This document shows, in pieces, positions 1 to 64,000 of a stretch of DNA of 64,000 bases (position 1 is its first letter; the number at the start of each line of letters is the position of its first letter). Below the pieces are notes generated by a model. The model saw nothing but the letters and a program-made list of their open reading frames with translations, made no database searches and had not been told where the DNA came from. Origin of the DNA: Rhodothermales bacterium. Its GTDB lineage: Bacteria; Bacteroidota; Rhodothermia; Rhodothermales; JANQRZ01. The DNA is taken from positions 1-64,000 of the forward strand of contig JANQRZ010000013.1 of NCBI GenBank assembly GCA_028284265.1, given 5' to 3'. A program made the position numbers and the translations under genes.

Positions 1-40
1 AACGAAAACAGGCCCTGCCAGCGTTCGCCGGAGGGCCTGT
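1..40 (-). terminator. Intrinsic terminator of the tRNA gene
   Basis: A perfect 9-bp inverted repeat (8-16 against 32-40) has a 15-nt loop. Read on the minus strand it is followed by TTTTCGTT. It lies 4 nt beyond the 3' end of the minus-strand tRNA, which is the expected place for its terminator. Confidence 0.75.
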
Positions 41-44
41 CGGT

Positions 45-119
45 TGGTAGCGGGGGCAGGATTCGAACCTGCGGTCTTCGGGTTATGAGCCCGACGAGAT
101 ACCACTTCTCCACCCCGCA
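45..119 (-). tRNA. Initiator tRNA-fMet (anticodon CAU)
   Basis: On the minus strand the sequence folds as a full cloverleaf with the 3' CCA encoded (45-47). The anticodon loop is CTCATAA, so the anticodon is CAU. Three consecutive G-C pairs close the anticodon stem (GGG/CCC), position 11:24 is A-U, and position 1:72 is not a Watson-Crick pair. Together these mark a bacterial initiator rather than an elongator tRNA-Met. The T arm is GCAGG TTCGAAT CCTGC. The 1:72 mismatch reads U-U here, whereas the textbook case is C-A. A terminator follows directly and a candidate promoter lies just upstream. Confidence 0.93.
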
Positions 120-130
120 GTGGAGCCCAC

Positions 131-159
131 ATGGTACGCAATCCTGCGGTCTGATGCAA
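131..159 (-). promoter_or_regulatory. Candidate sigma-70 promoter of tRNA-fMet
   Basis: On the minus strand TTGCAT (154-159) and TACCAT (131-136) are separated by exactly 17 nt. This resembles a primary-sigma promoter. The -10 box ends 11 nt before the first tRNA base, which suits a very short tRNA leader. The rest of 120-298 holds no gene I can support; a T7 run near 216-224 has no adjacent strong hairpin. Confidence 0.4.
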
Positions 160-298
160 CCCGCCTCGCGCCTCGGGGTAGCGAAACTTCGGTGAACCGA
201 GTAGGCTGTCTTAACCTTTTTTTGCTGCCCACCCGTCGGCACAGATCACGGCGCGATGCCTACCTTGCGGCGTTCTCTTCTCCATCTCTCTTTCTGGT

Positions 299-1495
299 AT
301 GGCTACGGTTCTTCCCTTTCGCGCCCTTCGCCCCGCGCCCGGTCGCGGCGAGGATGTGGCGTCGGTTCCCTACGACGTGATCAACACCGAGGAGGCAAAG
401 GCACTGGCCGAAGGGCGTCCCTATTCGTTTCTCCACGTCATCCGCCCCGAGATTGACCTCCCGGACGGCACCGATGAGCACGACGACCGCGTCTACGCGC
501 AGGGCGCGGAGGCGCTCCGTCGCTTTGCCGAGAGTGAGGCGTTCATTGAGGAAGCCGAGCCTGCCTTCTACGTCTACCGCCTGACGATGGATGGACGGGC
601 ACAGACTGGTCTCTTCGGTCTCGTGACAGTCGAGGAGTACGACAATAACACGATTCTCAAGCACGAGAAGACGCGGCCCGACAAGGAGGACGACCGCACC
701 CGGCACATCGTCACCCAGCGCGCCCACGCCGAGCCGGTGATGCTGACCTACCGGGGCACGCCCGCCATCAACGCACTCGTCGCGGAGGCCGTGCAGGGCG
801 AGTCGCTCTATGCCTTCACGGCGGTCGATGGGGTGCGGCACGAGGTCTGGCGGATGCCGAACGCTCCGGCGGTGCAGGAAGCGTTTCGACACGTTCCCAA
901 GCTGTACGTGGCCGACGGGCACCACCGCTCGGCGGCGGCGAGCCGGGCAGCGAAGGAGGTGACCGACAGCGACGAGGTCGGCGGCTTTATGGCCGTGCTC
1001 TTCCCCTACGAGGAGATGATGATCATGCCCTACAACCGGGTGATCTATCGCCTCCCCGACACGCCCGAATCCTTCCTCGCCACCCTCCGCGAACGGTTCG
1101 ATCTGCGCGGCGACGCCTCGCCCTCGCCAAGTCTGCCGGGGCACATCTCGATCTATCTCGCCGGGCAGTGGTACGGGCTGACGCTCCCCGCCACCGGGCG
1201 CGATACCGTCGCCGACACGCTCGACGTGGCGCGTCTCGGCGAGCACATCCTCGAACCGCTCTTCGGGATCATGAACCCCCGAACCGACACCAACATCGGG
1301 TTCGTCGGCGGCATCCGCGGGACCGAAGAGTTGGAGCGACTCGTGGACAGCGGCAAGGCGGCCCTCGGCATCTCGATGTACGCGACGCAGCCCGAGGAAC
1401 TCCTCGCCGTCTCCGATGCCGGTCAACTCATGCCGCCGAAGTCGACCTGGTTCGAGCCGAAGCTCCGCAGCGGCCTGCTCGTGCACCGATTTTAG
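299..1495 (+). CDS. DUF1015 family protein
   Basis: This 398-residue protein matches the DUF1015 family over its whole length. It opens with the typical LPFRALRP followed by VPYDVINTEEA, and has ILKHEKTRPDKEDDR near residue 125 and YVADGHHRSAAA near residue 205. The function of the family is unknown; the conserved charged and His-rich motifs suggest an enzyme or nucleotide binding, but that is inference. The ATG at 299 gives the conserved N-terminus at the normal place. DUF1015 genes often sit beside serA or serC, and serA follows here after a 95-nt gap filled by an inverted repeat, so a link to serine metabolism is plausible. Confidence 0.9.
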   Translation: MATVLPFRALRPAPGRGEDVASVPYDVINTEEAKALAEGRPYSFLHVIRPEIDLPDGTDEHDDRVYAQGAEALRRFAESEAFIEEAEPAFYVYRLTMDGRAQTGLFGLVTVEEYDNNTILKHEKTRPDKEDDRTRHIVTQRAHAEPVMLTYRGTPAINALVAEAVQGESLYAFTAVDGVRHEVWRMPNAPAVQEAFRHVPKLYVADGHHRSAAASRAAKEVTDSDEVGGFMAVLFPYEEMMIMPYNRVIYRLPDTPESFLATLRERFDLRGDASPSPSLPGHISIYLAGQWYGLTLPATGRDTVADTLDVARLGEHILEPLFGIMNPRTDTNIGFVGGIRGTEELERLVDSGKAALGISMYATQPEELLAVSDAGQLMPPKSTWFEPKLRSGLLVHRF

Positions 1496-1590
1496 AGCTT
1501 CTGGCTATTAGCTCTTAGCTGTTGGTTCCTGTGCCAACGGTTCGAGATCAGAGAGCCAGAAGCCAACAGCTAAAAGCCAAAAGCTATCCT
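1493..1590. repeat. Imperfect inverted repeat of AGCT/AAAAGCC units before serA
   Basis: The gap between the DUF1015 gene and serA is filled by two arms, about 1494-1527 and 1553-1588. They are built from variations on GCTTCTGGCT, TTAGCTGTTGG and AGCTAAAAGCC and are mostly reverse complements of each other. Transcribed, they could fold into a long imperfect hairpin ending just before the serA start codon. Similar AGCTAAAAGCC-type repeats occur between genes in several bacterial genomes (from memory, unchecked). Confidence 0.6.
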
Positions 1591-2793
1591 ATGAACATCC
1601 TCATCGCCGACGCTTTCTCCGACGAGGGCATCGCGCAACTCCGCGCCGCCGGACACACCGTCACCTCCGATCCGAGCCTCAAGGGCGAGGCGCTCACCGC
1701 GGCCCTCGCGGAGCACGGCCCGGATGTCCTCGTCGTCCGCTCGACAAAGGTTACGCCTGCCGATCTCGACGCCTCGTCGGAGTTGGAACTGATTGTCCGG
1801 GCGGGGGCAGGCTACGACACCATCGACGTGGCGGGGGCCTCGCAGCGCGGCATCTTCGTCGCCAACTGCCCCGGCAAGAACGCAGCGGCGGTCGCCGAAC
1901 TCGCCTTTGGGCTGATTCTTGGGATGGACCGACGGATTCCCGACAACGTCAATGAGGCGCGGCAGGGCCGGTGGAACAAGGGCGGGTTCTCGAAGGCGTT
2001 CGGGATCAAGGGCTGTACGCTCGGCCTCGTCGGGCTAGGCAATATCGGGCAGGAGATGATCCCGCGCGCCAAGGCGTTCGGGATGCGCGTCGTCGCGTGG
2101 AGCCGCTCGCTCACCGACGAAGCCGCTGCCGAGTTAGGTGTGGCCCGCATGGAATCGCCCGAAGCGGTGGCGGCAACCTCGGACATCGTCTCGGTCCACG
2201 TTGCGTCTACGCCTGCCACGGAAGGGTTGATCGGCCGCTCCTTCTTCGAGGCGATGGACCCGCAGTCGTTCCTGATCAACACGAGTCGCGCATCGGTCGT
2301 AGACGAGGACGCAGCGCGGTGGGCGATGGATGAGAAGAACATCCGCTTCGCCACTGATGTGCCATCGGGCGAGCCATCGGACAAGCAGTGCGAGTGGACG
2401 CACCCGCTCGCCGACCATCCGAACTTCTACATCACGCATCATATCGGGGCCTCGACGGAGCAGGCTACGGAGGCCATCGGGGAGGAGGCCGTCCGCGTGG
2501 TGACCACCTATGCTGATACCGGTCGCGTCCCGAACTGCGTCAACCTCGCCGAGCAGTCGCCCGCGACGCATCTGCTGACGGTTCGCCACCGCGACAAGGT
2601 CGGCGTGCTCGCGGGGGTCCTCGAAGCCGCACGAAAGGCGGGGTGGAATGTACAGGAGATGGAAAACCTGATCTTCGCCGGGGCCGAGGCGGCGTGCGCT
2701 CGCATCCGGTTTGATGGCGATGCGAACGACGCAACGCTCCAGGCTATTCGCGAGCAGGACCACGTCCTGGCTGCCACCGTCATCGCCCTCTGA
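1591..2793 (+). CDS. serA: D-3-phosphoglycerate dehydrogenase
   Basis: SerA oxidises 3-phosphoglycerate to 3-phosphohydroxypyruvate with NAD, the first step of serine synthesis in the cytoplasm. The 400-residue protein has the Rossmann motif GLVGLGNIGQEMIPRAKAFG near residue 150, the substrate and catalytic Arg in NTSRASVVDEDA near 230, and the catalytic His in THHIGASTEQ near 285. A C-terminal ACT-like domain begins at HLLTVRHRDKVGVLAGVLEA, so this is the short SerA type without the intervening ASB domain. The ATG at 1591 starts the usual MNILIADAFS sequence; an in-frame upstream extension runs through the inverted repeat and is unlikely to be coding. The next gene starts 1 nt after the stop. 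Confidence 0.93.
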   Translation: MNILIADAFSDEGIAQLRAAGHTVTSDPSLKGEALTAALAEHGPDVLVVRSTKVTPADLDASSELELIVRAGAGYDTIDVAGASQRGIFVANCPGKNAAAVAELAFGLILGMDRRIPDNVNEARQGRWNKGGFSKAFGIKGCTLGLVGLGNIGQEMIPRAKAFGMRVVAWSRSLTDEAAAELGVARMESPEAVAATSDIVSVHVASTPATEGLIGRSFFEAMDPQSFLINTSRASVVDEDAARWAMDEKNIRFATDVPSGEPSDKQCEWTHPLADHPNFYITHHIGASTEQATEAIGEEAVRVVTTYADTGRVPNCVNLAEQSPATHLLTVRHRDKVGVLAGVLEAARKAGWNVQEMENLIFAGAEAACARIRFDGDANDATLQAIREQDHVLAATVIAL

Positions 2794-2794
2794 G

Positions 2795-3277
2795 GTGCCC
2801 GACGAAGCTGATCCTTCGCTTCTCGCCGTAGACCTCGGGCTGCGGACGGGCCTCGCACTCTACGGGGCGGACGGGCGGCTGCGCTGGTACCGGTCGCAGC
2901 ACTTCGGCTCGAACGCGCAGCTCAAGCGCGGCGCGTGGGGCGTGCTGAACGAGTTGCCCGGTCTCGCACACCTCGTGCTCGAAGGCGGCGGCACGTTAGC
3001 CGATCTCTGGGCGAAGGAGGGCACTCGCCGAGGCATCGCGGTGCAGCGCGTGGACGCTGGGACGTGGCGGCGTACGCTGCTCTACCCCCGCGAGCGCCGC
3101 GCCGGAGCCGACGCTAAGGCCCACGCCGACCGGCTCGCTCGTGGCGTCATCGACTGGTCGGGTGCAGCGCGGCCCACCTCGCTCCGGCACGATGCCGCCG
3201 AGGCGATCCTCGTCGGGCTGTGGGGTGTCATCGGGGTCGGTTGGTTGCCGGGTGTTCCAAACGCGATGCGGCGTTAG
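2795..3277 (+). CDS. RuvC/RNase H-fold protein of unknown function
   Basis: This 160-residue protein starts with GTG one base after the serA stop, so it is probably translated with serA. It has the outline of a RuvC-like RNase H fold: an N-terminal strand with Asp (LLAVDLGLRTGLALYG, residues about 9-24), a middle strand with Glu (HLVLEGGGTLADL) and a C-terminal helix with His-Asp (RHDAAEAILVGLWG). These would supply the acidic metal ligands of a nuclease. It lacks the length and other motifs of RuvC or RuvX proper. A structure-selective nuclease or an inactive relative are both possible. Confidence 0.7.
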   Translation: MPDEADPSLLAVDLGLRTGLALYGADGRLRWYRSQHFGSNAQLKRGAWGVLNELPGLAHLVLEGGGTLADLWAKEGTRRGIAVQRVDAGTWRRTLLYPRERRAGADAKAHADRLARGVIDWSGAARPTSLRHDAAEAILVGLWGVIGVGWLPGVPNAMRR

Positions 3278-3353
3278 CTCGCCGCTTGCACCCGGCGCGG
3301 ATTCGATGTATCCTGCCCGCCTCGCGTCTCATTGGACTCTCAACCTTGATCTT

Positions 3354-4208
3354 ATGCGTCTTGTCTACGGATTCGTCGGTGTGGTCTTCACGCTTGCGCT
3401 CGTGCTCTATCCGCTGATGGCGGTGTCCTTCTCCAGTGGTGCCCCGCCCGGATTCAACGGCGCACCGGGAGGTAACGGTAACTGTACAGCCTGCCACTTC
3501 AGCTTCGACGTGAACAGCGGGACGGGCTCCGTTAGCATCGACGCTCCTAAGACGTTTTTGCCGAATCAAACGATCAGCTTCACGGTGTCTGTGGACAACA
3601 CGACGGACCCGTTTCCAGATGGGGCAGGATCGCAGCAGGGATTTCAGGTCTCGGTGCAGGACCCCGATGGCAATGATGTCGGCACGCTCGTCATCGCGGA
3701 TGCTGCCAACACGCGGTTCGCAGACAAGGAGGGGCTGTATGTCACCCATACGTCCGATGGGATTCAGCTCGATACGTGGGAGGTGCAGTGGACCGCGGAT
3801 GGCCCTAGGGGACCCACAGAAGTCACGATCTATGTAGCCGGGAATGCGGGCAACGGTGGTGAGGGCCCCGGCGGGGATTATATCTACACCGCCTCGCAGA
3901 CCATGACGAGGATGGAGGTCGCCAATGAGGACGAGGCGGCTCCGCTCGTCGCACGTCTCGATGCCGTTTACCCGAATCCGTTCGCATCGTCGGCGACGGT
4001 GGTCTTCACGCTGGAACGTCCGATGCGGGTCGAGCTGACACTCTACAACGGGGTCGGCCAAGCGGTGCAGGTGCTGGCGCAAGGAACTCGCGCCGCCGGC
4101 TCGCATCAGGTGAACGTGAGCGCGGAGGAGCTTCCTGCGGGTGTTTACTTTGTGGAGGTGCGGACGGCGGAGGGCACGGACGTGCGGCCCATCACGCTGG
4201 TGCGATAG
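3354..4208 (+). CDS. Secreted choice-of-anchor V-like protein with CXXCH motif and T9SS tail
   Basis: This 284-residue protein has an N-terminal signal or membrane segment, then a region of the choice-of-anchor V type with GAPPGFNGAPGGNGNCTACHF. The CTACH is a c-type heme-binding CXXCH motif. A beta-rich domain follows, and the C-terminal 75 residues are a T9SS type A sorting domain (YPNPF, then a VELTLYN strand and the ending ELPAGVYFVEVRT...VR). It is therefore likely exported by Sec, sent through T9SS and released or anchored outside. Whether heme is attached cannot be told. The ATG at 3354 is chosen because it begins directly before the hydrophobic segment; an ATG at 3306 would add 16 residues. 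Confidence 0.8.
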   Translation: MRLVYGFVGVVFTLALVLYPLMAVSFSSGAPPGFNGAPGGNGNCTACHFSFDVNSGTGSVSIDAPKTFLPNQTISFTVSVDNTTDPFPDGAGSQQGFQVSVQDPDGNDVGTLVIADAANTRFADKEGLYVTHTSDGIQLDTWEVQWTADGPRGPTEVTIYVAGNAGNGGEGPGGDYIYTASQTMTRMEVANEDEAAPLVARLDAVYPNPFASSATVVFTLERPMRVELTLYNGVGQAVQVLAQGTRAAGSHQVNVSAEELPAGVYFVEVRTAEGTDVRPITLVR

Positions 4209-4230
4209 GCCAGGGCAAAGCATAAAAAGA

Positions 4231-4264
4231 AGCGGCCCCGAAGCATCATCGCTTCGGGGCCGCT
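4231..4264. terminator. Bidirectional terminator between convergent genes
   Basis: A perfect 14-bp stem (4231-4244 against 4251-4264) with a 6-nt loop separates the plus-strand gene ending at 4208 from the minus-strand gene ending at 4287. Read on the minus strand it is followed by TCTTTTTATG, a good U tract; on the plus strand the tract is weaker (CGTCGTTTG). Confidence 0.88.
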
Positions 4265-4286
4265 CGTCGTTTGTGGAGGCGTTGCC

Positions 4287-5720
4287 TTACTTCAGCAGGA
4301 CCACGCGGGTGCTGCCGACGAATGACTTGCCTTCGAGGCGGACCGTGTAGATGCCGCTCGGCAGGTCGGCTCCTTGCATGACGACCGACTCTAGAGTTCC
4401 GGCGGTGGCCGTGCCGTCGTAGAGCGTGCGGATCAGGCGACCGGCGGCGTCGTAGAGCACGAGCGTGACCTGCTGCGTCTCCTCGACTGAGAAGCGGATC
4501 GTCGTGCTCTGGTCGAAGGGGTTCGGGTAGGCGTCTTCGAGCGTGTAGCCTGTCGGCGTGGCATCATCCTCGGCAGCAACCGACTGGCCCCAGTCGCCCA
4601 CCGGCGTCAGCACGGGGCCGACGACGTAGCAGGTGCCGGGGTCGATGTCTTCCTTGGTTACACCGGAGCGGTACCAGAAGACGATGTCTTGGTTGTAGAC
4701 GTTGTCGCCGTTGACAATGGCGCGTGTTGCGTTGCCGTCGCCTTCGAACTCGGCGTCGCAGTTGGGTGTGCTGCCTGCAAACCCGATCCCGTCGTCCAAC
4801 TCGCCGGGCTTGTACCGGGCGATGACCGCGTCCTCACGGGCGAATTCGTCGATGGCCGGGATGCCCGTCATCGGGTTGACCGGCGTGAGATAGTCGGCGG
4901 CACTCGGGGCGACGGTGTAGCCGCGCTCGGTTACGACGTCGGCGATGGTCCACGCGATGCCATCGTCCGGGTCGCCCCATGTCCGGCGGGTTTCGGTTTC
5001 GAAGACCATGTCCTCGGCGATGCTGCTCTGCTCCAAGACGTAGTCGTTGGCGTTGCCCTCGATGTCGAAGTCGAGCCGCCAGTAGGCGTGGTGGCGACGC
5101 GGGTTCTGGGTGCAGGTGCTGCCGGTCGAGGTGAAGCCGAAGCGGGGGTGGATCGTGCCGTCCTCGAAGAAGGTCCAGCGCGCCGAGTAGCGGTACCAGC
5201 CTGCGCTGTACTGGGTCGAGAGCACGAGGCGGTCGTCGAAGCGCTCGACAGCAACACCCTCGAACGAGCCGACATCGTTGCATGAGTCCGGCTCGCCGTC
5301 GCTGTTCGTGTCCACGCAGTTGGTCGGGGCTGCGTCGCACATCGTCTGGACGGTGCCGGGTGTAGCCTCGGCGTAGCAGGTGCTTACACTGTTGTCGGCC
5401 TCGAATATTTGGTCCGTATAGTTCCAGTCGCGGTAGCAGTCACAGCTTGCGTTCTCATACTTGACGTTGAGAATCGGGACGTGGCCGCGCTTCAGCACCT
5501 CGCGTCCGTTGAAGCGCACGTCGCGGACTTCGAGGCCGGAGCCGACGATACCGGTGCTGGAGGAGGGCGGGAGGAAGGACAGCTCCCAGACCGGGTCTAC
5601 GCCATCGCCTTCAGGCCATGCGATGGCAATGGGGTCAAAGGTGTCCGGGTTGCAGGATTGCGCGTGGGCATAGGGAACGGCGAAGAGGCCCAGCAGGAGA
5701 GCAGTACAGAGAATACGCAT
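4287..5720 (-). CDS. Secreted copper-amine-oxidase-like protein with T9SS tail
   Basis: This 477-residue protein has a signal peptide (cleavage after YAHAQ) and a C-terminal T9SS sorting domain (YPNPFDQSTTIRFSV, ending VVLLK). The middle resembles the catalytic beta-sandwich of copper amine oxidases. It has VRDVRFNGREVLKRGHVPIL, then HHAYWRLDFDIEG near residue 220, and DIVFWYRSGV near residue 355, where true enzymes have a D(I/L)VLWY motif followed by His ligands. The usual His-rich stretch after WY is replaced by RSGVTKED, and I cannot find a convincing Asn-Tyr-Asp/Glu site for the topaquinone cofactor. It may therefore be a non-catalytic relative. Six or more Cys in residues 95-150 suggest disulfides. 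Confidence 0.65.
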   Translation of the reverse strand: MRILCTALLLGLFAVPYAHAQSCNPDTFDPIAIAWPEGDGVDPVWELSFLPPSSSTGIVGSGLEVRDVRFNGREVLKRGHVPILNVKYENASCDCYRDWNYTDQIFEADNSVSTCYAEATPGTVQTMCDAAPTNCVDTNSDGEPDSCNDVGSFEGVAVERFDDRLVLSTQYSAGWYRYSARWTFFEDGTIHPRFGFTSTGSTCTQNPRRHHAYWRLDFDIEGNANDYVLEQSSIAEDMVFETETRRTWGDPDDGIAWTIADVVTERGYTVAPSAADYLTPVNPMTGIPAIDEFAREDAVIARYKPGELDDGIGFAGSTPNCDAEFEGDGNATRAIVNGDNVYNQDIVFWYRSGVTKEDIDPGTCYVVGPVLTPVGDWGQSVAAEDDATPTGYTLEDAYPNPFDQSTTIRFSVEETQQVTLVLYDAAGRLIRTLYDGTATAGTLESVVMQGADLPSGIYTVRLEGKSFVGSTRVVLLK

Positions 5721-5766
5721 GGTTCAGATCGTCGAAAGGGGGAGGGAATGGGGCGCTGGGCAGCGG

Positions 5767-6276
5767 CTAGAGGTCCGGGTAGAAGTCGCGTTCGATGATC
5801 GTGCCCGTGTGCAGGTCCACGACGACGAACTGGTACGATTCCAGTCGGTCCTGCGACATGATGTCGAACTGGAGGCACCGGGCCGGTTTGGCGCAGGGCG
5901 TATGCTGCTCGCCGAACAGAATGAAGCCGCCCCCGACGATAGCGTTCGAGCGGCTCACAAGGGTGCTCAGTTGCTCGTCCGTCTGGATGATGTTCATCGC
6001 GGCCTCGATCTCCATGGGGAACGGAGCCGACGGCGGGTTCAACTCGACGGTCTCGACGAGCACCGCTCCGTCGTAGGCGCGGCGGAGGGTTTCGCCGGTC
6101 GCATAGTCGTAGGAGACTTCGTAGCGGTAGACGGTCTCGGTGCCGTCGGCAAGCTTAACGGGGTCGTCCCACGTAGAGACGATGTGGGTGCCCTGCATCT
6201 GCTGCGCCGAAGCGGGGAGCGCGAGCGCTAGGAAGGCGAGGGCCGCGAGGCACGAGGCGAAGCGGAAAGCGGACAT
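5767..6276 (-). CDS. Secreted protein of unknown function
   Basis: I do not recognise this 169-residue protein. The ATG at 6276 (MSAFRF...) gives a clean signal peptide ending LPASAQ; a longer frame to 6345 would put 23 unlikely residues before it. The mature part is mixed alpha/beta and carries one close Cys pair (PCAKPARC). The gene ends 46 nt upstream of the start of the copper-amine-oxidase-like gene on the same strand, so the two may be co-transcribed. It has no T9SS tail of its own. Confidence 0.75.
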   Translation of the reverse strand: MSAFRFASCLAALAFLALALPASAQQMQGTHIVSTWDDPVKLADGTETVYRYEVSYDYATGETLRRAYDGAVLVETVELNPPSAPFPMEIEAAMNIIQTDEQLSTLVSRSNAIVGGGFILFGEQHTPCAKPARCLQFDIMSQDRLESYQFVVVDLHTGTIIERDFYPDL

Positions 6277-6419
6277 GGGGGAGTCGGTTGTCGTGGAAAA
6301 GGAGGACGAGGCGGGGAAGAAAGATATACACGCAACCCCCGGCACAGGGTCCGATCCGGCGCAACAAGTTTGTGCCGAAGGCTCAAAGCTACAATCGGGT
6401 ACGGCGCGTAGGGTTCACG

Positions 6420-8729
6420 TCAGCGTAACACGGTGAGGTGCTGCGAGGTGTGGCGCGTGCCCGACGACAGCCGAACGAGATAGACTCCGCTCGGCAGGTT
6501 GCTTGCGTCGAAGGTCGCTTCGTGCGTGCCTGCGCCCTGCGCGCCGTCCGCGAGCCTGGCGACCCGGCGACCAAGCACGTCGTAGACGGCCAGCGTCACG
6601 TCGGCGGATACGGGCAGCGAGTAGCAGAACGTTGTCGTCTCGCGTACCGGGTTTGGGAACGGAACTCTTAGCGAGAGTGTCTCGCCATCGGTGCCTGCCT
6701 CGCTGTCTGCGATGAACGGGGCGTCGAAGAGGTACACGCCCGTTTCGCCTGCTGCGAGGGCGATGCGACTCAATCCATCCGGACTGTCTTCGCGGAGAAC
6801 AGCGGCTATGCCGATGCCCCGATCTGTGCTCTCAAAGCTTCGGGTCTCTTCCAGAAAGTAGCCAAACTCTCGGAGGCCGAAAAAATCGTCGGCGACGTAG
6901 GCCACTGGGAAGAAAACATCTCCAGCGAAACCGGCTGCGACGGTTACATCTCGTGCTTGCGTTTGCGTTGCTGACGTTCCAAGAGATATCAAATCGGACG
7001 GATCGTCAACGTCCACGATCCTCAGTCCTTCTTGGCCATCTGCTACGTAAGCATAGTCGAAATTGAACTTACTGTCGAGAGTGATCGCGTTGAGGAAGCC
7101 GAAGCTCGGCTCGGCGTCGAGTTGGACGATGTTGGCGGGGTCCGACACGTCGAGGGTGAGCATCCCGCCGCCGAAGCTGACGAGGTAGGCGATGGCGTCG
7201 CGCACCTCCACGTCGATAGCGTTCGAGCCAATCGGGAAGCCGCCGAGTTCGGTCACGTTCGCCGGGTCGCTCGCGTCGAGGACGACGAGGCCGCTGAAGC
7301 CGTTGGCGAGGTAGACCGTCGTTCCTACCACGTCGAGGCCGAACGCCTGATTCGGAGAGCCGTAGCTGCCGATGATCTCGGGATTCGCGGGATCGCTCAC
7401 GTCGAGGATCGTCAGGCCGGTTCCGCCGAAGTCCGAGTCGGTGACATAGGCGAAGCCGTCCGCTACGACCACCTCCTGCGTGTTCGGTGGCACGTCGACC
7501 TGGGCGATCTCCGCCGCCGTCTCGCCGCTTGTGTCGATGATCCGTAGCTGCCCGGCGAGGTCCGTGACGTAGAGCAGATCGCCGTCGAAGAATGGCTTGT
7601 GCGAGAAGCCTGCGCCCGCCACGAAAGCGGACTCGGAGAAACCGCTGCCGAAGTCTCCAAGGGCGTAAAACCCCTTGAACCGCTCGGCTAGCAGGACGGT
7701 GCTGCTTCCTGCATAATCGACGCTGAGGGCTTGGTTGGCCTCGAAGAACGCCTCTTCCGTGATATCGCTGGGGTCCGATACGTCAAGGGCACGAAGACCG
7801 TCGAGGCCGGGGAGGTAGGCGGTGTCGCCGTCGAAGGCGATCTCGTAGGTCGTCTCGCCGCCGGTAGCAAAGCGGCCAAGTTCGGTAGGATTCGCCGGGT
7901 CGCTCACGTCAAGTACGATGAGGCCGAAGTTGCCCGTGAGGTAGGCTACGTCGTCGCGCACAGCAACGTAGGTGGCGAACTCGCCGTTGGTACCGAATGC
8001 GCCGACCTCAGACGGGGCCTCGGGGTCGGTCAGGTCATACACGCGCAAGCCATCGACTCCGGTGGCGACGTAGAGCGTTGCGCCGTCCACCCACGCTCCG
8101 TTGGCTGAGCCGGGGGTGTCTTGCGCCGACACTTCGGCAGGCGTCGAGGGATCGGACACGTCGTAGACCACGATCCCGCTGGTGCCCACGCCTGCGTAGG
8201 CGTAGTTTCCTGAGATCGCAATGGCAAGCACGTCCCGCCCTTCGATACGACCGGCTTCTTGCAGATTGCCGAGGTCGGAGATGTCGAGAATCAGAAGGCC
8301 TGCGTCTTTGCGAAGCGCGAGGTAGGCGAGGTCAAACCCCTGCACGACCATGTCTGTCGGTTGAGCATCGAGCACGAAGCGGTCGAGTTCGAGCGGGTAC
8401 ATCTCCGGCGGTTCGGCGGGTCCGTCGAGTGCCGTGGCGACGAGCGCGGCACCGTTCTGGTGGAGCAGACTCAAGGGATCGATAGCTCGCACGAGTTTGG
8501 TCGAGCCTTCGGGGAGATACTGCCGCAGCGAAAGCTCATCGCCACCGCCGCCTCTGGGGGCTTCTGCTGGCGGTGCGGTGAGACCGAGTGGCACCGGCTC
8601 GCCGGTCAGCAGGTCGAAGACCGGCACGTTGAGCGAGGCCGGGGCTTGGGCCGCGAGGCCGGGGGCGAGTGCGACCAGAAGCAAGGCGACGGTCAGGCAG
8701 CGGGTAGAGATTGTAGCAAACGGCATCAT
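6420..8729 (-). CDS. Secreted LVIVD beta-propeller protein with T9SS tail
   Basis: This 769-residue protein begins with a signal peptide (ending PGLAAQA). It then has about ten LVIVD-type repeats, recognisable by the recurring (I/V)xDVSDPxxPxExG element, from near residue 120 to 620. LVIVD repeats fold as beta-propellers and are common in secreted or cell-surface proteins; what they bind here is unknown. The last 80 residues form a T9SS sorting domain (PFPNPVRETTTFCYSL through SGVYLVRLSSG, ending LTVLR). The start is placed at the MM pair (8729) directly before the hydrophobic segment; an in-frame start at 8804 would add 25 basic residues. Confidence 0.85.
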   Translation of the reverse strand: MMPFATISTRCLTVALLLVALAPGLAAQAPASLNVPVFDLLTGEPVPLGLTAPPAEAPRGGGGDELSLRQYLPEGSTKLVRAIDPLSLLHQNGAALVATALDGPAEPPEMYPLELDRFVLDAQPTDMVVQGFDLAYLALRKDAGLLILDISDLGNLQEAGRIEGRDVLAIAISGNYAYAGVGTSGIVVYDVSDPSTPAEVSAQDTPGSANGAWVDGATLYVATGVDGLRVYDLTDPEAPSEVGAFGTNGEFATYVAVRDDVAYLTGNFGLIVLDVSDPANPTELGRFATGGETTYEIAFDGDTAYLPGLDGLRALDVSDPSDITEEAFFEANQALSVDYAGSSTVLLAERFKGFYALGDFGSGFSESAFVAGAGFSHKPFFDGDLLYVTDLAGQLRIIDTSGETAAEIAQVDVPPNTQEVVVADGFAYVTDSDFGGTGLTILDVSDPANPEIIGSYGSPNQAFGLDVVGTTVYLANGFSGLVVLDASDPANVTELGGFPIGSNAIDVEVRDAIAYLVSFGGGMLTLDVSDPANIVQLDAEPSFGFLNAITLDSKFNFDYAYVADGQEGLRIVDVDDPSDLISLGTSATQTQARDVTVAAGFAGDVFFPVAYVADDFFGLREFGYFLEETRSFESTDRGIGIAAVLREDSPDGLSRIALAAGETGVYLFDAPFIADSEAGTDGETLSLRVPFPNPVRETTTFCYSLPVSADVTLAVYDVLGRRVARLADGAQGAGTHEATFDASNLPSGVYLVRLSSGTRHTSQHLTVLR

Positions 8730-8835
8730 GGCACGAAGGGCGGGAACGGAGGAGGAGGCGAAAGAGAAGGATACACGGTAGGCACGGCGGCGAGGCCGTG
8801 TCAAGGTAGCCGCACGGTCTGATGCCTCCTTCTCT

Positions 8836-9024
8836 ATGATCGAAGTCGAGCACTTTTTCTCCTGCCCCTATTGCGGCGAGACCATCTCCATGATCCTCGA
8901 CCTCTCGATTCCAGAGCAGGCCTACGTCGAGGACTGCGAGGTGTGCTGCAACCCAATTCGCATTCACTATGCGACCGACGGAGAGATCGTCACAGCCTTC
9001 GAGGCGCGCAGCATTGAGCAATAG
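8836..9024 (+). CDS. CPXCG-motif cysteine-rich small protein
   Basis: This 62-residue protein belongs to the CPXCG family of small zinc-ribbon-like proteins. CPYCGE near residue 10 and CEVCCNPI near residue 36 would supply four zinc-ligand cysteines. The function of the family is not established. The ATG at 8836 is the only sensible start. It is divergent from the LVIVD gene across about 107 nt, which must hold promoters for both, and it lies upstream of the histidine kinase on the same strand. Confidence 0.88.
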
Positions 9025-9152
9025 GCTATCTTTTGGTTCCATCCGCTGCTCATCGTGCGGTCGTCGTTGTGACGGAGAAGTGGGGGCTGCGTCGCCCGGA
9101 AGCAGAGGCGCAACCTAAAGCAGGGGAGAGCGAGACCGATGATTTCTTGGAG

Positions 9153-10856
9153 ATGACCCCGAGATCGCCTGCTTCGTTAACGCTGCACCGCATATTCCTC
9201 GGCTTTGCCAGCGTGGCTGGCTTGTCGGTGAACCTGGTCCTGTACTCGGACATCGCGCCGTGGTTTACCGCCGTGAGCGTGGTGACGTACACGTTCCCGC
9301 TGCTCATCCTCGCGGCCGTCTTGCTGCGCCCGGCATGGCATCGTCTGACGCGGGCCGGTGTGATCGCGGTGGTTTATGTGATTGCCCTCAGTGACACGCT
9401 GAAGATCACGGCCGTCGTCCATGAAGACACCGTCGTGTGGTTGGCCGTTGTGCCAGTGGTGACCACACTTGCTGTTAGCGTCCTCGCGCGGCGGGTGTGG
9501 GAAGTGCCCCTCTTCGGAGCCTACGTGCTCGGGGTCATGGGGCTGGGCGGGGCCATAGGACAGATGGACATAGCTGCCATAGCCATCGACGCGCTGGCCG
9601 TGGTAATCGTGGGGGTAGGACTGACCATCCTGACAGCCATCCGGCTCCGCGCCGAGGCTGCCCTTGATGTGGCCCTCGAGGTGGCTGAGCAGGAGCGCGC
9701 CCGTGCGGAGGCTGCGGCACGGGCGAAGACGGACTTCCTCGCCTCGATGAGTCACGAGATTCGGACGCCGATGAACGGGGTCCTCGGCATGGCGGCACTA
9801 CTCGCCGATACCGATCTCGACGACGAGCAAACCGAGTTTGTGGACACGATCCGCACGAGTGCGAACGTGCTCCTGACGATCATTAATGACATCCTCGACC
9901 TCTCGAAGATCGAGGCCGGGCGGGTGGTGTTGGAGTGTATTGCCTACGACCCGGTGCGTGTCGCACGGGACGCCGCCGCCATCATCCAACCTCAGGCCGA
10001 CGCGAAGGGGTTGTCGCTGGATGTCGAGGCCGTCGGCGTTCCGGTAGCGGTTCTCGGCGACCCCACGCGCGTCCATCAGATTCTGCTCAACCTGCTCTCG
10101 AACGCCGTCAAATTCACGGAGGTAGGAGGCATTCGTGTTACGCTCTCGGCTCCTGAGACGGGGCGGCTCCGCATAGACATTGGCGACTCTGGTGCCGGAA
10201 TCCCTACCTCTCGCCTTGATGCCATCTTCGGGGCGTTCACGCAGGCCGATGCTTCCACCACACGGATCCACGGGGGAACAGGCCTCGGACTCGCTATTGC
10301 GTCCCGCTTGGCCGAGCAGATGGAGGGGCGTCTGACGGTCGAGAGCAAGTTGGGGGATGGTTCCGTCTTCACCTTGGACATCAAGGCAGAGGCTACGGCT
10401 CCGTCCCCGGATGCTGTACCGGCTCGGGCCGATCTCGCGGGGGACGTTCGACCACTCCGAATCTTGCTTGCCGAGGACAATGCCGTGAACCAACTCGTAT
10501 CCGTTCGGGTGCTGGAACGTCTGGGCTATGAGGATATCGCTGTCGTTAGTGATGGCATTGCCGCCCTCGACGCATTGCACGAGGCCGTCACTGAGAGCCG
10601 ACCGTTCGATGTGGTGCTTATGGATGTCCAGATGCCGCGCCTCGACGGACACGCCGCCACAGAGCGGGTCCGAGCCGAGATGGCCCCCGAGGTCCAGCCA
10701 GCGGTCTACGTGCTCACCGCGAACGTGATGGAGAGCGACCGGGTGTCGGCTATGGCGGTTGGGGCCGACGGTTTCCTGACGAAACCCATCGACCGTGAGG
10801 AACTCGCGCGTGTGCTTGCCGAGGCACACGGTATCGAGCAGGGAGAGAGCGGCTAG
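9153..10856 (+). CDS. Membrane hybrid sensor histidine kinase
   Basis: Five or six hydrophobic segments occupy about residues 10-160. A short coiled coil then leads to a HisKA domain with phospho-acceptor His201 ([12 protein letters not shown]). The HATPase domain shows the N box ([11 protein letters not shown]), DSGAGI and [10 protein letters not shown] receiver domain follows from about residue 435 ([10 protein letters not shown]), with phospho-acceptor Asp491 ([13 protein letters not shown]) and the conserved Lys in FLTKPID. There is no DNA-binding output domain, so phosphoryl transfer to another protein is likely. The start is uncertain: GTG 9069 and TTG 9033 are in frame, and the ATG at 9153 is used because it begins just before the membrane part. 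It lies upstream of the polysaccharide locus, but no link is shown. Confidence 0.9.
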
Positions 10857-11206
10857 ACGGGGAGTTTTCCGTCAAGCGTTGGCGACGGTCGGGGAAGAGG
10901 GTATGTTACCCGGTACGTGCCATGTCTAATGCATTCAACGAGGGGGTACGCCGAGCCTATTCGTGAGGTAAACAGGAGGCCTCGCAGGGAGGGGAAAGGG
11001 GAACGCGGTTTGGTAGACGATCTCCAGCGTCAATCCCGTTCTCTGGAGGCGAAATAGAAGGAGGTTTGGGAAAGGTCTTCCCTTGCTCCGAGAAAGGTTT
11101 TCCACCTTTTAAGTTCGATCCTGGAACGTGCGATTACCTGATTCAAGCGATGTATGCATAAAAACCCTCCTTGGACTTAGCTCGCCCCACCGTGGAACCT
11201 ACCTAC
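10857..11206 (+). promoter_or_regulatory. Non-coding leader region before the polysaccharide locus
   Basis: About 350 nt without a supportable gene separate the histidine kinase from the first capsule gene, unusually long for this window. It probably holds the promoter of the 18-kb locus. I see two near-identical 12-mers (listed separately), the short palindrome TATGCATA near 11154-11161, and only a weak 5-bp hairpin after the kinase stop. No convincing -35/-10 pair or Bacteroidota-type promoter could be picked out by eye. Confidence 0.5.
11070..11103 (+). promoter_or_regulatory. Paired GAAAGGTYTTCC direct repeats, possible operator
   Basis: GAAAGGTCTTCC (11070-11081) and GAAAGGTTTTCC (11092-11103) differ at one base. 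They are spaced 22 nt start to start, close to two turns of the helix, so they face the same side of the DNA. Each copy is itself close to palindromic (GGAAAG/CTTCC). They lie about 105 nt before the BY-kinase start codon. A regulator bound as two dimers is a reasonable guess; the factor is unknown. Confidence 0.4.
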
Positions 11207-13633
11207 ATGAATCGACCTATTCTGCCCGGTGCAGCGAACATCACGACCGGTCCCGGTGCCGCAGGGGTGCCTTCGGGACACGGAGCGATGCCGATGATGG
11301 AGCCTGAGCAAGAGCCGTTCGCCGAACTGTCGCTCGCAAGCATACTGGAGACGTTCCGGCGGGGGTGGAAGATCATCCTCCTAACCACCCTCGCGATCTT
11401 TGCCATCACGGCGCTCTATACGTTTACCCAGTCGCCGCTCTATCGAACCGCGAGCGTTGTGCTCGTGGACACCAACAAAAACCAGAGCTGGAGCGCCAAC
11501 TCTATCGAGAGCCTGCTCTCTTTCGGTGGCGACTCGCGTACCCTCTACAATGAGGTCGAGATTCTGCGGCAGTCCGTCCCGCTCGCCGAGCGCGTGGCTG
11601 CTCGGCTGTCCGATGTGGCCTCCGCCCCGACGCCGCTGATGCAGAATGAAGAGGGCGAGGTAGTGCCTGTCGGCGAGATGGCGCGCACCATGCTCGAAGA
11701 GCGCGTCCGCTTCGCCCCGGTAAGCGACTACGCCGACCTCATCCGCATCACCGCCAACAGCACTAGCCCCGACGAAGCGGCCCTCATGGCGAACCTGTAC
11801 GCAGAGGAGTACCTCCAGCGTAGCCAAGAAACCAGCCGTGCCAGCATCTCCAGCTCGCGCTCATTCCTAGAGGGTCAGGAAGAAAAGCGACGCGAGGACC
11901 TTCGGCTGATCGAGGACCAGCTTCGGCAGTTCATGACGCAGGAGGGGGCGGTCGCGCTCGACTCCGAAGGCCAGAACGCTGTCACCCAGATCGCGGCCCT
12001 TGATGCAGCGCTCGAAGAGACGCGCGTCGAGCTAGAGATGGAGCAGGCCGCCCTCGGGTCCATCGAAGCCGAAGTGGAGCGCGTCGAGCCGGGCCTTACG
12101 CGGCGCATCGCCTCGGGGGTGGAGAACGAGATCCGCGTGCTCCAAGAGCGCATAGCCGAACTCGAACTCCAAGCCAGCGACTTCTACTCGGTCGATCCGA
12201 CGCTCATGGGCGAGGAGGCGCGCAATCCCGAACTCCTCCAGATCACCTCGCGCATCGAGCGCCTCCGGCAGCAGGTCGATGACCTCTCGCAGCAGTATGT
12301 CGAGGAGGTCCTCGCGGTCGGCGGCCTAGACGTGAGCACGGGTGGAGCGTCCGGCCTCGGCTACATCACCGGACTTCAGCGCGACGTCGTCCAGAAGCGT
12401 ATCCGCGTGCAAGGCTTGGAGGCCAAGGCTGCCGCGCTGCAAGCACAGGTCGGCGAGTACGAAGGCCGCCTGCGCGAGATTCCGCGTCAGACCATCCAAC
12501 TCGCCCAGCTTCAGCGCCAGCGCCAAGCGACGGAGCGGACCTACCTCTTCCTCGTCGAGAAGCTGCAGGAAGCCCGTGTAGCCGAGGAGTCTGAGTTGGG
12601 CTATGTCGAGGTCATCCGCCGCGCCGACGTGCCGGTGGAGCCGGTGCGCCCGCGTCCTTTCCTGAACCTTCTGTTCGGGCTGCTGTTCGGCTTCGCCGCT
12701 GGGGTGGGAGGGGCCGTGCTCTGGAATGCTCTCGACCACCGGATCAAGACGCCGGAAGACCTCCGCGCCCACGGCTTCACGATGCTCGGCGCGATCCCGG
12801 ACATGAAGGCTGTCATCAAGCGCAACTTCAGCGGCCAAGAGAAAGTCCGCATCGACTCGCACGAGGTGAACACGACCGTCGCGTCGGTGCTCCACCCGCT
12901 CTCCCCACTCGCCGAAGCGTTCCGGCAACTGAGGACCAATATCCAGTTCAGCTTGCCCGACAAGAAGGTCGAGGTCATGATGGTCACCAGTTCTGGCCCG
13001 AGCGAGGGCAAGAGCACGACCGCCATGAACATCGCCGTCTCGATGGCGCAGGCGGGCCACCGGACGCTCTACGTGGACGCCGATCTCCGCAAGCCGAAAG
13101 GCCACACACTCCTCGGCCTGACCCGCTACAACGGTCTCTCGGAGCTCCTCTTTCGCCGGGGTGCCATCGACTGGGAGAGCTACCACCAGCCGCTCCGCGT
13201 GACGTGGAAAGAGTTCGATGATGCCGTCGAGAACCTCTACGTCGTGCCTGCGGGCAAGCATGTCCCCAACCCCGCTGAACTGCTCAACTCCCAGCGCATG
13301 GCTGAACTCGTCGCCGAGATGCGCGAGTCGTTCGACGTAGTCATCATCGACACGCCGCCGGTGTTGGCCGTGACCGATGCCGTGCTCGTGTCCCGGCTGT
13401 GCGATGCCATCGTGTTTCTCTCTGTCGCCGGGCAAACGAGCTGGCGTTCGCTGGTGCGGACGCGCGAAGGGATTAGCGTCTCCGGCACCCCGGTCATCGG
13501 CACCGTCCTCAACCGGTTCGACGAACGGACCAAGGGGTATGGCTACGGCTACGGGTATGGCTACGGCAGCATGGACGACTTCATGCTGGCCCCCGCAGGC
13601 GAAACGCCGCTTCAAGACCCCGTCGAAGCCTGA
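11207..13633 (+). CDS. Wzz-type co-polymerase fused to BY-kinase (tyrosine autokinase)
   Basis: This 808-residue inner-membrane protein controls polysaccharide chain length and export. A first membrane segment lies near residues 50-70 and a second near 485-505. A long coiled-coil periplasmic region lies between them, with a GNVR-type end before the second segment. The cytoplasmic kinase has Walker A (GPSEGKSTT, about 598), Walker A' (LYVDADLRKP) and Walker B (VVIIDTPPVL). It ends in a tyrosine cluster of alternating Gly-Tyr (about 778-790), the usual autophosphorylation tail. Start choice: the ATG at 11207; GTG 11192 and TTG 11171 are in-frame alternatives. It opens the polysaccharide locus. 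Confidence 0.92.
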   Translation: MNRPILPGAANITTGPGAAGVPSGHGAMPMMEPEQEPFAELSLASILETFRRGWKIILLTTLAIFAITALYTFTQSPLYRTASVVLVDTNKNQSWSANSIESLLSFGGDSRTLYNEVEILRQSVPLAERVAARLSDVASAPTPLMQNEEGEVVPVGEMARTMLEERVRFAPVSDYADLIRITANSTSPDEAALMANLYAEEYLQRSQETSRASISSSRSFLEGQEEKRREDLRLIEDQLRQFMTQEGAVALDSEGQNAVTQIAALDAALEETRVELEMEQAALGSIEAEVERVEPGLTRRIASGVENEIRVLQERIAELELQASDFYSVDPTLMGEEARNPELLQITSRIERLRQQVDDLSQQYVEEVLAVGGLDVSTGGASGLGYITGLQRDVVQKRIRVQGLEAKAAALQAQVGEYEGRLREIPRQTIQLAQLQRQRQATERTYLFLVEKLQEARVAEESELGYVEVIRRADVPVEPVRPRPFLNLLFGLLFGFAAGVGGAVLWNALDHRIKTPEDLRAHGFTMLGAIPDMKAVIKRNFSGQEKVRIDSHEVNTTVASVLHPLSPLAEAFRQLRTNIQFSLPDKKVEVMMVTSSGPSEGKSTTAMNIAVSMAQAGHRTLYVDADLRKPKGHTLLGLTRYNGLSELLFRRGAIDWESYHQPLRVTWKEFDDAVENLYVVPAGKHVPNPAELLNSQRMAELVAEMRESFDVVIIDTPPVLAVTDAVLVSRLCDAIVFLSVAGQTSWRSLVRTREGISVSGTPVIGTVLNRFDERTKGYGYGYGYGYGSMDDFMLAPAGETPLQDPVEA

Positions 13634-13677
13634 ACGAATCCATTCAGCACCCTCCGCCCATTACCGCCACACGCTGC

Positions 13678-14157
13678 ATGAAACGCCTCTCCTTTATCGC
13701 CTTCCTGCTGGTAGCCTTCGCCGGGCCGACGGCTCACGCGCAGATCGTCACCGCCACGCCGGGCGTCTCCGTCTACCGCTACGCCGAACCCGGCCGCACG
13801 ACGATAAACGTCCAGGTATGGGGCGATGTGCGGACACCGGGCCTCTATCAAGTAGAAGCCGGAACCGACTTGCTCAACTTGCTCTCGTATGCCGGTGGTC
13901 CGCAAGCCGGTATGCAGCGGGGCGAGGAGGACCGCATCATCCACGTGCAACTCACGCGCATTCAGGGTGGCCGCCAGAGCGTCCTCTTTGAGAAAACACT
14001 CGACCAACTGTTCGCCGACGGCTATCCCGAACTCCAAGAAGGCGACCTCATGACGGTACGCACCGAAGTCAAGACCGGGATCGCGCTGCGCGATGTAGCC
14101 GTATTCACCTCTTCACTCGGCACGCTTGCGCTCGTCATCCTCCGCCTCACAGAGTAG
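13678..14157 (+). CDS. Short SLBB-domain polysaccharide export protein
   Basis: This 159-residue protein has a signal peptide (ending AHAQ) and one SLBB domain (VQVWGDVRTPGLYQVEAGTDLLNLLSYAGG, residues about 40-70). A C-terminal hydrophobic helix (FTSSLGTLALVILRL) could span a membrane, like the C-terminal helix of Wza. It lacks the N-terminal polysaccharide-export (PES) domain that full outer-membrane export proteins carry. It sits directly between the BY-kinase and the sugar-nucleotide genes, so a role in export is likely. Either a full-length partner is encoded elsewhere or the Wzi/porin-like proteins fill the gap. Confidence 0.8.
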   Translation: MKRLSFIAFLLVAFAGPTAHAQIVTATPGVSVYRYAEPGRTTINVQVWGDVRTPGLYQVEAGTDLLNLLSYAGGPQAGMQRGEEDRIIHVQLTRIQGGRQSVLFEKTLDQLFADGYPELQEGDLMTVRTEVKTGIALRDVAVFTSSLGTLALVILRLTE

Positions 14158-14197
14158 CCGCGCCCCTTCCCTTCCGCCTATCAAGACCTACTTTCCT

Positions 14198-15601
14198 GTG
14201 ACTACCAACAGCACATCCTCCGCTCAACGACTCCTCGATCTCGCTGCTTCCGGCGAGGCCACCGTCGGCGTCATCGGCCTCGGCTATGTCGGCCTCCCGC
14301 TTGCCGTCGAATGCGCTAGCGCCGGATACCGCGTGCTCGGCTTCGATGTGAGCGCGCCCGTCGTCGAGCGCATCAACCGAGGCGAGAGCCACATCGGCGA
14401 CGTGCCCTCGGATTCGCTCCGGCCCCACGCCGAGAGTGGCCAGATCGAGGCGACGACCGACATGGGCCGCCTCGGCGAGTGCGACGTGATCTCGATCTGC
14501 GTCCCGACGCCGCTCAACAAGATCAAGGACCCCGACCTCGGCTACGTACTCAGTGCGGCGCGGGTTATCAAAGACAGCCTTCGCCCCGGCCAACTCGTCA
14601 TCTTGGAGAGCACCACCTATCCCGGCACGACCGATGAAGTGCTTCTGCCCGTGCTTGCCGAGACTGGGCTGACCGTCGGTGAGGATTTCTTCCTCTGCTT
14701 CTCGCCCGAGCGCGTGGACCCCGGCAACGCGACGTGGCACACAAAGAACACCCCCAAGGTGATCGGTGGCGTGACCGCCGCGTGCGCCGAGGTCGGTGTA
14801 GCCGCCTACGACCGGGTGTTCGACACGCTTGTGCCGGTCGAGAGTGCGCGGGCGGCGGAGTTGGTCAAGGTCTACGAGAACACCTTCCGCATGATCAACA
14901 TCGCCCTCGCCAACGAACTGGCGCAGGCGTGCGACAAGCTCGATGTGAGCGTGTGGGACGTGATCGAGGCGGCGGCAACGAAGCCGTTCGGGTTCATGAA
15001 GTTCACCCCCGGCCCCGGCCTCGGCGGACATTGCATCCCGCTCGATCCGCACTACCTCTCGTGGAAGATGCGGACCCTCGCCTATAAGACGCGGATGATC
15101 GAACTCGCCTCGGAGATCAATGCCGAGATGCCCGACTACGTCGTCCAGAAAGTGGCTGACGCGCTCAACGATGACGCCAAGGCGATTCGTGGCAGCCGCC
15201 TCCTCATCCTCGGCATTGCCTACAAGAAGAACATCGACGACTTGCGCGAAAGCCCGGCGCTCGAAATCATCCGCTTGCTTCAGGAGAAGGGCGCCGACGT
15301 GCAGTACCACGACCCCTTCTGCCCGACCATCGCCGATGACGGGCATACGTCGATCCAGCACCTCCCGCTCCACAGCCGCCCGCTCACCGAGGCCGAACTG
15401 AGCAACACCGACGCGGTGATCCTCATCACCGACCACGACAACGTGGACTACCAACTCGTCATCGACTCGGTGCCGCTGATCGTCGATACGCGCGGGAAGA
15501 TGCGGGCTTGCTGCGAAGGATCGGCGCGTGTCGTGGGTCTCTCGGGCCGCGAGATGGGCGACGAGCAAGCCGAGAACCTCGCGCCCGTACTGATGCGGTA
15601 A
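14198..15601 (+). CDS. wbpA: UDP-GlcNAc 6-dehydrogenase (WbpA-like)
   Basis: It oxidises UDP-GlcNAc to UDP-GlcNAcA with two NAD, the first step towards UDP-ManNAc3NAcA. The 467-residue protein has the N-terminal Rossmann motif GVIGLGYVGLPLA, the SPERVDPGN motif, and catalytic Cys279 in GLGGHCIPLDP. The C-terminal domain has LILGIAYKKNIDDLRESPA. Family members act on UDP-Glc, UDP-GlcNAc or UDP-ManNAc; the WbpB, D, E and I neighbours favour UDP-GlcNAc. The GTG at 14198 is used because it precedes the NAD domain by a normal length; an in-frame upstream start would overlap the SLBB gene. Confidence 0.9.
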   Translation: MTTNSTSSAQRLLDLAASGEATVGVIGLGYVGLPLAVECASAGYRVLGFDVSAPVVERINRGESHIGDVPSDSLRPHAESGQIEATTDMGRLGECDVISICVPTPLNKIKDPDLGYVLSAARVIKDSLRPGQLVILESTTYPGTTDEVLLPVLAETGLTVGEDFFLCFSPERVDPGNATWHTKNTPKVIGGVTAACAEVGVAAYDRVFDTLVPVESARAAELVKVYENTFRMINIALANELAQACDKLDVSVWDVIEAAATKPFGFMKFTPGPGLGGHCIPLDPHYLSWKMRTLAYKTRMIELASEINAEMPDYVVQKVADALNDDAKAIRGSRLLILGIAYKKNIDDLRESPALEIIRLLQEKGADVQYHDPFCPTIADDGHTSIQHLPLHSRPLTEAELSNTDAVILITDHDNVDYQLVIDSVPLIVDTRGKMRACCEGSARVVGLSGREMGDEQAENLAPVLMR

Positions 15602-15610
15602 CACTCCACC

Positions 15611-16576
15611 ATGAACCACGCCACTCCCATGAAGAACTTTGCCCTCACCGGCGTCGCTGGATACATCGCGCCGCGCCACCTCAAGGCCATAGCTGAAACC
15701 GGCAACCGCCTCGTCGCCGCCGTCGATCCGCACGATTCGGTCGGTATCCTCGACCAGCACTTTCCGCAGGCGGCGTTCTTCACCGAGTTCGAGCGCTTCG
15801 ACCGGCACTTGGAGAAGCTCCGCCGTGGTCCGTCGAGCGAACGGGTCGATTACGTCACCATCTGCTCGCCGAACCATCTCCACGACGCGCATATCCGCCT
15901 CGCCCTTCGCGTCGGCGCAGACGCCATCTGCGAGAAGCCGCTGGTCATGAACCCCTGGAACCTTGACGTGCTGGCTGAGCTGGAGCGTGAGTACGAATGC
16001 TGTTCGGTCCACACGATTCTCCAACTTCGGGTCCACCCGGCCCTCCTCGCCCTGCGCGACAAGCTGGCGACCTCGGACAAGCGGCACGCCGTTCGGTTGA
16101 GCTACGTCACCTCGCGCGGGCAGTGGTACCGCTACTCGTGGAAGGGCGACCATAACAAGTCCGGCGGTGTAGCGACCAACATCGGTATCCACTTCTTCGA
16201 CCTACTGATCTGGCTCTTCGGCGGCGTCGAGAAGAGCGAGGTGCACCTGATGGAGGCCGAGCGCGCAGGCGGCTTCCTCGAACTCAAAAACGCCGACGTG
16301 CAGTGGTTCCTCTCCATCGATGGCAACGACCTGCCGGAGTCGGTCAAAGGCCAGCAGCCCACCTACCGCTCGATCACCGTCGACGGGGAGGAGATCGAGT
16401 TCTCCGGCGGCTTCCGCGACCTCCACACGGTGGTCTACGAGCAGACGCTCGCGGGCAACGGCTTCGGCATCGAAGACGCCCGTCCGTCCATCGAACTGGT
16501 ACACAACATTCGGACAGCGGAGGTCGAGGCAGCGCCGACGCTGCCCCATCCCTTTCTCAAGCTCGAAGTAGCCTGA
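15611..16576 (+). CDS. wbpB: UDP-GlcNAcA 3-dehydrogenase (WbpB/WlbA-like)
   Basis: This Gfo/Idh/MocA-family oxidoreductase oxidises C3 of UDP-GlcNAcA to the 3-keto sugar, the substrate for WbpE. The 321-residue protein has an N-terminal NAD fold (FALTGVAGYIAPRHLKA) and the family motif CEKPLV near residue 112. It also has NIGIHFFDLLIWLFGG, with a His typical of the active site, near residue 195. Length and sequence character match WlbA/WbpB (about 316-320 residues). A second ATG six codons in (15629) may be the true start. It follows wbpA after 9 nt. Confidence 0.88.
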   Translation: MNHATPMKNFALTGVAGYIAPRHLKAIAETGNRLVAAVDPHDSVGILDQHFPQAAFFTEFERFDRHLEKLRRGPSSERVDYVTICSPNHLHDAHIRLALRVGADAICEKPLVMNPWNLDVLAELEREYECCSVHTILQLRVHPALLALRDKLATSDKRHAVRLSYVTSRGQWYRYSWKGDHNKSGGVATNIGIHFFDLLIWLFGGVEKSEVHLMEAERAGGFLELKNADVQWFLSIDGNDLPESVKGQQPTYRSITVDGEEIEFSGGFRDLHTVVYEQTLAGNGFGIEDARPSIELVHNIRTAEVEAAPTLPHPFLKLEVA

Positions 16577-16593
16577 CCTCTCCACGCAGCCTG

Positions 16594-17277
16594 ATGACCG
16601 CCACCGCCATGGAACGCATCCGCGAGTTGCCCGGTGTCCGCATTCACGAGAGCGCGTATGTAGACGCGCCGTGTGAGATCGGCGAGGGTACCAGCATCTG
16701 GCACTTCAGCCACGTCCAGCCGGGCGCACGGATCGGGCGGGACTGCACGCTCGGTCAGAACGTCAATGTGGCGAATGATGTAGTGATGGGCGACCGGGTG
16801 AAGATCCAGAACAACGTCTCGATCTACACCGGCTGCGAGCTGGAAGACGAGGTGTTCCTCGGCCCGAGCTGCGTGCTGACGAACGTCACCAACCCGCGCT
16901 CGCAGGTCAACCGGCGTGGCCTCTACGAGCGGACGCTTTTCCGCCGAGGCGCGACCGTCGGCGCGAATGCCACCATCGTGTGTGGCATCACGCTCGGGCG
17001 CTACTGCTTTGTCGCCGCCGGGAGTGTGGTGACGAAGAACGTGCCGGACTACGCGCTCGTCGTCGGCAATCCGGCGCGGCAGCGCGGGTGGATGAGCCGC
17101 CACGGACACCTGCTTTCGCCCGACGCCGACGGCCTTGCCACCTGTCCTGAGTCCGGTCTTCGCTACCAAGAGGAGGGCGGCATCCTTCGCTGCCTCGACC
17201 TCGACGAAGAGGCCCCGCTGCCGGAGAGTATGACCGAAGGTGAACGCACCTATGACGATTTCAAACAACTCGCCTAA
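16594..17277 (+). CDS. wbpD: UDP-GlcNAc3NA N-acetyltransferase (WbpD/WlbB-like)
   Basis: This enzyme acetylates the 3-amino group made by WbpE, giving UDP-GlcNAc3NAcA. The 227-residue protein is a left-handed beta-helix acetyltransferase with hexapeptide repeats from about residue 20 to 165. WHFSHVQPGARIG, NVNVANDVVMGD and GANATIVCGITLG are typical of WbpD. A C-terminal tail of about 60 residues contains CPESGLRYQEEGGILRCL, a Cys pair not essential to the fold. The start at 16594 lies 17 nt after wbpB. The stop is followed almost at once by the aminotransferase start. Confidence 0.88.
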   Translation: MTATAMERIRELPGVRIHESAYVDAPCEIGEGTSIWHFSHVQPGARIGRDCTLGQNVNVANDVVMGDRVKIQNNVSIYTGCELEDEVFLGPSCVLTNVTNPRSQVNRRGLYERTLFRRGATVGANATIVCGITLGRYCFVAAGSVVTKNVPDYALVVGNPARQRGWMSRHGHLLSPDADGLATCPESGLRYQEEGGILRCLDLDEEAPLPESMTEGERTYDDFKQLA

Positions 17278-17278
17278 T

Positions 17279-18415
17279 ATGACCGCCACCGCCATTCCCA
17301 TCCTCGACTTGGAGCCGGAAATCGACGCGCTCTGGGACGAACTCAACGCCGCCTTCCAGCGCGTCCTCCGCTCGGGCCAGTTCATCAAAGGCCCCGAACT
17401 CGACGCCTTCGAGCGTGAGGTCGCCGACTACCTCGGCACCGCGCACGCCATCGGCGTCAACTCCGGCACCGACGCGCTCGTGATCGGGTTGCGGGCGCTC
17501 GAGATTAGCGAGGGCGACGAGGTCATCACGACACCGTTCTCGTTCTTCGCCACCGCCGAGTCGATCAGCGCCGTCGGCGCGACGCCCGTCTTCGCCGACA
17601 TCGATGCCCGGACGTTCAACCTCGACCCAGCCACCATCGAGCCGCTCATCACCGAGCGGACGGCGGCGATCATGCCGGTCCACCTCTACGGCTGCCCCGC
17701 CGAAATCGGGCCGATTATGGAGATCGCCGAGCGGCATGGGCTGACGGTGGTGGAGGACTGCGCGCAGTCGTTCGGCGCGCGGTTCGTGGATGCGAACGGC
17801 GGCGACGGCATGGCGATGTGGCACGGCAAGCAGACCGGCACGGTTGGGGCGGTCGGGGCCTACTCATTCTTCCCGTCCAAAAACCTCGGTGCCTTCGGCG
17901 ATGCCGGTCTCATCACGACTGACGATGACGCCGTCGCCGAGCACATGCGGAAGCTGCGGGCGCACGGCTCGCTCAAGAAGTACCACAACGAAGAGGTCGG
18001 TTACAACTCGCGCCTCGACGCGATGCAGGCCGCGTTCCTTCGGGTCAAGCTACCGCACATCGAAGATCAGAACGCAGGCCGCCGCCGTGTCGCCGAGACC
18101 TACAATCGGCTGCTCGAAAATGTCGAGGGCGTCGTCACGCCGCTCCTCACGCCGGGGCACGTCATGCACCAGTACACCGTCTGCGTCCTCGATGGAAAGC
18201 GCGATACCGTCGCCGCCACGCTCAAGGCGCAGGGCATCTCGACTATGATCTACTACCCGGTGCCGCAGAACCGCCTGCCGGTCTACGCCGACCTGAACAC
18301 GCCGTGCCCCGTTAGCGACCAACGTGCGAGCGAAGTCCTCAGCCTCCCGATCTGGCCTCAGCTCGACGAAGCCACGATCAGCCATGTGGTCGATGCCCTG
18401 ACCCGAGCGCTCTGA
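17279..18415 (+). CDS. wbpE: DegT/DnrJ/EryC1 aminotransferase (WbpE-like)
   Basis: This PLP enzyme aminates C3 of the keto sugar produced by WbpB. In the 378-residue protein the PLP-binding Lys is K201 (FFPSKNLGAFGDAG). Other family landmarks are GVNSGTDALVIGLRALEI, VITTPFSFFATAESI, the Asp in VVEDCAQSFGA and YNSRLDAMQAAFL. Start: the ATG at 17279 lies 1 nt after the wbpD stop, implying coupling; an in-frame ATG at 17252 would overlap wbpD and add nine residues. With wbpA, B and D it forms a complete block for UDP-GlcNAc3NAcA. Confidence 0.9.
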   Translation: MTATAIPILDLEPEIDALWDELNAAFQRVLRSGQFIKGPELDAFEREVADYLGTAHAIGVNSGTDALVIGLRALEISEGDEVITTPFSFFATAESISAVGATPVFADIDARTFNLDPATIEPLITERTAAIMPVHLYGCPAEIGPIMEIAERHGLTVVEDCAQSFGARFVDANGGDGMAMWHGKQTGTVGAVGAYSFFPSKNLGAFGDAGLITTDDDAVAEHMRKLRAHGSLKKYHNEEVGYNSRLDAMQAAFLRVKLPHIEDQNAGRRRVAETYNRLLENVEGVVTPLLTPGHVMHQYTVCVLDGKRDTVAATLKAQGISTMIYYPVPQNRLPVYADLNTPCPVSDQRASEVLSLPIWPQLDEATISHVVDALTRAL

Positions 18416-18430
18416 CGAAGCTCCAGACTG

Positions 18431-19819
18431 ATGCGCGAAGGGGGGATCATACATAGCGCGGTAGAGCGACTGACGAACCGGCTGCGCGGCGATTCCGGTT
18501 TGCGCGAATTGTCCTTGGGCGCGGGGTCAGCGTTTGCGATGCGGCTGGGTGGGAAAGGGATGGCCTATCTCTTTGCACTCGTCGTCGCGCAGACGCTCGG
18601 CGCGGCGGCATGGGGCCGTTTCTCGCTCGCCTTCATCTTGGTCAACCTCGGGGCGATTCTCTCGCTGCTCGGCCTCGACACCGTCGTGGTGCGCTTCGTG
18701 GCCGAGGCGCGTGCGGCGGAAGACAAGACCGAGGTGCGACGGGTGATCGGTCGCGCCCTCGCCATCGTATTGCCGTGGTCCGTGGGGATCGCTGCCGCGA
18801 CGTGGTTCGCTGCGCCCTTCATCGCCGACTCTGTTTTCAGCAAGCCACACCTGGCCGATTATTTCCAGCGGGCGGCGCTGGCAATTCCGCCATTCGCCGT
18901 CCTCGTCCTCGCCGCGCAAGCGTTGCGTGGCCTGAAGCGCGTCGCGGTCTCCGAGTTCACGCAGCAGGTGCTTCGCTCGGCGCTGCCGCTGGCAGCGCTC
19001 GTCGGGATGGTCGCGTTCGGGTCAGGGGATGTGCGGGTGATCGACGCCTTCCTCGTCGGGACGGCGCTCGCAGCGGTCGTTGCGGTCGGCGCGCTGGTCT
19101 GGGCGGTCAGCAAGCTCCCCCGTGCAGCAGGTATGGGACCGGCCTATCCGGTGAAGGTGCTCCTCGCCACGGCCTTCCCGCTCCTCTTCGCCAACTCGAT
19201 GATCTTCCTGAAAGGCTGGATCGACACGATCATGGTCGGCGCGTTTCTCGACGAGACGGCGGTGGGGGTCTACGACATCGCGTTCAAGCTGGCCGCGCTC
19301 GTCATCATCCCGCTCGGCGCAGTCAACAGCATCGCCGCACCCAAGTTTGCCGAGTTACGACAGGACCGCGCGGGGTTGCAACGCTTCGTTGGCTATGCCA
19401 CCACCGCCGCCGCGCTGTGCGCTGCTCCGGTGTTCCTCCTCCTCGTTGCCGTGCCCGGTTTCGTGCTTGGCCTCTTCGGCCCGGAGTACGCCCAAGGCGC
19501 GATAGCGCTCCGCATCATCGCTGCCGGGATGCTGGCGAGCGCGCTCGCAGGGAGCGTCGGCGTGTTCATGCAGATGACCGGGCGGCAGGTGGCCTATCAG
19601 GCGATCTCCTTCATCGTGGTGATAGCGAGCATCGCGTTGAGCTACGTCCTCATCCCGCGCTTCGGGATCAACGGGGCCGCGGTAGCGACGAGTGCGTCGC
19701 TCGTGCTCTTCAACGTCGTCGCGGTCGCCTACGTGTGGGCCACCGATCGGATCGCGACCGTGTGGACGCCGGGCCTGCTTCGCAGTGTGTGGCTTGGCAA
19801 AGCGGAGGTGTCCCGATGA
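18431..19819 (+). CDS. Wzx-like polysaccharide flippase
   Basis: This 462-residue polytopic membrane protein has 12-14 hydrophobic segments in the pattern of the MOP/PST exporter superfamily. Typical elements are GAAAWGRFSLAFILVNLGA near residue 58, LLFANSMIFLKGWIDTIMVG near 255 and YDIAFKLAALVIIPLGAV near 280. Such proteins flip undecaprenyl-linked repeat units to the periplasm, and its place beside a polymerase and glycosyltransferases supports this. Substrate specificity cannot be read. Its stop overlaps the next start by 4 nt (ATGA). Confidence 0.88.
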   Translation: MREGGIIHSAVERLTNRLRGDSGLRELSLGAGSAFAMRLGGKGMAYLFALVVAQTLGAAAWGRFSLAFILVNLGAILSLLGLDTVVVRFVAEARAAEDKTEVRRVIGRALAIVLPWSVGIAAATWFAAPFIADSVFSKPHLADYFQRAALAIPPFAVLVLAAQALRGLKRVAVSEFTQQVLRSALPLAALVGMVAFGSGDVRVIDAFLVGTALAAVVAVGALVWAVSKLPRAAGMGPAYPVKVLLATAFPLLFANSMIFLKGWIDTIMVGAFLDETAVGVYDIAFKLAALVIIPLGAVNSIAAPKFAELRQDRAGLQRFVGYATTAAALCAAPVFLLLVAVPGFVLGLFGPEYAQGAIALRIIAAGMLASALAGSVGVFMQMTGRQVAYQAISFIVVIASIALSYVLIPRFGINGAAVATSASLVLFNVVAVAYVWATDRIATVWTPGLLRSVWLGKAEVSR

Positions 19820-20835
19820 CGAAGCTGGCGTTCCTGCTCTATGACAACCGCTCCGGCTCGACGCTCCTGTCGGCGCTTCTGAGTGAGCGTGCGGGTGTGG
19901 CCGTCTCGCACGAGACCGACCTTGTACCCGCTGTGCTGGAAATCCCGGCGGGTCGCGGCGTTCTCGATGTCGCCGACCTCGTGGAGTATCTCTACGCCGA
20001 GACCCGCTTCGCCGAGCTAGACCTCCACCGCAAGGCGGTAGAGGCTGCGCTTCGGGCACAGGATGACACGGTCTCGCGTGAGGTCGCGCTGCAAACGCTG
20101 GTCCGCCACTACTTCGAGACGCACGCGCCCGAGGCCGAGGTATGGATCGTCAAAGGCCCGCGCCTGCATTACCACCTCGATGTGCTTGCCACCGCCTTTC
20201 CCGAAGCGACGGTGCTGCACCTCGTCCGCGACGGGCGTGCCGTCTTCCGCTCGAAGCGGACCACGCCTTCCGGCCACGCCCTCCGCACCGGCGAACGAGG
20301 CGTGATGGATGCCGACCTCGTCCGTGCGGCCCAGAACTGGCAGCGCAAACTCGACCTCGTCGAAGCGTTCGGTGGGTTGACGGTGCATACTACACGTTAC
20401 GAGGATGTCGTCCACGCGAAGGAGGCTTCGCTGCGCCGCATCTTGGAGACGCTAGGCGTCTCTGGTGCAGGACGCATTCGGAGCGGCTCGCGCGCCGATT
20501 TCGTTGACGGTCAGATTGGCGGCACCTACCATACGCTGCACGAAAACGTAGCCGGTGAGATGAAGCCGTCGCAAGTGTCGCAGTGGCAAGAGGACCTCAC
20601 TCCTGCTGAGATCGAAGCCTACGAAGGCCTCGCGGGTGGGGCGCTGGATCGGTACGGTTACGAACGACTCGCTACGTCAGAGTTTTGGGTACGGCGACAG
20701 GTCCGGTTGCTCGGCCTCCGGTTGCGGCGCGAAGGAAGTCGGTGGGCGGCGCTGGGTCGGGCCGTGCGGCGCGGCGACGCGATGCGCGTACTGCGTGGCA
20801 AAGCCTTCGAATGGAAAGCAAGCCGGGGTGGCTGA
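19816..20835 (+). CDS. Sulfotransferase family protein
   Basis: This 339-residue protein should transfer sulfate from PAPS to an acceptor, probably a sugar hydroxyl of the glycan built here. The 5'-phosphosulfate loop is visible as YDNRSGSTLLSALL at residues 9-22, and the 3'-phosphate motif as VLHLVRDGRAVFRSK near 135-150. A second region (TTRYEDVVHAKEASLRRIL) fits the usual RYEDL helix. It begins inside the stop codon of the flippase gene (ATGA), so translation is coupled. The PAPS-making sat-cysC gene lies 14 kb downstream on the same strand. Confidence 0.85.
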   Translation: MTKLAFLLYDNRSGSTLLSALLSERAGVAVSHETDLVPAVLEIPAGRGVLDVADLVEYLYAETRFAELDLHRKAVEAALRAQDDTVSREVALQTLVRHYFETHAPEAEVWIVKGPRLHYHLDVLATAFPEATVLHLVRDGRAVFRSKRTTPSGHALRTGERGVMDADLVRAAQNWQRKLDLVEAFGGLTVHTTRYEDVVHAKEASLRRILETLGVSGAGRIRSGSRADFVDGQIGGTYHTLHENVAGEMKPSQVSQWQEDLTPAEIEAYEGLAGGALDRYGYERLATSEFWVRRQVRLLGLRLRREGSRWAALGRAVRRGDAMRVLRGKAFEWKASRGG

Positions 20836-20840
20836 GAACG

Positions 20841-22127
20841 ATGCGAAAGCTGATTGCCTATCTCTTCCCGCTGGTCCTTCTGACCGACTGCATCGGCCCG
20901 CTCGTCGGGTTCGGGGGCATACACGCGGGGCACCTCAAGTACGGCATCTTCCTGTCCGTCATCGTGGTGACATCGCCGCGCTGGCGCTTGATGACGCCCG
21001 TGGTGGCCGTGCTCACGTTCCTCGTCTACATCACGGGGCTGGCGATGCTGGCCTCGGACTGGAGCAACTCGTTCAACGGCGTGATGCGGCTGTGGATCGC
21101 CTTCTCGATGTATCCAGTGATGGTGTCCGTGCTCCGAACACAGCAAGACGTGCTGGCCTTCCTCAAAGCACTTGTGGTCGGCTCAGTTATCGTTGTGGCG
21201 ACGTTTGGCGTGGCCCAGGTCTATCCGTGGGGATGGGAAGGGTACATGCGCGGGCGCGGCTTTAGCTATGGTGGGATGGGTGCCTACGCGACCTATGCGA
21301 TGGTCTACCTCGCCCTCGGAGGCCTGGCCGCGATGTCGCTCTGGCGAACCCGTCGGCAGCGGTTGTTTGCGCTCTTGGTCCACGTCCTCGCCGGTGTGAT
21401 CGTGATGATCTCGTTCCGGCGCGGTGCGATGGCTGGGATGATCGCGGGGTTCGCCGTGATCGTCCTGCTCGGCGGCGTCCGGCTGAGTCCGGGGCGGCTG
21501 CTGGGTGCCACAGCCCTCGCGGTTCCGATCATTGCGGCAGCCTTCTTCCTGTTCGGTGACAAAGTGACGGACCTCTACACGGCGCGCGTCACGCAGGGCG
21601 TCGAGTTTGAGATGGCCTCGCGGTTCGGGCGTGTCGCGGAGACGAAGCAGGTGTGGAGCGATTTCGCGAACGGCTCGCCCCGCCACATGCTCTTCGGGAC
21701 CGAGTTCTTCAACTCGACCGACATCTTCGAGTGGCTGCGCGAAGACCGTCCCATCCATATCGACTACAACGTGATGCTAGACGGAGCGGGGGCCGTCGGC
21801 CTGATCGGGTTCCTACTCGTCTACTTCCTCATCGCGCTGCGCTTCCGTGCCCGCTGGCGTCGGCTCTTCCGGTCGCGCTACGCCATCGGCATACGGGCCG
21901 TGTTCTGGGGCCTCCTCGCCACGAGCCTCATCTTCTCGGCGTCGAATCAACTCTGGGTCACGACCCCCTACGCACTATTCTTCGCCCTGCTCGGGGCGCT
22001 CCAGCGCAGCGCTGAACTCCTGCCCACGAAGCAGGCGGTTGCGGCGCGTGCTGGCGTGCCGGTGCAGCCGCTGCCGACCTCTGTACCTCACCCTGTTTAT
22101 ACCCAAGCCCATGCGCGTACTCCTTAA
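20841..22127 (+). CDS. O-antigen polymerase/ligase-like membrane protein (Wzy candidate)
   Basis: This 428-residue membrane protein has about ten hydrophobic segments and one large loop around residues 235-310, containing DIFEWLREDRPIHIDYN. This topology suits Wzy polymerases and WaaL-type ligases. The RGRGFSYGGMGAYATYA and FRRGAMAGMIAGFAVI stretches resemble the conserved Arg-rich loops of that superfamily. Next to a flippase the polymerase role is favoured. The start is uncertain: ATG 20841 lies 5 nt after the sulfotransferase stop, whereas ATG 20811 would overlap it. Confidence 0.82.
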   Translation: MRKLIAYLFPLVLLTDCIGPLVGFGGIHAGHLKYGIFLSVIVVTSPRWRLMTPVVAVLTFLVYITGLAMLASDWSNSFNGVMRLWIAFSMYPVMVSVLRTQQDVLAFLKALVVGSVIVVATFGVAQVYPWGWEGYMRGRGFSYGGMGAYATYAMVYLALGGLAAMSLWRTRRQRLFALLVHVLAGVIVMISFRRGAMAGMIAGFAVIVLLGGVRLSPGRLLGATALAVPIIAAAFFLFGDKVTDLYTARVTQGVEFEMASRFGRVAETKQVWSDFANGSPRHMLFGTEFFNSTDIFEWLREDRPIHIDYNVMLDGAGAVGLIGFLLVYFLIALRFRARWRRLFRSRYAIGIRAVFWGLLATSLIFSASNQLWVTTPYALFFALLGALQRSAELLPTKQAVAARAGVPVQPLPTSVPHPVYTQAHARTP

Positions 22128-23175
22128 CGCTCCTGCTCCCGAAAACCACGGCGGCGTTGCCAACTACTGCAAGGCCCTCCTGCCGCACTTCCGCACCGAC
22201 GTGGAGGTGATGCACCGAGGCTCGCGCCCCGGCGAATCGGGCACGGCAGCGCGGCTAGCCCGGCTGACACGGGATACCTCCCAGCTCCTTCGGACGCTCA
22301 AGGACGGGCAGTTCGATGTGGTCCACCAGAACACGTCATTCTATGGTCCCGGCATCGCCCGCGACGCCGTTCTCGCCAACCGGGCTAAGACCTCCGGCGC
22401 GAAGCTCTTTATCCGCCTTCATGGTTGGGATCATGGCTTCGAAGAGGCCTTCAACGGCCGGCGCTTCCGCTGGATCAAGCAGCAGTATTTCAACGCCGAC
22501 GCCATCGCGGTCGATGCCGAGGAGTACGAGCAGAAGATTCGCGCCTGGGGCTACGAGGGATCGATGTTCCGCGAAACGACGGTCGTTGACGATGCCCTCC
22601 TCGCGCAGCGACCCGAAGGAGAGCGTGCCCATCCGCCGACGGTCCTGTTTCTGGCTCGCCTCGCCGAGGACAAAGGCGTGATCGAGACGCTGGAGGCGAC
22701 ACGGCTCGCGCAGGAGCAGCACCCCGATCTCCACCTCGTGATCGCGGGCGAGGGGCCGGTGAAAGCCCGCGCCGAGGCGTGGGTTGCCGAGCGCGACATG
22801 CCCAACGTCCGCTTCACGGGCTACGTCCGCGACGCCGAAAAGGCCGCCGTCCTCGCCGACGCCGACCTCTACCTGCTGCCCACGCTCCACGGCGAAGGTT
22901 TGCCCACCTCGATCCTCGAAGCGATGGCCTTCGGGCTGCCCGTCGTCACCCGTCCTATGGGTGGCATCGGCGACCACCTTACCGACGGCGAACACGGCTT
23001 CCTCAGCGAACGCACCGATCCCGAAACCTTCGCTGGCTTCGTCACGCGGCTCGTGGAAGACGACACGCTGCGTCGCACCCAGGGCGAGCGCAACCGAACC
23101 GTTGCCCGCGAGCGGTACCTCGCCTCGACGGTCGCTGCCCGGCTCGAAGCAGCCTACGCCTCGCTGCTCAACTGA
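22111..23175 (+). CDS. GT4-family glycosyltransferase
   Basis: This 354-residue cytoplasmic or membrane-associated glycosyltransferase has the GT-B fold. The N-terminal domain carries the Gly-rich GGVANYCKALLPHF. The C-terminal donor domain has VLFLARLAEDKGV, LVIAGEGPVKA and the E-X7-E region LLPTLHGEGLPTSILEAMAFGLPVV, which binds the nucleotide sugar. Sugar and acceptor are unknown. It starts 17 nt inside the end of the polymerase gene, so it is coupled to it. Confidence 0.9.
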   Translation: MRVLLNAPAPENHGGVANYCKALLPHFRTDVEVMHRGSRPGESGTAARLARLTRDTSQLLRTLKDGQFDVVHQNTSFYGPGIARDAVLANRAKTSGAKLFIRLHGWDHGFEEAFNGRRFRWIKQQYFNADAIAVDAEEYEQKIRAWGYEGSMFRETTVVDDALLAQRPEGERAHPPTVLFLARLAEDKGVIETLEATRLAQEQHPDLHLVIAGEGPVKARAEAWVAERDMPNVRFTGYVRDAEKAAVLADADLYLLPTLHGEGLPTSILEAMAFGLPVVTRPMGGIGDHLTDGEHGFLSERTDPETFAGFVTRLVEDDTLRRTQGERNRTVARERYLASTVAARLEAAYASLLN

Positions 23176-23179
23176 CCGA

Positions 23180-24391
23180 ATGCTCGTCATGCGTCCCGAC
23201 GCCTATACCGGCTTCTCGTTTGCCGATGCGCTGGAGCGCGTGCTCGGGTATGCCGAGGCGCGGGGCTTCGCCGGGCCGGACCCCTACGACCTTCTCGCCT
23301 CGCCGCTCCCGCTGCGGTCGCTGCCCCCCGTCGTCTCGTTTGCGCTGACGCAGCTCCATAAGCGCAACCCGTTCAGTCTGCGCCGGGCGCTCAAGATTCC
23401 GCCCGTCCTGATGCCGAAAGCGGCGGGCCTCTTCCTCAAAGCCTACGCCCTCCGCCACGGCCAGACCGGCGTCTACGGCGCGCAGATGACGGAACTGTTC
23501 GACTGGATCGTCGAGCACAGCGTCGAGACCGAGCACGGATGGTCGTGGGGACTGCCCTACGCTTATTCGTCGCTGACGAAGTTCCAGTCGCCCAACACGC
23601 CCTCGGCGGTGGTGACGGCCTTCATCCACGACGGCGTCTGCGAATACCTGCGCGTGACAGGCGACGAGCGGGCGCGAGCCGTCATCGAGGCGGCCACAGC
23701 GTTCATCATCCACGACCTCCCCCGGACCGAACGGGACGACGGGCTGTGCTTCAGCTACACGCCGATCCAGCGCGACGAGTGCTTCAACGCGAACGCGCTC
23801 GTCGCCCGCCTCCTCGCGCAGACCTATGCGGTGACGGGCGATGAGCACCTCCGCGATCTCGCCCGTCGAAGCGTCGATTACACGCTGGCTCGCCAACAGC
23901 CCGAAGGGTTCTGGAACTATCGGATCAAAAGCGACGGCACCGAGAAGCGGCAGATCGACTTCCACCAGGGGTTCATCCTCGATTCGCTGATGGACTACGC
24001 CGCCGCGACGGGCGACGACGACCCGGCGCTCCGCGATGCCATCAAGCGCGGGGCACGGTTCTACCGCGACGAGCAGTTCACCGCCGACGGGCGCGCCCTC
24101 TGGCGCTGGCCGAAAGCCTGGCCTGCCGACATCCACAATCAGGCCCAGGGCATCATCACCTTCTCGAAGCTCGGCGACCTCGACACGGCAGCACGGATCG
24201 CAGCCTGGACGCTAGACCATATGCGCGATGCAGACGGCGCGTTCATCTACCGCCGGGGTCGCCTGATCCAGAACCAGGTCCGCCACATGCGCTGGGGGCA
24301 GGCGTGGATGGCGCTGGCCCTCGCCGAACTGCTCGTCGCCCTCGCCGCCGAGACCGACCCTGTCCGGCAGGCCCAACCCACCACGCCATGA
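23180..24391 (+). CDS. Alpha/alpha-toroid protein of the polysaccharide locus
   Basis: This 403-residue protein looks all-helical with repeated helical hairpins. Examples are AFIHDGVCEYLRVTGDERARAVIEAATAFI, LVARLLAQTYAVTGDEHLRDLARRSVDY and FILDSLMDYAAATGDDDPALRDAIKRGA, typical of an (alpha/alpha)6 or (alpha/alpha)7 barrel. Such barrels occur in glycoside hydrolases, polysaccharide lyases and uronyl C5-epimerases. Aromatics and acidic residues (GWSWGLPYAYSS, FHQGFILD, WRWPKAWPADIHNQ) line the hairpin tops as in sugar-active enzymes. I cannot name the reaction. It starts 4 nt after the glycosyltransferase stop and overlaps the next gene by ATGA. Confidence 0.75.
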   Translation: MLVMRPDAYTGFSFADALERVLGYAEARGFAGPDPYDLLASPLPLRSLPPVVSFALTQLHKRNPFSLRRALKIPPVLMPKAAGLFLKAYALRHGQTGVYGAQMTELFDWIVEHSVETEHGWSWGLPYAYSSLTKFQSPNTPSAVVTAFIHDGVCEYLRVTGDERARAVIEAATAFIIHDLPRTERDDGLCFSYTPIQRDECFNANALVARLLAQTYAVTGDEHLRDLARRSVDYTLARQQPEGFWNYRIKSDGTEKRQIDFHQGFILDSLMDYAAATGDDDPALRDAIKRGARFYRDEQFTADGRALWRWPKAWPADIHNQAQGIITFSKLGDLDTAARIAAWTLDHMRDADGAFIYRRGRLIQNQVRHMRWGQAWMALALAELLVALAAETDPVRQAQPTTP

Positions 24392-25194
24392 CCCGCGACT
24401 TCACGCTCGACGCCTACGCCCGCCTGCTCCGGGCTGCCCAAGACGCTGGCTATCGGCTCGTCTCCTTCGCCCACTACGTCCGCGAGGCGCACCGCGAGGA
24501 CCGCGTGCTCGTCCTCCGTCACGACGTAGACCGGCGGCCCGGACGCTCACTCGCCAAGGCCCGGCTCGAAGCCGACCTGGGAGCCGAGGCGACCTACTTC
24601 TTCCGCATCGTTCCGGAGAGTTACGACGAGGCGATCATGCGCGCCATCGCCGACCTCGGGCACGAGATCGGGTACCACTACGAAGACCTGACGCTCGCCC
24701 GAGGCGACATGGAGCAGGCCGCCAATCTCTTCGCCGAGCACCTCGCCCGGTTCCGCACGGTCTATCCCGTCGAGACGATCTGCATGCACGGCAGTCCGCT
24801 CTCGCGGTGGGACAACCGGAGCCTTTTTCAGGAGGTTGATTACCACAAGCACGACATCCTCGCCGAGCCGTACTTCGACCTCAACTTCGACCGCATCTTC
24901 TACCTCACCGACACCGGGCGGCGGTGGGATGGAGCGTCGGTCGGTGTCCGCGACAAAGTGGCCTCGAAGTTCGAACACTCGTTCCACACGACCGCCGAGA
25001 TCGTCGCGGCGTTGGAGCAGGGTACGATGCCCGACCACGTCATGATCAACACGCACCCCGAGCGGTGGCTCGACCACCTCGGCGCGTGGACCGGCGACCT
25101 CGTCGTGCAGCAGGCGAAAAACGTCGTCAAGTGGGGCCTCGTCCGGCTCGGCCACGGACGCACAGCGGCTCCGACCGCGGGGGTAGGGGCATGA
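24388..25194 (+). CDS. Polysaccharide deacetylase-like protein
   Basis: This 268-residue protein has the NodB-like pattern. LVLRHDVDRRPGRS near residue 43 holds the Asp-Asp-type motif (here HDVD), and HEIGYHYEDL near 93 corresponds to the second motif with metal-ligand His residues. CMHGSPLSRWDNR and DHVMINTHPERW supply later conserved positions. Carbohydrate esterase family 4 enzymes remove N- or O-acetyl groups from sugars. It is cytoplasmic by sequence (no signal peptide), so it may act on a lipid-linked or nucleotide-linked intermediate, or do another job. ATGA overlaps link it to the genes on both sides. Confidence 0.75.
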   Translation: MTRDFTLDAYARLLRAAQDAGYRLVSFAHYVREAHREDRVLVLRHDVDRRPGRSLAKARLEADLGAEATYFFRIVPESYDEAIMRAIADLGHEIGYHYEDLTLARGDMEQAANLFAEHLARFRTVYPVETICMHGSPLSRWDNRSLFQEVDYHKHDILAEPYFDLNFDRIFYLTDTGRRWDGASVGVRDKVASKFEHSFHTTAEIVAALEQGTMPDHVMINTHPERWLDHLGAWTGDLVVQQAKNVVKWGLVRLGHGRTAAPTAGVGA

Positions 25195-26024
25195 GCCGAC
25201 CCGCCACCCCGCTCTTCGTTCTCTCGACGGGCCGCGCCGGGACGAACTATCTCCAGCGCCTCCTTGCTCGCGTCGAAGGTGCGCCCGACGTGCCGCATCA
25301 GCAGGCCGGGGCGCGTCTCCTGAATTTGGTCGGCACCGCAACATTTCAGTTTGGGCAGCCTGCCCTCGCCGGATGTGTGCTCCGCGCCGTACGTAGCGAA
25401 CAGGTCTTCGCCTCGACGGCGGACCCGCTGCTGACGATGGCGCTGTTGCAAACGCTGCCCACCGACACCGACGCCACCATCTTTCATCTCGTCCGCGATC
25501 CGCGTGACTTCGTCCGGTCGTTCCTGAACTGGAAGCGGCAGTCGGCCAAGCGGACAGTTCTGCACCACGCCGTCCCGCTGTGGCAGCCGAACCCGTGGCT
25601 CGCGGGTGATGCGGGCTTCGCCGAGAGTCTGGCGATGGGCAAGTTCGAGCGCTTCGCGTGGGTCTGGGCTTACAAGAACCAGGCGATCATTAACCGCTTC
25701 GGTACCCACCCGAGCTACCACCGCTTCCGGCTCGAAGACCTCACGGGCGAAGACGGGTCGGCGGAGACCAAGCGGTTGCTTGCCGCGCTCGGTTTGGAAG
25801 CCCACACGCTCGCCGAGAACGAGGAGCAGCAGCGGGTCAACAAAAGTCGCGACCTCTTCCCGAAGTGGAACGACTGGACGCCCCGGCAAGCTGCCGTGCT
25901 GCATCGCCGCGCAGGCGCGCTGATGGACAGGCTCGGCTACGGCGGCGAACCAGCCTGGCTTGACCTCCTGCACACGACCCCGGCATCCACCACCGAACCC
26001 GCCCTTGCCGGGGTTGCTCACTAG
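25191..26024 (+). CDS. Second sulfotransferase family protein
   Basis: This 277-residue protein has a PAPS loop at residues 10-22 (LSTGRAGTNYLQRLL) and the 3'-phosphate motif TIFHLVRDPRDFVRS near 100. YHRFRLEDLTGEDGSAETKRLLAALG fits the family's C-terminal helix. It is only loosely similar to the first sulfotransferase, so the two probably act at different positions or on different sugars. The start overlaps the deacetylase-like stop (ATGA). I chose it over upstream in-frame starts because the PAPS loop then lies at the usual distance from the N-terminus. Confidence 0.85.
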   Translation: MSRPATPLFVLSTGRAGTNYLQRLLARVEGAPDVPHQQAGARLLNLVGTATFQFGQPALAGCVLRAVRSEQVFASTADPLLTMALLQTLPTDTDATIFHLVRDPRDFVRSFLNWKRQSAKRTVLHHAVPLWQPNPWLAGDAGFAESLAMGKFERFAWVWAYKNQAIINRFGTHPSYHRFRLEDLTGEDGSAETKRLLAALGLEAHTLAENEEQQRVNKSRDLFPKWNDWTPRQAAVLHRRAGALMDRLGYGGEPAWLDLLHTTPASTTEPALAGVAH

Positions 26025-26051
26025 CCCTCTCGCACCTACCCAACCCGCACC

Positions 26052-27143
26052 GTGCCCAACCTCGTGCTCGACTCCCCGCCTGTTCCTGTCGTCAACTTGG
26101 CGCGCCAGACGACGCCGCTCAAGGTGCTCTTCGAACTGGCCCACCCCAAGCACTTCCACCAGTTCCGCAGCGTCGCCGAGGCGGGCGGCGAGGCCTTCGA
26201 GACGACCTACCTCGCCAAAGACAAAGACGTGACGGTGGACCTCGTGCGCGAGGCCGGGTTGCCGTACCTACCCTACGGTCGCCGGGGCAAGACGCTGACC
26301 CAGAAAGTGGGCGCGGCGTTCAAGACGACGACCGACCTCGACCGGGCGGCTCGGCAGGTCGGAGCCGAACTGATCGTGAGTCGGTCTTCGCCCTATGCCA
26401 CGCTGATGGCGAAGGTGCGCTCGTACCGCTCGGTGGTGATGGTCGATAGCGAGGTGGTGCCGCTCATCAATTACTTCGTCGGGCCGCTCGCCGACCTCGT
26501 CGTCACGCCCGCGCACTTCCCGCACACGTTCCGCAACCACGTCCGCGTCGAAGGCGTGTTCGAGGAGTGCTACCTCCACCCGGACACGTTCGCGCCGGAT
26601 GCCTCGCGGATCGAAGCAGCCGGGTTGCGCCCCGACGAGCCGTTCAGCGTCGTCCGATTCGTCGGTTGGGACGCCAACCACGACGTGGGGCAGGGTGGCT
26701 TCACCGAGGCCGACAAGATCAACCTCGTCGAGCGGCTCTCGAAGCACGGGCAGGTCGTTATCTCCAGCGAAGCGTCGCTGCCGCCCTCGCTCGAACCCTA
26801 TCGGCTCCGGCTACCCGCCTCGGACCTCCATTCGCTGATCCACTACGCTTCGCTCTACGTCGGCGACAGCCAGTCGATGGCGACCGAGGCCGCGCTCCTT
26901 GGCACCCCCTCGGTGCGGTTCAACTCGTTCGTCGGGCCGGACGACATGATGAACTTCGTCGTGCTGGAGAACGAGCACGACCTGCTTCGCAACGCGCGCT
27001 CTGCCACCGAAGCCATCGAGATTTCGGAGACGGCGCTGGCGGAGCGATGGAAGCCTGTCTGGGAAGCCCGCCGCGACGCCTACTTCGCCAGTCGGCCCCC
27101 GCTCTCCCGTCAGCTTGCCGACGTGCTACTCGACTTCGCCTGA
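26052..27143 (+). CDS. DUF354 family protein (GT-B-like)
   Basis: This 363-residue protein starts with GTG. It matches the DUF354 family, which is related in fold to UDP-GlcNAc 2-epimerases and GT-B glycosyltransferases. Recognisable parts are LKVLFELAHPKHFHQFRS near the start, LIVSRSSPYATLMAKVR, VVRFVGWDANHDVGQGGF and the C-terminal donor-site-like LYVGDSQSMATEAALLGTPSVR. Function is unproven; here it may be a glycosyltransferase or a sugar-nucleotide enzyme. It directly precedes the UDP-GlcNAc 2-epimerase-like gene. Confidence 0.8.
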   Translation: MPNLVLDSPPVPVVNLARQTTPLKVLFELAHPKHFHQFRSVAEAGGEAFETTYLAKDKDVTVDLVREAGLPYLPYGRRGKTLTQKVGAAFKTTTDLDRAARQVGAELIVSRSSPYATLMAKVRSYRSVVMVDSEVVPLINYFVGPLADLVVTPAHFPHTFRNHVRVEGVFEECYLHPDTFAPDASRIEAAGLRPDEPFSVVRFVGWDANHDVGQGGFTEADKINLVERLSKHGQVVISSEASLPPSLEPYRLRLPASDLHSLIHYASLYVGDSQSMATEAALLGTPSVRFNSFVGPDDMMNFVVLENEHDLLRNARSATEAIEISETALAERWKPVWEARRDAYFASRPPLSRQLADVLLDFA

Positions 27144-27176
27144 CCTTAAGCCCTGATAGCCACCACACCATCCGCC

Positions 27177-28268
27177 ATGAAAGTCATTTCCGTCATCGGG
27201 GCACGGCCCCAGTTCGTCAAGGCCGGGCCGCTCTCGAAAGCGCTCCGCCGCGCCGGTCACCACGAGGTGATCGTCCACACCGGCCAGCACTACGACGCTG
27301 CCATGTCCGACCAGATTTTTACCGATCTGGAGATTCCGGCCCCGGACTACAACCTCGACGTGCGCTCCGGCTCGCACGGCGCGCAGACCGGCAAGATGCT
27401 CGCCGCGCTCGAAGTCGTCTTCCAAGACGAGCAGCCCGATCTCGTCATCGTCTTTGGCGATACGAACACGACGATTGCCGCCGCTCTCGCCGCGTCGAAG
27501 CTGCACCAGAAAGTGCTCCACATCGAAGCCGGGCTGCGGAGCTTCAACCGGACCATGCCCGAGGAGATCAACCGCGTCCTCACTGATCACTGCGCCGATT
27601 TCCTCTTCGCCCCGACCGACACCGCCGTCGAAAACCTCGCCCGCGAGGGGCTGGCGCACCGCACCTACCGCGTCGGTGACATCATGGTGGACAGCCTGCT
27701 GGACCGGCTGGAGATCGCCCGCGAGCGGTCGGACATTCTGGAGCGCGTCGGCGTGGAGGAGGGGGCGTATTTCCTGCTCACGCTCCACCGGCCCTACAAC
27801 GTGGACGACCCGCAGCGTCTCGGCGCGATGCTCGATGCGCTCGGGAGTCTCGGCGCGCCGGTCGTCTTCCCGGCGCACCCGCGCACGCGGGCCGTGCTGG
27901 AGCAGCACGCCATCGCCGTGCCCGACACGGTGCATCTGTTGGAGCCGCAAGGCTTCCTCGACTTCGTCCGACTCGAACACGGGGCCACCAAAATCCTGAC
28001 CGACTCCGGCGGCGTGCAGAAGGAAGCGTACATTCTCGGCAAACCCTGCATCACCCTGCGCCCGGAGACCGAGTGGGTCGAGACGGTCGAGGTCGGCTGG
28101 AACGTACTCGCCGACCCCGAGGCCGAGGGCTTCGCCGACCTCGTTGCAGGCTTCCAGCCCGAGGGCGAGCAGCCGGACCTGTTCGGACACGACGTAGCGG
28201 AGGAGATGGTGCGCTGCATCGAGCGCGTCATGCCGGACCCGCACACGGCTTGGGCGGAAACCCCGTAG
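27177..28268 (+). CDS. wecB: UDP-GlcNAc 2-epimerase family (WecB/WbpI-like)
   Basis: This 363-residue non-hydrolysing epimerase has VIGARPQFVKAGPL at the start, VHTGQHYDAAMSDQ, VFGDTNTTIAAALAA, LHIEAGLRSFNRTMPEEINR and LTDSGGVQKEAYILGKPC. These cover the UDP-binding and catalytic residues of the family. WecB makes UDP-ManNAc from UDP-GlcNAc. WbpI does the same on UDP-GlcNAc3NAcA to give UDP-ManNAc3NAcA. With wbpA, B, D and E in the same locus the WbpI role is the better guess, although the gene lies 9 kb from them. Confidence 0.92.
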   Translation: MKVISVIGARPQFVKAGPLSKALRRAGHHEVIVHTGQHYDAAMSDQIFTDLEIPAPDYNLDVRSGSHGAQTGKMLAALEVVFQDEQPDLVIVFGDTNTTIAAALAASKLHQKVLHIEAGLRSFNRTMPEEINRVLTDHCADFLFAPTDTAVENLAREGLAHRTYRVGDIMVDSLLDRLEIARERSDILERVGVEEGAYFLLTLHRPYNVDDPQRLGAMLDALGSLGAPVVFPAHPRTRAVLEQHAIAVPDTVHLLEPQGFLDFVRLEHGATKILTDSGGVQKEAYILGKPCITLRPETEWVETVEVGWNVLADPEAEGFADLVAGFQPEGEQPDLFGHDVAEEMVRCIERVMPDPHTAWAETP

Positions 28269-28297
28269 GCGAGCGGGTTAGCTATAGCCGTGCTGTC

Positions 28298-28423
28298 ATG
28301 GATAAGATCTTCTACAAGAGATATACTTCAAGTTTTTGTGGCGCTGGGCCTAAGTGCGGCTCAGTGGTTGCCGAATACTATCTAGAGAGGGCCAATGGCC
28401 CTATGGCACCGCCTCCTAACTAG
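28298..28423 (+). CDS. Possible 41-residue leader peptide before the sugar transferase
   Basis: A short frame begins ATGGATAAG at 28298 and stops TAG at 28421-28423, 10 nt before the sugar transferase ATG. The peptide would be basic and Tyr-rich at the start, with two Cys (FCGAGPKC), and Pro-rich at the end. Its DNA is more AT-rich than the genes on either side and it covers part of a strong hairpin. It could be a real small protein, a leader peptide coupling translation to the next gene, or chance. Confidence 0.3.
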   Translation: MDKIFYKRYTSSFCGAGPKCGSVVAEYYLERANGPMAPPPN

Positions 28424-28427
28424 ATAG
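28378..28427 (+). promoter_or_regulatory. Structured mRNA leader just before the sugar transferase
   Basis: An 8-bp perfect stem pairs CTATCTAG (28378-28385) with CTAGATAG (28420-28427). It encloses a second hairpin, AGGGCC-AAT-GGCCCT (28388-28402). The 3' arm ends 6 nt before the ATG at 28434, right where a ribosome-binding site would be. Such a fold could control translation start. No U tract follows, so it is not a normal terminator. Confidence 0.5.
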
Positions 28428-28433
28428 AATCTG

Positions 28434-29534
28434 ATGGCTTATCCACCACTTCAAGCGAGCACCACGTTCGACGTTCCGGCATTCGATGCCGTGACAGTGG
28501 CGCGGCGAGCGGAAAGCCTTTCCGAACCGGCACGCCCATCGGTCATCGGCACAACGATCACCCGCAAGGAGCGAGTCCAGACGCAGGTTGTGGCAACGAT
28601 CGACCGGGCCGTGATCGAAGACTTGCCTGACGGGACAGAAACCATCGTGAACTGCGCTCGCCTCAATGATGTCCGCTACCTCAACAAGTTCTTCGAGGCG
28701 GTGAACGCGGCACTGCCGAAGGGCGGTACGTTCGCCGGGTGTGTCGAGACCTCGGAGCAGCGCAAGCGGGCGGTGCTGGCGTCACGTCCCGCGTGGCTCG
28801 CTCGACCGATGTACGCTGCCGAATTCTTTTTCACTCGCGCCCTCCCGAAGCTGAAGCTGACGCAGCGGCTCTACTTCGCCCTGACCAAAGGTCGCAACCG
28901 GGCCTTCTCGAAAGCCGAGGTGCTCGGTCGGCTGGTCTCGTGCGGGTTCGAGATCGTCGAGCACTATGAGGGCGAGGACGGGCTGTTCCACTTCGTCGTT
29001 CGCAAGGAGCGCACGCCGGTCTTTGACGATAGCCCGTCCTACGGGCCGGTCTTCAAAATGAAGCGCGTCGGGCGCGGCGGCGAGCCGGTCTACGTCTACA
29101 AGCTCCGCACGATGCACCCGTACTCGGAGTATCTGCAGGCCTACCTCTACGCCACCAACAATCTCGACGCGAGCGGCAAGTTCAAGGACGACTTCCGCAT
29201 CACGACGTGGGGCCGCACCTTCCGCAAGCTCTGGATCGACGAGCTGCCGATGCTCCTCAACTGGCTGCGCGGCGACCTCCAACTCGTCGGCGTCCGCCCG
29301 ATCTCCGAGCACTACCTGAGCCTCTACCCCGACGACCTCGCCGAGCGGCGCTGCCGCCACAAGCCCGGCCTCGTCCCGCCGTTCTACGCCGACCTGCCCA
29401 ACGGCTTCGAGGAAGTCCTCGACTCCGAGGCCGCGTACCTGGAGGCCTACGAGCGCGCCCCGGTGCGGACCAACCTCCGCTACTTCGGGCGGGCGATGTA
29501 CAACATCTTCGTCAAGCGCGCGCGCAGCCAATAG
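28434..29534 (+). CDS. Bacterial sugar transferase, Bacteroidota-type long form
   Basis: It probably transfers a sugar phosphate from a nucleotide sugar to undecaprenyl phosphate, starting the repeat unit. Of 366 residues, the C-terminal 170 are the catalytic domain: YGPVFKMKRVGRGGEPVYVYKLRTMHPYSEYLQ, then DFRITTWGRTFRKLWIDELPMLLNWLRGDLQLVGVRP. The N-terminal half has no clear membrane segment and resembles a shortened methyltransferase-like region (SKAEVLGRLVSCGFEIVEHY) instead of the usual re-entrant membrane helix. This layout is known to me from Bacteroidota proteins annotated only as sugar transferase. It is the last gene of the locus and is followed by a strong terminator. Confidence 0.85.
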   Translation: MAYPPLQASTTFDVPAFDAVTVARRAESLSEPARPSVIGTTITRKERVQTQVVATIDRAVIEDLPDGTETIVNCARLNDVRYLNKFFEAVNAALPKGGTFAGCVETSEQRKRAVLASRPAWLARPMYAAEFFFTRALPKLKLTQRLYFALTKGRNRAFSKAEVLGRLVSCGFEIVEHYEGEDGLFHFVVRKERTPVFDDSPSYGPVFKMKRVGRGGEPVYVYKLRTMHPYSEYLQAYLYATNNLDASGKFKDDFRITTWGRTFRKLWIDELPMLLNWLRGDLQLVGVRPISEHYLSLYPDDLAERRCRHKPGLVPPFYADLPNGFEEVLDSEAAYLEAYERAPVRTNLRYFGRAMYNIFVKRARSQ

Positions 29535-29578
29535 CCCGCAGAGCGGGTTTAGCCAACGGCTATCCGCAGAACGCGACG

Positions 29579-29614
29579 AGAGGGAAGGGGGCTGCTCCCT
29601 TCCCTCTTTATTGT
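29579..29614 (+). terminator. Terminator at the end of the polysaccharide locus
   Basis: An 11-bp perfect stem, AGAGGGAAGGG (29579-29589) against CCCTTCCCTCT (29597-29607), has a 7-nt loop and is followed by TTATTGTTTG. It lies 45 nt after the sugar transferase stop and marks the 3' end of the long transcription unit. Confidence 0.85.
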
Positions 29615-29721
29615 TTGTATGGTTGCGTGTTGGATCGACCGATTCCGCTCTGGTTTGGGTTCGGTATGTTATTGGGTGAACGTCATCTCCTGAATTGTGC
29701 AGTCCTCGAATCGCTAATGCC

Positions 29722-30384
29722 GTGTGGAGAGTTTTCCCCGCTTTGTTTGGGCTAGTTTCATTCCTTACCGTCTGCGCGCCGCAGGTGGATGAGCAAGACC
29801 TTCAGTCCTATGACGTAGCACTACGCTATCTCGAAATGCACGGGATGCCCGGACTCATAGCAGTTTCCGATACCTCCTGCATTCCTGTGCCGCTGGCAAC
29901 TGCTGCCCCGAAGCCTGCGACCTATGCCGTGCATCCTGATCTCAGCTTTTTCGAGGTCGAACCCGCCGTGGAGTACGGCCGTATGCGACTCGAAGCTTGT
30001 CAGCGTTTGGGCACTCCACTGGTAATGCGAACCGATCAAGGCGTTTCATTTGCCTTCGATGAGCCATGGATAATCGGTACCAGCCCCGATTTCGAAGACA
30101 CCTGCCAAACTCTTAGCGAGCGGTCCCCTTCTTGGCAAGACGCCTGGCAAGCCCGCTACGCATCGAAGGCTGAGACGGTAGCAGAAGCGGACTGGCTTGT
30201 CCATTTCAGCCCGCCCTGCGGCGACACGCTAGTCGCGGCGGTCTACTCGCACTGGGATCGCCCATCGCCGTGGAGCTACCATTACTTCTTCACGTTCGAT
30301 GTTGACGATAGCTTGTCCTTCGTGGGAGTAACGGAAGTGCATCACTCGGTGCCACCACCTCCGCTGCGGGGCTGGCCCGAGTGA
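29722..30384 (+). CDS. Hypothetical secreted or lipoprotein
   Basis: I do not recognise this protein of about 220 residues. From GTG 29722 the N-terminus is VWRVFPALFGLVSFLTVCAP, a signal-like segment with a Cys that is a poor lipobox. TTG 29695 is the in-frame alternative. The mature part has scattered Cys (SCIPVPLA, LEACQRLG, EDTCQTLS, PPCGDT) that could form disulfides, and a Pro-rich end. Base composition and codon use look less GC-biased than the neighbours, which may mean recent arrival. It stands alone after a terminator and before a convergent gene. Confidence 0.55.
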   Translation: MWRVFPALFGLVSFLTVCAPQVDEQDLQSYDVALRYLEMHGMPGLIAVSDTSCIPVPLATAAPKPATYAVHPDLSFFEVEPAVEYGRMRLEACQRLGTPLVMRTDQGVSFAFDEPWIIGTSPDFEDTCQTLSERSPSWQDAWQARYASKAETVAEADWLVHFSPPCGDTLVAAVYSHWDRPSPWSYHYFFTFDVDDSLSFVGVTEVHHSVPPPPLRGWPE

Positions 30385-30503
30385 CGTAAGCAAGGTTGCA
30401 CAACTATCCGTCGCAGGCTCTGAAAACCATTGCCTTCCTCAAAACTGGCGTCTAAGTTGCTCGCTCGCCTATCGCGCCGCAACGGCGGCAGAACCGCAAT
30501 CTG

Positions 30504-32186
30504 TCAGTACCGCGCGCTGCGGAAGGGGAGGCCCCAGCGGAGGAGCGCGAACGGCGCGGCGTAGCGGTATAGCCCGGTCTCCTCGTCGTCGGTGGACTCG
30601 AAACGCAGACCCGCTGAGAGGAAGAGGTCGGGCAGGAGTTCGTAGCCGCCTTCGAGTTCTAGCAATAGCTCATCGCGGCGGATGCCCTGGAGGAGCGTGA
30701 CGCCGGTGTCGCGGACGCGGTCGTCGTAGGAACGGCGGGGGTCGCCGCCGAAGTTATCGGTCTCGGTGTCGCGCCCGCGCCGGGTGAACGCGCCGTTGAG
30801 CGCGAGGCGGACCTGCGGGTGCGGGCGGTAGCGGAGGAAGAGGGCGAGATCCCACAGGTTCTGTCCGGCGGCGTGCCCGAGCGGGTCGTTGTAGTGGGTG
30901 AAGTTGCCGTCGGCGTGGTGGCTGTACGTGTAGGGCCGGATGCGGGCGACCTCGGCGCGGACATCGAGGTTCTCGATCGGCAGGTCGGCGAGGTGGAGGC
31001 CGAGGAGGAAGCCCCACTTCGTGCTCCACGCCCGGCGGCTGGAGAACAGCTCCTTCGCCTGAAACTCCGTCAGGATCACCTGCCCGTAGGGCCGGACGCC
31101 CGGCGTGACCGTCCACGCCGCCCCGGCCCCGACCGCGAGGTTGCCCCGAAAGTTGTAGTCCTTCTCGACCTGATGGTAGAAGATGATCGGATTCAGGAAC
31201 GACACGTCGTAAGCCGAGCGCCCACTGAGGGTGTCGGGCAGGAAGATGGCGCTCTCGAAGAGTTCGATCTGGAGCCGGTCGGTGACGTTGAGGGCGAGCT
31301 TGTGGAACGCGCCATACTTGCGCGGCAGCGCCCGCTCGCGGTCGGGGAAAACCGACTGCGCGTCCATCGCGGCGAAGAGGTTGACGTACTCGATCCGCCA
31401 GACGTTCGTGCGGATCTGAAGCTGGTCGTAGACCGGGGCGAAGTCGGAGAGCCAGAGGCTGTTGGTGCCCGCGCCCCAGCGGTTGCGGTCGCGCCCGAAG
31501 CGCACCTCGAAGTACTTGCTGCGGAAGCCGACGATGCCCATCGCCCGCCCGAAGTCGTAGGTGCCTTCGACCCGGTTGCCGGTCTCTTGCGGGAGGAAGC
31601 GGACGCGCCGCTCGCGCGGGATCGTCCCGCCCTCGATAGCCGGAGCGACAGGTCGCTGCTGCGTCTCCTCGATGCGCGACTCGAAGAAGACGGGGCCGAT
31701 GTGCCCCGAGGCGCGGATGGCGCGAGTGTTCTGCCAGATCGGTGTCGAGCCGTCGCGGGTCTCGCTCTCGGTCTGCCGAGCATACCCGACGGTCAGGTAC
31801 GCCGACGGGTTGAGTTGGAAGCCGTAGTCATCGCCCTCAGTCGAGAGCATATCCTCGCCGTTCTGGTAGAGCACCGAGGCCCAGCCGTTGACGGTCGTCA
31901 CGCCGGGGCCGGGACGTTCCCCGCGATAGCGAGCGAGGAGCGTGCGGTCCATCGCACTCAGGTCGTCGGTGCGGAGCGCGAGCGAGTCGAGGGCGCGCCC
32001 GGCCTCGTAGGCCGAGAGCGGCTGGCTTAGGAGAAACGCCCCGTCGAGGCGACCGAGGGTTTGCTGGCGCAGCAGAAACTCGGAGACTTGGTCGCCGATC
32101 TGCTGGAGGCCATCGCGCTGGGCAGTAGCGGGCGCGGCCAGCAGCAACAGGCCGAGGAGGGCGGGGACGAGGCGGGGGCGGCGCAT
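30504..32186 (-). CDS. Wzi-like capsule assembly outer-membrane protein (paralogue 1)
   Basis: This 560-residue protein has a signal peptide (ending PATAQ) and a long run of amphipathic beta strands ending in LLRWGLPFRSARY, with the aromatic C-terminus of an outer-membrane barrel. It matches the Wzi/capsule-assembly family by FEVRFGRDRNRWGAGTNSLWLSDFAP near residue 225 and IIFYHQVEKDYN near 335. Wzi binds capsule at the surface in other bacteria. It lies convergent to the end of the polysaccharide locus, which supports that role. A clear paralogue is at 46290-47987. Confidence 0.85.
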   Translation of the reverse strand: MRRPRLVPALLGLLLLAAPATAQRDGLQQIGDQVSEFLLRQQTLGRLDGAFLLSQPLSAYEAGRALDSLALRTDDLSAMDRTLLARYRGERPGPGVTTVNGWASVLYQNGEDMLSTEGDDYGFQLNPSAYLTVGYARQTESETRDGSTPIWQNTRAIRASGHIGPVFFESRIEETQQRPVAPAIEGGTIPRERRVRFLPQETGNRVEGTYDFGRAMGIVGFRSKYFEVRFGRDRNRWGAGTNSLWLSDFAPVYDQLQIRTNVWRIEYVNLFAAMDAQSVFPDRERALPRKYGAFHKLALNVTDRLQIELFESAIFLPDTLSGRSAYDVSFLNPIIFYHQVEKDYNFRGNLAVGAGAAWTVTPGVRPYGQVILTEFQAKELFSSRRAWSTKWGFLLGLHLADLPIENLDVRAEVARIRPYTYSHHADGNFTHYNDPLGHAAGQNLWDLALFLRYRPHPQVRLALNGAFTRRGRDTETDNFGGDPRRSYDDRVRDTGVTLLQGIRRDELLLELEGGYELLPDLFLSAGLRFESTDDEETGLYRYAAPFALLRWGLPFRSARY

Positions 32187-32281
32187 GAGGCGGAATAGGC
32201 CGGAAAAGCTTTCGCGAGAACTTACCCCATGCTATCGGCATAGCGCGCTATTCTACTTAGTCGTCTATCCAAAAAGGGTAG

Positions 32282-32375
32282 TGTCATTCCGAGGAGCTTG
32301 CGACGAGGAATCCCCGTCGCTTCTAATGGGCGCGAACGAGGGGGATTTCTCCTCACTGCGCTCGTCGAAATGACA
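32282..32375. repeat. Palindromic intergenic repeat, TGTCATTCCGA type
   Basis: TGTCATTCCGA (32282-32292) pairs with TCGAAATGACA (32365-32375) with one mismatch. Between them are further complementary blocks (GAGGAATCCCC and GGGGGATTTCTCCTC). The 94-bp unit lies between two divergent genes and encodes nothing visible. It is related in style to the longer element at 62714-62876. Confidence 0.7.
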
Positions 32376-32434
32376 GTTCTCTTCGCTAGAGTGGGTACGA
32401 CCATCTCACCCTTCCTTCATCTTGCTCGCCTCTC

Positions 32435-33223
32435 ATGCTCGAACGCATCCGTCAGATCGCCGAAGAAGCCGGTCTCAAAATCCTCGACCACTACGACGAC
32501 GAGGTCCCCGTCGACTACAAGGCCGATGACTCGCCGCTGACGCAGGCCGACCGCGCCGCGCACCACCTGATCGTGGACCGTCTCCGCGCCGCGTTTCCGG
32601 ATATCCCGGTGCTCTCCGAGGAGTCGCCCGAGGACGAGATCGCCGACCGCCGGAGTTGGACGCGCTTCTGGCTCGTCGACCCGCTCGATGGCACGAAGGA
32701 GTTCATCAAGAAGACCGGCCAGTTCACCGTCAACATTGCGCTGATCGAAGATGGTGAGGCAGTGCAGGGCGTGGTCCATGTCCCGGCGCAGAAGGTGACT
32801 TACTTCGCCGAGCGCGGCGCGGGGGCCTTCCGCCAGAACGGCGAGGGTGAGCCGACGCCCATCGAGATTCGCAAAGCCGAGCCGAAGCACCTCACCGTCG
32901 TGGCGAGCCGCGACCATGCCGGGCCGGAGGTGGGGGCGATTTTAGAGAAGATGGCCGCCGCGGGCGTCGAGGTCGAGTCGGCGTCGATGGGTAGCTCACT
33001 CAAGTTCTGCCTCGTCGCCGAAGGCGCGGCGGACCTCTATCCCCGGACCGTCCCGACGATGGAGTGGGACACGGCGGCGGCGCAGTGCATCGTCGAGACC
33101 GCGGGCGGGCAGGTGACGACGCTCGACGGGACGCGCCTCAGCTACAACAAGGAGAGCCTCCGCAACCCGTCGATCATGACGGCGGGCGACACGGCACTCG
33201 ACTGGAAACAGTATCTCGGCTAG
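32435..33223 (+). CDS. cysQ: 3'(2'),5'-bisphosphate nucleotidase
   Basis: CysQ hydrolyses PAP, the product left when sulfotransferases use PAPS, to AMP and phosphate, relieving inhibition. The 262-residue protein is in the inositol-monophosphatase fold family. ADDSPLTQADRAAH near residue 31 and VLSEESPED near 58 supply acidic ligands. WLVDPLDGTKEFIKKTGQFTVNIAL near 80 is the metal-binding signature with the CysQ-specific TKEFI. EWDTAAAQCIVETAGG near 215 closes the site. It starts a plus-strand block with the permease and sat-cysC, all tied to sulfate activation. Confidence 0.93.
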   Translation: MLERIRQIAEEAGLKILDHYDDEVPVDYKADDSPLTQADRAAHHLIVDRLRAAFPDIPVLSEESPEDEIADRRSWTRFWLVDPLDGTKEFIKKTGQFTVNIALIEDGEAVQGVVHVPAQKVTYFAERGAGAFRQNGEGEPTPIEIRKAEPKHLTVVASRDHAGPEVGAILEKMAAAGVEVESASMGSSLKFCLVAEGAADLYPRTVPTMEWDTAAAQCIVETAGGQVTTLDGTRLSYNKESLRNPSIMTAGDTALDWKQYLG

Positions 33224-33292
33224 GCGCTTGCTTTTCCATCCGTAGCCGCCGATATCGGGCGTGTACGTCTTCCGATCCCCGACCCTCGACCT

Positions 33293-35089
33293 GTGACCCC
33301 CGACTCGATCTCGCTTGGCTGGGAGGCGTGGTACACGCTCGGCGCGCTCGTCGTGATGACGGCGGGCCTCGTGGCAAACATCGCTCGTCCCGACCTTGTC
33401 CTGCTCGGCACGCTTGGGCTACTGCTCTTGGCAGGCGTCGTGTCGCCGACGGACGCCTTTTACGGGCTGTCGAACCCGGCGGTGGTGACGGTCGGGGCGC
33501 TGTTCGTCGTGGCGGCAGGCGTCGAGAGAACGCGGGCGCTTGCCTTTCTGGATCGCCTCGTAGCCACGCCAGGACGGGCGAAAGCAGGCGGCATTCTCGC
33601 CCGCGTCATGCCGATTACGTCGGTGCTGTCGGGCTTCCTGAACAACACGCCGGTCGTGGCAATGCTGATTCCGCGCCTCGAAGAGTGGGGGCGAAAACGC
33701 GGCGTGCCCGCCTCGAAGCTGCTGATCCCGCTTTCCTACGCCGCCATCCTTGGCGGGATGCTCACGCTCGTCGGCGCGTCCACGAACGTCGTCGTCCACG
33801 GCTTGCTGCTGGCTGAGGGGTTGCCGGGGTTCAATATGTTCGACTTCGCGTGGATCGGCGTCCCCGTCGTCATCATCGTGGCCGTGTACTTCGTTCTGAT
33901 TGGACATCGCACGCTTCCGGCGACCGAGGGCGGCGAGGGGCGGCGGGCGCAGCTCCGCGACTACCACTTCGACGTTCGTGTGTCGAGCCAGGCCACATTC
34001 AGGGGGCAGACCATTGAGGAGGCCGAGCTTCGGACGCTGGGTGATGCGTACCTCGCCCACATCCGTCGCGGCGACCGCATCATCGCCGCGAGTCCCGATG
34101 AAGTGTTGGAGTCGGGCGATGTGTTGACGTTCGTCGGAGATGTCAGTGTTCTTGACGAGTTGCTGAAGCGGCCGGGGTTGGAGCGCAAAGTCTCTGCAAT
34201 CGAGACGCAGGACCGCCTGCGCGACCCGCACGAGTTGGTGCTGTATGAAGCCGTCGTCGCTATCTCCTCGTTTCTGACGGGACGGACGCTGAAAGAGGCC
34301 AACTTCCGCGAACGCTACCGGGGCGTGGTCCTCGCCATCCACCGTCGGGGCGAGCGGATTACCGGCTCACTCGGCCAGACCCCGCTCAAGGCGGGTGACC
34401 TATTGCTGGTCGAAGCGGGACCGTACTTCGACCACTACGATGCGCCAAGCCGCGACGAGTTTTACTACGTCGCCCCGGTTGAGCAGCGTGTAGAGAAGGC
34501 GAGCCGCCGTGCGCCCATTGCGCTCGCGCTGCTCATCGGTATGGTGACCGTGGCGGCGACGGGTCTCGTACCCCTGACCGTTGCGGCATTCTGTGCAGCG
34601 CTCGGGATGGTGGTCGTCGGCTGTGTCAGCGGGCCGAGCGCTCGCCAGGCTATTGACCTATCGGTGCTACTGGTGATCGCGGGCGCGCTCGGGATCGGAA
34701 AGGCCGTCGAGTCCACAGGGCTGGCTGATGCGGCCGCCCATCTTATCACAGGCATCGCCTCCGATGCCGGGCCGCTCGTCGCGCTCATCTTGATCTATAT
34801 CACAGCCAACGTCCTCTCCGAGTTGATTACCAACAAGGCATCAGCCGTGCTAGTGTTTCCGGTCGCCCTGTCCGTCGCCGCCGAACTCGGGGCCGAGCCA
34901 AAGGCCTTCGCGCTCGCCGTGACGATTGCAGCGGCGGCGAGCTTCCTGACCCCCATCGGCTACCAGACGAACCTCATGGTGATGGGGCCGGGCGGCTACC
35001 GCTACACCGACTACGTCAAGGCCGGGTTGCCCGTCTCAATTACCGTCGCGACCATCGCCATCGCGGTGATCCACTTCGTCTGGTTGTGA
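33293..35089 (+). CDS. SLC13-family permease with two TrkA-C domains (probable sulfate importer)
   Basis: This 598-residue membrane protein has hydrophobic blocks at both ends (residues about 10-205 and 400-598). Two cytoplasmic TrkA-C (RCK_C) domains lie between them, at about 225-295 and 315-380. The transport signatures are GFLNNTPVVAMLIPRL near 110 and LSELITNKASAVLVFPVAL near 510, a two-fold repeated NxxP-type motif of SLC13/DASS carriers. Relatives carry sulfate or dicarboxylates with sodium. Its place between cysQ and sat-cysC favours sulfate. GTG start at 33293. Confidence 0.87.
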   Translation: MTPDSISLGWEAWYTLGALVVMTAGLVANIARPDLVLLGTLGLLLLAGVVSPTDAFYGLSNPAVVTVGALFVVAAGVERTRALAFLDRLVATPGRAKAGGILARVMPITSVLSGFLNNTPVVAMLIPRLEEWGRKRGVPASKLLIPLSYAAILGGMLTLVGASTNVVVHGLLLAEGLPGFNMFDFAWIGVPVVIIVAVYFVLIGHRTLPATEGGEGRRAQLRDYHFDVRVSSQATFRGQTIEEAELRTLGDAYLAHIRRGDRIIAASPDEVLESGDVLTFVGDVSVLDELLKRPGLERKVSAIETQDRLRDPHELVLYEAVVAISSFLTGRTLKEANFRERYRGVVLAIHRRGERITGSLGQTPLKAGDLLLVEAGPYFDHYDAPSRDEFYYVAPVEQRVEKASRRAPIALALLIGMVTVAATGLVPLTVAAFCAALGMVVVGCVSGPSARQAIDLSVLLVIAGALGIGKAVESTGLADAAAHLITGIASDAGPLVALILIYITANVLSELITNKASAVLVFPVALSVAAELGAEPKAFALAVTIAAAASFLTPIGYQTNLMVMGPGGYRYTDYVKAGLPVSITVATIAIAVIHFVWL

Positions 35090-35261
35090 AGAAACCGTTC
35101 CCGGATTTAGGCCTGACCGGGGCATGGTCGATATCCATTGTGGACACCGCATGATGCGTGTAAGCAGTTTGTGAGGAGAATACCTCCCGGGTTGAACCTA
35201 GCGGCAGCTTTAGGCATTTTCCGGCCTCCTCCTTTTCCTCTCCCGTAATCCCAGTTTTATA

Positions 35262-36980
35262 ATGACCGACACCCTCATCGCGCCGCACGGCGGTACCCTT
35301 TGCGACCTCGTGGCCGGTGCTGACCAAGACGCCGCACTCGAAGCGGCCCACGAGCTTCCGTCGATTGCGCTTACGCCGCGTCAGGCCTGCGACATTGAGT
35401 TGATCCTCAACGGCGGTTTCTCGCCGCTCAAGGGCTTCATGAACGAAGCCGACTACAACGGCGTCGTCGGGAACATGCGCCTCGCCGATGGCACGCTCTG
35501 GCCGATGCCGATCACGCTTGACGTGAACGAGGAGACGGCGGGCGACCTGAAGGAAGGCGACCGCGTCGCCCTCCGCGATAACACGGGTCTCCTCCTCGCC
35601 ATCATGACGGTCGAGAGCCGCTGGACGCCGAACAAGGAGCGCGAGGCCACCGAGGTCTTCGGTACGACCGACAAGAAGCACCCGGCTGTCTCCTACCTAT
35701 TCGATCAGGCGGGCGACATCTACCTCGGCGGTGCGCTCGAAGGGGTGCAGCTTCCGATGCACTACGACTACAAGGACCTGCGCCACACCCCCGCCGAGCT
35801 TCGGGCGAAGATCGAGTCGATGGACTCGAACAAGGTCGTGGCCTTCCAGACGCGCAACCCGATGCACCGCGCGCACTACGAACTCACGAGCCGCGCCGCC
35901 GACGAGATCGGCGGTAAGCTGCTCATTCACCCGGTCGTCGGCATGACGAAGCCGGGCGACGTGGACCACTACACCCGCGTCCGCTGCTACCAAGCCATCC
36001 TGAAGCAGTACGACGAAGGCCAGGCCATGTTGAGCCTCCTGCCGCTCGCCATGCGCATGGCGGGTCCGCGCGAAGCCGTCTGGCACGGCCTCATCCGCAA
36101 GAACTACGGCTGCACCCACCTCGTCGTCGGGCGCGACCACGCCGGACCGGGCAACGGCTCCGACGGCCAGCCGATCTATGGCCCCTACGATGCGCAGGAG
36201 ATGTTCCAGAAGTACCAGGACGAGATCGGCGTTGAGATGGTGCCGTTCCGCCTGATGGTCTACGTCCCCGAGGACGATGCCTACATGCCCATCGACGAGG
36301 CCAACGAGCAGGGCAAGAAGTTCGAGAACATCTCGGGCACGCAGCAGCGCGAGATGCTCGCCAACGGCGAGGAGATTCCGGGCTGGTTCACCTACCCCGA
36401 CGTGGTCAAGGAGCTCAAGATCAGCCACCCGCCGAAGAGCCAGCAGGGCTTCACGGTCTTCTTCACCGGCCTCTCCGGTTCGGGCAAGAGCACCGTCGCC
36501 AACGCGCTCGTTGACCGACTCATGGAGACGGGCCGCAACGTGACACTGCTCGATGGTGACGTGGTGCGTACCCACCTCGGCAAGGGCCTCGGCTTCTCGC
36601 GGGAGGACCGTTCCACGAACGTTCAGCGCATCGGCTACGTCGCCAGCGAGATCACGAAGCACGGCGGTATCGCCGTCTGTGCCCCGATCGCGCCCTACGA
36701 GGCCGACCGCCGCGCCAACCGAGAGGCTATCGAGGCTGGCGGTGGCTACATCGAGGTCTTCGTCTCGACCCCGCTCGAAGTCTGCGAGGAGCGCGACGTG
36801 AAGGGCCTCTACGCCAAGGCGCGCGCTGGCATCATCAAGGAGTTCACCGGCATCTCGGACCCCTACGAGGCTCCGACCGATGCTGAGATCGACATCCCGA
36901 CGCAGGAGATGTCGGTCGACAAGGCCGTCGACAAGATCGTCGCCGACCTCACCGAGATGGGCTACCTCTCGGCGAACTAA
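35262..36980 (+). CDS. sat-cysC: Bifunctional sulfate adenylyltransferase / APS kinase
   Basis: The enzyme makes PAPS from sulfate and two ATP. The N-terminal part (residues 1 to about 385) is an ATP sulfurylase of the single-subunit type with VAFQTRNPMHRAHYEL near residue 200 and VVGRDHAGPGNG near 290. The C-terminal part (about 395-572) is an APS kinase with P-loop FTGLSGSGKSTVA, then LLDGDVVRTHL and FSREDRSTNVQRIGYVA. The 572-residue length fits a direct fusion. It stands after cysQ and the permease behind a 172-nt gap that may hold its own promoter, and ends at a terminator. There are no APS/PAPS reductase genes here, so PAPS for sulfation is the likely use. Confidence 0.95.
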   Translation: MTDTLIAPHGGTLCDLVAGADQDAALEAAHELPSIALTPRQACDIELILNGGFSPLKGFMNEADYNGVVGNMRLADGTLWPMPITLDVNEETAGDLKEGDRVALRDNTGLLLAIMTVESRWTPNKEREATEVFGTTDKKHPAVSYLFDQAGDIYLGGALEGVQLPMHYDYKDLRHTPAELRAKIESMDSNKVVAFQTRNPMHRAHYELTSRAADEIGGKLLIHPVVGMTKPGDVDHYTRVRCYQAILKQYDEGQAMLSLLPLAMRMAGPREAVWHGLIRKNYGCTHLVVGRDHAGPGNGSDGQPIYGPYDAQEMFQKYQDEIGVEMVPFRLMVYVPEDDAYMPIDEANEQGKKFENISGTQQREMLANGEEIPGWFTYPDVVKELKISHPPKSQQGFTVFFTGLSGSGKSTVANALVDRLMETGRNVTLLDGDVVRTHLGKGLGFSREDRSTNVQRIGYVASEITKHGGIAVCAPIAPYEADRRANREAIEAGGGYIEVFVSTPLEVCEERDVKGLYAKARAGIIKEFTGISDPYEAPTDAEIDIPTQEMSVDKAVDKIVADLTEMGYLSAN

Positions 36981-36990
36981 GTACCCCGGC

Positions 36991-37027
36991 GGCCCGCTGT
37001 CCCTCTCGGGGGCGGCGGGCCGTTTTT
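36991..37027 (+). terminator. Terminator after sat-cysC
   Basis: GGCCCGC (36991-36997) pairs with GCGGGCC (37015-37021), with further CCCTC/GGGG pairing inside, and is followed by GTTTTTG. It lies 10 nt after the stop codon and separates sat-cysC from the epimerase gene. Confidence 0.85.
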
Positions 37028-37062
37028 GTATTCCGCCCACTCTACTCTTCCCCGCGAACAGC

Positions 37063-38115
37063 ATGGACAACGCAACGAACGGCACGAACCACTCGACCAC
37101 CCGCGTGCTCGTCACCGGAGCCGGTGGCTTCATCGGCCACCACCTCGTCAACTACCTCAAGGACAAGGGCTATTGGGTCCGCGGCGTGGACATCAAGGAG
37201 CCGGAGTTCGAGGCAACCCGCGCCGACGAGTTCGAGTTGCTTGACCTGCGTGACCGGGCCAACTGCTTGCAGGCGACGCGCGGCATCGACCACGTCTACG
37301 CTCTCGCTGCCGACATGGGTGGGATGGGGTTCATCTCGAAGTACCACGCCGAGATTCTCCACAACAACATCCTGATCAACACGCACACGATGGAAGCGGC
37401 GCGTCTGAACGGCGTCACGCACTACCTCTACACCTCCAGCGCGTGCATCTACCCCGAGTACCTCCAGACCGAGGCCGAGGTCAAGCCGCTCAAGGAAGAG
37501 GACGCCTACCCGGCGCAGCCGCAGGATGCCTACGGCTGGGAGAAGCTCATCACCGAGCAACTCGCCTACCACTACAACAAGCAGTACGGCATCGAGACGC
37601 GGACCGTCCGCTTCCACAATGTCTACGGTGAACTCGGGACGTGGCAGGGCGGACGCGAAAAGGCCCCGGCGGCGATGTGCCGCAAGACGGCCTATGCCAA
37701 GCTCCTCGGCGGAAAAGAGGGCGAGCCAGGCGGTGCGCCCCGCATCGAAATCTGGGGCGACGGTGAGCAGACCCGCTCGTTCATGCACGTCGATGACTGC
37801 GTTGAGGGCGTCTACCGCCTGATGATGAGCGATTGCACCGAGCCGCTCAACCTCGGGCGCGACCGGATGGTGACGATCAACCACCTCGCCCAGATCGCCG
37901 CTGACGCAGCGGGTATCGAGATCGAGCAGGCCCACATCGACGGGCCGATGGGCGTCCGGGGTCGCAACTCCGACAACGACAAGCTCAAGGAAGTCCTCGG
38001 CTGGGAGCCGCAGATCGCGCTCGAAGACGGCCTTGATCGGACCTACAAGTGGATCGAGCAGCAGGTCAAGAAGAAGCTCGCCCGCGAAGAGGCTGAAGCC
38101 ACGCTCGCAGCGTAA
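37063..38115 (+). CDS. GDP-mannose 3,5-epimerase-like protein
   Basis: This 350-residue extended short-chain dehydrogenase/epimerase has VLVTGAGGFIGHHLVNYL near the start. It matches the plant GDP-mannose 3,5-epimerase closely in style: ALAADMGGMGFI, TSSACIYPEY with the catalytic Cys, YGWEKL with the Tyr-Lys pair, and GTWQGGREKAPAA with the Lys that serves as the other catalytic acid/base. Such enzymes turn GDP-mannose into GDP-L-galactose and GDP-L-gulose. It lies just after the PAPS genes and presumably serves the same glycan. A plain nucleotide-sugar 4-epimerase is less likely because the Cys and Lys are both present. Confidence 0.85.
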   Translation: MDNATNGTNHSTTRVLVTGAGGFIGHHLVNYLKDKGYWVRGVDIKEPEFEATRADEFELLDLRDRANCLQATRGIDHVYALAADMGGMGFISKYHAEILHNNILINTHTMEAARLNGVTHYLYTSSACIYPEYLQTEAEVKPLKEEDAYPAQPQDAYGWEKLITEQLAYHYNKQYGIETRTVRFHNVYGELGTWQGGREKAPAAMCRKTAYAKLLGGKEGEPGGAPRIEIWGDGEQTRSFMHVDDCVEGVYRLMMSDCTEPLNLGRDRMVTINHLAQIAADAAGIEIEQAHIDGPMGVRGRNSDNDKLKEVLGWEPQIALEDGLDRTYKWIEQQVKKKLAREEAEATLAA

Positions 38116-38140
38116 GCGTCTTCGCTATACCGCACGACTT

Positions 38141-38180
38141 GTAGGGGCGGCCGGATCAGTCGGTCGCCCCTACTTCTTTA
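38141..38180 (+). terminator. Terminator between convergent genes
   Basis: GTAGGGGCG (38141-38149) pairs perfectly with CGCCCCTAC (38165-38173), with GCCG/CGGT extending the stem inside. On the plus strand it is followed by TTCTTTATC. It ends the epimerase transcript; the minus-strand gene stops at 38178, where the U tract is absent. Confidence 0.75.
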
Positions 38181-41100
38181 TCGCGATGCGGTGCGGAGAG
38201 CCGCCGCGCGGACGGTGAGGGTGCCGGTCGCGGTCCGCCCCTGCGTCTCGGGTTGGTACATCGCCTCGGCGCGAGCGGGCGGGTGGACGAACGTGCCGGG
38301 CGTCGTCGCGCGGGCGACGTAGGTGTAGGTGTGTTCGCCCGCACGGAGGTAGTCGGCGAACAGCAGCACGCGGTCGTCGCGGACCTCAGTGTGGTTGAAC
38401 GACCCCCACCATTGCCCAGAGCCGCTCTGGTTGGCGATGCCGCTTGCCGTTGTCTCGAAGCTGGCGTTGAGGGCTTCGAGACCCGCCGGGAGCGCGTCGT
38501 CGAGGACGACGTAGCTGCGCGCCGTCGGCGAGGTGAGGCGGAGGGTCACGCGGACGAGTGCGCCCGCATCGAGCGTGGCCGAGGAGGCGAGAGGTCCGCC
38601 CGTCGGCTGGCCCTGCCCGTCGAGCCGCTCGATCCGTCGCTCGACGGCAAGGCCGCTAGCGAGTGCTTCTTGCGGAGCCGACGAATAGGTTTCGAGCGTC
38701 AGCGCGTAGTACGCCTGTCCAGTGCCGTTTTTCGAGATCGTGACCGGCGCAGTGGCAGGGAGGTTGCCGACGGGCACCGTCGTCTCAGGCACGTCGAGAC
38801 TGCGACCTTGGAACGACTCCCGGAGCACCCGTTGACCGGCGACTTGCACCTCGGCAGTGAAGTTGGGCGCGGTGCCCTCAAAGGTTTCGAAGTAGACCCG
38901 GAATGCATCGACCACGGCGGCATTGTCTTGGGTTGATGACCAGTGCCCACCTTCGCGCGAGCGAATCAGGTAGCGCACCATTCGCTGCCCGAGTTGCTGC
39001 GTGTCCGCCGACGGGTCGGCTTCGGCGAGGGCGGCGAGTCCGTGCGCTGTTGCCCGCACGTCGGAAGCGAAGATCCAGCCCCACGATCCGTTCGATGGGA
39101 CGTCGAGATAGGCGCTCGTCGCCTCGACCTGAATGCGACTGCGGAGACGGTCGAGGAGCGGAGCGCGGAGGGCTTGGAGCGGACCGCGCTCGGCGAGGGT
39201 GACGGCGCGCAGCAGGTGACTCGTGCCTTCAATGGAGACGTTGTCCGGTGCCCCGGCGAGGGCGTCGATCTCAGCAGCAAGGATGCGGTTGTGTCGGGCG
39301 AGGGCGTAGAGTGCGAGCGCCCGTGTATCGCCCCACACCCGGAGGTCATAGTAGTCGGGTTTATCGCTGCGGTTGCGGACGAGGCGGTCGAGTGCAGCGA
39401 CGGCGTCGCGGGTGAGGTCATCTGGCGTCGAGAACCCGGCAGCCTCGGCCTCGGCGAGCGCAAGAACGACGTAGGCCGTGATGTACGGGTTGACGTGCCG
39501 CGACCCCGGCCACAGCCCGAACCCGTCGCCTACCCAGTAGTCGTCCAACCCCGCTAGCCATGCCTCGACTACGGCCTGCCTGTCGCCATCGAGTGCATCG
39601 AGGTCGAATGCATCGAGCAGGGCGTTCCCAACGAGGAGTGGGCGGATGCGGGAAGTCTGCTGTTCGAGGCAGCCATAGGGGTACTGGAAGAGGTAGCGCG
39701 TCGCGCCGTCGAGTCCGGCGAGGGCTGTTGAGGCAAGGGTGACCCGAAGGCCGCCGAGACCGGGCACCCGGCCGGCGGGGAGAGCGAGAGCCTCTTGTGC
39801 CCCTCCGTCTGTCGAGGCAAAGGTGGCGCTGATCTCCTTCGTCGTTGGCAGTGCGACGGGGAGTGTCGTAGCGAAGGCGTCGCGTTCACCTCCGAGTCGG
39901 GCAGCGAACTGAATCTCTGCTTTGCCGACTTCGCCCGCCGTCCAGTTGAAACGGACCTCGCGGGTTTCTCCGGCATCGAGTTGAACGGTTCGCTCGGCGT
40001 CACCGCGCAGCGTCGCACCGGTCGCTTCGGCTGTGATGGTCGCTTCGCCCCCTTCGTCGGTGCGGTTGGTGACGAGCACCCCGGCCTCGAACGCATCGTT
40101 GAGTCGTGCGAAGCGAGGCAGGGCAGGTTGGAGGACGAGCGGCTGCGTCACGACGAGGTCGGCCCGACCGGCCCCGAAGCGGTTGCCCGCGAGGCCGGTC
40201 GCCATCAGCCGGAACGTCGTGAGGCTCTCGGGTAGGCGGAACGTCACGCTGGCCCAGCCTCGTTCGTCGGTTTGTAGTGCCGGTGCCCAGTGCGCGAGCG
40301 GGCTGAAGTCCTTCCGAAGCAGGTCGGAATCATCGCCGCCACCGCCGCCGAGGTCTTCTTCCTTCTGCCCGAAGTTGCGCTGACGGACGAGGTTCGACAG
40401 CGTCTCGCTCGTCGTGACCGCGAGCGGGCGCGGGCCGTAGAACGTGTCGAACGGATCGGGCAGCGCGTAGCCGATGAGGTTGAGCACGCCTGCGTCGGCA
40501 GCCGAGAAGGCGATCTCGCCCGACACACCGCGCCCTCGAGCATCAACCAAGCGGACATCGACCGTCACTTCCTCGCCGGGGCGGGCTTCCTCGACATTCG
40601 GTTCAACTTGGACGCGGAGCCGCCGCCCGCCGGGATCGACGCGGAGCGTGGCATAACCCATCTTGAATGATGGCGCGCCCGCATCGTCCGTCGCTGACGG
40701 TCGGGCCGTTCGTCCCTGGAGGAGGACGACGCTGACGAAGGCGTTCGGCAGGTGCTCCTCGCCGAGCGGAATCTCGATCTGCGGGGCACTCCCTTCGAGT
40801 GTCATCACGCGGCTCGACAGGATGCCCTCGCGCTCGACCGTCACGAGTGCCGTCGCGGACTCGTAGGGCGACTGCACCATGATCTTCGCCGTCTCACCGG
40901 GTGCGTAGGTCGCCCGGTCGGGGACGAGGTCGATCCGGTCGTCGTCATTGCGCTCCCATGCGACGTAGCCCGAGCCGGTGGCGTAGAAGTAGGCCTCGGA
41001 GCGAACCGCATTGCCACGCACGTCGCGGGCGCTGGCACGGACGAGGTACGACCCGCCTTCGCGGACGGGTAGCGAAATCCGCGAGAGCCGACCGGCCTTC

Positions 41101-43856
41101 GTCGTGAGTATCTGCTCGCCCATCGGCTCTTCGGTCAACTCGCTACGCCACCGGAGCCGCCCGTCGCTGCCGACCTCGCGCACGCTGTTCCACTGCCGCC
41201 GGATCAACTCGACCGTCACGGCTTGGTCGCCCACCGGCACGCCCGCCGGATCGACCGTCACGACATCGACCCGCATCGCGCTCTCGTCGTTCAGGTCGAG
41301 GAAGGTGGTGCGCGGGCGGAGGCCGACGTAGAATAGGGCGGGGTGGAGCGGGATGGATATCCGCCCCGACTGCTGCTGCCGTGCTGGATCGGTGACGATG
41401 CCTTCCCACATCAGGTCGGTCGGCCCGCCGCGTTCGGTGCCTTCGATGGGGACGCGGAGGTCGAGCGTGCCATCGGCGGTGAGCACGGTATCGCCGCTGG
41501 CGATTTGGTCGTAGCCGTAGCGGTTCTGGAGCGGCCCGAAGCGGTAGGCATCGAAGCCAGTCGGCGCGAAGCTCGATGGGGTGCGCCGGAGCGTGTAGCG
41601 GGCCGGCTGCCCGCCCATCTCGGCCCCGAAGAGATAGCGCCCCTCGATAGTCCCCTCGAAGAAGTCGCCGACGATGTAGGTCTCGGCAGCCGTCCGAGCC
41701 TCGACCGCAAACGTCGCCCGGCGGAATGACTCGACACGGAACGAGCCTGCTGCGATATCGCCGCGCTCCCACGGGCTGCGCTGGGTCGCTAGTGTGTCGG
41801 CGGCATAGGCGATGCGGACGGTGTAGACGCCCTGCGCCGCACTCGTCGGAGCGGTCCAGTCGAGGTCGAACGTGCCGCGTGCGCTCGGCAGGAGGCGGCG
41901 GTCGAGGACGACCTCGTCGCGCGGGCTGCGGAGGAGCACGCGGACGCTGTCGCGGACCGGCTGCCAGTCGCTATCCGTGCGCGTGCGGAGGATGCCTTTC
42001 AGAAAGACGGTCTCGCCAGAGCGGTAGAGGCCCCGGTCCGAGAACACGCTGCCCGCCTCGGTCTTGGCTTTGGGACTCCAGTCGTAGGCCACGTCGAAGC
42101 GGTACGGGTCGAGGCCGTCACGGTAGAGCGACGACGTGAAGGCGAGGTCGCCGTTGTGCTCGGCGAAGACGTACTGGTGCGGCTCGTTCCAGCGGTCGGG
42201 TTTCTCCAAGCCGAGTCCGGCCCAGCCCGGCGAGGTGGCCTTGCCGTCGACGTCTGTCGTGCCAGTCCACGCGATGCGGTTGTCGCTGCCGCGCACGGTG
42301 AGGCGGACGCCCTCGACCGGTTCGGCGTCGGCGAGTGTAGTGACGAAGAAGAGGTTCTGGTGCGGGCTGAACTTGGCGGTGATCCCGAGCCGCGTCACCT
42401 GCGCGAGTGCCCGACGGTCGGCATCGCCCGGCCCAACGATATGCATCCCAACGATGCCTGTCTCGCCCGCGAGCACGGAGTCGAGCGGAAGCGGGACCGT
42501 TGAGGGCGTGTTCCGCGCTGCCCCGGGTCGGAATGTGTGGTGTGCGGCAATTGGCTCCGGCTCGGTTTCATCTTCGTCGAGTTGGCCGTACCAGTGCTCG
42601 CGGTCGTAGGCGCGGACGAGCGGCACGATCTCATCGGCGCTCAGCTTCTGTAGACCAACCTGCACGGCCTCGACGTTCGTCACGCGCATCGGCAGTCCTG
42701 TCGTTTCGTCGGCCTCGAGCACGAGCAGGCCTTGCGGAACGGAGAGGGACGGCGCATAGGCCCGCGTCGTGAACGACCGGTCGGTGCGGTCGAGCGTCTG
42801 CCCGAAGGTGTCGTCGAGGTCGCGGACGGTGAGGGTGTAGCGCGTCTCGGGCGCGAGGTCGAATGGGAGCGAATGCTCGGCGCTGACGGTGCCATCGCGG
42901 GCTTCGATGCCGGGGGGTAACGCGGCGGCGGGGGAGAGGCTGACGGCGCGGCGAAGCTCCTCGAAGCGGACGGGCGTCGTAAACCTGAGCCGGATGCTGC
43001 GCTGCGGGTCGAAGCCCGATCGGTCGTCGTAATATGAGCGCTGCTGATCGATCTCAGTAAGGGCGAGGTCGCCATAGGTCGAGAACGTCACTTCCGTCGT
43101 CCCAGCCATGCCGAGCGGGCCTATGGCCGAGGGCAAGCCGGGAAGCAGGCGTAGCGTGTAACGTGTCCCGCCTCGGAGGTTCTGCGTTGGACGGACGAGG
43201 AGCGTGCTGTCGCCGTCTGCCGTCACGCGGATCGCGACCGCACCACTCTGCGTCTCCCTAAGCTCGACGAACGCCTCAGCTTGGCTGGCATCGACGGCTT
43301 GGTTGAACGCCAGCCGAAGCGGAGTCGACGGTTCAGCGTAAGGTTCGCCCCGCGCAGGCGTCGAGGTCACAAGCTGCGGGCGCGGCGTCTCGAAGGTCCA
43401 CACAAACGATTCGACCATCGTTTCCCCATCGAGGCTCGTCAGCGGAGCGAGCCGTGCCTCGAATGAGCTAGCGGCCAGAAGCGGACTCGTTGGCGTGAAT
43501 ACGAGCGTCTGTGTGCCCTCCCACCGCAGCGTGCCGTCGACCGCCGGATCGAGCGTGAGCGTGCCGGGATCGAGGGCGGGCGTTTCGCCGAGCGGCACCA
43601 TCGGGCGACTGAACGTGACCGCGATGGGTTGACCGGGTGCCATGAACGGCGTCGGACCGTAGGGCGTCGCGCTCATCACGCGCAGCGGCCCATCGAGCGT
43701 CGGGACGAACGCCCGGTCGCTCGCCTCGATGTCGAGGGCGACCTCCTCGACGTTGAAGCCTTCTGTCTCTTCCGTGCTTTTGCACGCCGCGAGAGTTAGG
43801 AGAGCGAGACCGGTGAGCAGGCACAGGCACGCTGCGAGCAGGTGGGGCTTCGTCAT
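38178..43856 (-). CDS. Bacterial alpha-2-macroglobulin lipoprotein with thioester
   Basis: This 1892-residue protein is one of the largest in the window. It has a lipoprotein signal (LALLTLAAC) and the multi-domain layout of bacterial alpha-2-macroglobulins. Repeated MG domains are followed by MG2-type segments (YVFAEHNGDLAF, FSDRGLYRSGETVFLKGI) and the region HWAPALQTDERGWASVTFRLPESLTTFRLMATGLA. The thioester motif CLEQ is at Cys1396 (YPYGCLEQQTSR), followed by an alpha/alpha-toroid thioester domain. Such proteins trap attacking proteases in the periplasm. The pbpC gene lies 24 nt upstream on the same strand, the classic partner, since PBP1C repairs the wall. The length is somewhat greater than the E. 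coli homologue (about 1650). Confidence 0.93.
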   Translation of the reverse strand: MTKPHLLAACLCLLTGLALLTLAACKSTEETEGFNVEEVALDIEASDRAFVPTLDGPLRVMSATPYGPTPFMAPGQPIAVTFSRPMVPLGETPALDPGTLTLDPAVDGTLRWEGTQTLVFTPTSPLLAASSFEARLAPLTSLDGETMVESFVWTFETPRPQLVTSTPARGEPYAEPSTPLRLAFNQAVDASQAEAFVELRETQSGAVAIRVTADGDSTLLVRPTQNLRGGTRYTLRLLPGLPSAIGPLGMAGTTEVTFSTYGDLALTEIDQQRSYYDDRSGFDPQRSIRLRFTTPVRFEELRRAVSLSPAAALPPGIEARDGTVSAEHSLPFDLAPETRYTLTVRDLDDTFGQTLDRTDRSFTTRAYAPSLSVPQGLLVLEADETTGLPMRVTNVEAVQVGLQKLSADEIVPLVRAYDREHWYGQLDEDETEPEPIAAHHTFRPGAARNTPSTVPLPLDSVLAGETGIVGMHIVGPGDADRRALAQVTRLGITAKFSPHQNLFFVTTLADAEPVEGVRLTVRGSDNRIAWTGTTDVDGKATSPGWAGLGLEKPDRWNEPHQYVFAEHNGDLAFTSSLYRDGLDPYRFDVAYDWSPKAKTEAGSVFSDRGLYRSGETVFLKGILRTRTDSDWQPVRDSVRVLLRSPRDEVVLDRRLLPSARGTFDLDWTAPTSAAQGVYTVRIAYAADTLATQRSPWERGDIAAGSFRVESFRRATFAVEARTAAETYIVGDFFEGTIEGRYLFGAEMGGQPARYTLRRTPSSFAPTGFDAYRFGPLQNRYGYDQIASGDTVLTADGTLDLRVPIEGTERGGPTDLMWEGIVTDPARQQQSGRISIPLHPALFYVGLRPRTTFLDLNDESAMRVDVVTVDPAGVPVGDQAVTVELIRRQWNSVREVGSDGRLRWRSELTEEPMGEQILTTKAGRLSRISLPVREGGSYLVRASARDVRGNAVRSEAYFYATGSGYVAWERNDDDRIDLVPDRATYAPGETAKIMVQSPYESATALVTVEREGILSSRVMTLEGSAPQIEIPLGEEHLPNAFVSVVLLQGRTARPSATDDAGAPSFKMGYATLRVDPGGRRLRVQVEPNVEEARPGEEVTVDVRLVDARGRGVSGEIAFSAADAGVLNLIGYALPDPFDTFYGPRPLAVTTSETLSNLVRQRNFGQKEEDLGGGGGDDSDLLRKDFSPLAHWAPALQTDERGWASVTFRLPESLTTFRLMATGLAGNRFGAGRADLVVTQPLVLQPALPRFARLNDAFEAGVLVTNRTDEGGEATITAEATGATLRGDAERTVQLDAGETREVRFNWTAGEVGKAEIQFAARLGGERDAFATTLPVALPTTKEISATFASTDGGAQEALALPAGRVPGLGGLRVTLASTALAGLDGATRYLFQYPYGCLEQQTSRIRPLLVGNALLDAFDLDALDGDRQAVVEAWLAGLDDYWVGDGFGLWPGSRHVNPYITAYVVLALAEAEAAGFSTPDDLTRDAVAALDRLVRNRSDKPDYYDLRVWGDTRALALYALARHNRILAAEIDALAGAPDNVSIEGTSHLLRAVTLAERGPLQALRAPLLDRLRSRIQVEATSAYLDVPSNGSWGWIFASDVRATAHGLAALAEADPSADTQQLGQRMVRYLIRSREGGHWSSTQDNAAVVDAFRVYFETFEGTAPNFTAEVQVAGQRVLRESFQGRSLDVPETTVPVGNLPATAPVTISKNGTGQAYYALTLETYSSAPQEALASGLAVERRIERLDGQGQPTGGPLASSATLDAGALVRVTLRLTSPTARSYVVLDDALPAGLEALNASFETTASGIANQSGSGQWWGSFNHTEVRDDRVLLFADYLRAGEHTYTYVARATTPGTFVHPPARAEAMYQPETQGRTATGTLTVRAAALRTASR

Positions 43857-43880
43857 GAGAGTAAGAGAAGTAGGGAGAGG

Positions 43881-46232
43881 TTAACCACGGATCACGACCT
43901 CAGCCGGTCGGCCTCGCAGACGATGACCTTCAGGGCTGACGCCGCGTAGCTCGATGCGATAGTGACCCGGCGCGAGCGTCCACGAAGCGGATTCCATCGG
44001 TGCGTCGAGGCGCTCACCATCGACCCACCAGCTGAGGTCAAGGAGGTCGGGGTCGGCGGTGCCGCGCAGCCGGAGGCGCTGGAAGTCGCGCCGCAGGACC
44101 GGGTCGATCCGGTACACCGACCCCGATGCTGGATACTCGACGCGGAGGCGGTCGGAGTAGGCGAGGGCATCGCTCGTCGCTACGTCGGCTTGGGTGACCG
44201 AGGGCGGGAGCGGCAAGCCATGCTCGCGCATCCAGTCGTGGTACGAGGGCGGGTGAATGGTGTAGAGCCGTTCATCCACGAGCGCGGGCGGGGTGTCGGC
44301 ATCGGCGAGGAGGCCAGTGCGCCGGTCGATGCGGTGGGTCTGGTGAGCAGTGCAGGTGTCGTTCGGGACAGTCCCGGCGAGGAACAGATTGCGGCGTCGG
44401 GTCGGGCAGGCCGCACCGGGGCGGAGACCACTCGCCGGACAGACGGTGGCGTCCTCAATTCCGCTAGGCCAAGCGAAGTCGCCGCCGGGTCCGAGGGTGC
44501 GGAGGAGTGCATTCAGGATCGGCCCCGCTCCGCTGACGCCGCTCACCCATCGCATCGGGCTACCATCGAAGTTGCCCACCCATACAGCCACGGTGTGCGT
44601 CGGTGTGGTGCCGATGGCCCAGTTGTCGCGATAGTCTTTTGAGGTGCCGGTCTTGACGGCAGCAGGGAACGGAAGCTCCAGCGGACCATCGCGACCGAAG
44701 CCCGGTGCCCGAGCGTCGGGATCGGAGAGAATGTCGGTGAGGAGGTAGGCGACGGCGGGGTCGATGCCGCTGTCTTCGGCGGGACGGTGAGGTGTGTGGA
44801 GCGTATCGCCCGACGCACTGCGCGACCACCGGATCGTACGCACCGCCGGTCGCGTGCCGCCGCGCGCGAGAGCCGTGTAGGCACGAGCGAGGTCGAGCAG
44901 GCGGACCTCGCCATTGCCGAGCGTGAGGCCGACACCATAGTGGTCCGCCGATTGATTCAACGTGGCGAGTCCGGCCTGCCGATAGGTGCGAAGCAGTGCG
45001 TCGGAGCCGAGTTCGCGGGCAAGATGAACGGCGGGGACGTTGAATGACGACGCCAACGCCTCGCGCAGTGGCACCGGCCCGTGGAACTGCCCATCGTAGT
45101 TGGCTGGAGAGAACGCCCCGCCTGCTTCGAGCACCTGAAGGTCGAGGTCGGGTAGGATCGAGGCCGGGGTGTAGCGGCGCGAGGCGAGAGCGAGGGCATA
45201 CGTGAACGGCTTGACCGCGCTGCCAGGCTGCCGAAGCATTCGCACCCCGTCATTTTGCCCGCCGATGCGGGCATTCCAGAAATCAGGACTGCCGACATAG
45301 GCAAGCACCTCGCCCGTCCGGTTGTCGAGCGCGACCGCAGCGGCTGAGGTCACGCTTTGGTCAAGGCGGTCGAGGTGGGCGCGGACGATCTGCTCGGCCT
45401 CGGCCTGAAGGCTGGCATCGAGCGTCGTGCGAATCTCAGTAGGCGTGCCCTCGGCTTCGCCCAGCACCCACTCGGCGAAATGGGGTGCTCGGAACGCTGC
45501 CTCCGGCGCAGCCAACGAAACTGGCAGGTCGGCGAGTCGGTCTCGCTCATGCTCTGGCAAGTGGCCGCTTTGCGCGAGGGCGTCGAATACGTCGCGCTGC
45601 CGGGCGCGGGCGCGCTCCGGGTGGCGGAACGGGTCGTATCGGCTCGGACTCTGGGGCAGGCCGACGAGCAAGGCCGCTTCGGCTACCGTGAGGTCGCGGG
45701 CCGACTTGCCGAAATAGAGGTGCGCCGCCGATTCGATCCCGCGTGTTCCGTTGCCGAACGAGACACGGTTCAGCCAGAGTTCGAGGATGTCTTGCTTCGC
45801 CAGCCACAACTCCAGCCGGAGTGCGAGGTGAGCTTCGGCAAGTTTGTCCCACAGACTGCGCTCTGCTTGCCCTCGCAAGGTCCGGGCGACCTGCATTGTG
45901 AGGGTCGAGCCGCCGCTGTGAACCTCGCCGCGTCGGAGGTTCTGCCAAGTGGCTCGGGCGATGGCGAGCGGATTAACGCCCGGATGCCGGTAGAAGTGCC
46001 GATCCTCGGTGGCGACGAGTGCTGCCAGCACATCCGGGTGTACATCGTCGAGTCCCACAGGCCGACTGCGTCCGTCGGGGCGAGCTTCGCGGAGCAGCAC
46101 GCCATGGCGATCTGTGACGCGGGTGCTGACCACGCTATCGTTCGGTGCGACGCTCGCGGGCAGTGGCCACGCCAGCGACAGCAGCGCTAGCGCGACGAGC
46201 GCGAGGGGCCAGGGAATCGCGGGGCGGGGCAT
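43881..46232 (-). CDS. pbpC: Penicillin-binding protein 1C
   Basis: This 783-residue inner-membrane peptidoglycan synthase has one N-terminal membrane segment. The glycosyltransferase domain (about 50-230) has the catalytic Glu in LVATEDRHFYRHPGVNPLA and GGSTLTMQVAR. The transpeptidase-like domain (about 290-600) has the nucleophile Ser in PGSAVKPFTYAL, SSFN and KTGTSKDYRDNW. The C-terminal BiPBP_C domain (about 690-783) ends IELRGVSPEGHRLRG. It is co-oriented with, and 24 nt before, the alpha-2-macroglobulin gene. PBP1C is thought to repair the cell wall after damage. Confidence 0.93.
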   Translation of the reverse strand: MPRPAIPWPLALVALALLSLAWPLPASVAPNDSVVSTRVTDRHGVLLREARPDGRSRPVGLDDVHPDVLAALVATEDRHFYRHPGVNPLAIARATWQNLRRGEVHSGGSTLTMQVARTLRGQAERSLWDKLAEAHLALRLELWLAKQDILELWLNRVSFGNGTRGIESAAHLYFGKSARDLTVAEAALLVGLPQSPSRYDPFRHPERARARQRDVFDALAQSGHLPEHERDRLADLPVSLAAPEAAFRAPHFAEWVLGEAEGTPTEIRTTLDASLQAEAEQIVRAHLDRLDQSVTSAAAVALDNRTGEVLAYVGSPDFWNARIGGQNDGVRMLRQPGSAVKPFTYALALASRRYTPASILPDLDLQVLEAGGAFSPANYDGQFHGPVPLREALASSFNVPAVHLARELGSDALLRTYRQAGLATLNQSADHYGVGLTLGNGEVRLLDLARAYTALARGGTRPAVRTIRWSRSASGDTLHTPHRPAEDSGIDPAVAYLLTDILSDPDARAPGFGRDGPLELPFPAAVKTGTSKDYRDNWAIGTTPTHTVAVWVGNFDGSPMRWVSGVSGAGPILNALLRTLGPGGDFAWPSGIEDATVCPASGLRPGAACPTRRRNLFLAGTVPNDTCTAHQTHRIDRRTGLLADADTPPALVDERLYTIHPPSYHDWMREHGLPLPPSVTQADVATSDALAYSDRLRVEYPASGSVYRIDPVLRRDFQRLRLRGTADPDLLDLSWWVDGERLDAPMESASWTLAPGHYRIELRGVSPEGHRLRGRPAEVVIRG

Positions 46233-46289
46233 GAGGGTGTAGGCAGCCGTCTGGCGAAGTTAATGCACTAGGTGCCGCCGTATCCCTCG

Positions 46290-47987
46290 TCAGTATCGAA
46301 CGCTCTGGAATGGCACGCCCCACCTAAGCGAGGCGAACGGTGCAATGTAGCGGTCGAGTCCGCGTTCTGCATCGTCTACGGACTCGGCGCGCAAGGCCGC
46401 TTCTACGAAGAGAGACGGCAGTACCTCGAACCCAACACGCGCCTCAGCCAGCATGATACTCTGCCGGACGCCTTGGAGCGTGAGCGTATTGTCATCGAGG
46501 CTGAAGTCGCGAACCTCGAACGATTGGGCCGGGTCATCGCCAAAGTTGCGGCCATCATCCGGGCTTCGGCCCCGTTGCGTAAAGACGAGGTCGAGGGTCG
46601 TCCAGAGGCGCGGCGTTGGGCGGTAGCTCGCTGAGATGGCGAGGTCGGACGTGTTGGGACCGGCAGGGTGCCCGAGGAGGTCGTTGAAATGGAGGTAGGA
46701 GGTTGCCTCGGAGCGATGGCTGTAGAGAAACGGGCGCTGGCGGGCGTACTCGATCCGCACGTCAAAATCCCGCAGCCGTCGTTCGCCTATACCGGGGTCG
46801 ACAAGAAAAAGACCGAGTTGGTAGCCCCAGCGGTTACCCCACCAGTCGTTGAAGAACTCCTCGACCCGTAGCTCGTCCAGAATACCCTGCGCATAGACCT
46901 GAACGCCCGGCGTCACCACCCACGACGCTCCGGCCCCGAGAAAGACATTGTCCGGGCTACCGAGGTCGTGCTCGACCGCCCGGTAGAAGATGATCGGGTT
47001 GGCATAGGCGAAGTCGAACCCAGTGCGGCGGTTGGCCCCCGTCGTGTCGGCGGTGAACATGACGGACTCGAAGACTTCTAGCTGCACGCGCCCGGGCAGG
47101 TCGAGCGCGAGGCGATGGAAGACGCCGTACTTGCGAGGCAGGATGGACGCAGCGAAGCGGTCCCCCGGCGGGCGCAGCGAGCTGAACCGGGCGTAGAGGT
47201 TCGTGTAGTGAATCCGCCAGAACGAGGTCCGAATCTGAAGCTGATCGTAGACCGTCGCGTAGTCAGTCAGGAAAAGGTTGGTCCGCCCGAAGCCCCAGCG
47301 GTTGCGGTCCCGCCCGAGGCGGACCTCGAAAAACTTGCTGCGGAACCCGACGAGGCCCGTGGCGACGAAGTAGTCGTAGGTGGTGTTGTCCTGAAACTTG
47401 ATGTTGCCGCCGAGCCGGGGGGCCGTGTCGCGGAAGAAGGCCGGACGGGCCACGCGCCGCTGGTTTTCCAGCAGCCGCGACTCAAAGAAGATGTGCTCGC
47501 CGATGTGACCGGCGGCTCGGACGCCGCGCGTGTTCTGCCACACCGGGGTCGCTGCATCGTCTAGCTCGCTGTCTTCGGGGCGCTCGTTGCGGGCACGGCC
47601 ATAGGAGAGCGTGGCGAGCGGCGACAGTTCGAGAGCATAGTCCTCGGCGCGAACTGAATAGAAGCTGTTGCCGTCGGTGTAGAGAAACGGCAAGCGTCGC
47701 TGCACGAACTCGACGCCGGGGCCGCTAGCGTGTCCCGCGAAACGACGAAGCAGCGCCCAGTCAGCGCGTCCCATCGAGCCGGGGGCTGCGAGCGCCGAGT
47801 CGGCATAGGCGTGGGCCGTGTACGCTGAGAGCGGCTGGGCGCTCAGGAATGCGCCGTCGAGTCGACCGAGTGCCTGCTGCCGGAGGAGCGTGCGACTGAA
47901 TGCGTCGTCCATTTGCAGCACGCCCTCCTGCTGGGCGTAGGCGGCAGGCAAGAGCGCAAGCAGTAGGATAAACGGGAAGAGCCGCAT
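46290..47987 (-). CDS. Wzi-like capsule assembly outer-membrane protein (paralogue 2)
   Basis: This 565-residue protein has a signal peptide (ending PAAYAQ) and a beta-barrel pattern ending SLRWGVPFQSVRY. It is plainly related to the protein at 30504-32186. Shared elements include LRQQ(A/T)LGRLDGAFL near the start, FEVRLGRDRNRWGFGRTNLFLTDYA near residue 220, LPRKYGVFHRLALDL and IIFYRAVEHDLGS. The start at 47987 is chosen because the signal peptide begins there; an in-frame run to 48305 crosses a terminator. It follows pbpC's start with 57 nt between and is on the same strand. Confidence 0.85.
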   Translation of the reverse strand: MRLFPFILLLALLPAAYAQQEGVLQMDDAFSRTLLRQQALGRLDGAFLSAQPLSAYTAHAYADSALAAPGSMGRADWALLRRFAGHASGPGVEFVQRRLPFLYTDGNSFYSVRAEDYALELSPLATLSYGRARNERPEDSELDDAATPVWQNTRGVRAAGHIGEHIFFESRLLENQRRVARPAFFRDTAPRLGGNIKFQDNTTYDYFVATGLVGFRSKFFEVRLGRDRNRWGFGRTNLFLTDYATVYDQLQIRTSFWRIHYTNLYARFSSLRPPGDRFAASILPRKYGVFHRLALDLPGRVQLEVFESVMFTADTTGANRRTGFDFAYANPIIFYRAVEHDLGSPDNVFLGAGASWVVTPGVQVYAQGILDELRVEEFFNDWWGNRWGYQLGLFLVDPGIGERRLRDFDVRIEYARQRPFLYSHRSEATSYLHFNDLLGHPAGPNTSDLAISASYRPTPRLWTTLDLVFTQRGRSPDDGRNFGDDPAQSFEVRDFSLDDNTLTLQGVRQSIMLAEARVGFEVLPSLFVEAALRAESVDDAERGLDRYIAPFASLRWGVPFQSVRY

Positions 47988-48043
47988 ACAGGGCCGGATG
48001 AGTAGGCAAAACAGGCGCGCCGAAGATAGCGCGGGCGGCGCGC

Positions 48044-48080
48044 TCAAAAAAACCGGCGGCCCCGAAAGGAACCGCCGGTT
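48044..48080 (-). terminator. Terminator of the TPR protein gene
   Basis: AACCGGCGG (48051-48059) pairs with CCGCCGGTT (48072-48080). Read on the minus strand the stem is followed by seven T residues. It lies 23 nt after the stop of the gene at 48103-49467. Confidence 0.88.
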
Positions 48081-48102
48081 CAAAGAAGTACGAGCCAAGG
48101 GG

Positions 48103-49467
48103 CTAGCGCACGCGGGTCGAGCAGCTTCCCCAGCCATACGAGGCGGTGACCGTCTGGCCGGGCTGCCAGTTGAGGAAGAAGTATTCCTCGGGGTCGGGGC
48201 CTGCATTGGCAGCATTCCCGGCGGCGCGCCTGGCATCGGCAGCGAGGGTGTCGTTACCGTTCTCAGTGGCGATGCGCGCGGCGCGGCTGAACTGGTCGGC
48301 AGCACACCAGTAGCCTGCCGTCACACGGGCGTCGCCACGTCCAACGGAGGATTGGATCAGCGTCCCGATGAGGTAGGCCGACTCAGCGTGGCTCGCGTCA
48401 AGGTCGAGTGCGGCGCGTGCGTAGTTCGCTGCCGTACCACGCTGGCCTTGGGCATTCTTCATGATTGCCATGCTGTAGTTGATGTCGCGCACGACCATCG
48501 GATCGTCGGTCATGTCCATGCCCTCGGCCATTTCCATCGCCTCCATGTAGCGCCGCTCGGACTCCTCGTAGTCTTCCTTCACAGCGGCAGCGGCACCAAC
48601 CGTCATGAGGAGTCGCGGATTCGGGTCGCGCGTGAGAAGCTCCGCGATCAGTAGGTCATTCAGGTCCGGGTTCTGCGCCGACAGTTCCTCGATCTTGTTG
48701 AGGTCATAAAGTGTGTTCAGGTCCGCATCACCGACGCTGCTGGCGTCCTCACGGAAGCGCTTGACGAGGTACTCATACTGCTCGCGCGGCGTCGTGATGA
48801 TCGTCGGGAGGATGGTGTTCTCGATATAGCTTGGGTCTTCGGCCTTCGGCTGAAGCATGCCGGTGATGAAGTCACGGGCCTCGGCCTTTGCTTCGGGCGT
48901 GTCGGCATTATTGGCTCGGCTGGCGCTTCCGCTTGCGAGGTAGTTGATGTAGTAGTCGCTCAACGAGTCCGGGGCCGTCTCGAAGGCTTCGAGGTAAACA
49001 TCGTAGACCATATCCTGCTGGTCGGCGAGCAATTCCGAGTTGTTCTGGATGAAGCGGCCCTTGCGGAGCATGTACTCGTGTGGTTGGACCTCAACGCCAG
49101 CGTCCTGTAAGATGGACGTTGCTTCGTCGAGGATCGTCATCGCCTCGGCGAGATAGGCTTGCTGCTGGGCCGGATCATCGGTGCGCGTGGCAAGGGCTGC
49201 GTAGAGGTCCACGGCGCGGCGGAGGTTGCGGTCGCCCGGTGTGGTGCCGGTGAACGTCGGGTCGCACTCCAGAATCCACTCGAGGTCCGGGAGGGCCGTT
49301 TCGTAGTCCTCGGCCTTAAACGACTCGTAGTAGAGCGTATAGTGGATGGCCTTCTCGTTTCGGTCGTCCGAGCACACGATTTCGTCCTCAGACTGGGCGG
49401 AGGCCGTCGGAGCGAGCCCGGCGAAGAGCAGAGCGAAGAGGGCAAGTGCAGCGAAAGTGCGAGTCAT
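48103..49467 (-). CDS. Secreted TPR-like protein
   Basis: This 454-residue protein has a signal peptide (ending PTASAQ). Its mostly helical body fits tetratricopeptide-type repeats, for example FKAEDYETALPDLEWILECDP near residue 50, VKEDYEESERRYMEAMEMAEG near 305 and GTAANYARAALDLDASHAESAYLIG near 350. A final Cys-containing stretch (YGWGSCSTRVR) ends it. It probably sits in the periplasm as a scaffold. It is the last gene of a same-strand trio with a beta-barrel protein and a lipoprotein, with gaps of 56 and 61 nt. Confidence 0.82.
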   Translation of the reverse strand: MTRTFAALALFALLFAGLAPTASAQSEDEIVCSDDRNEKAIHYTLYYESFKAEDYETALPDLEWILECDPTFTGTTPGDRNLRRAVDLYAALATRTDDPAQQQAYLAEAMTILDEATSILQDAGVEVQPHEYMLRKGRFIQNNSELLADQQDMVYDVYLEAFETAPDSLSDYYINYLASGSASRANNADTPEAKAEARDFITGMLQPKAEDPSYIENTILPTIITTPREQYEYLVKRFREDASSVGDADLNTLYDLNKIEELSAQNPDLNDLLIAELLTRDPNPRLLMTVGAAAAVKEDYEESERRYMEAMEMAEGMDMTDDPMVVRDINYSMAIMKNAQGQRGTAANYARAALDLDASHAESAYLIGTLIQSSVGRGDARVTAGYWCAADQFSRAARIATENGNDTLAADARRAAGNAANAGPDPEEYFFLNWQPGQTVTASYGWGSCSTRVR

Positions 49468-49523
49468 CGGTCGGTCGGTTGCGGTCAGAAGAGCAGACAG
49501 GATGGGCTTCGGGTGCAGGGCCT

Positions 49524-50843
49524 TTAGCCGAGCCGACGCTGGCGGAACCAGCGTTCGCCGAAGTTAATCGTGGCTGTGCCCTTAATAAACAAATCGCGGA
49601 CCAAACCACGCTCGGTCGTGCCCCGCGTGCCGATCTCGAAACCGAGGTCGAAGCGGGCCGTCGGGAGGACAGCCGGGAGGCTGAGGCCGCCCGTGAGGGC
49701 GAGGGTGGTGACGGCGTCCGGCGTGCCGAGGCCCGCGTCGTAGTAGGCGCGGTCGTAGTAGCCGCCGAGGCGGTAGGCCGTGCGAGCAAAATACGCACGC
49801 GAGCGGTCTGTGCCCGCAGGCAAGAACTGGAACCCGCCGCCTACGCGGAGGCGGTCTCGGAGCTGGTCCTCGCCGGTGCTCGGATCGAAGCCGCCGAAGG
49901 CAAAGTCGCTCTCGAAGCCGCTCCACGGCTCATAGCGAAGATCGGCAGCCAGCAGCCATCGGGCATCGGGCGCATACGACAGGCCCGCAACGACTTGGAG
50001 CGGAACCGTCACGCTGCCTCGTCCACTTACGTTGAGGGTGTCTTGGTCGAGTGAGAAGCCGATGGTCTGCGTGCGCTCGCCGCGCAGTCGGGTCGGGAGC
50101 GAGAGCGCAGCCCCGACGGAGAAGGCGTCCTCCTCGCCGAGTAGGCCCACCTTGGAGACTACAGCACCGACCGTCCCACTGACTCCGCTCAGCGTCGTCG
50201 AGCGCGTCCCGCGCGACTCGGCGATGGTGGCATTGTCGAAGGTGGTGCGCTGGAGGTAGTCGATGGTCCCAAAGAGCACGTCCACACTTGCGCCGATGGC
50301 GACATTCTCGCCGAGCCGATAGCCCAGCCCAAGGCGCGCCTGTTGAAGGCCACCATCGCCCTCGAAGTTGACTCGGTAGGTGAGGGAGTCAACATCGAAG
50401 TCGGGGTCGGACACAAAGCCATCGCGGGTAGCGAGGTAATTGACGCGGGAGAAGGGGCGGAGCGCGAGCGTCATCCCGAGCCGCCCGGAGAGTAGCGGGA
50501 CGCCGAACTGGAGGCCTTCGAGGGTACCGCTCGTTAGTTGGGCCTGCTCGCCCGCCGCATTCTCCGACTCCAAGCCCTGCAGTTGGGCGCTGACGCTGAA
50601 CTGCGTCAGCACGAGGTCGCTCCAGAGCGCCGGGTTGTCGATGCCGTTGTACGTGGCCGACCGAACCGCCGCCGACGCGCCGCCCATCATCTGGGCCTGT
50701 GACGAAGCGAACGAGAGCCGCTCGCCCACGCCGAAGCGCGAGTAGGCCGTGCCATAGTTACGGTTGCTCTGAGCCTGCGCCGACGAGGACGCGAACGTCG
50801 AGAGGCCGACGAGGAGCAGGAGCGATAGCGAGAGAAGACGCAT
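49524..50843 (-). CDS. Outer-membrane beta-barrel protein (FadL/PorV-like)
   Basis: This 439-residue protein has a signal peptide (ending SAQAQS) and opens with YGTAYSRFGVGERLSFASSQAQMMGGASAA. This is the SRxGxG...MGG pattern seen at the start of many Bacteroidota outer-membrane barrels related to FadL and PorV. The rest alternates polar and hydrophobic residues as membrane beta strands do (LGLGYRLGENVAIGASVDVLFGTID). The function is unknown: lipid transport, or a T9SS-type barrel. The ATG at 50843 is preferred to 50888 because the signal peptide begins there. Confidence 0.8.
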   Translation of the reverse strand: MRLLSLSLLLLVGLSTFASSSAQAQSNRNYGTAYSRFGVGERLSFASSQAQMMGGASAAVRSATYNGIDNPALWSDLVLTQFSVSAQLQGLESENAAGEQAQLTSGTLEGLQFGVPLLSGRLGMTLALRPFSRVNYLATRDGFVSDPDFDVDSLTYRVNFEGDGGLQQARLGLGYRLGENVAIGASVDVLFGTIDYLQRTTFDNATIAESRGTRSTTLSGVSGTVGAVVSKVGLLGEEDAFSVGAALSLPTRLRGERTQTIGFSLDQDTLNVSGRGSVTVPLQVVAGLSYAPDARWLLAADLRYEPWSGFESDFAFGGFDPSTGEDQLRDRLRVGGGFQFLPAGTDRSRAYFARTAYRLGGYYDRAYYDAGLGTPDAVTTLALTGGLSLPAVLPTARFDLGFEIGTRGTTERGLVRDLFIKGTATINFGERWFRQRRLG

Positions 50844-50904
50844 GAAGGCTTGGCGGTGGAATACAGGTAGAGACACGCAGTGCAGCAAAAAGTCGCTGCC
50901 TGTT

Positions 50905-52083
50905 CTAGTTCTGAATCAGAATCACAACGGCGCGCGGGCCGCCCTCGCTGCCTAGGCCAGCGAGGGGCACCACATCGAGGCCCGATGGCTCGGACGGGAA
51001 GCCGACCGCGAACCCGTCGAGTTCGGAGCGGTCCAGCACGAGGTCCTGAAGCAGCCCCGTCAGCAGGTTGGAACCGAAGGAATAGGTCTGATTCTCCTCA
51101 CTGAGCGTAGCCGTGGTGATGAAGACCGGGTCCTCGCCTTCGATGAAGCCGAAGAGGGCGAGTTCGCGGGCGAGCGGACGGACGAAGCCCATCGGGGCCT
51201 CAACGGCCAGCGTGTCCGCGTTGACGCGCAGGAAGGCCGTGTTGATGGCGGCGAGGCTGAGAGTGTCGAGGTCGAAGTTCAGCGTGAGGCCTAGGCCGGT
51301 TCCGTCTTGGAGGCGGAACAGCCCGTCGGCAGGCGGGGCCATGGCTGGGGTGGCTTCGGTGTTAGTGAACAACTCCGAGGCTTGGTAGATCACCGTATCC
51401 TCGGCGGAGATCAGTTCTAGTGTGGAGTCCCCGGTGAAGCCGTAGACGGCGTTGCTGCCGTCTTGTGCCTGAAGCTGGAACCCGTGGAAGAGCGTCGAGA
51501 ACTGGTCGCTCCGCAGCGTCGTGTCGAGTTCTGCGATCCAGCTAGCGGGGAGTGGAACCTCCACCAGTGTGTCACTGGCCGCAACCTCGAAGCTTGTGAT
51601 GATTGCCTCCTGCGCGGGGAACAGCGTGTCCGATGGCGCACCGACGGCGTCCCACTCCTCCGACACCTGACGCACGTCGAACATCGTGGGCATCAGGGTG
51701 TCACCGTAGACGTAGCCGCGTTCGAGCCGGAGCGTGACCTCGCGCACGGGGCGATCCTGGAAGCCATCGGGGTAACTCGAGGGTGGCAGTACGTCGAGAT
51801 AGGCGAGGGCGGTGACGGTGCCGAAGGCGGGGTCGTTGACGTGTCCAGCGAGCGCACGGAAGTCGTCGAAGTCCTCAGCGGTGATGAATGCTCCGGTGAG
51901 GTCTTGCAAAGGAGCGATCATGGCCGAGTCAGCGGCGAGGGTGCGGATGGACGGATCGTTTCCGTCTGGGGCGTCAATGCCGTCCGGGAGACCGGCGGGG
52001 TTTTCGCAGCCAGCGAGCAGGAAGAGACACAGAGCAGCCGCGCTGAAGAGGTGGGAGGCGCGGGTGGGCCGAGATCGGCGCAT
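50905..52083 (-). CDS. Lipoprotein of unknown function
   Basis: This 392-residue protein has a lipoprotein signal with lipobox LLAGC near residue 25 (start at 52083, MRRSRPTRASH). The mature part is rich in Asp, Thr and Leu with repeated beta-like segments. It has the general character of the large DUF4270-type Bacteroidota lipoproteins that accompany a barrel, but I could not confirm the family by eye. It ends with the hydrophobic VVILIQN. It is the first gene of the lipoprotein, barrel, TPR trio. Confidence 0.7.
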   Translation of the reverse strand: MRRSRPTRASHLFSAAALCLFLLAGCENPAGLPDGIDAPDGNDPSIRTLAADSAMIAPLQDLTGAFITAEDFDDFRALAGHVNDPAFGTVTALAYLDVLPPSSYPDGFQDRPVREVTLRLERGYVYGDTLMPTMFDVRQVSEEWDAVGAPSDTLFPAQEAIITSFEVAASDTLVEVPLPASWIAELDTTLRSDQFSTLFHGFQLQAQDGSNAVYGFTGDSTLELISAEDTVIYQASELFTNTEATPAMAPPADGLFRLQDGTGLGLTLNFDLDTLSLAAINTAFLRVNADTLAVEAPMGFVRPLARELALFGFIEGEDPVFITTATLSEENQTYSFGSNLLTGLLQDLVLDRSELDGFAVGFPSEPSGLDVVPLAGLGSEGGPRAVVILIQN

Positions 52084-52236
52084 ACAGAGCAGAGCGTAGG
52101 TGGGGCGGGAGCGGAAGCCGTGCGGGTAAGGATGAACGCACACGCGCCGGTCCTAGTATGACCAGCGCGTGTCGTCACCCAAAGAACGCACACCGCTCTC
52201 AGAGCCGCAGGGAAGAGTTGGCGAAAAGGAGATGAG

Positions 52237-52313
52237 GCCTAGGTGACGCTCCCAGCGTGCTGAGACCCTAGGCCAAAAGAAACGGAGGGACCCCATCGCT
52301 GGAGCCCCTCCGT
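52237..52313 (-). terminator. Tandem terminator hairpins after the sigma factor gene
   Basis: The first hairpin met on the minus strand pairs ACGGAGGG (52282-52289) with CCCTCCGT (52306-52313) and is followed by TTTCTTTTGG. A second pairs GCCTAGG (52237-52243) with CCTAGGC (52267-52273), contains a CGCT/AGCG inner stem, and is followed by CTCATCTCCTTTTCG. Both lie just beyond the sigma factor stop at 52336. Confidence 0.75.
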
Positions 52314-52335
52314 AGGGTAGAAACGGAGGACCGGT

Positions 52336-52911
52336 CTAGTTGAGGTGGACCGAGTACACCTCGTCAAGCAGGCCTTGGAGCTTGGTGCGGCCCCGGTTGA
52401 TCCGGCTCTTGACCGTCCCCATCGGGAGACCCGTGATCTCGGCGATCTCCTCGTAGGCGAGGTTCTGCACGTCGCGCAGCACGACCACCTCGCGGAACTC
52501 CTCGGGGATCTGCTTCAGCGCAGCTTGAATGTGGCGGTCTTGGATGGCACGCTCGGCCTCCTTGTCGGGCGAAAAGGTCTCGTCCGGGAGCGGCATCTCG
52601 TACTCTTCCCCGTCGCGGCTCTGCGACTGGATGGAGTACGTCTGGCGGCGCTTGAGCTTGCGGTACTCGGAGCGGGCGAGGTTGCCCGCGATGGTGTAGA
52701 GCCACGTCGAGAACTTGGCGACGGGGCGATACGAGTGGCGGTTGCGATAGACGCGGAGGAAGGTCTCCTGCAGGAGGTCTTCCACGCGGCGGCGATCTTT
52801 GGTAAAGCGGTACAGGTAGTGAGAGAGCCGCTCCGAATAGCGGTCCACGAGCAGGTTGAAGGCCTCAACCGTACCAGCCTGGAACTGGCGCATGAGGTCT
52901 TCGTCGGTCAT
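52336..52911 (-). CDS. ECF-type RNA polymerase sigma factor
   Basis: This 191-residue protein has sigma region 2 (GTVEAFNLLVDRYSERLSHYLYRFTKDRRRVEDLLQETFLRVYRN, then FSTWLYTIAGNLARSEYRK) and region 4 (IPEEFREVVVLRDVQNLAYEEIAEITGLPMGTVKSRINRGRTKL). It has no regions 1 or 3, so it is an extracytoplasmic-function type. No anti-sigma gene lies next to it. The ATG at 52911 begins directly at MTDEDLMRQFQAG, the usual start; an upstream in-frame extension of about 60 residues is unlikely to be coding. Targets are unknown. Confidence 0.92.
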   Translation of the reverse strand: MTDEDLMRQFQAGTVEAFNLLVDRYSERLSHYLYRFTKDRRRVEDLLQETFLRVYRNRHSYRPVAKFSTWLYTIAGNLARSEYRKLKRRQTYSIQSQSRDGEEYEMPLPDETFSPDKEAERAIQDRHIQAALKQIPEEFREVVVLRDVQNLAYEEIAEITGLPMGTVKSRINRGRTKLQGLLDEVYSVHLN

Positions 52912-53209
52912 CGCATCGAGTGTGTCCCGACGAGCCTGACGGGCACGGGTGTGCGGAGCGGTTTTGACGTAACGGCGGGTTTCGACGGTGGTATCCACGC
53001 GGTTTCCGGTGGGTTCAACGGCAGAGAGAGAATCGGCTGAGGGCTGCGCACGAGCGCTTGCCCCGTCCGAACTACACGTAAACAAACGATCAACAACCAC
53101 TCCATAGTACCTGTTCCTGCCATTGCGACAGGTGCCTGCCCCGTCAATTCTCGGCGAAGCTCCGGGCCAAGTCGAGAATAGTGGTCTGTTTGCCCTGAAA
53201 ACGTCGCTT
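52912..53209. other. Intergenic region upstream of the sigma factor
   Basis: About 298 nt separate the sigma factor start from the stop of the DUF5683-like gene. An in-frame minus-strand extension of the sigma gene reaches 53100 but has no sigma-like content. I see no hairpin, repeat or promoter strong enough to name; the sigma factor promoter presumably lies here. Confidence 0.5.
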
Positions 53210-53992
53210 TCAAAACTGGATGCGTACCCCCCAGCCCGCGCCGATGCCGGGTCCAGCGATCACGGCTCGCTGCGCTGGCCCGCCGAGAATCAGCGCATCG
53301 AGCGCTGCTACCCCCCAGACCGTAGCGGCTCCGAGCGCAAAGGCGCTACGCGTTCGGTGCCATGCAACGAACGTGTCAAACTGTCCAGCAATCTCGTCAG
53401 GGTTGGTCGCGTCGAGGTAGGCTTGGCGTGCATTGGAGCGCAGGAGGTGAGCGGCAACAGTGCCTGCCACGGTGGCACTCCAGATGCTGATAAGTGCCCA
53501 GCCTTTGGTGCGGTCGCCTTTGTAGAGCTGGCCCCAGCCGGGGACAGCGAGCGAGCGAAGCGTCGCTGCCGGACGTAGGTCGCGGACGCGGACATAGCGA
53601 ATGGTAGGGGCTTGGTCTATGCGCTCTGTGCTCCTGCCGTCGGCTTTGATCTCCTCGAAGAAGTCCATCGTCTTTGGGGAGACGAGCAGTGGGTCTAGCT
53701 CCAGCGATGGGTCAAGCGAGAGGGCGGCGGCGAACTGGGCACGGGCTTCGAGTGGCTCGTTCCGGGCGTGGAGGATCAGGCCGAGTGTGGTGTGGACCTC
53801 CACAAGCTGATCGGCGGAGAACGCATCATAGGCGGTGAGGGCTTCGCGGGCGCGGCGCTCGGCAGTGTCATAGTCCAGCCGTTCATAGGCATCCCGCATG
53901 GCTGCCATCAGCCCAGACGGGTCCCCAGACTGCGCGAGGCTCGGCGCGGCGAGAAGAAGGCTGAAGAGAAGAAAGACGCCCCTCGCAACCAC
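53210..53992 (-). CDS. Secreted TPR plus DUF5683-like membrane protein
   Basis: This 260-residue protein has a signal peptide (ending PSLAQS). A TPR-like pair follows: LMAAMRDAYERLDYDTAERRAREALTAY and QLVEVHTTLGLILHARNEPLEARAQFAAALSLDP. A DUF5683-like membrane part begins at RSLAVPGWGQLYKGDRTKGWALI, with two or three hydrophobic segments after it. Proteins with PGWGQ-YKG are common in Bacteroidota envelopes; their job is unknown. It starts 5 nt after the Kelch gene stop, so the two are one transcription unit with the kinase genes upstream. Confidence 0.78.
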   Translation of the reverse strand: MVARGVFLLFSLLLAAPSLAQSGDPSGLMAAMRDAYERLDYDTAERRAREALTAYDAFSADQLVEVHTTLGLILHARNEPLEARAQFAAALSLDPSLELDPLLVSPKTMDFFEEIKADGRSTERIDQAPTIRYVRVRDLRPAATLRSLAVPGWGQLYKGDRTKGWALISIWSATVAGTVAAHLLRSNARQAYLDATNPDEIAGQFDTFVAWHRTRSAFALGAATVWGVAALDALILGGPAQRAVIAGPGIGAGWGVRIQF

Positions 53993-53997
53993 AGGCT

Positions 53998-55233
53998 CTA
54001 GCGAAGAAGGGTGAGTTGGCGGACGGCGTGTCCGTTTGGGCTGGTGAGACGGACAAGGTAAACCCCGCCCGCTAGTCGCTGCCCTTCAGCCGTTCCATTC
54101 CACTCGATGCGGTGGGTACCGGCCGCCAAGACCCGGTCTTCGAGTGTGTCGACCCGGCGGCCCTGCACGTCATAGACAGCGACTGTGACCGGGCCTGCTT
54201 TGGCGAGCCGGAGCGTAAGCGTCGTCCGCTCGGCGAAGGGGTTGGGGTGCGGTGCATCAAGGGCAAAGGCCGAGGTCGCGGGTGCCTCGTCGCCATCGAC
54301 CGTCTCGCCGTAGACCTCCATCGTGCCTAGCACATTCCCGACCGCATCGCGTCCACCGACGACGTAAATCTTGCCGTCAATGTGCGCGGCGACGGCTCCG
54401 GCGCGCGCGGTGTGCAGCGAGGCCACCGGAGTCCAGCGATTGGCACTCACATCGTAGCGCTCCACCGTGGATAGGATCACCTTGCCCGGATCGAGGCCGC
54501 CGATGGCGAAGAGGGCTTCGCCGTCGCTGATGAGCGATAGGCCGCCGCGCGGCGTGAGCATCGGAGCCAGTTCGGTGCTGCCCTCGCCGATCACGTAGTG
54601 CTCGAACAGGTTCAGCGGCCCGAACTGGCTGAAGCCTCCAGCGAGATAAGCGACGCCCCCTTGCTCTGCTACGCCGAACGAGGCCCGAGGCGGGCTGATG
54701 GTCCACGGGAGATACGTGAACCACTCATCATCGAATGGATTGTAGGCTTCGCAACTCGGGAGCAGTCCTCCGACTTCAGTTGCACCACCCAGGGCATACA
54801 TCCAGCCGCTCAAGGTGACGGCTCCGAGGCCACTTCGCTCTTGCTCTAGGCTCCGAAACGATTCCCAGTCGTCTTCGCCGAAGTTGTAGACTTCCACATC
54901 ATCCGTAGGGTCTCCACTGTCATCGATCCCGCCGATCAGCACGATGGTGTTGTCAACCACCGTAGCGGCGGCAGCATAGCGCGCATCGCGCAGCGTAGCC
55001 ACGGTCTCCCACGCATTCTCGGCAGGGTCAAATCGCTCGACTACACCGAGCGGCGGACCGTCCAGCGTCTGGCGTCCCCCGATCACGTACAGCTTGCCGT
55101 CCAGTACAGTTATGCTGGCATCATAGCGGGGCGTCGGCATCGGAGGACCGTCCGTCCACGACTGGGCTGCTCCCGGAGGGGCTGTGAGGAGCAGTACGAT
55201 GAGCAGGATAGAAGAAATAGAGAGCGTGCGCAT
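53998..55233 (-). CDS. Secreted Kelch-repeat protein with T9SS tail
   Basis: This 411-residue protein has a signal peptide (ending PGAAQS) and about six Kelch repeats, seen as LYVIGG, IVLIGG, MYALGG, AYLAGG, LFAIGG and IYVVGG at 45-55-residue spacing. This forms a six-bladed beta-propeller. A C-terminal T9SS sorting domain follows (HPNPFAERTTLTLRL, ending LTLLR). It is probably exposed on or released from the cell surface, and its partner is unknown. The start at 55233 is where the signal peptide begins; the longer in-frame extension to 55560 is not convincing. Confidence 0.88.
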   Translation of the reverse strand: MRTLSISSILLIVLLLTAPPGAAQSWTDGPPMPTPRYDASITVLDGKLYVIGGRQTLDGPPLGVVERFDPAENAWETVATLRDARYAAAATVVDNTIVLIGGIDDSGDPTDDVEVYNFGEDDWESFRSLEQERSGLGAVTLSGWMYALGGATEVGGLLPSCEAYNPFDDEWFTYLPWTISPPRASFGVAEQGGVAYLAGGFSQFGPLNLFEHYVIGEGSTELAPMLTPRGGLSLISDGEALFAIGGLDPGKVILSTVERYDVSANRWTPVASLHTARAGAVAAHIDGKIYVVGGRDAVGNVLGTMEVYGETVDGDEAPATSAFALDAPHPNPFAERTTLTLRLAKAGPVTVAVYDVQGRRVDTLEDRVLAAGTHRIEWNGTAEGQRLAGGVYLVRLTSPNGHAVRQLTLLR

Positions 55234-55328
55234 GGAATGTCCGTAGGTGTGCACGACGTGCACAGTTCGCGCCGGAAGAGGGGAGCGTACCCAAAGGTTT
55301 GCAAGGGGCATGCCGTTTGGCTGTTGCT

Positions 55329-56996
55329 TTACGGAAGGCTTTCGGTGAGGTTGATGCGTAGCGTTCGCGACTCGCCTGCCGCGATGCGGAGCGGCACCTC
55401 GCGCGTCCCTAGTGATGGGTGGACAAAGGCCAGTCGGTGCTCGCCCGGTGTCAGGATGAGCGGTCGTTCCTGGGGCGGTACTGTATCCCACAGCACCCCA
55501 TTCACGCGCACCTCGGCCCACGGACTGACGATGAGCGTGACGCGCCCGACAAGGTCCCATAGCGAAACGGCTACTTGCTCCTGCTCGCCCATCTCCACCT
55601 CAACGCTGACCGTGTGGGTGGGAAACTCGGGGTTCTCGAACGTGATGCGATGTGGGCCTGCCGGAAGCGTGAGGGCGGCGAGCGGCGTGGTGCCTACGGC
55701 CTCATCGTCAATGCGGATACGTGCCCACGGCTCGGCGGCGATGCTGAGGCTGCCAGTAGGAAGCGGCGACACATCGGGAGGGGGTGACTCGGTTGCCGAG
55801 GCTGAATCAGGCTCCGGTGGCGGAGCGTCTTCCGGCTCAGGCAATGGGGCAGATGCAATCCCTTGGTCCAATGCAACCGAGAAGTCCTCGGGTGATGCTG
55901 TCTCTGGCGGGCTGTCCGGCACAGCGGTGGCCTCATTCCCGAGCAAGGAATCTGTCGGGGCAAGGACGAGCGGGACTTGAAGCAACGTGTCGGGTAGTGC
56001 GGGGCTATCCGAGTCCGGTGCGAGCGCGATGCCTGCATAGCCAAGCGCCGCCAGCATCAGGAGGACAGCGGCTATGGCCCAGCCAGTCCAGCGGCGACTC
56101 GGCTTGGGTGTCGCTGCCGCTGGGGTTAGAGACGCGACGGGTCGGGGTGTGTACGACGCTGGGGCGTGCAGAAACGCGGCGAGGTCGTCGGCTTCAGCAG
56201 GATGCTGGGCGCGCACGGCGTCCAGTTCCTCGATCAAGCGTTTTGCGCTGAGGCGTTGAGACGGGGTCTTCGCCAGCAGCGCAGCACCGAGGTTGGCGAG
56301 GGCAGGGGGAACGCGAGGGTCTGCGGCGAGTGCCGGGACCGGATCGTGGTGGAGCGTGGCGTCGAGCGTGTCGCCATCTTCTTCGCGGGCAAAGGCCGCC
56401 CGCCCCGTGAGAAGCTCGGCGAGGACCGCGCCGAGCGAGAACAGGTCCGAGGCTTCGGTGGGTGGGTCGCCGCGCACGATTTCGGGCGCGAGGTAGGCCA
56501 GTGTCCCCCGCATCTCGGTGTCGCCCTCTGCCGAGACGAGGGAGGCGAGACCGAAGTCGGTCAGCTTGACCTCGCCGTCAGCAGAGACCAGCAGGTTGGC
56601 CGGTTTGAGGTCGCGGTGGAGGATGCCCGCTGCGTGGACGGCAGCGAGTCCTTCCGCAGCTTCTGTTAGGATGAATGCTGCGAGGGCAGGCGGGACTGGG
56701 CCGCGCTCCACGAGCGCCCGGAGGTCCATGCCCTCAACGAACTCGGTGAGGAGGTAGGCCGTCGCGCCGTCGCGCCCAGCATCGTAGACCTCAACCACGT
56801 TCGGGTGCCGCACCTGCGCCGCGATCCGTGCCTCTTCCTCGAGCCGCTCGACGAGGTCGTCGCCACTATCATCCGGTCGCACCGTCTTGAGTAGTACGAA
56901 GCGTCCCGGATCGCGCTGGTAGCCCTTATAGACCGTACTCGTCCGGCCTCGGGCAAGCTCGGCGAACGGCTGGACGCCGCCAATCGGATCAGGCAT
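55329..56996 (-). CDS. Transmembrane Ser/Thr protein kinase with PEGA domains
   Basis: This 555-residue protein has an N-terminal eukaryotic-type kinase domain (about 10-265). It has a short Gly loop (ARGRTSTVYKG), the ATP Lys in VLLKTV, the catalytic loop HRDLKPANLL, DFGLA and APE in LAYLAPEIV. A single membrane segment follows near 305-325 (WAIAAVLLMLAALGYAGIALA). An acidic Pro/Ser-rich linker leads to two PEGA domains, GSLSIAAEPWARIRIDDEAVGTTPL and GRVTLIVSPWAEVRVNG, which would lie outside the membrane and may bind wall or surface ligands. The sigma-54 activator gene is 45 nt upstream on the same strand, which suggests joint signalling. Confidence 0.92.
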   Translation of the reverse strand: MPDPIGGVQPFAELARGRTSTVYKGYQRDPGRFVLLKTVRPDDSGDDLVERLEEEARIAAQVRHPNVVEVYDAGRDGATAYLLTEFVEGMDLRALVERGPVPPALAAFILTEAAEGLAAVHAAGILHRDLKPANLLVSADGEVKLTDFGLASLVSAEGDTEMRGTLAYLAPEIVRGDPPTEASDLFSLGAVLAELLTGRAAFAREEDGDTLDATLHHDPVPALAADPRVPPALANLGAALLAKTPSQRLSAKRLIEELDAVRAQHPAEADDLAAFLHAPASYTPRPVASLTPAAATPKPSRRWTGWAIAAVLLMLAALGYAGIALAPDSDSPALPDTLLQVPLVLAPTDSLLGNEATAVPDSPPETASPEDFSVALDQGIASAPLPEPEDAPPPEPDSASATESPPPDVSPLPTGSLSIAAEPWARIRIDDEAVGTTPLAALTLPAGPHRITFENPEFPTHTVSVEVEMGEQEQVAVSLWDLVGRVTLIVSPWAEVRVNGVLWDTVPPQERPLILTPGEHRLAFVHPSLGTREVPLRIAAGESRTLRINLTESLP

Positions 56997-57041
56997 GGCG
57001 CGGAAAGGCTGGCGAGGGAACGAGGCCGAAAGGTACGCGCC

Positions 57042-58547
57042 CTATTCCTCCTTCCACTCCTTCAGGCGGTAGTGGAGCCAGCGACGCGACACATCGAGTG
57101 CCCGTGCTGTGGCCGAGACGTTACCGTCGTGCTCCTCCAGCGTGCGCTCCACAATCCGGCGCTCGATTTCTTTGAGTGGCAATCCCGGCTCGAAGGGCAG
57201 CGGAGCTTCTGCCTCGCTGTGTGGGAGGCGCAGGTCGTCCTGCGTGATTAGGTCGCCGCGTGCGAGGACGACCGCACGCTCGATGGCATTCTCCAGTTCG
57301 CGTATGTTGCCGGGCCAGCGATGGCGCTTGAGCGCGTCCATCGCCTCGTCGGTGAAGCCCCGGATGTGGGCGCGGTTGCCTTTGGCGAACTGGTCGAGGA
57401 AGTGGTGCGCGAGCAGCGGCAGGTCGCCGTGCCGGAGGCGGAGCGGCGGAAGCTCAATCTGGATGGTGTTGAGGCGGTAGTAGAGGTCCTCGCGGAACTC
57501 GCCCTCCTCGATGAGTTCTTGGAGCGAGCGGTTCGTCGCGGCGAGTACGCGAACATCGACCCGCCGCGTCTCGGTGTCGCCGACACGCTTGATCTCGCCG
57601 AGTTGGAGTACGCGCAGGAGTGCCGTTTGGAGCTTCGGGCTGAGGTCGCCGACCTCGTCGAGGAAGATGGTCCCGCCGTCGGCGGTCTCGAAGAGGCCCT
57701 TTTTGTCGGCAGCGGCTCCGGTGAAGGCACCCTTCCGGTGGCCGAAGAGTTCGGATTCGAGCAGCTCATCCGGGAGCGACCCGCAGAAGATGGCGACGAA
57801 CGGCTTGGCCTTGCGGTGCCCGTTGTAGTGGACCGCACGGGCGATGAGTTCTTTGCCGGTGCCGCTCTCGCCCTCGATGAGCACTGTCGCGTCAGTGTCG
57901 AGGACGCGGCTGGTGGTCTCGAAGACCTCGCGCATCCGGGCGCTCTGACCGATGATCTCGTCGAAGCCGTGGACGCGCTGGACCTCCTGCCGGAGGTGCC
58001 GGTTCTCGTCGCGGAGCGTCTGGACCCGCTGCGCGTTCTCGATGGCGACGGCGGCTTGGTGGGCAAAGGCTTTGAGGAACGGTAGGTGCTCGCGGGTAAA
58101 CCGCCCCCGGTGCGTCACTGAGTCGAGGTAGATGGCCCCGATCTGGCGGTTGCGGAGCCGGAGCGGGACGCAGGCAATGGACTGGATTTTCTGCAGGACC
58201 ACGCTCTCGGTTGTGCCGTAGCGTTCGTCGGTGTCGGCCTCGTAGACGAGCACCGGCTCGCCCGAGCGCAGCACCTCGCCGACGACGCTCGTCGAGAGCG
58301 GCTTGACGCCGTCGAGTTGGCCGTCGGTGAAGTTGCGGCTGGTGCGGACGGCGAACGGCTGGCTGCTCTCGTCATCTTCCAGCAGCACGAAGCCACGCTC
58401 GGCCTCCAGCGTTTGCATCGCCACCTCCAGCACGGTCTCCAGAAGTTCCTCTGGGTCGTGGACTGAATTGATGAGCGCGGCGATCTCGGAGAGCGCTTCG
58501 AGCGAAGTCTGGGCGTCGAGAGCGGAGAGGGTATCAGGCGGAGTCAT
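57042..58547 (-). CDS. Sigma-54-dependent transcriptional activator with GAF domain
   Basis: This 501-residue protein has a GAF domain (about 30-175), then an AAA+ domain (about 200-425) with Walker A GESGTGKEL, the sigma-54 contact loop GAFTGA and Walker B GTIFLDEVGDL. A Fis-type helix-turn-helix ends it (GNVSATARALDVSRRWLHYRLKEW). It would bind upstream of -24/-12 promoters and drive sigma-54 RNA polymerase. It has no receiver domain, so control must come through the GAF domain or by phosphorylation, possibly by the neighbouring Ser/Thr kinase. No rpoN gene is in the window. Confidence 0.93.
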   Translation of the reverse strand: MTPPDTLSALDAQTSLEALSEIAALINSVHDPEELLETVLEVAMQTLEAERGFVLLEDDESSQPFAVRTSRNFTDGQLDGVKPLSTSVVGEVLRSGEPVLVYEADTDERYGTTESVVLQKIQSIACVPLRLRNRQIGAIYLDSVTHRGRFTREHLPFLKAFAHQAAVAIENAQRVQTLRDENRHLRQEVQRVHGFDEIIGQSARMREVFETTSRVLDTDATVLIEGESGTGKELIARAVHYNGHRKAKPFVAIFCGSLPDELLESELFGHRKGAFTGAAADKKGLFETADGGTIFLDEVGDLSPKLQTALLRVLQLGEIKRVGDTETRRVDVRVLAATNRSLQELIEEGEFREDLYYRLNTIQIELPPLRLRHGDLPLLAHHFLDQFAKGNRAHIRGFTDEAMDALKRHRWPGNIRELENAIERAVVLARGDLITQDDLRLPHSEAEAPLPFEPGLPLKEIERRIVERTLEEHDGNVSATARALDVSRRWLHYRLKEWKEE

Positions 58548-58602
58548 AGGCGGTGCGGTCGAGGGATCAAAGCCTGCTACGCAAGAGGCATGCCGATGAG
58601 CC

Positions 58603-59628
58603 TTAGCCCGCCACCCGGAACCCAGCCTCTCTCGAACGACTCCGGTTGCCGAAGGCGTCCACCACCCAGACCGTCCAGAAGTAGTCGCCGGGCACCAGTT
58701 CGGTTGCTACGTCGATGGATGTGATGCTCGGCCCGATGGCCTCGCGCCGCTCGATCAGCGTCGGGAGCCCCAACTCTTCAACGACGAGGAATACGTCCAC
58801 GCGATATGTGAAGGCGAATGGAAGCTGGGCGGGCCTCCATACGAGCGTCGGCGTCGGCGATACTACCTCCAATCCCTGCGGGCGCTCCGTTTGCGGCGAT
58901 AGCTCGATGACACGGACGAGGTTCAGCGGCGGGCCGAGGCCCACGTTGCCAGCCGCGTCCTTCACCTCGACTCGGAGCGTGCGGCCCAGCAGTCCTTCGA
59001 GGCCCGGTGCGGGCAACTCGGTGTCGTCGAAGAGGGCGGTGAACTGGCCCGTCTCGCCACCGACCGCGCCGAGAGGCAGCGACACGCCGAGATCAGGTAC
59101 GGCGAGGGCGGCGCTGTCCACATCCTCCGGTCGGTCGGGGTCCGTGGCCGCTACATCGACCTCTAGCTGGAAGACTGGCTCGTCGGGAAACCAGCGCGAG
59201 ATATGCACACTGCGCACGGTTTGCTCAGTCACCTCGGGCAGTGCATCCAACTGGATTGTCGTCTCGGCGACCGTGCCGGGCGCAATCGTGACGGTGTCGG
59301 TTGCACCGAGGAACCCCTCCTGCTCGGCGACGACGGCATACGGCCCGCTCGGCACGTCACTCAGTGCGAATTGCCCGCTGGCGTCGGTGCGCGTCGCCAA
59401 CTCGGGTCGCCCAGCTGGTCCGACAGGGACGAGCCGCACCCGCACATCGGCCCGACCCGGGAACGGCGGGTATAGCCCCGTAATCTGACCGGAGACCGCA
59501 CCTTCGTCGCGGAACCCTTCTGAGAGTGGGTCGAGCGGGTTCTCCCGCGCCGGATCATCGAAGCACCCCGGCCCCGCGAGGAGCGCGAGCGCGACGAGGG
59601 CAACAGCAGGGACGCGAGAAACCAGCAT
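58603..59628 (-). CDS. Lipoprotein with carboxypeptidase-regulatory-like domain
   Basis: This 341-residue protein has a lipoprotein signal with lipobox LLAGPGC near residue 22. A carboxypeptidase-regulatory-like (transthyretin-like) beta domain follows (VSGQITGLYPPFPGRADVRVRLV, SGQFALSDVPSGPYAVVAEQEGFLGA). The rest is beta-rich with fibronectin-III-like segments (VVSPTPTLVWRPAQLPFAFTYRVDV). It is probably attached to the outer membrane. The start at 59628 is where the signal begins. It lies 55 nt upstream of the sigma-54 activator on the same strand, so it may be the first gene of that unit. Confidence 0.8.
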   Translation of the reverse strand: MLVSRVPAVALVALALLAGPGCFDDPARENPLDPLSEGFRDEGAVSGQITGLYPPFPGRADVRVRLVPVGPAGRPELATRTDASGQFALSDVPSGPYAVVAEQEGFLGATDTVTIAPGTVAETTIQLDALPEVTEQTVRSVHISRWFPDEPVFQLEVDVAATDPDRPEDVDSAALAVPDLGVSLPLGAVGGETGQFTALFDDTELPAPGLEGLLGRTLRVEVKDAAGNVGLGPPLNLVRVIELSPQTERPQGLEVVSPTPTLVWRPAQLPFAFTYRVDVFLVVEELGLPTLIERREAIGPSITSIDVATELVPGDYFWTVWVVDAFGNRSRSREAGFRVAG

Positions 59629-59711
59629 GGTGAAGGGGACTGCGAGACAAGAGCACACAATATAGCAGGAGACGGGCACGGCTCGCGTCAGGGCATTGCC
59701 GACTGCCCTAC

Positions 59712-60590
59712 TCAGCGCTCTACCTTCTTCTCGATGTACTGAACGATCAGTCCCGCTACGTCTTTGCCGGTTGCTTTCTCGATGCCTTCCAGTCCCGGCG
59801 ACGAGTTGACTTCGAGCACGAGCGGGCCCCGCGCCGAACGGAGGATGTCCACGCCTGCGACCCGAAGACCGAGCGCCTTGACCGCCTGCACGGCCGTCTT
59901 CCGTTCTTTCGGACTGATCTTGGCGAGGCTCGCCGAGCCGCCCCGGTGGAGGTTCGAGCGAAACTCGCCGTCGGCCCCTTTGCGCTCCATCGCGGCGACG
60001 ACTTTGTCCCCGACGACGAGGCAGCGCAGGTCCGAGCCGCCTGCTTCCTTGATGAACTCCTGCACGAGGAGATACGCCTTCAGCCCGCGCAGCGCTTGGA
60101 TCACGCTCTCTGCCGCCTTCTTGGTCTCGCACAGCACCACGCCAACGCCCTGCGTCCCTTCGAGTAGCTTGACGATCAGCGGCGGCCCGCCGACGGCTTT
60201 GATGACATCGTCCACCGCGTCTGCGCTGTGGGCGAAGGCCGTGACGGGGAGGCCGATCCCGGCTTTGGCGAGGAGTTGGTGGGCGCGGAGCTTATCGCGT
60301 GAGCGCGTGATGCCGACCGATCCGTTGAGGCAGTAGACGCCCATCGCTTCGCACTGTCGCACCACGGCCAGTCCGTAGAACGTGATCGACGCGCCGATGC
60401 GCGGGATGATAGCGTCGAGGTCTTCGATCTTCTTACCTCTGAGGTGCAGCTCGGGTCCTGCTTCGCTGAGGTGGATGGTGCAGTGGAGCGTGTCGAGTAC
60501 GCGAACGCTGTGTCCTCGCACCTCGGCGGCCTCGACGAGGCGGCGCGTGGAGTACAACTCGGGATTGCGCGAGAGGATGGCGAGGTTCAT
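59712..60590 (-). CDS. RimK-like ATP-grasp ligase
   Basis: This 292-residue protein resembles RimK, which adds glutamate to the C-terminus of ribosomal protein S6. It has [25 protein letters not shown] at the start, [22 protein letters not shown], and the ATP-grasp core [50 protein letters not shown] and [19 protein letters not shown]. The substrate could be S6 or another protein. Its start overlaps the stop of the RimB-like gene by 4 nt, so the two are translationally linked. Confidence 0.9.
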
Positions 60591-61063
60591 CGGCGGGAAT
60601 CGTAGAGGCGGACCGCTTCGGGGCGGCGACCGTGGAGATAGGAGACGCTGGCATCGACCAAGAAGCGGCCTTCGAGAGCCTGCCGACCGAGGAGCATCCG
60701 CAGCCGCATCGACCGGCGATCCGTGAGGGTTAACTCGACGGGCCATGCACCATCGCCGAGGTGCAGGCGCGTGCGGATCACGATACGTAATTCTTCCTGC
60801 CCGTTGGAACTGACCACGGTGCGCTCGTCCTCCACATCCGCCACGACGCGGACGATAAGGCGCTCGTTTCTTTGCAACGGGTGGACGGTGAAGCGGACGC
60901 GCTCTATCCCGTCCTCGCGGAAGGTCTCGATGTCGAAGGCGTGGAGCGACGACGTCTTCGCGCCGGTGTCCACCTTCGCCTTGACCGCCGGGAGGCCGAG
61001 GTCGGGCAGAGCCACCCACTCCCGCCAGCCGACAATGATGCTCGGGCGGTTGCGTCGGCTCAT
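60587..61063 (-). CDS. RimB-like retropepsin-type protease
   Basis: This 158-residue protein matches the RimB/Zn_protease family (formerly DUF785). It has the aspartic-protease-like signature [18 protein letters not shown] near residue 25 and [17 protein letters not shown] near 130, with Asp in the DTGA motif. In other bacteria RimB trims the glutamate tails that RimK adds. It overlaps pyrB upstream and the RimK-like gene downstream by 4 nt each (ATGA), so all three are probably co-translated. The upstream in-frame extension to 61357 lies inside pyrB and was rejected. Confidence 0.88.
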
Positions 61064-62058
61064 GCCGATGCCTCGCCCGGCGCGCCGATCCCGCCGGAGA
61101 GGAGGTAGAGGCACGCCATCCGCACGGCCACGCCGTTCGTCACTTGGCTCAGGATCACCGAGCGGTCGGAGTCGACGACTTCGCTCGCGAGTTCGACGCC
61201 GCGATTCACCGGGCCGGGGTGCATGATCCGCAGGTCGGGATAGCGGTTGAGGTGTGTCTCCTTGATACCATAGCGCTCGTGGTATTCCCGCAGCGACGGG
61301 AAGAGGCCGCCCTTCTGCCGTTCGAGTTGGATGCGGAGCGCCATCGCCACGTCGCACCCGTCGAGCGCTTCGTCGAGTCGGTCGGTGACGCGGACGCCGA
61401 GGCGCTCGACCTCGCGCGGGAGCATGGTGCGTGGGCCGCAGAGGGTGACGGTTGCACCGAGTTTCTGGAGGCCGTGGATGTTCGAGCGCGCCACGCGGCT
61501 GTGCGTGATGTCGCCAATGATCGAGACGTTCAGCCCGTCGAAGTCACCCCGGTGGAGTTGTTCCGGCGCGAAGCGCGGCAGGTCGAGGTCGGCGAGCGTG
61601 TTGATGTCGAGTAGCGCCTGGGTCGGGTGCTCGTGCGCGCCGTCGCCCGCGTTGAGCACGACCGAGTCGATGCAGCGCGTGAGGAAGTGCGCCGCCCCCG
61701 GCGAGGCGTGTCGGATCACGACCATGTCGATCTTCATCGCCTCAATGTTGCGCGCCGTGTCTTTCAGCGTCTCGCCCTTCGAGACTGACGACCCCGCCGA
61801 GGAGAAGTTGACGACATCCGCCGACAGGCGCTTCTCGGCGAGTTCGAACGAGAGCCGCGTCCGCGTGCTCGGCTCGAAGAAGAGGTTGACCACCGTCACG
61901 CCCCGGAGCGAGGGCACACGCTTGATAGGCCGGTCGAGGACCTCGCGGAACTCACGCGCCGTGCGGAGAATGAGTCGGATTTCCTCGGCGCTGTAATCGG
62001 TCAGCCCGAGCAAATGACGATGTTGGAGCGCGTCGATCTCGGGAGCGGCGGTGGGCAT
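61060..62058 (-). CDS. pyrB: Aspartate carbamoyltransferase, catalytic chain
   Basis: PyrB condenses carbamoyl phosphate with aspartate in pyrimidine synthesis. The 332-residue protein has the carbamoyl-phosphate motif [15 protein letters not shown] near residue 58, followed by the 80s-loop equivalent [19 protein letters not shown]. It also has [23 protein letters not shown] near 145, [11 protein letters not shown] near 180 and [11 protein letters not shown] near 280. The start at 62058 is chosen because the extra 13 residues to 62097 are not conserved in character. There is no regulatory-chain gene (pyrI), so a simple trimer is likely. It follows pyrR by 14 nt. Confidence 0.94.
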
Positions 62059-62072
62059 GGAGCGTGGGAGCG

Positions 62073-62645
62073 TTACGGAGTGCGTTCGACGAGCCACACG
62101 CCATCGGCCTCGTCGATTTCGGCGAGCCGGACGCGGACCTCCTCGCCGGGCGTGGTGGGGACGGTGCGCCCGATGAAGTCGGGGCGGACGGGCAACTCGC
62201 GCAGGCCTCGGTCGATGAGGGCCAGGAAGCGGACGCTGGCGGGCCGACCGAGGTCCATCAGCGCATCGAGCGCGGCCCGCGTCGTACGCCCGGTGTAGAC
62301 CACGTCGTCGATGAGCACGAGGCGGCGGTCGTCCACGTCGAAGGGAATGTCGGTTGGATGGACGACGGGCTGGCGGAGGCGCTTGCGAAAGTCGTCGCGG
62401 TACATCGTCGCGTCGAGAATTCCGAACGGCAGGTCGAGTCCTTCGACCGAGGCGATCTTGTCGCGGAGCCGTCGGGCGAGGTGGACCCCCCGCGTCTGCA
62501 TCCCGACGAGTGCGAGCCGGTCCGCCGGTTCCGCGTCGTCGTCCAAATGCTCGACGATCTGCCGGGCCAACCGGTTGAGCGTCCGGTCGAGGTCGGCTTC
62601 GTCCATGAGTTGGGCCTTGACGGTATCATCGGGGGAGAGCAGCAT
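62073..62645 (-). CDS. pyrR: PyrR bifunctional regulator / uracil phosphoribosyltransferase
   Basis: This 190-residue protein has the PRPP-binding loop [21 protein letters not shown] near residue 110, the N-terminal helix [42 protein letters not shown] and TMYRDDF typical of PyrR. In Gram-positives it attenuates pyr mRNA; in other bacteria it may act mainly as a phosphoribosyltransferase. I see no clear PyrR-binding hairpin in the 100 nt upstream. It heads the pyrR-pyrB-rimB-like-rimK-like unit. The start at 62645 gives the usual N-terminus; a longer frame to 62738 begins in non-conserved residues. Confidence 0.93.
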
Positions 62646-62713
62646 CGCCGAAAGGTACGGAGTCCGCTCGCTGTGGGGCGAGGTCTGCGCGGTGAACTTC
62701 CGACGCTTCCATG

Positions 62714-62876
62714 TGTCATCCTGAGCGAGCGCAGACACATCGTGTCGTAGCGAGTCGAAAGGATCTCTTCAGGCACGAGCATTCGGTCTAGCGCGGCATC
62801 GCGTGCTGATTCGCACCGTTGCCTCCGTAGAGATCCATTCGACTCCGGCTCTTGCGAGCCTCCGCTCAGGATGACA
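62714..62876. repeat. Palindrome-ended intergenic repeat, TGTCATCCTGAGCG type
   Basis: A 14-bp perfect inverted repeat, TGTCATCCTGAGCG (62714-62727) and CGCTCAGGATGACA (62863-62876), bounds 163 bp. Inside are AAGGATCTCT and AGAGATCC in opposite directions. No gene is visible within. It is the longer cousin of the element at 32282-32375. Both look like members of the widespread TGTCATCC-type palindromic repeat class. Confidence 0.7.
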
Positions 62877-62887
62877 AGAGAAACGGT

Positions 62888-63436
62888 TCAACTGATTCTC
62901 CACGGCACCGCCAGCATCACGGCCCAGCAGACGAACGCGCAGGCGTAGATCGTCCCGGCGATGAGCGGCGTGTGGTCCAGCCAGCCGAGCATTGTCAGCA
63001 TATTGCCCCAGTCGTGGCTCTCCGAGCCGAGGTTGCCGATCAGTGGGAGCGACCGCGCCTGTGCGTCGGCGGCATAGATGCTCACGTCCACGAAGCTTTG
63101 CCCGAGCCATAGCAGCGCGAGTTGGGTGCCGAGCTTGTTGTGCCAGTAGACGCCTTGGAAGACGAGCAGCGCCGGGAGGGCAAGTTGGAGGATCGTCCCG
63201 CCCGCGATCTCCAAGAACCGACCGAAGAAGCGAAAGAAGAAGTGCCCCGCCTCGTGGACGATCAGGCAAGCCGCGTGGAAGAGGGTCCACAGTGCCTCGC
63301 CGAGCCAGAAGCCGCCGCCTTCAAGCGCGAAGAGGATGGCGAAGGGAACGAGGAGGAGCGACGAGGCCCACCGTCCAAGCCAGTATCGATGCCGAGCGTC
63401 CAGCGCAATCATAGGCGGAATATCGGCGTTGTCCAT
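62888..63436 (-). CDS. Membrane protein with HEAGH motif
   Basis: This 182-residue protein has four or five hydrophobic segments. A zinc-protease-like HEXXH motif, CLIVHEAGHFFFRFFG, lies near residue 56 in or next to a membrane helix, as in site-2-protease-like families. DVSIYAADA further on could supply a third metal ligand (Asp). I cannot assign a family with certainty; some proteins with this layout are annotated as M50-like. The start is uncertain: ATG 63436 is used, with 63463 and 63412 also in frame. It is divergent from the DUF58 gene across about 60 nt. Confidence 0.7.
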   Translation of the reverse strand: MDNADIPPMIALDARHRYWLGRWASSLLLVPFAILFALEGGGFWLGEALWTLFHAACLIVHEAGHFFFRFFGRFLEIAGGTILQLALPALLVFQGVYWHNKLGTQLALLWLGQSFVDVSIYAADAQARSLPLIGNLGSESHDWGNMLTMLGWLDHTPLIAGTIYACAFVCWAVMLAVPWRIS

Positions 63437-63498
63437 TCGATGCCAAAGCGCATCGCGTATCATCCGCTCTCTGCCTTCTGCTTGCCCCTCCCTGAACC

Positions 63499-64000
63499 GT
63501 GTCCGACGCTTCGCTCCGCTACCTCGACCCCGAGACCATCTCACAACTCGACACGATGGAGTTGCGCGCGCGGCTGATCGTCGAGGGCTTCATCACCGGC
63601 CTCCACAAAAGCCCGTACCACGGATTCTCCGTCGAGTTCGCCGAGCACCGGCCCTACAACCCCGGCGACGAACTGCGGCATGTCGACTGGAAGGTGTTCG
63701 CCAAAACCGATCGCTACTACGTTAAGCAGTACGAGGAGGAGACGAACCTCCGGCACTATGTGGTTCTCGACACGAGCCAGTCGATGCGCTACCGGGGCGA
63801 GGCAGCGCTGTCGAAGCTGGAGTACGGGGCGTATCTCGCTGCCGGGCTGCACTACCTGATGGTTCGCCAGCGCGATGCCACCGGCCTCGTTGCCTTCGAC
63901 GAGTCGGTCCACACGCTCGTCCCGCCGAAGAGCACGCCGGGCGCGCTCCGCCACCTGCTTGCGCAGGTGCAAGGACTGGTCGATGCGCCGCCGCAGGCCG
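63499..64000 (+). CDS. DUF58 family protein (5' part, continues beyond the window)
   Basis: The frame starts with GTG at 63499 and stays open to the window end (167 codons). It shows the DUF58 signature: FVEFAEHRPYNPGDELRHVDWKVFAKTDRYYVKQYEEETNL (the family's YxPGDxxRxIDW motif) near residue 55. A von Willebrand-like metal site follows (VVLDTSQSMRYRG) near 90. DUF58 proteins are often found beside MoxR AAA+ ATPases and are thought to help assemble or activate membrane or surface complexes. The MoxR gene would lie outside this window. Confidence 0.88.
   Translation, partial: MSDASLRYLDPETISQLDTMELRARLIVEGFITGLHKSPYHGFSVEFAEHRPYNPGDELRHVDWKVFAKTDRYYVKQYEEETNLRHYVVLDTSQSMRYRGEAALSKLEYGAYLAAGLHYLMVRQRDATGLVAFDESVHTLVPPKSTPGALRHLLAQVQGLVDAPPQA

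Follow-up and report, generated by a model that had tools for sequence, protein, structure and literature searches.

Three adjacent genes in a polysaccharide locus of a Rhodothermales bacterium encode an alpha/alpha-toroid protein, a NodB-like protein and a sulfotransferase. This raises the question of whether they form a bacterial module with the three activity types that act together in heparan sulfate synthesis, as the original prediction suggested, and of what the toroid does. We analysed the locus within a window, the whole stretch of 64,000 nucleotides under study, and followed its genes in other genomes. The source genome measures 3.69 Mb, and the nearest named relatives of its toroid belong to Rhodothermaceae MAGs (80% and 43% identity).

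All three genes are open frames on the + strand: the toroid gene (23180-24391, 403 aa), the NodB-like gene (24388-25194, 268 aa) and the sulfotransferase 2 gene (25191-26024, 277 aa). As had been noted, they are consecutive and overlap by exactly 4 nt, through ATGA start/stop overlaps between toroid and deacetylase (24388..24391, +) and between deacetylase and sulfotransferase 2 (25191..25194, +). The preceding GT4 gene ends at 23175, leaving a 4-nt gap and no overlap. The junction between wzx and sulfotransferase 1 at 19816 is also ATGA, and the other junctions in the gene run overlap or are at most 40 nt apart. Across the 72 long ORFs of the window, an ATGA end with a substantial downstream frame was found only in these three cases on the + strand, plus one or two on the opposite strand. 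So few cases place the overlaps above chance, yet they are ordinary operon packing, and the trio is probably translationally coupled. By inspection, a signal peptide was not evident in any of the three proteins, which are thus placed in the cytoplasm, where they appear to act before Wzx.

The locus has genes for a Wzz-kinase and for a nucleotide-sugar dehydrogenase, a Gfo/Idh protein, a hexapeptide acyltransferase and a DegT aminotransferase, the latter four resembling a Wbp-like UDP-di-N-acetyl-uronate pathway (14126..18415, +). In place of GlcA/GlcNAc, these sugar-nucleotide genes suggest a di-N-acetylated uronic acid, a product that we infer from family and gene order for four enzymes that pass no equivalog cut-off. 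The locus continues on the + strand with a Wzx flippase (18431..19819, PF01943/PF13440), the 339-aa sulfotransferase 1 (19816..20835), a Wzy-like polymerase (20841..22127, approximate start; weak PF04932 match, E 6.7e-4, below cutoff) and a GT4 glycosyltransferase (22111..23175, PF00534). Sulfotransferase 1, which the original prediction did not mention, is far clearer than the one in the trio (PF13469, 83 bits) and has weak similarity to NoeE. After the trio come a DUF354-like GTB-fold protein (26052..27143, +; PF04007 18.5 bits, below cutoff), a non-hydrolysing UDP-sugar 2-epimerase of WecB/WbpI-like type (27177..28268, +; TIGR00236 309 bits) and an initiating sugar-phosphate transferase, PHPT (28434..29534, +; PF02397). 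A Wzi-like capsule assembly protein is encoded on the opposite strand (30504-32186, -) and suggests that the polymer is attached to the surface.

A complete PAPS supply for making and recycling the sulfate donor lies 6 kb from the trio (32435..36980, +). It consists of CysQ (32435-33223, TIGR01331), an anion symporter of DASS/CitMHS type (33293-35089, PF03600) and Sat-CysC (35262-36980, PRK05537), all on the + strand. The straightforward reading of these genes is that the locus makes a sulfated extracellular polysaccharide. By description, synechan-type sulfated exopolysaccharide clusters (PMC8205485) are likewise Wzx/Wzy loci with sulfotransferases. In kind, then, this is an ordinary sulfated Wzx/Wzy polysaccharide locus with a member of an uncurated, widespread toroid family aboard. 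Further along, the window also encodes a bacterial alpha-2-macroglobulin of 1892 aa (38178-43856, -).

The NodB fold predicted for the second protein was supported by its structure model (AF2 pLDDT 82.7), which has the deformed TIM barrel of CE4/NodB enzymes. Despite no Pfam model matching the protein, CE4 deacetylases lead its meaningful Foldseek matches, with a probability of about 1.0 and a TM of only about 0.4-0.56. D46, D48, H92, H97, H134 and H223 are invariant among 14 relatives (alignment A2), and the Asp/His motifs resemble CE4 motifs 1, 2 and 5. The protein differs from CE4/NodB enzymes in having HDVD for TFDD. It also departs from the CE4 Asp-His-His triad at H(S/T)xxH, where H97 is in place but the residue four positions later is something other than His; the protein has further invariant His and Glu residues available. 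With this second canonical metal His (H-x3-H) missing, its metal site would differ. WbmS is a tentative candidate name for this deacetylase family. Stop codons interrupt two of its relatives (L137 and L138, in genomes G062 and G188), which are perhaps decaying genes.

The third protein just passed the sulfotransferase model PF13469 (27.1 bits, cutoff 27.0), in keeping with the predicted class. Inspection revealed recognisable PAPS-binding motifs, a 5'-PSB P-loop STGRAGTNYLQ and a 3'-PB motif RDPRDFVRSFLNW, and sulfotransferase 2 is predicted to be PAPS-dependent.

AlphaFold and Foldseek agree on the (alpha/alpha) toroid fold of the first protein, modelled as a single helical (alpha/alpha)6 toroid (AF2 pLDDT 95.1, pTM 0.93). 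The structural comparison that had been proposed for this 403-residue protein returned both epimerase and glycoside hydrolase neighbours: AGE epimerases came first, followed by GH76, terpene cyclases and GH88, and the neighbours include cellobiose 2-epimerase, GlcNAc 2-epimerase and D-mannose isomerase. The glucuronyl C5-epimerase GlcE was absent from the 50 best matches. In the 59-member toroid family (alignment A1), the only invariant columns are Y193, N203, G243, Y247 and H262, with the acids D34, D37 and D317 also rated invariant. The conserved residues lie in what is the active-site funnel of such toroids, at the N-termini of the inner helices and in the loops that lead into them.

Single-sequence searches against Pfam were equivocal. 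The toroid matched GH88 at 5e-6, with 26.2 bits just under the cutoff of 26.6, and Pec_lyase at 0.005, while PF06662, the GlcE-type family, had no match in the window toroid or its own genome up to E 10. Weak matches among the 59 relatives were divided between Pec_lyase (23), GH88 (22) and PF06662 (7). We therefore built GlcE-type (PF06662), AGE and GH88 profiles from related genomes and aligned each to the toroid profile with hhalign. The GlcE-type profile was the best of the three (E 6.6e-9, probability 96), followed by AGE (E 2.9e-6), and GH88 had no profile-level match (E 0.78). The background between toroids of different function can be gauged from AGE against the GlcE-type profile, at 1.6e-5. 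We regard the toroid as most likely an isomerase, and we put the chance that it is a cytoplasmic uronate C5-epimerase acting on a lipid-linked repeat at about even.

The original prediction held that the toroid could equally be a hydrolase or lyase. A glycoside hydrolase or polysaccharide lyase of GH88, GH76 or PL10-like type, trimming or recycling the repeat unit, would fit the single-sequence matches of the toroid and its relatives, the GH76 and GH88 structures among its Foldseek matches and the invariant acids D37 and D317. Together with D34, these acids leave room for a hydrolase. Yet the GH88 identity was dropped on the profile comparison, and the 59 relatives show no conserved adjacent Asp-Asp pair of GH76 type. 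The toroid is constantly linked to biosynthetic genes, and a hydrolase that lacks an export signal would cleave its own precursor inside the cell. The C5-epimerase reading thus survived these tests better, and we regard hydrolysis or lysis as a possible but doubtful activity. An identity with AglQ was also tried and rejected, as at most 5 of the 16 residues listed for it (PMC3827465) recurred in archaeal toroids at any offset, in a crude test where insertions would hide homology.

The other candidate is an AGE-like 2-epimerase or a different sugar isomerase whose substrate would be free or nucleotide-linked, for example ManNAc derivatives. The AGE superfamily, with its cellobiose and glucose 2-epimerases, shares the (alpha/alpha)6 fold and provides the best Foldseek E-values (TM about 0.6). 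Cellobiose 2-epimerase is also among the PDB profile matches, and the toroid often lies near WecB. However, the likeness is at fold level, with 11-17% identity, the profile match is weaker than that to GlcE, and a 2-epimerase is already supplied by WecB. We consider an AGE-like role unlikely.

For the C5-epimerase reading, the conserved residues can be compared with the GlcE active site. Our GlcE-type proteins are true relatives of the enzyme: human GlcE (6HZZ) was matched by one of them at E 3.8e-31, and the EEY, NG, YDL and YH motifs lined up. The best register places E189, Y190, N200, Y246 and Y261 of this protein on S192, Y193, N203, Y247 and H262 of the toroid. The catalytic residues of GlcE are E499, Y500, N510, Y560 and Y578 (PMC13308652), so in this modestly favoured register all four polar invariants (Y193, N203, Y247 and H262) coincide with catalytic positions (Y500, N510, Y560 and Y578). 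Eight archaeal plasmid toroids outside the alignment keep Y193, Y247 and H262, and all but one, which has Asp, keep N203. Four toroid relatives on haloarchaeal plasmids (L188, L189, L190 and L191) are labelled 'antibiotic ABC transporter permease', apparently by mistake, as a helical toroid of this kind is soluble.

The register itself has an edge of only about tenfold. With circular shifts allowed by doubling the toroid profile, it scored 4.2e-8 against 3.8e-7 and 4.8e-6 for others, and the fact that other helix registers also score indicates that the repeats give generic similarity. Conserved columns help to drive the aligner; without realignment the Y190 and Y246 pairs move, while N200-N203 stays. 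A single GlcE-type sequence gave no significant alignment to the toroid profile. The active-site match as read from these alignments is suggestive and falls short of proof.

The toroid shares with GlcE and bacterial PF06662 enzymes a helical catalytic domain and, in the best register, the Tyr/Asn/Tyr positions. It differs in about four extra C-terminal helices and in the replacement of E499 by Ser (S192) and Y578 by His (H262). In eukaryotic GlcE the helical domain is preceded by beta-hairpin and beta-sandwich domains, both of which are missing from the toroid model. One genome (G163) carries both a toroid (L073) and a genuine PF06662 GlcE-type protein (L203), at separate loci. None of 13 PF06662 genes had DUF354 in its neighbourhood, and we rejected the idea that they are drop-in substitutes in the DUF354 neighbourhood of the toroid. 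Near one PF06662 GlcE-type gene (L197), two sulfotransferase-like genes lie a few genes away, possibly marking a sulfated-uronate locus.

Another parallel by description is Agl32 of Halobacterium salinarum, a C5-epimerase acting on a DolP-linked sulfated glycan (2026 paper, PMC13308652). The prediction for Agl32 is one helical domain, most like cellobiose 2-epimerase, D-mannose isomerase and GlcNAc 2-epimerase. According to the same paper its catalytic residues are not known, and the established glucuronyl C5-epimerases of prokaryotes are just one from bacteria and one from archaea (PMC13308652). The window toroid, compared with Agl32 by description, is likewise a single helical toroid with the same Foldseek neighbours, in a glycan-assembly gene cluster and with a cytoplasmic lipid-linked glycan containing sulfated uronates as its putative setting. 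Agl32 differs in its own role, acting on GlcA in N-glycosylation. The sulfotransferases of its glycan, Agl30 and Agl31, were annotated as alkaline-phosphatase-domain proteins (PMC11980604), and such proteins turn up repeatedly in the vicinity of archaeal toroids and deacetylases. The toroids of Haloferax mediterranei and H. lucentense come directly after wbpD-E-B-A-wecB-deacetylase, where the deacetylase is annotated 'polysaccharide deacetylase family' and is at most a candidate for the window type. In Halobaculum, a member of the window's deacetylase family follows wbpD-E-B-A with an overlap.

The toroid family is uncurated and spread over bacteria and archaea. Relatives were found in 33 of 394 Bacteroidota genomes, the source genome included, and in Archaea, Acidobacteria, Chloroflexi, Zixibacteria and others. 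One relative (L096, G066:C95:13205-14374) lies inside a 1265-aa open frame and is possibly a fusion. Within 5 kb on both sides of the toroid at 46 loci, we counted DUF354 28 times, the deacetylase family five times and a sulfotransferase once; a few of these loci are duplicates, and some cross-reaction of our in-house profiles among related GT-B families is possible. The order that recurs begins with asparagine synthase or GT and continues through bi-domain oxidoreductase, toroid and DUF354 to PHPT, and proteins annotated as DUF354 adjoin archaeal toroids. Most deacetylase loci also have DUF354 nearby. Recurring near both toroid and deacetylase, DUF354 is the conserved hub; in the window, the two modification genes sit between it and the toroid.

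Among the toroid loci and the 394 genomes examined, the intact trio occurs only in the window. Toroid and deacetylase are direct neighbours at two other loci (L044 and L072), and relatives of sulfotransferase 2 occur in two other genomes of the 394. A genome of the same class (G143) keeps wbpA, wbpE, wzx, GT4, sulfotransferase 2, DUF354, deacetylase, wecB, PHPT, wbpB and wbpD, with the toroid absent. In a sister MAG whose toroid is 80% identical (L036), the contig ends at the toroid, and neither deacetylase nor sulfotransferase 2 was found elsewhere in the assembly. The three activity types are plausible, but epimerase, deacetylase and sulfotransferase are not jointly conserved. Although the three types are adjacent, probably translationally coupled and close to a PAPS supply, we reject a heparan-sulfate-like N-deacetylase/N-sulfotransferase/C5-epimerase module on a heparosan-type polymer as very improbable, because the trio is not conserved as a unit, which the original prediction had itself named as counting against it, the sugar genes are Wbp-type, all parts appear cytoplasmic, and nothing in the locus points to a heparosan backbone or its synthase. 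Heparan is a long polymer modified in the Golgi, whereas the window trio would modify a lipid-linked repeat ahead of Wzx.

Our preferred reading, which we hold to be about as likely true as false, is that the trio comprises cytoplasmic tailoring enzymes of a Wzx/Wzy locus for a sulfated, uronate-containing capsule or exopolysaccharide, with the toroid inverting C5. The gene order, the folds, the PAPS pathway and the conservation are shown by the analysis; the substrate, the order of steps and the C5-epimerase activity we infer as follows. PHPT would start the repeat unit, and GT4 and perhaps the DUF354 protein would extend it, incorporating an N-acetylated uronic acid that the Wbp-like enzymes supply. 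On the undecaprenyl-linked repeat, the toroid would invert the uronate at C5, using a GlcE-like Tyr/Asn/Tyr site in which His replaces the last catalytic Tyr. The NodB-fold protein would take off an N-acetyl group, sulfotransferase 2 would add sulfate from PAPS, and Wzx would flip the unit after this tailoring.

More broadly, we tentatively raise the possibility that the toroid, perhaps together with Agl32, represents a family of cytoplasmic uronyl C5-epimerases that is widespread among bacteria and archaea and so far uncatalogued. Such enzymes would use a Tyr/Asn/Tyr/His site on lipid-linked repeats, including those with di-N-acetylated uronates, and DUF354 proteins would be their functional partners. 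If the family are C5-epimerases, Y193, N203, Y247 and H262 are direct candidates for catalytic residues, and a function could be assigned to many proteins now called 'hypothetical' or 'antibiotic ABC transporter permease'. Where the L-uronates of many bacterial and archaeal glycans come from would then become testable.
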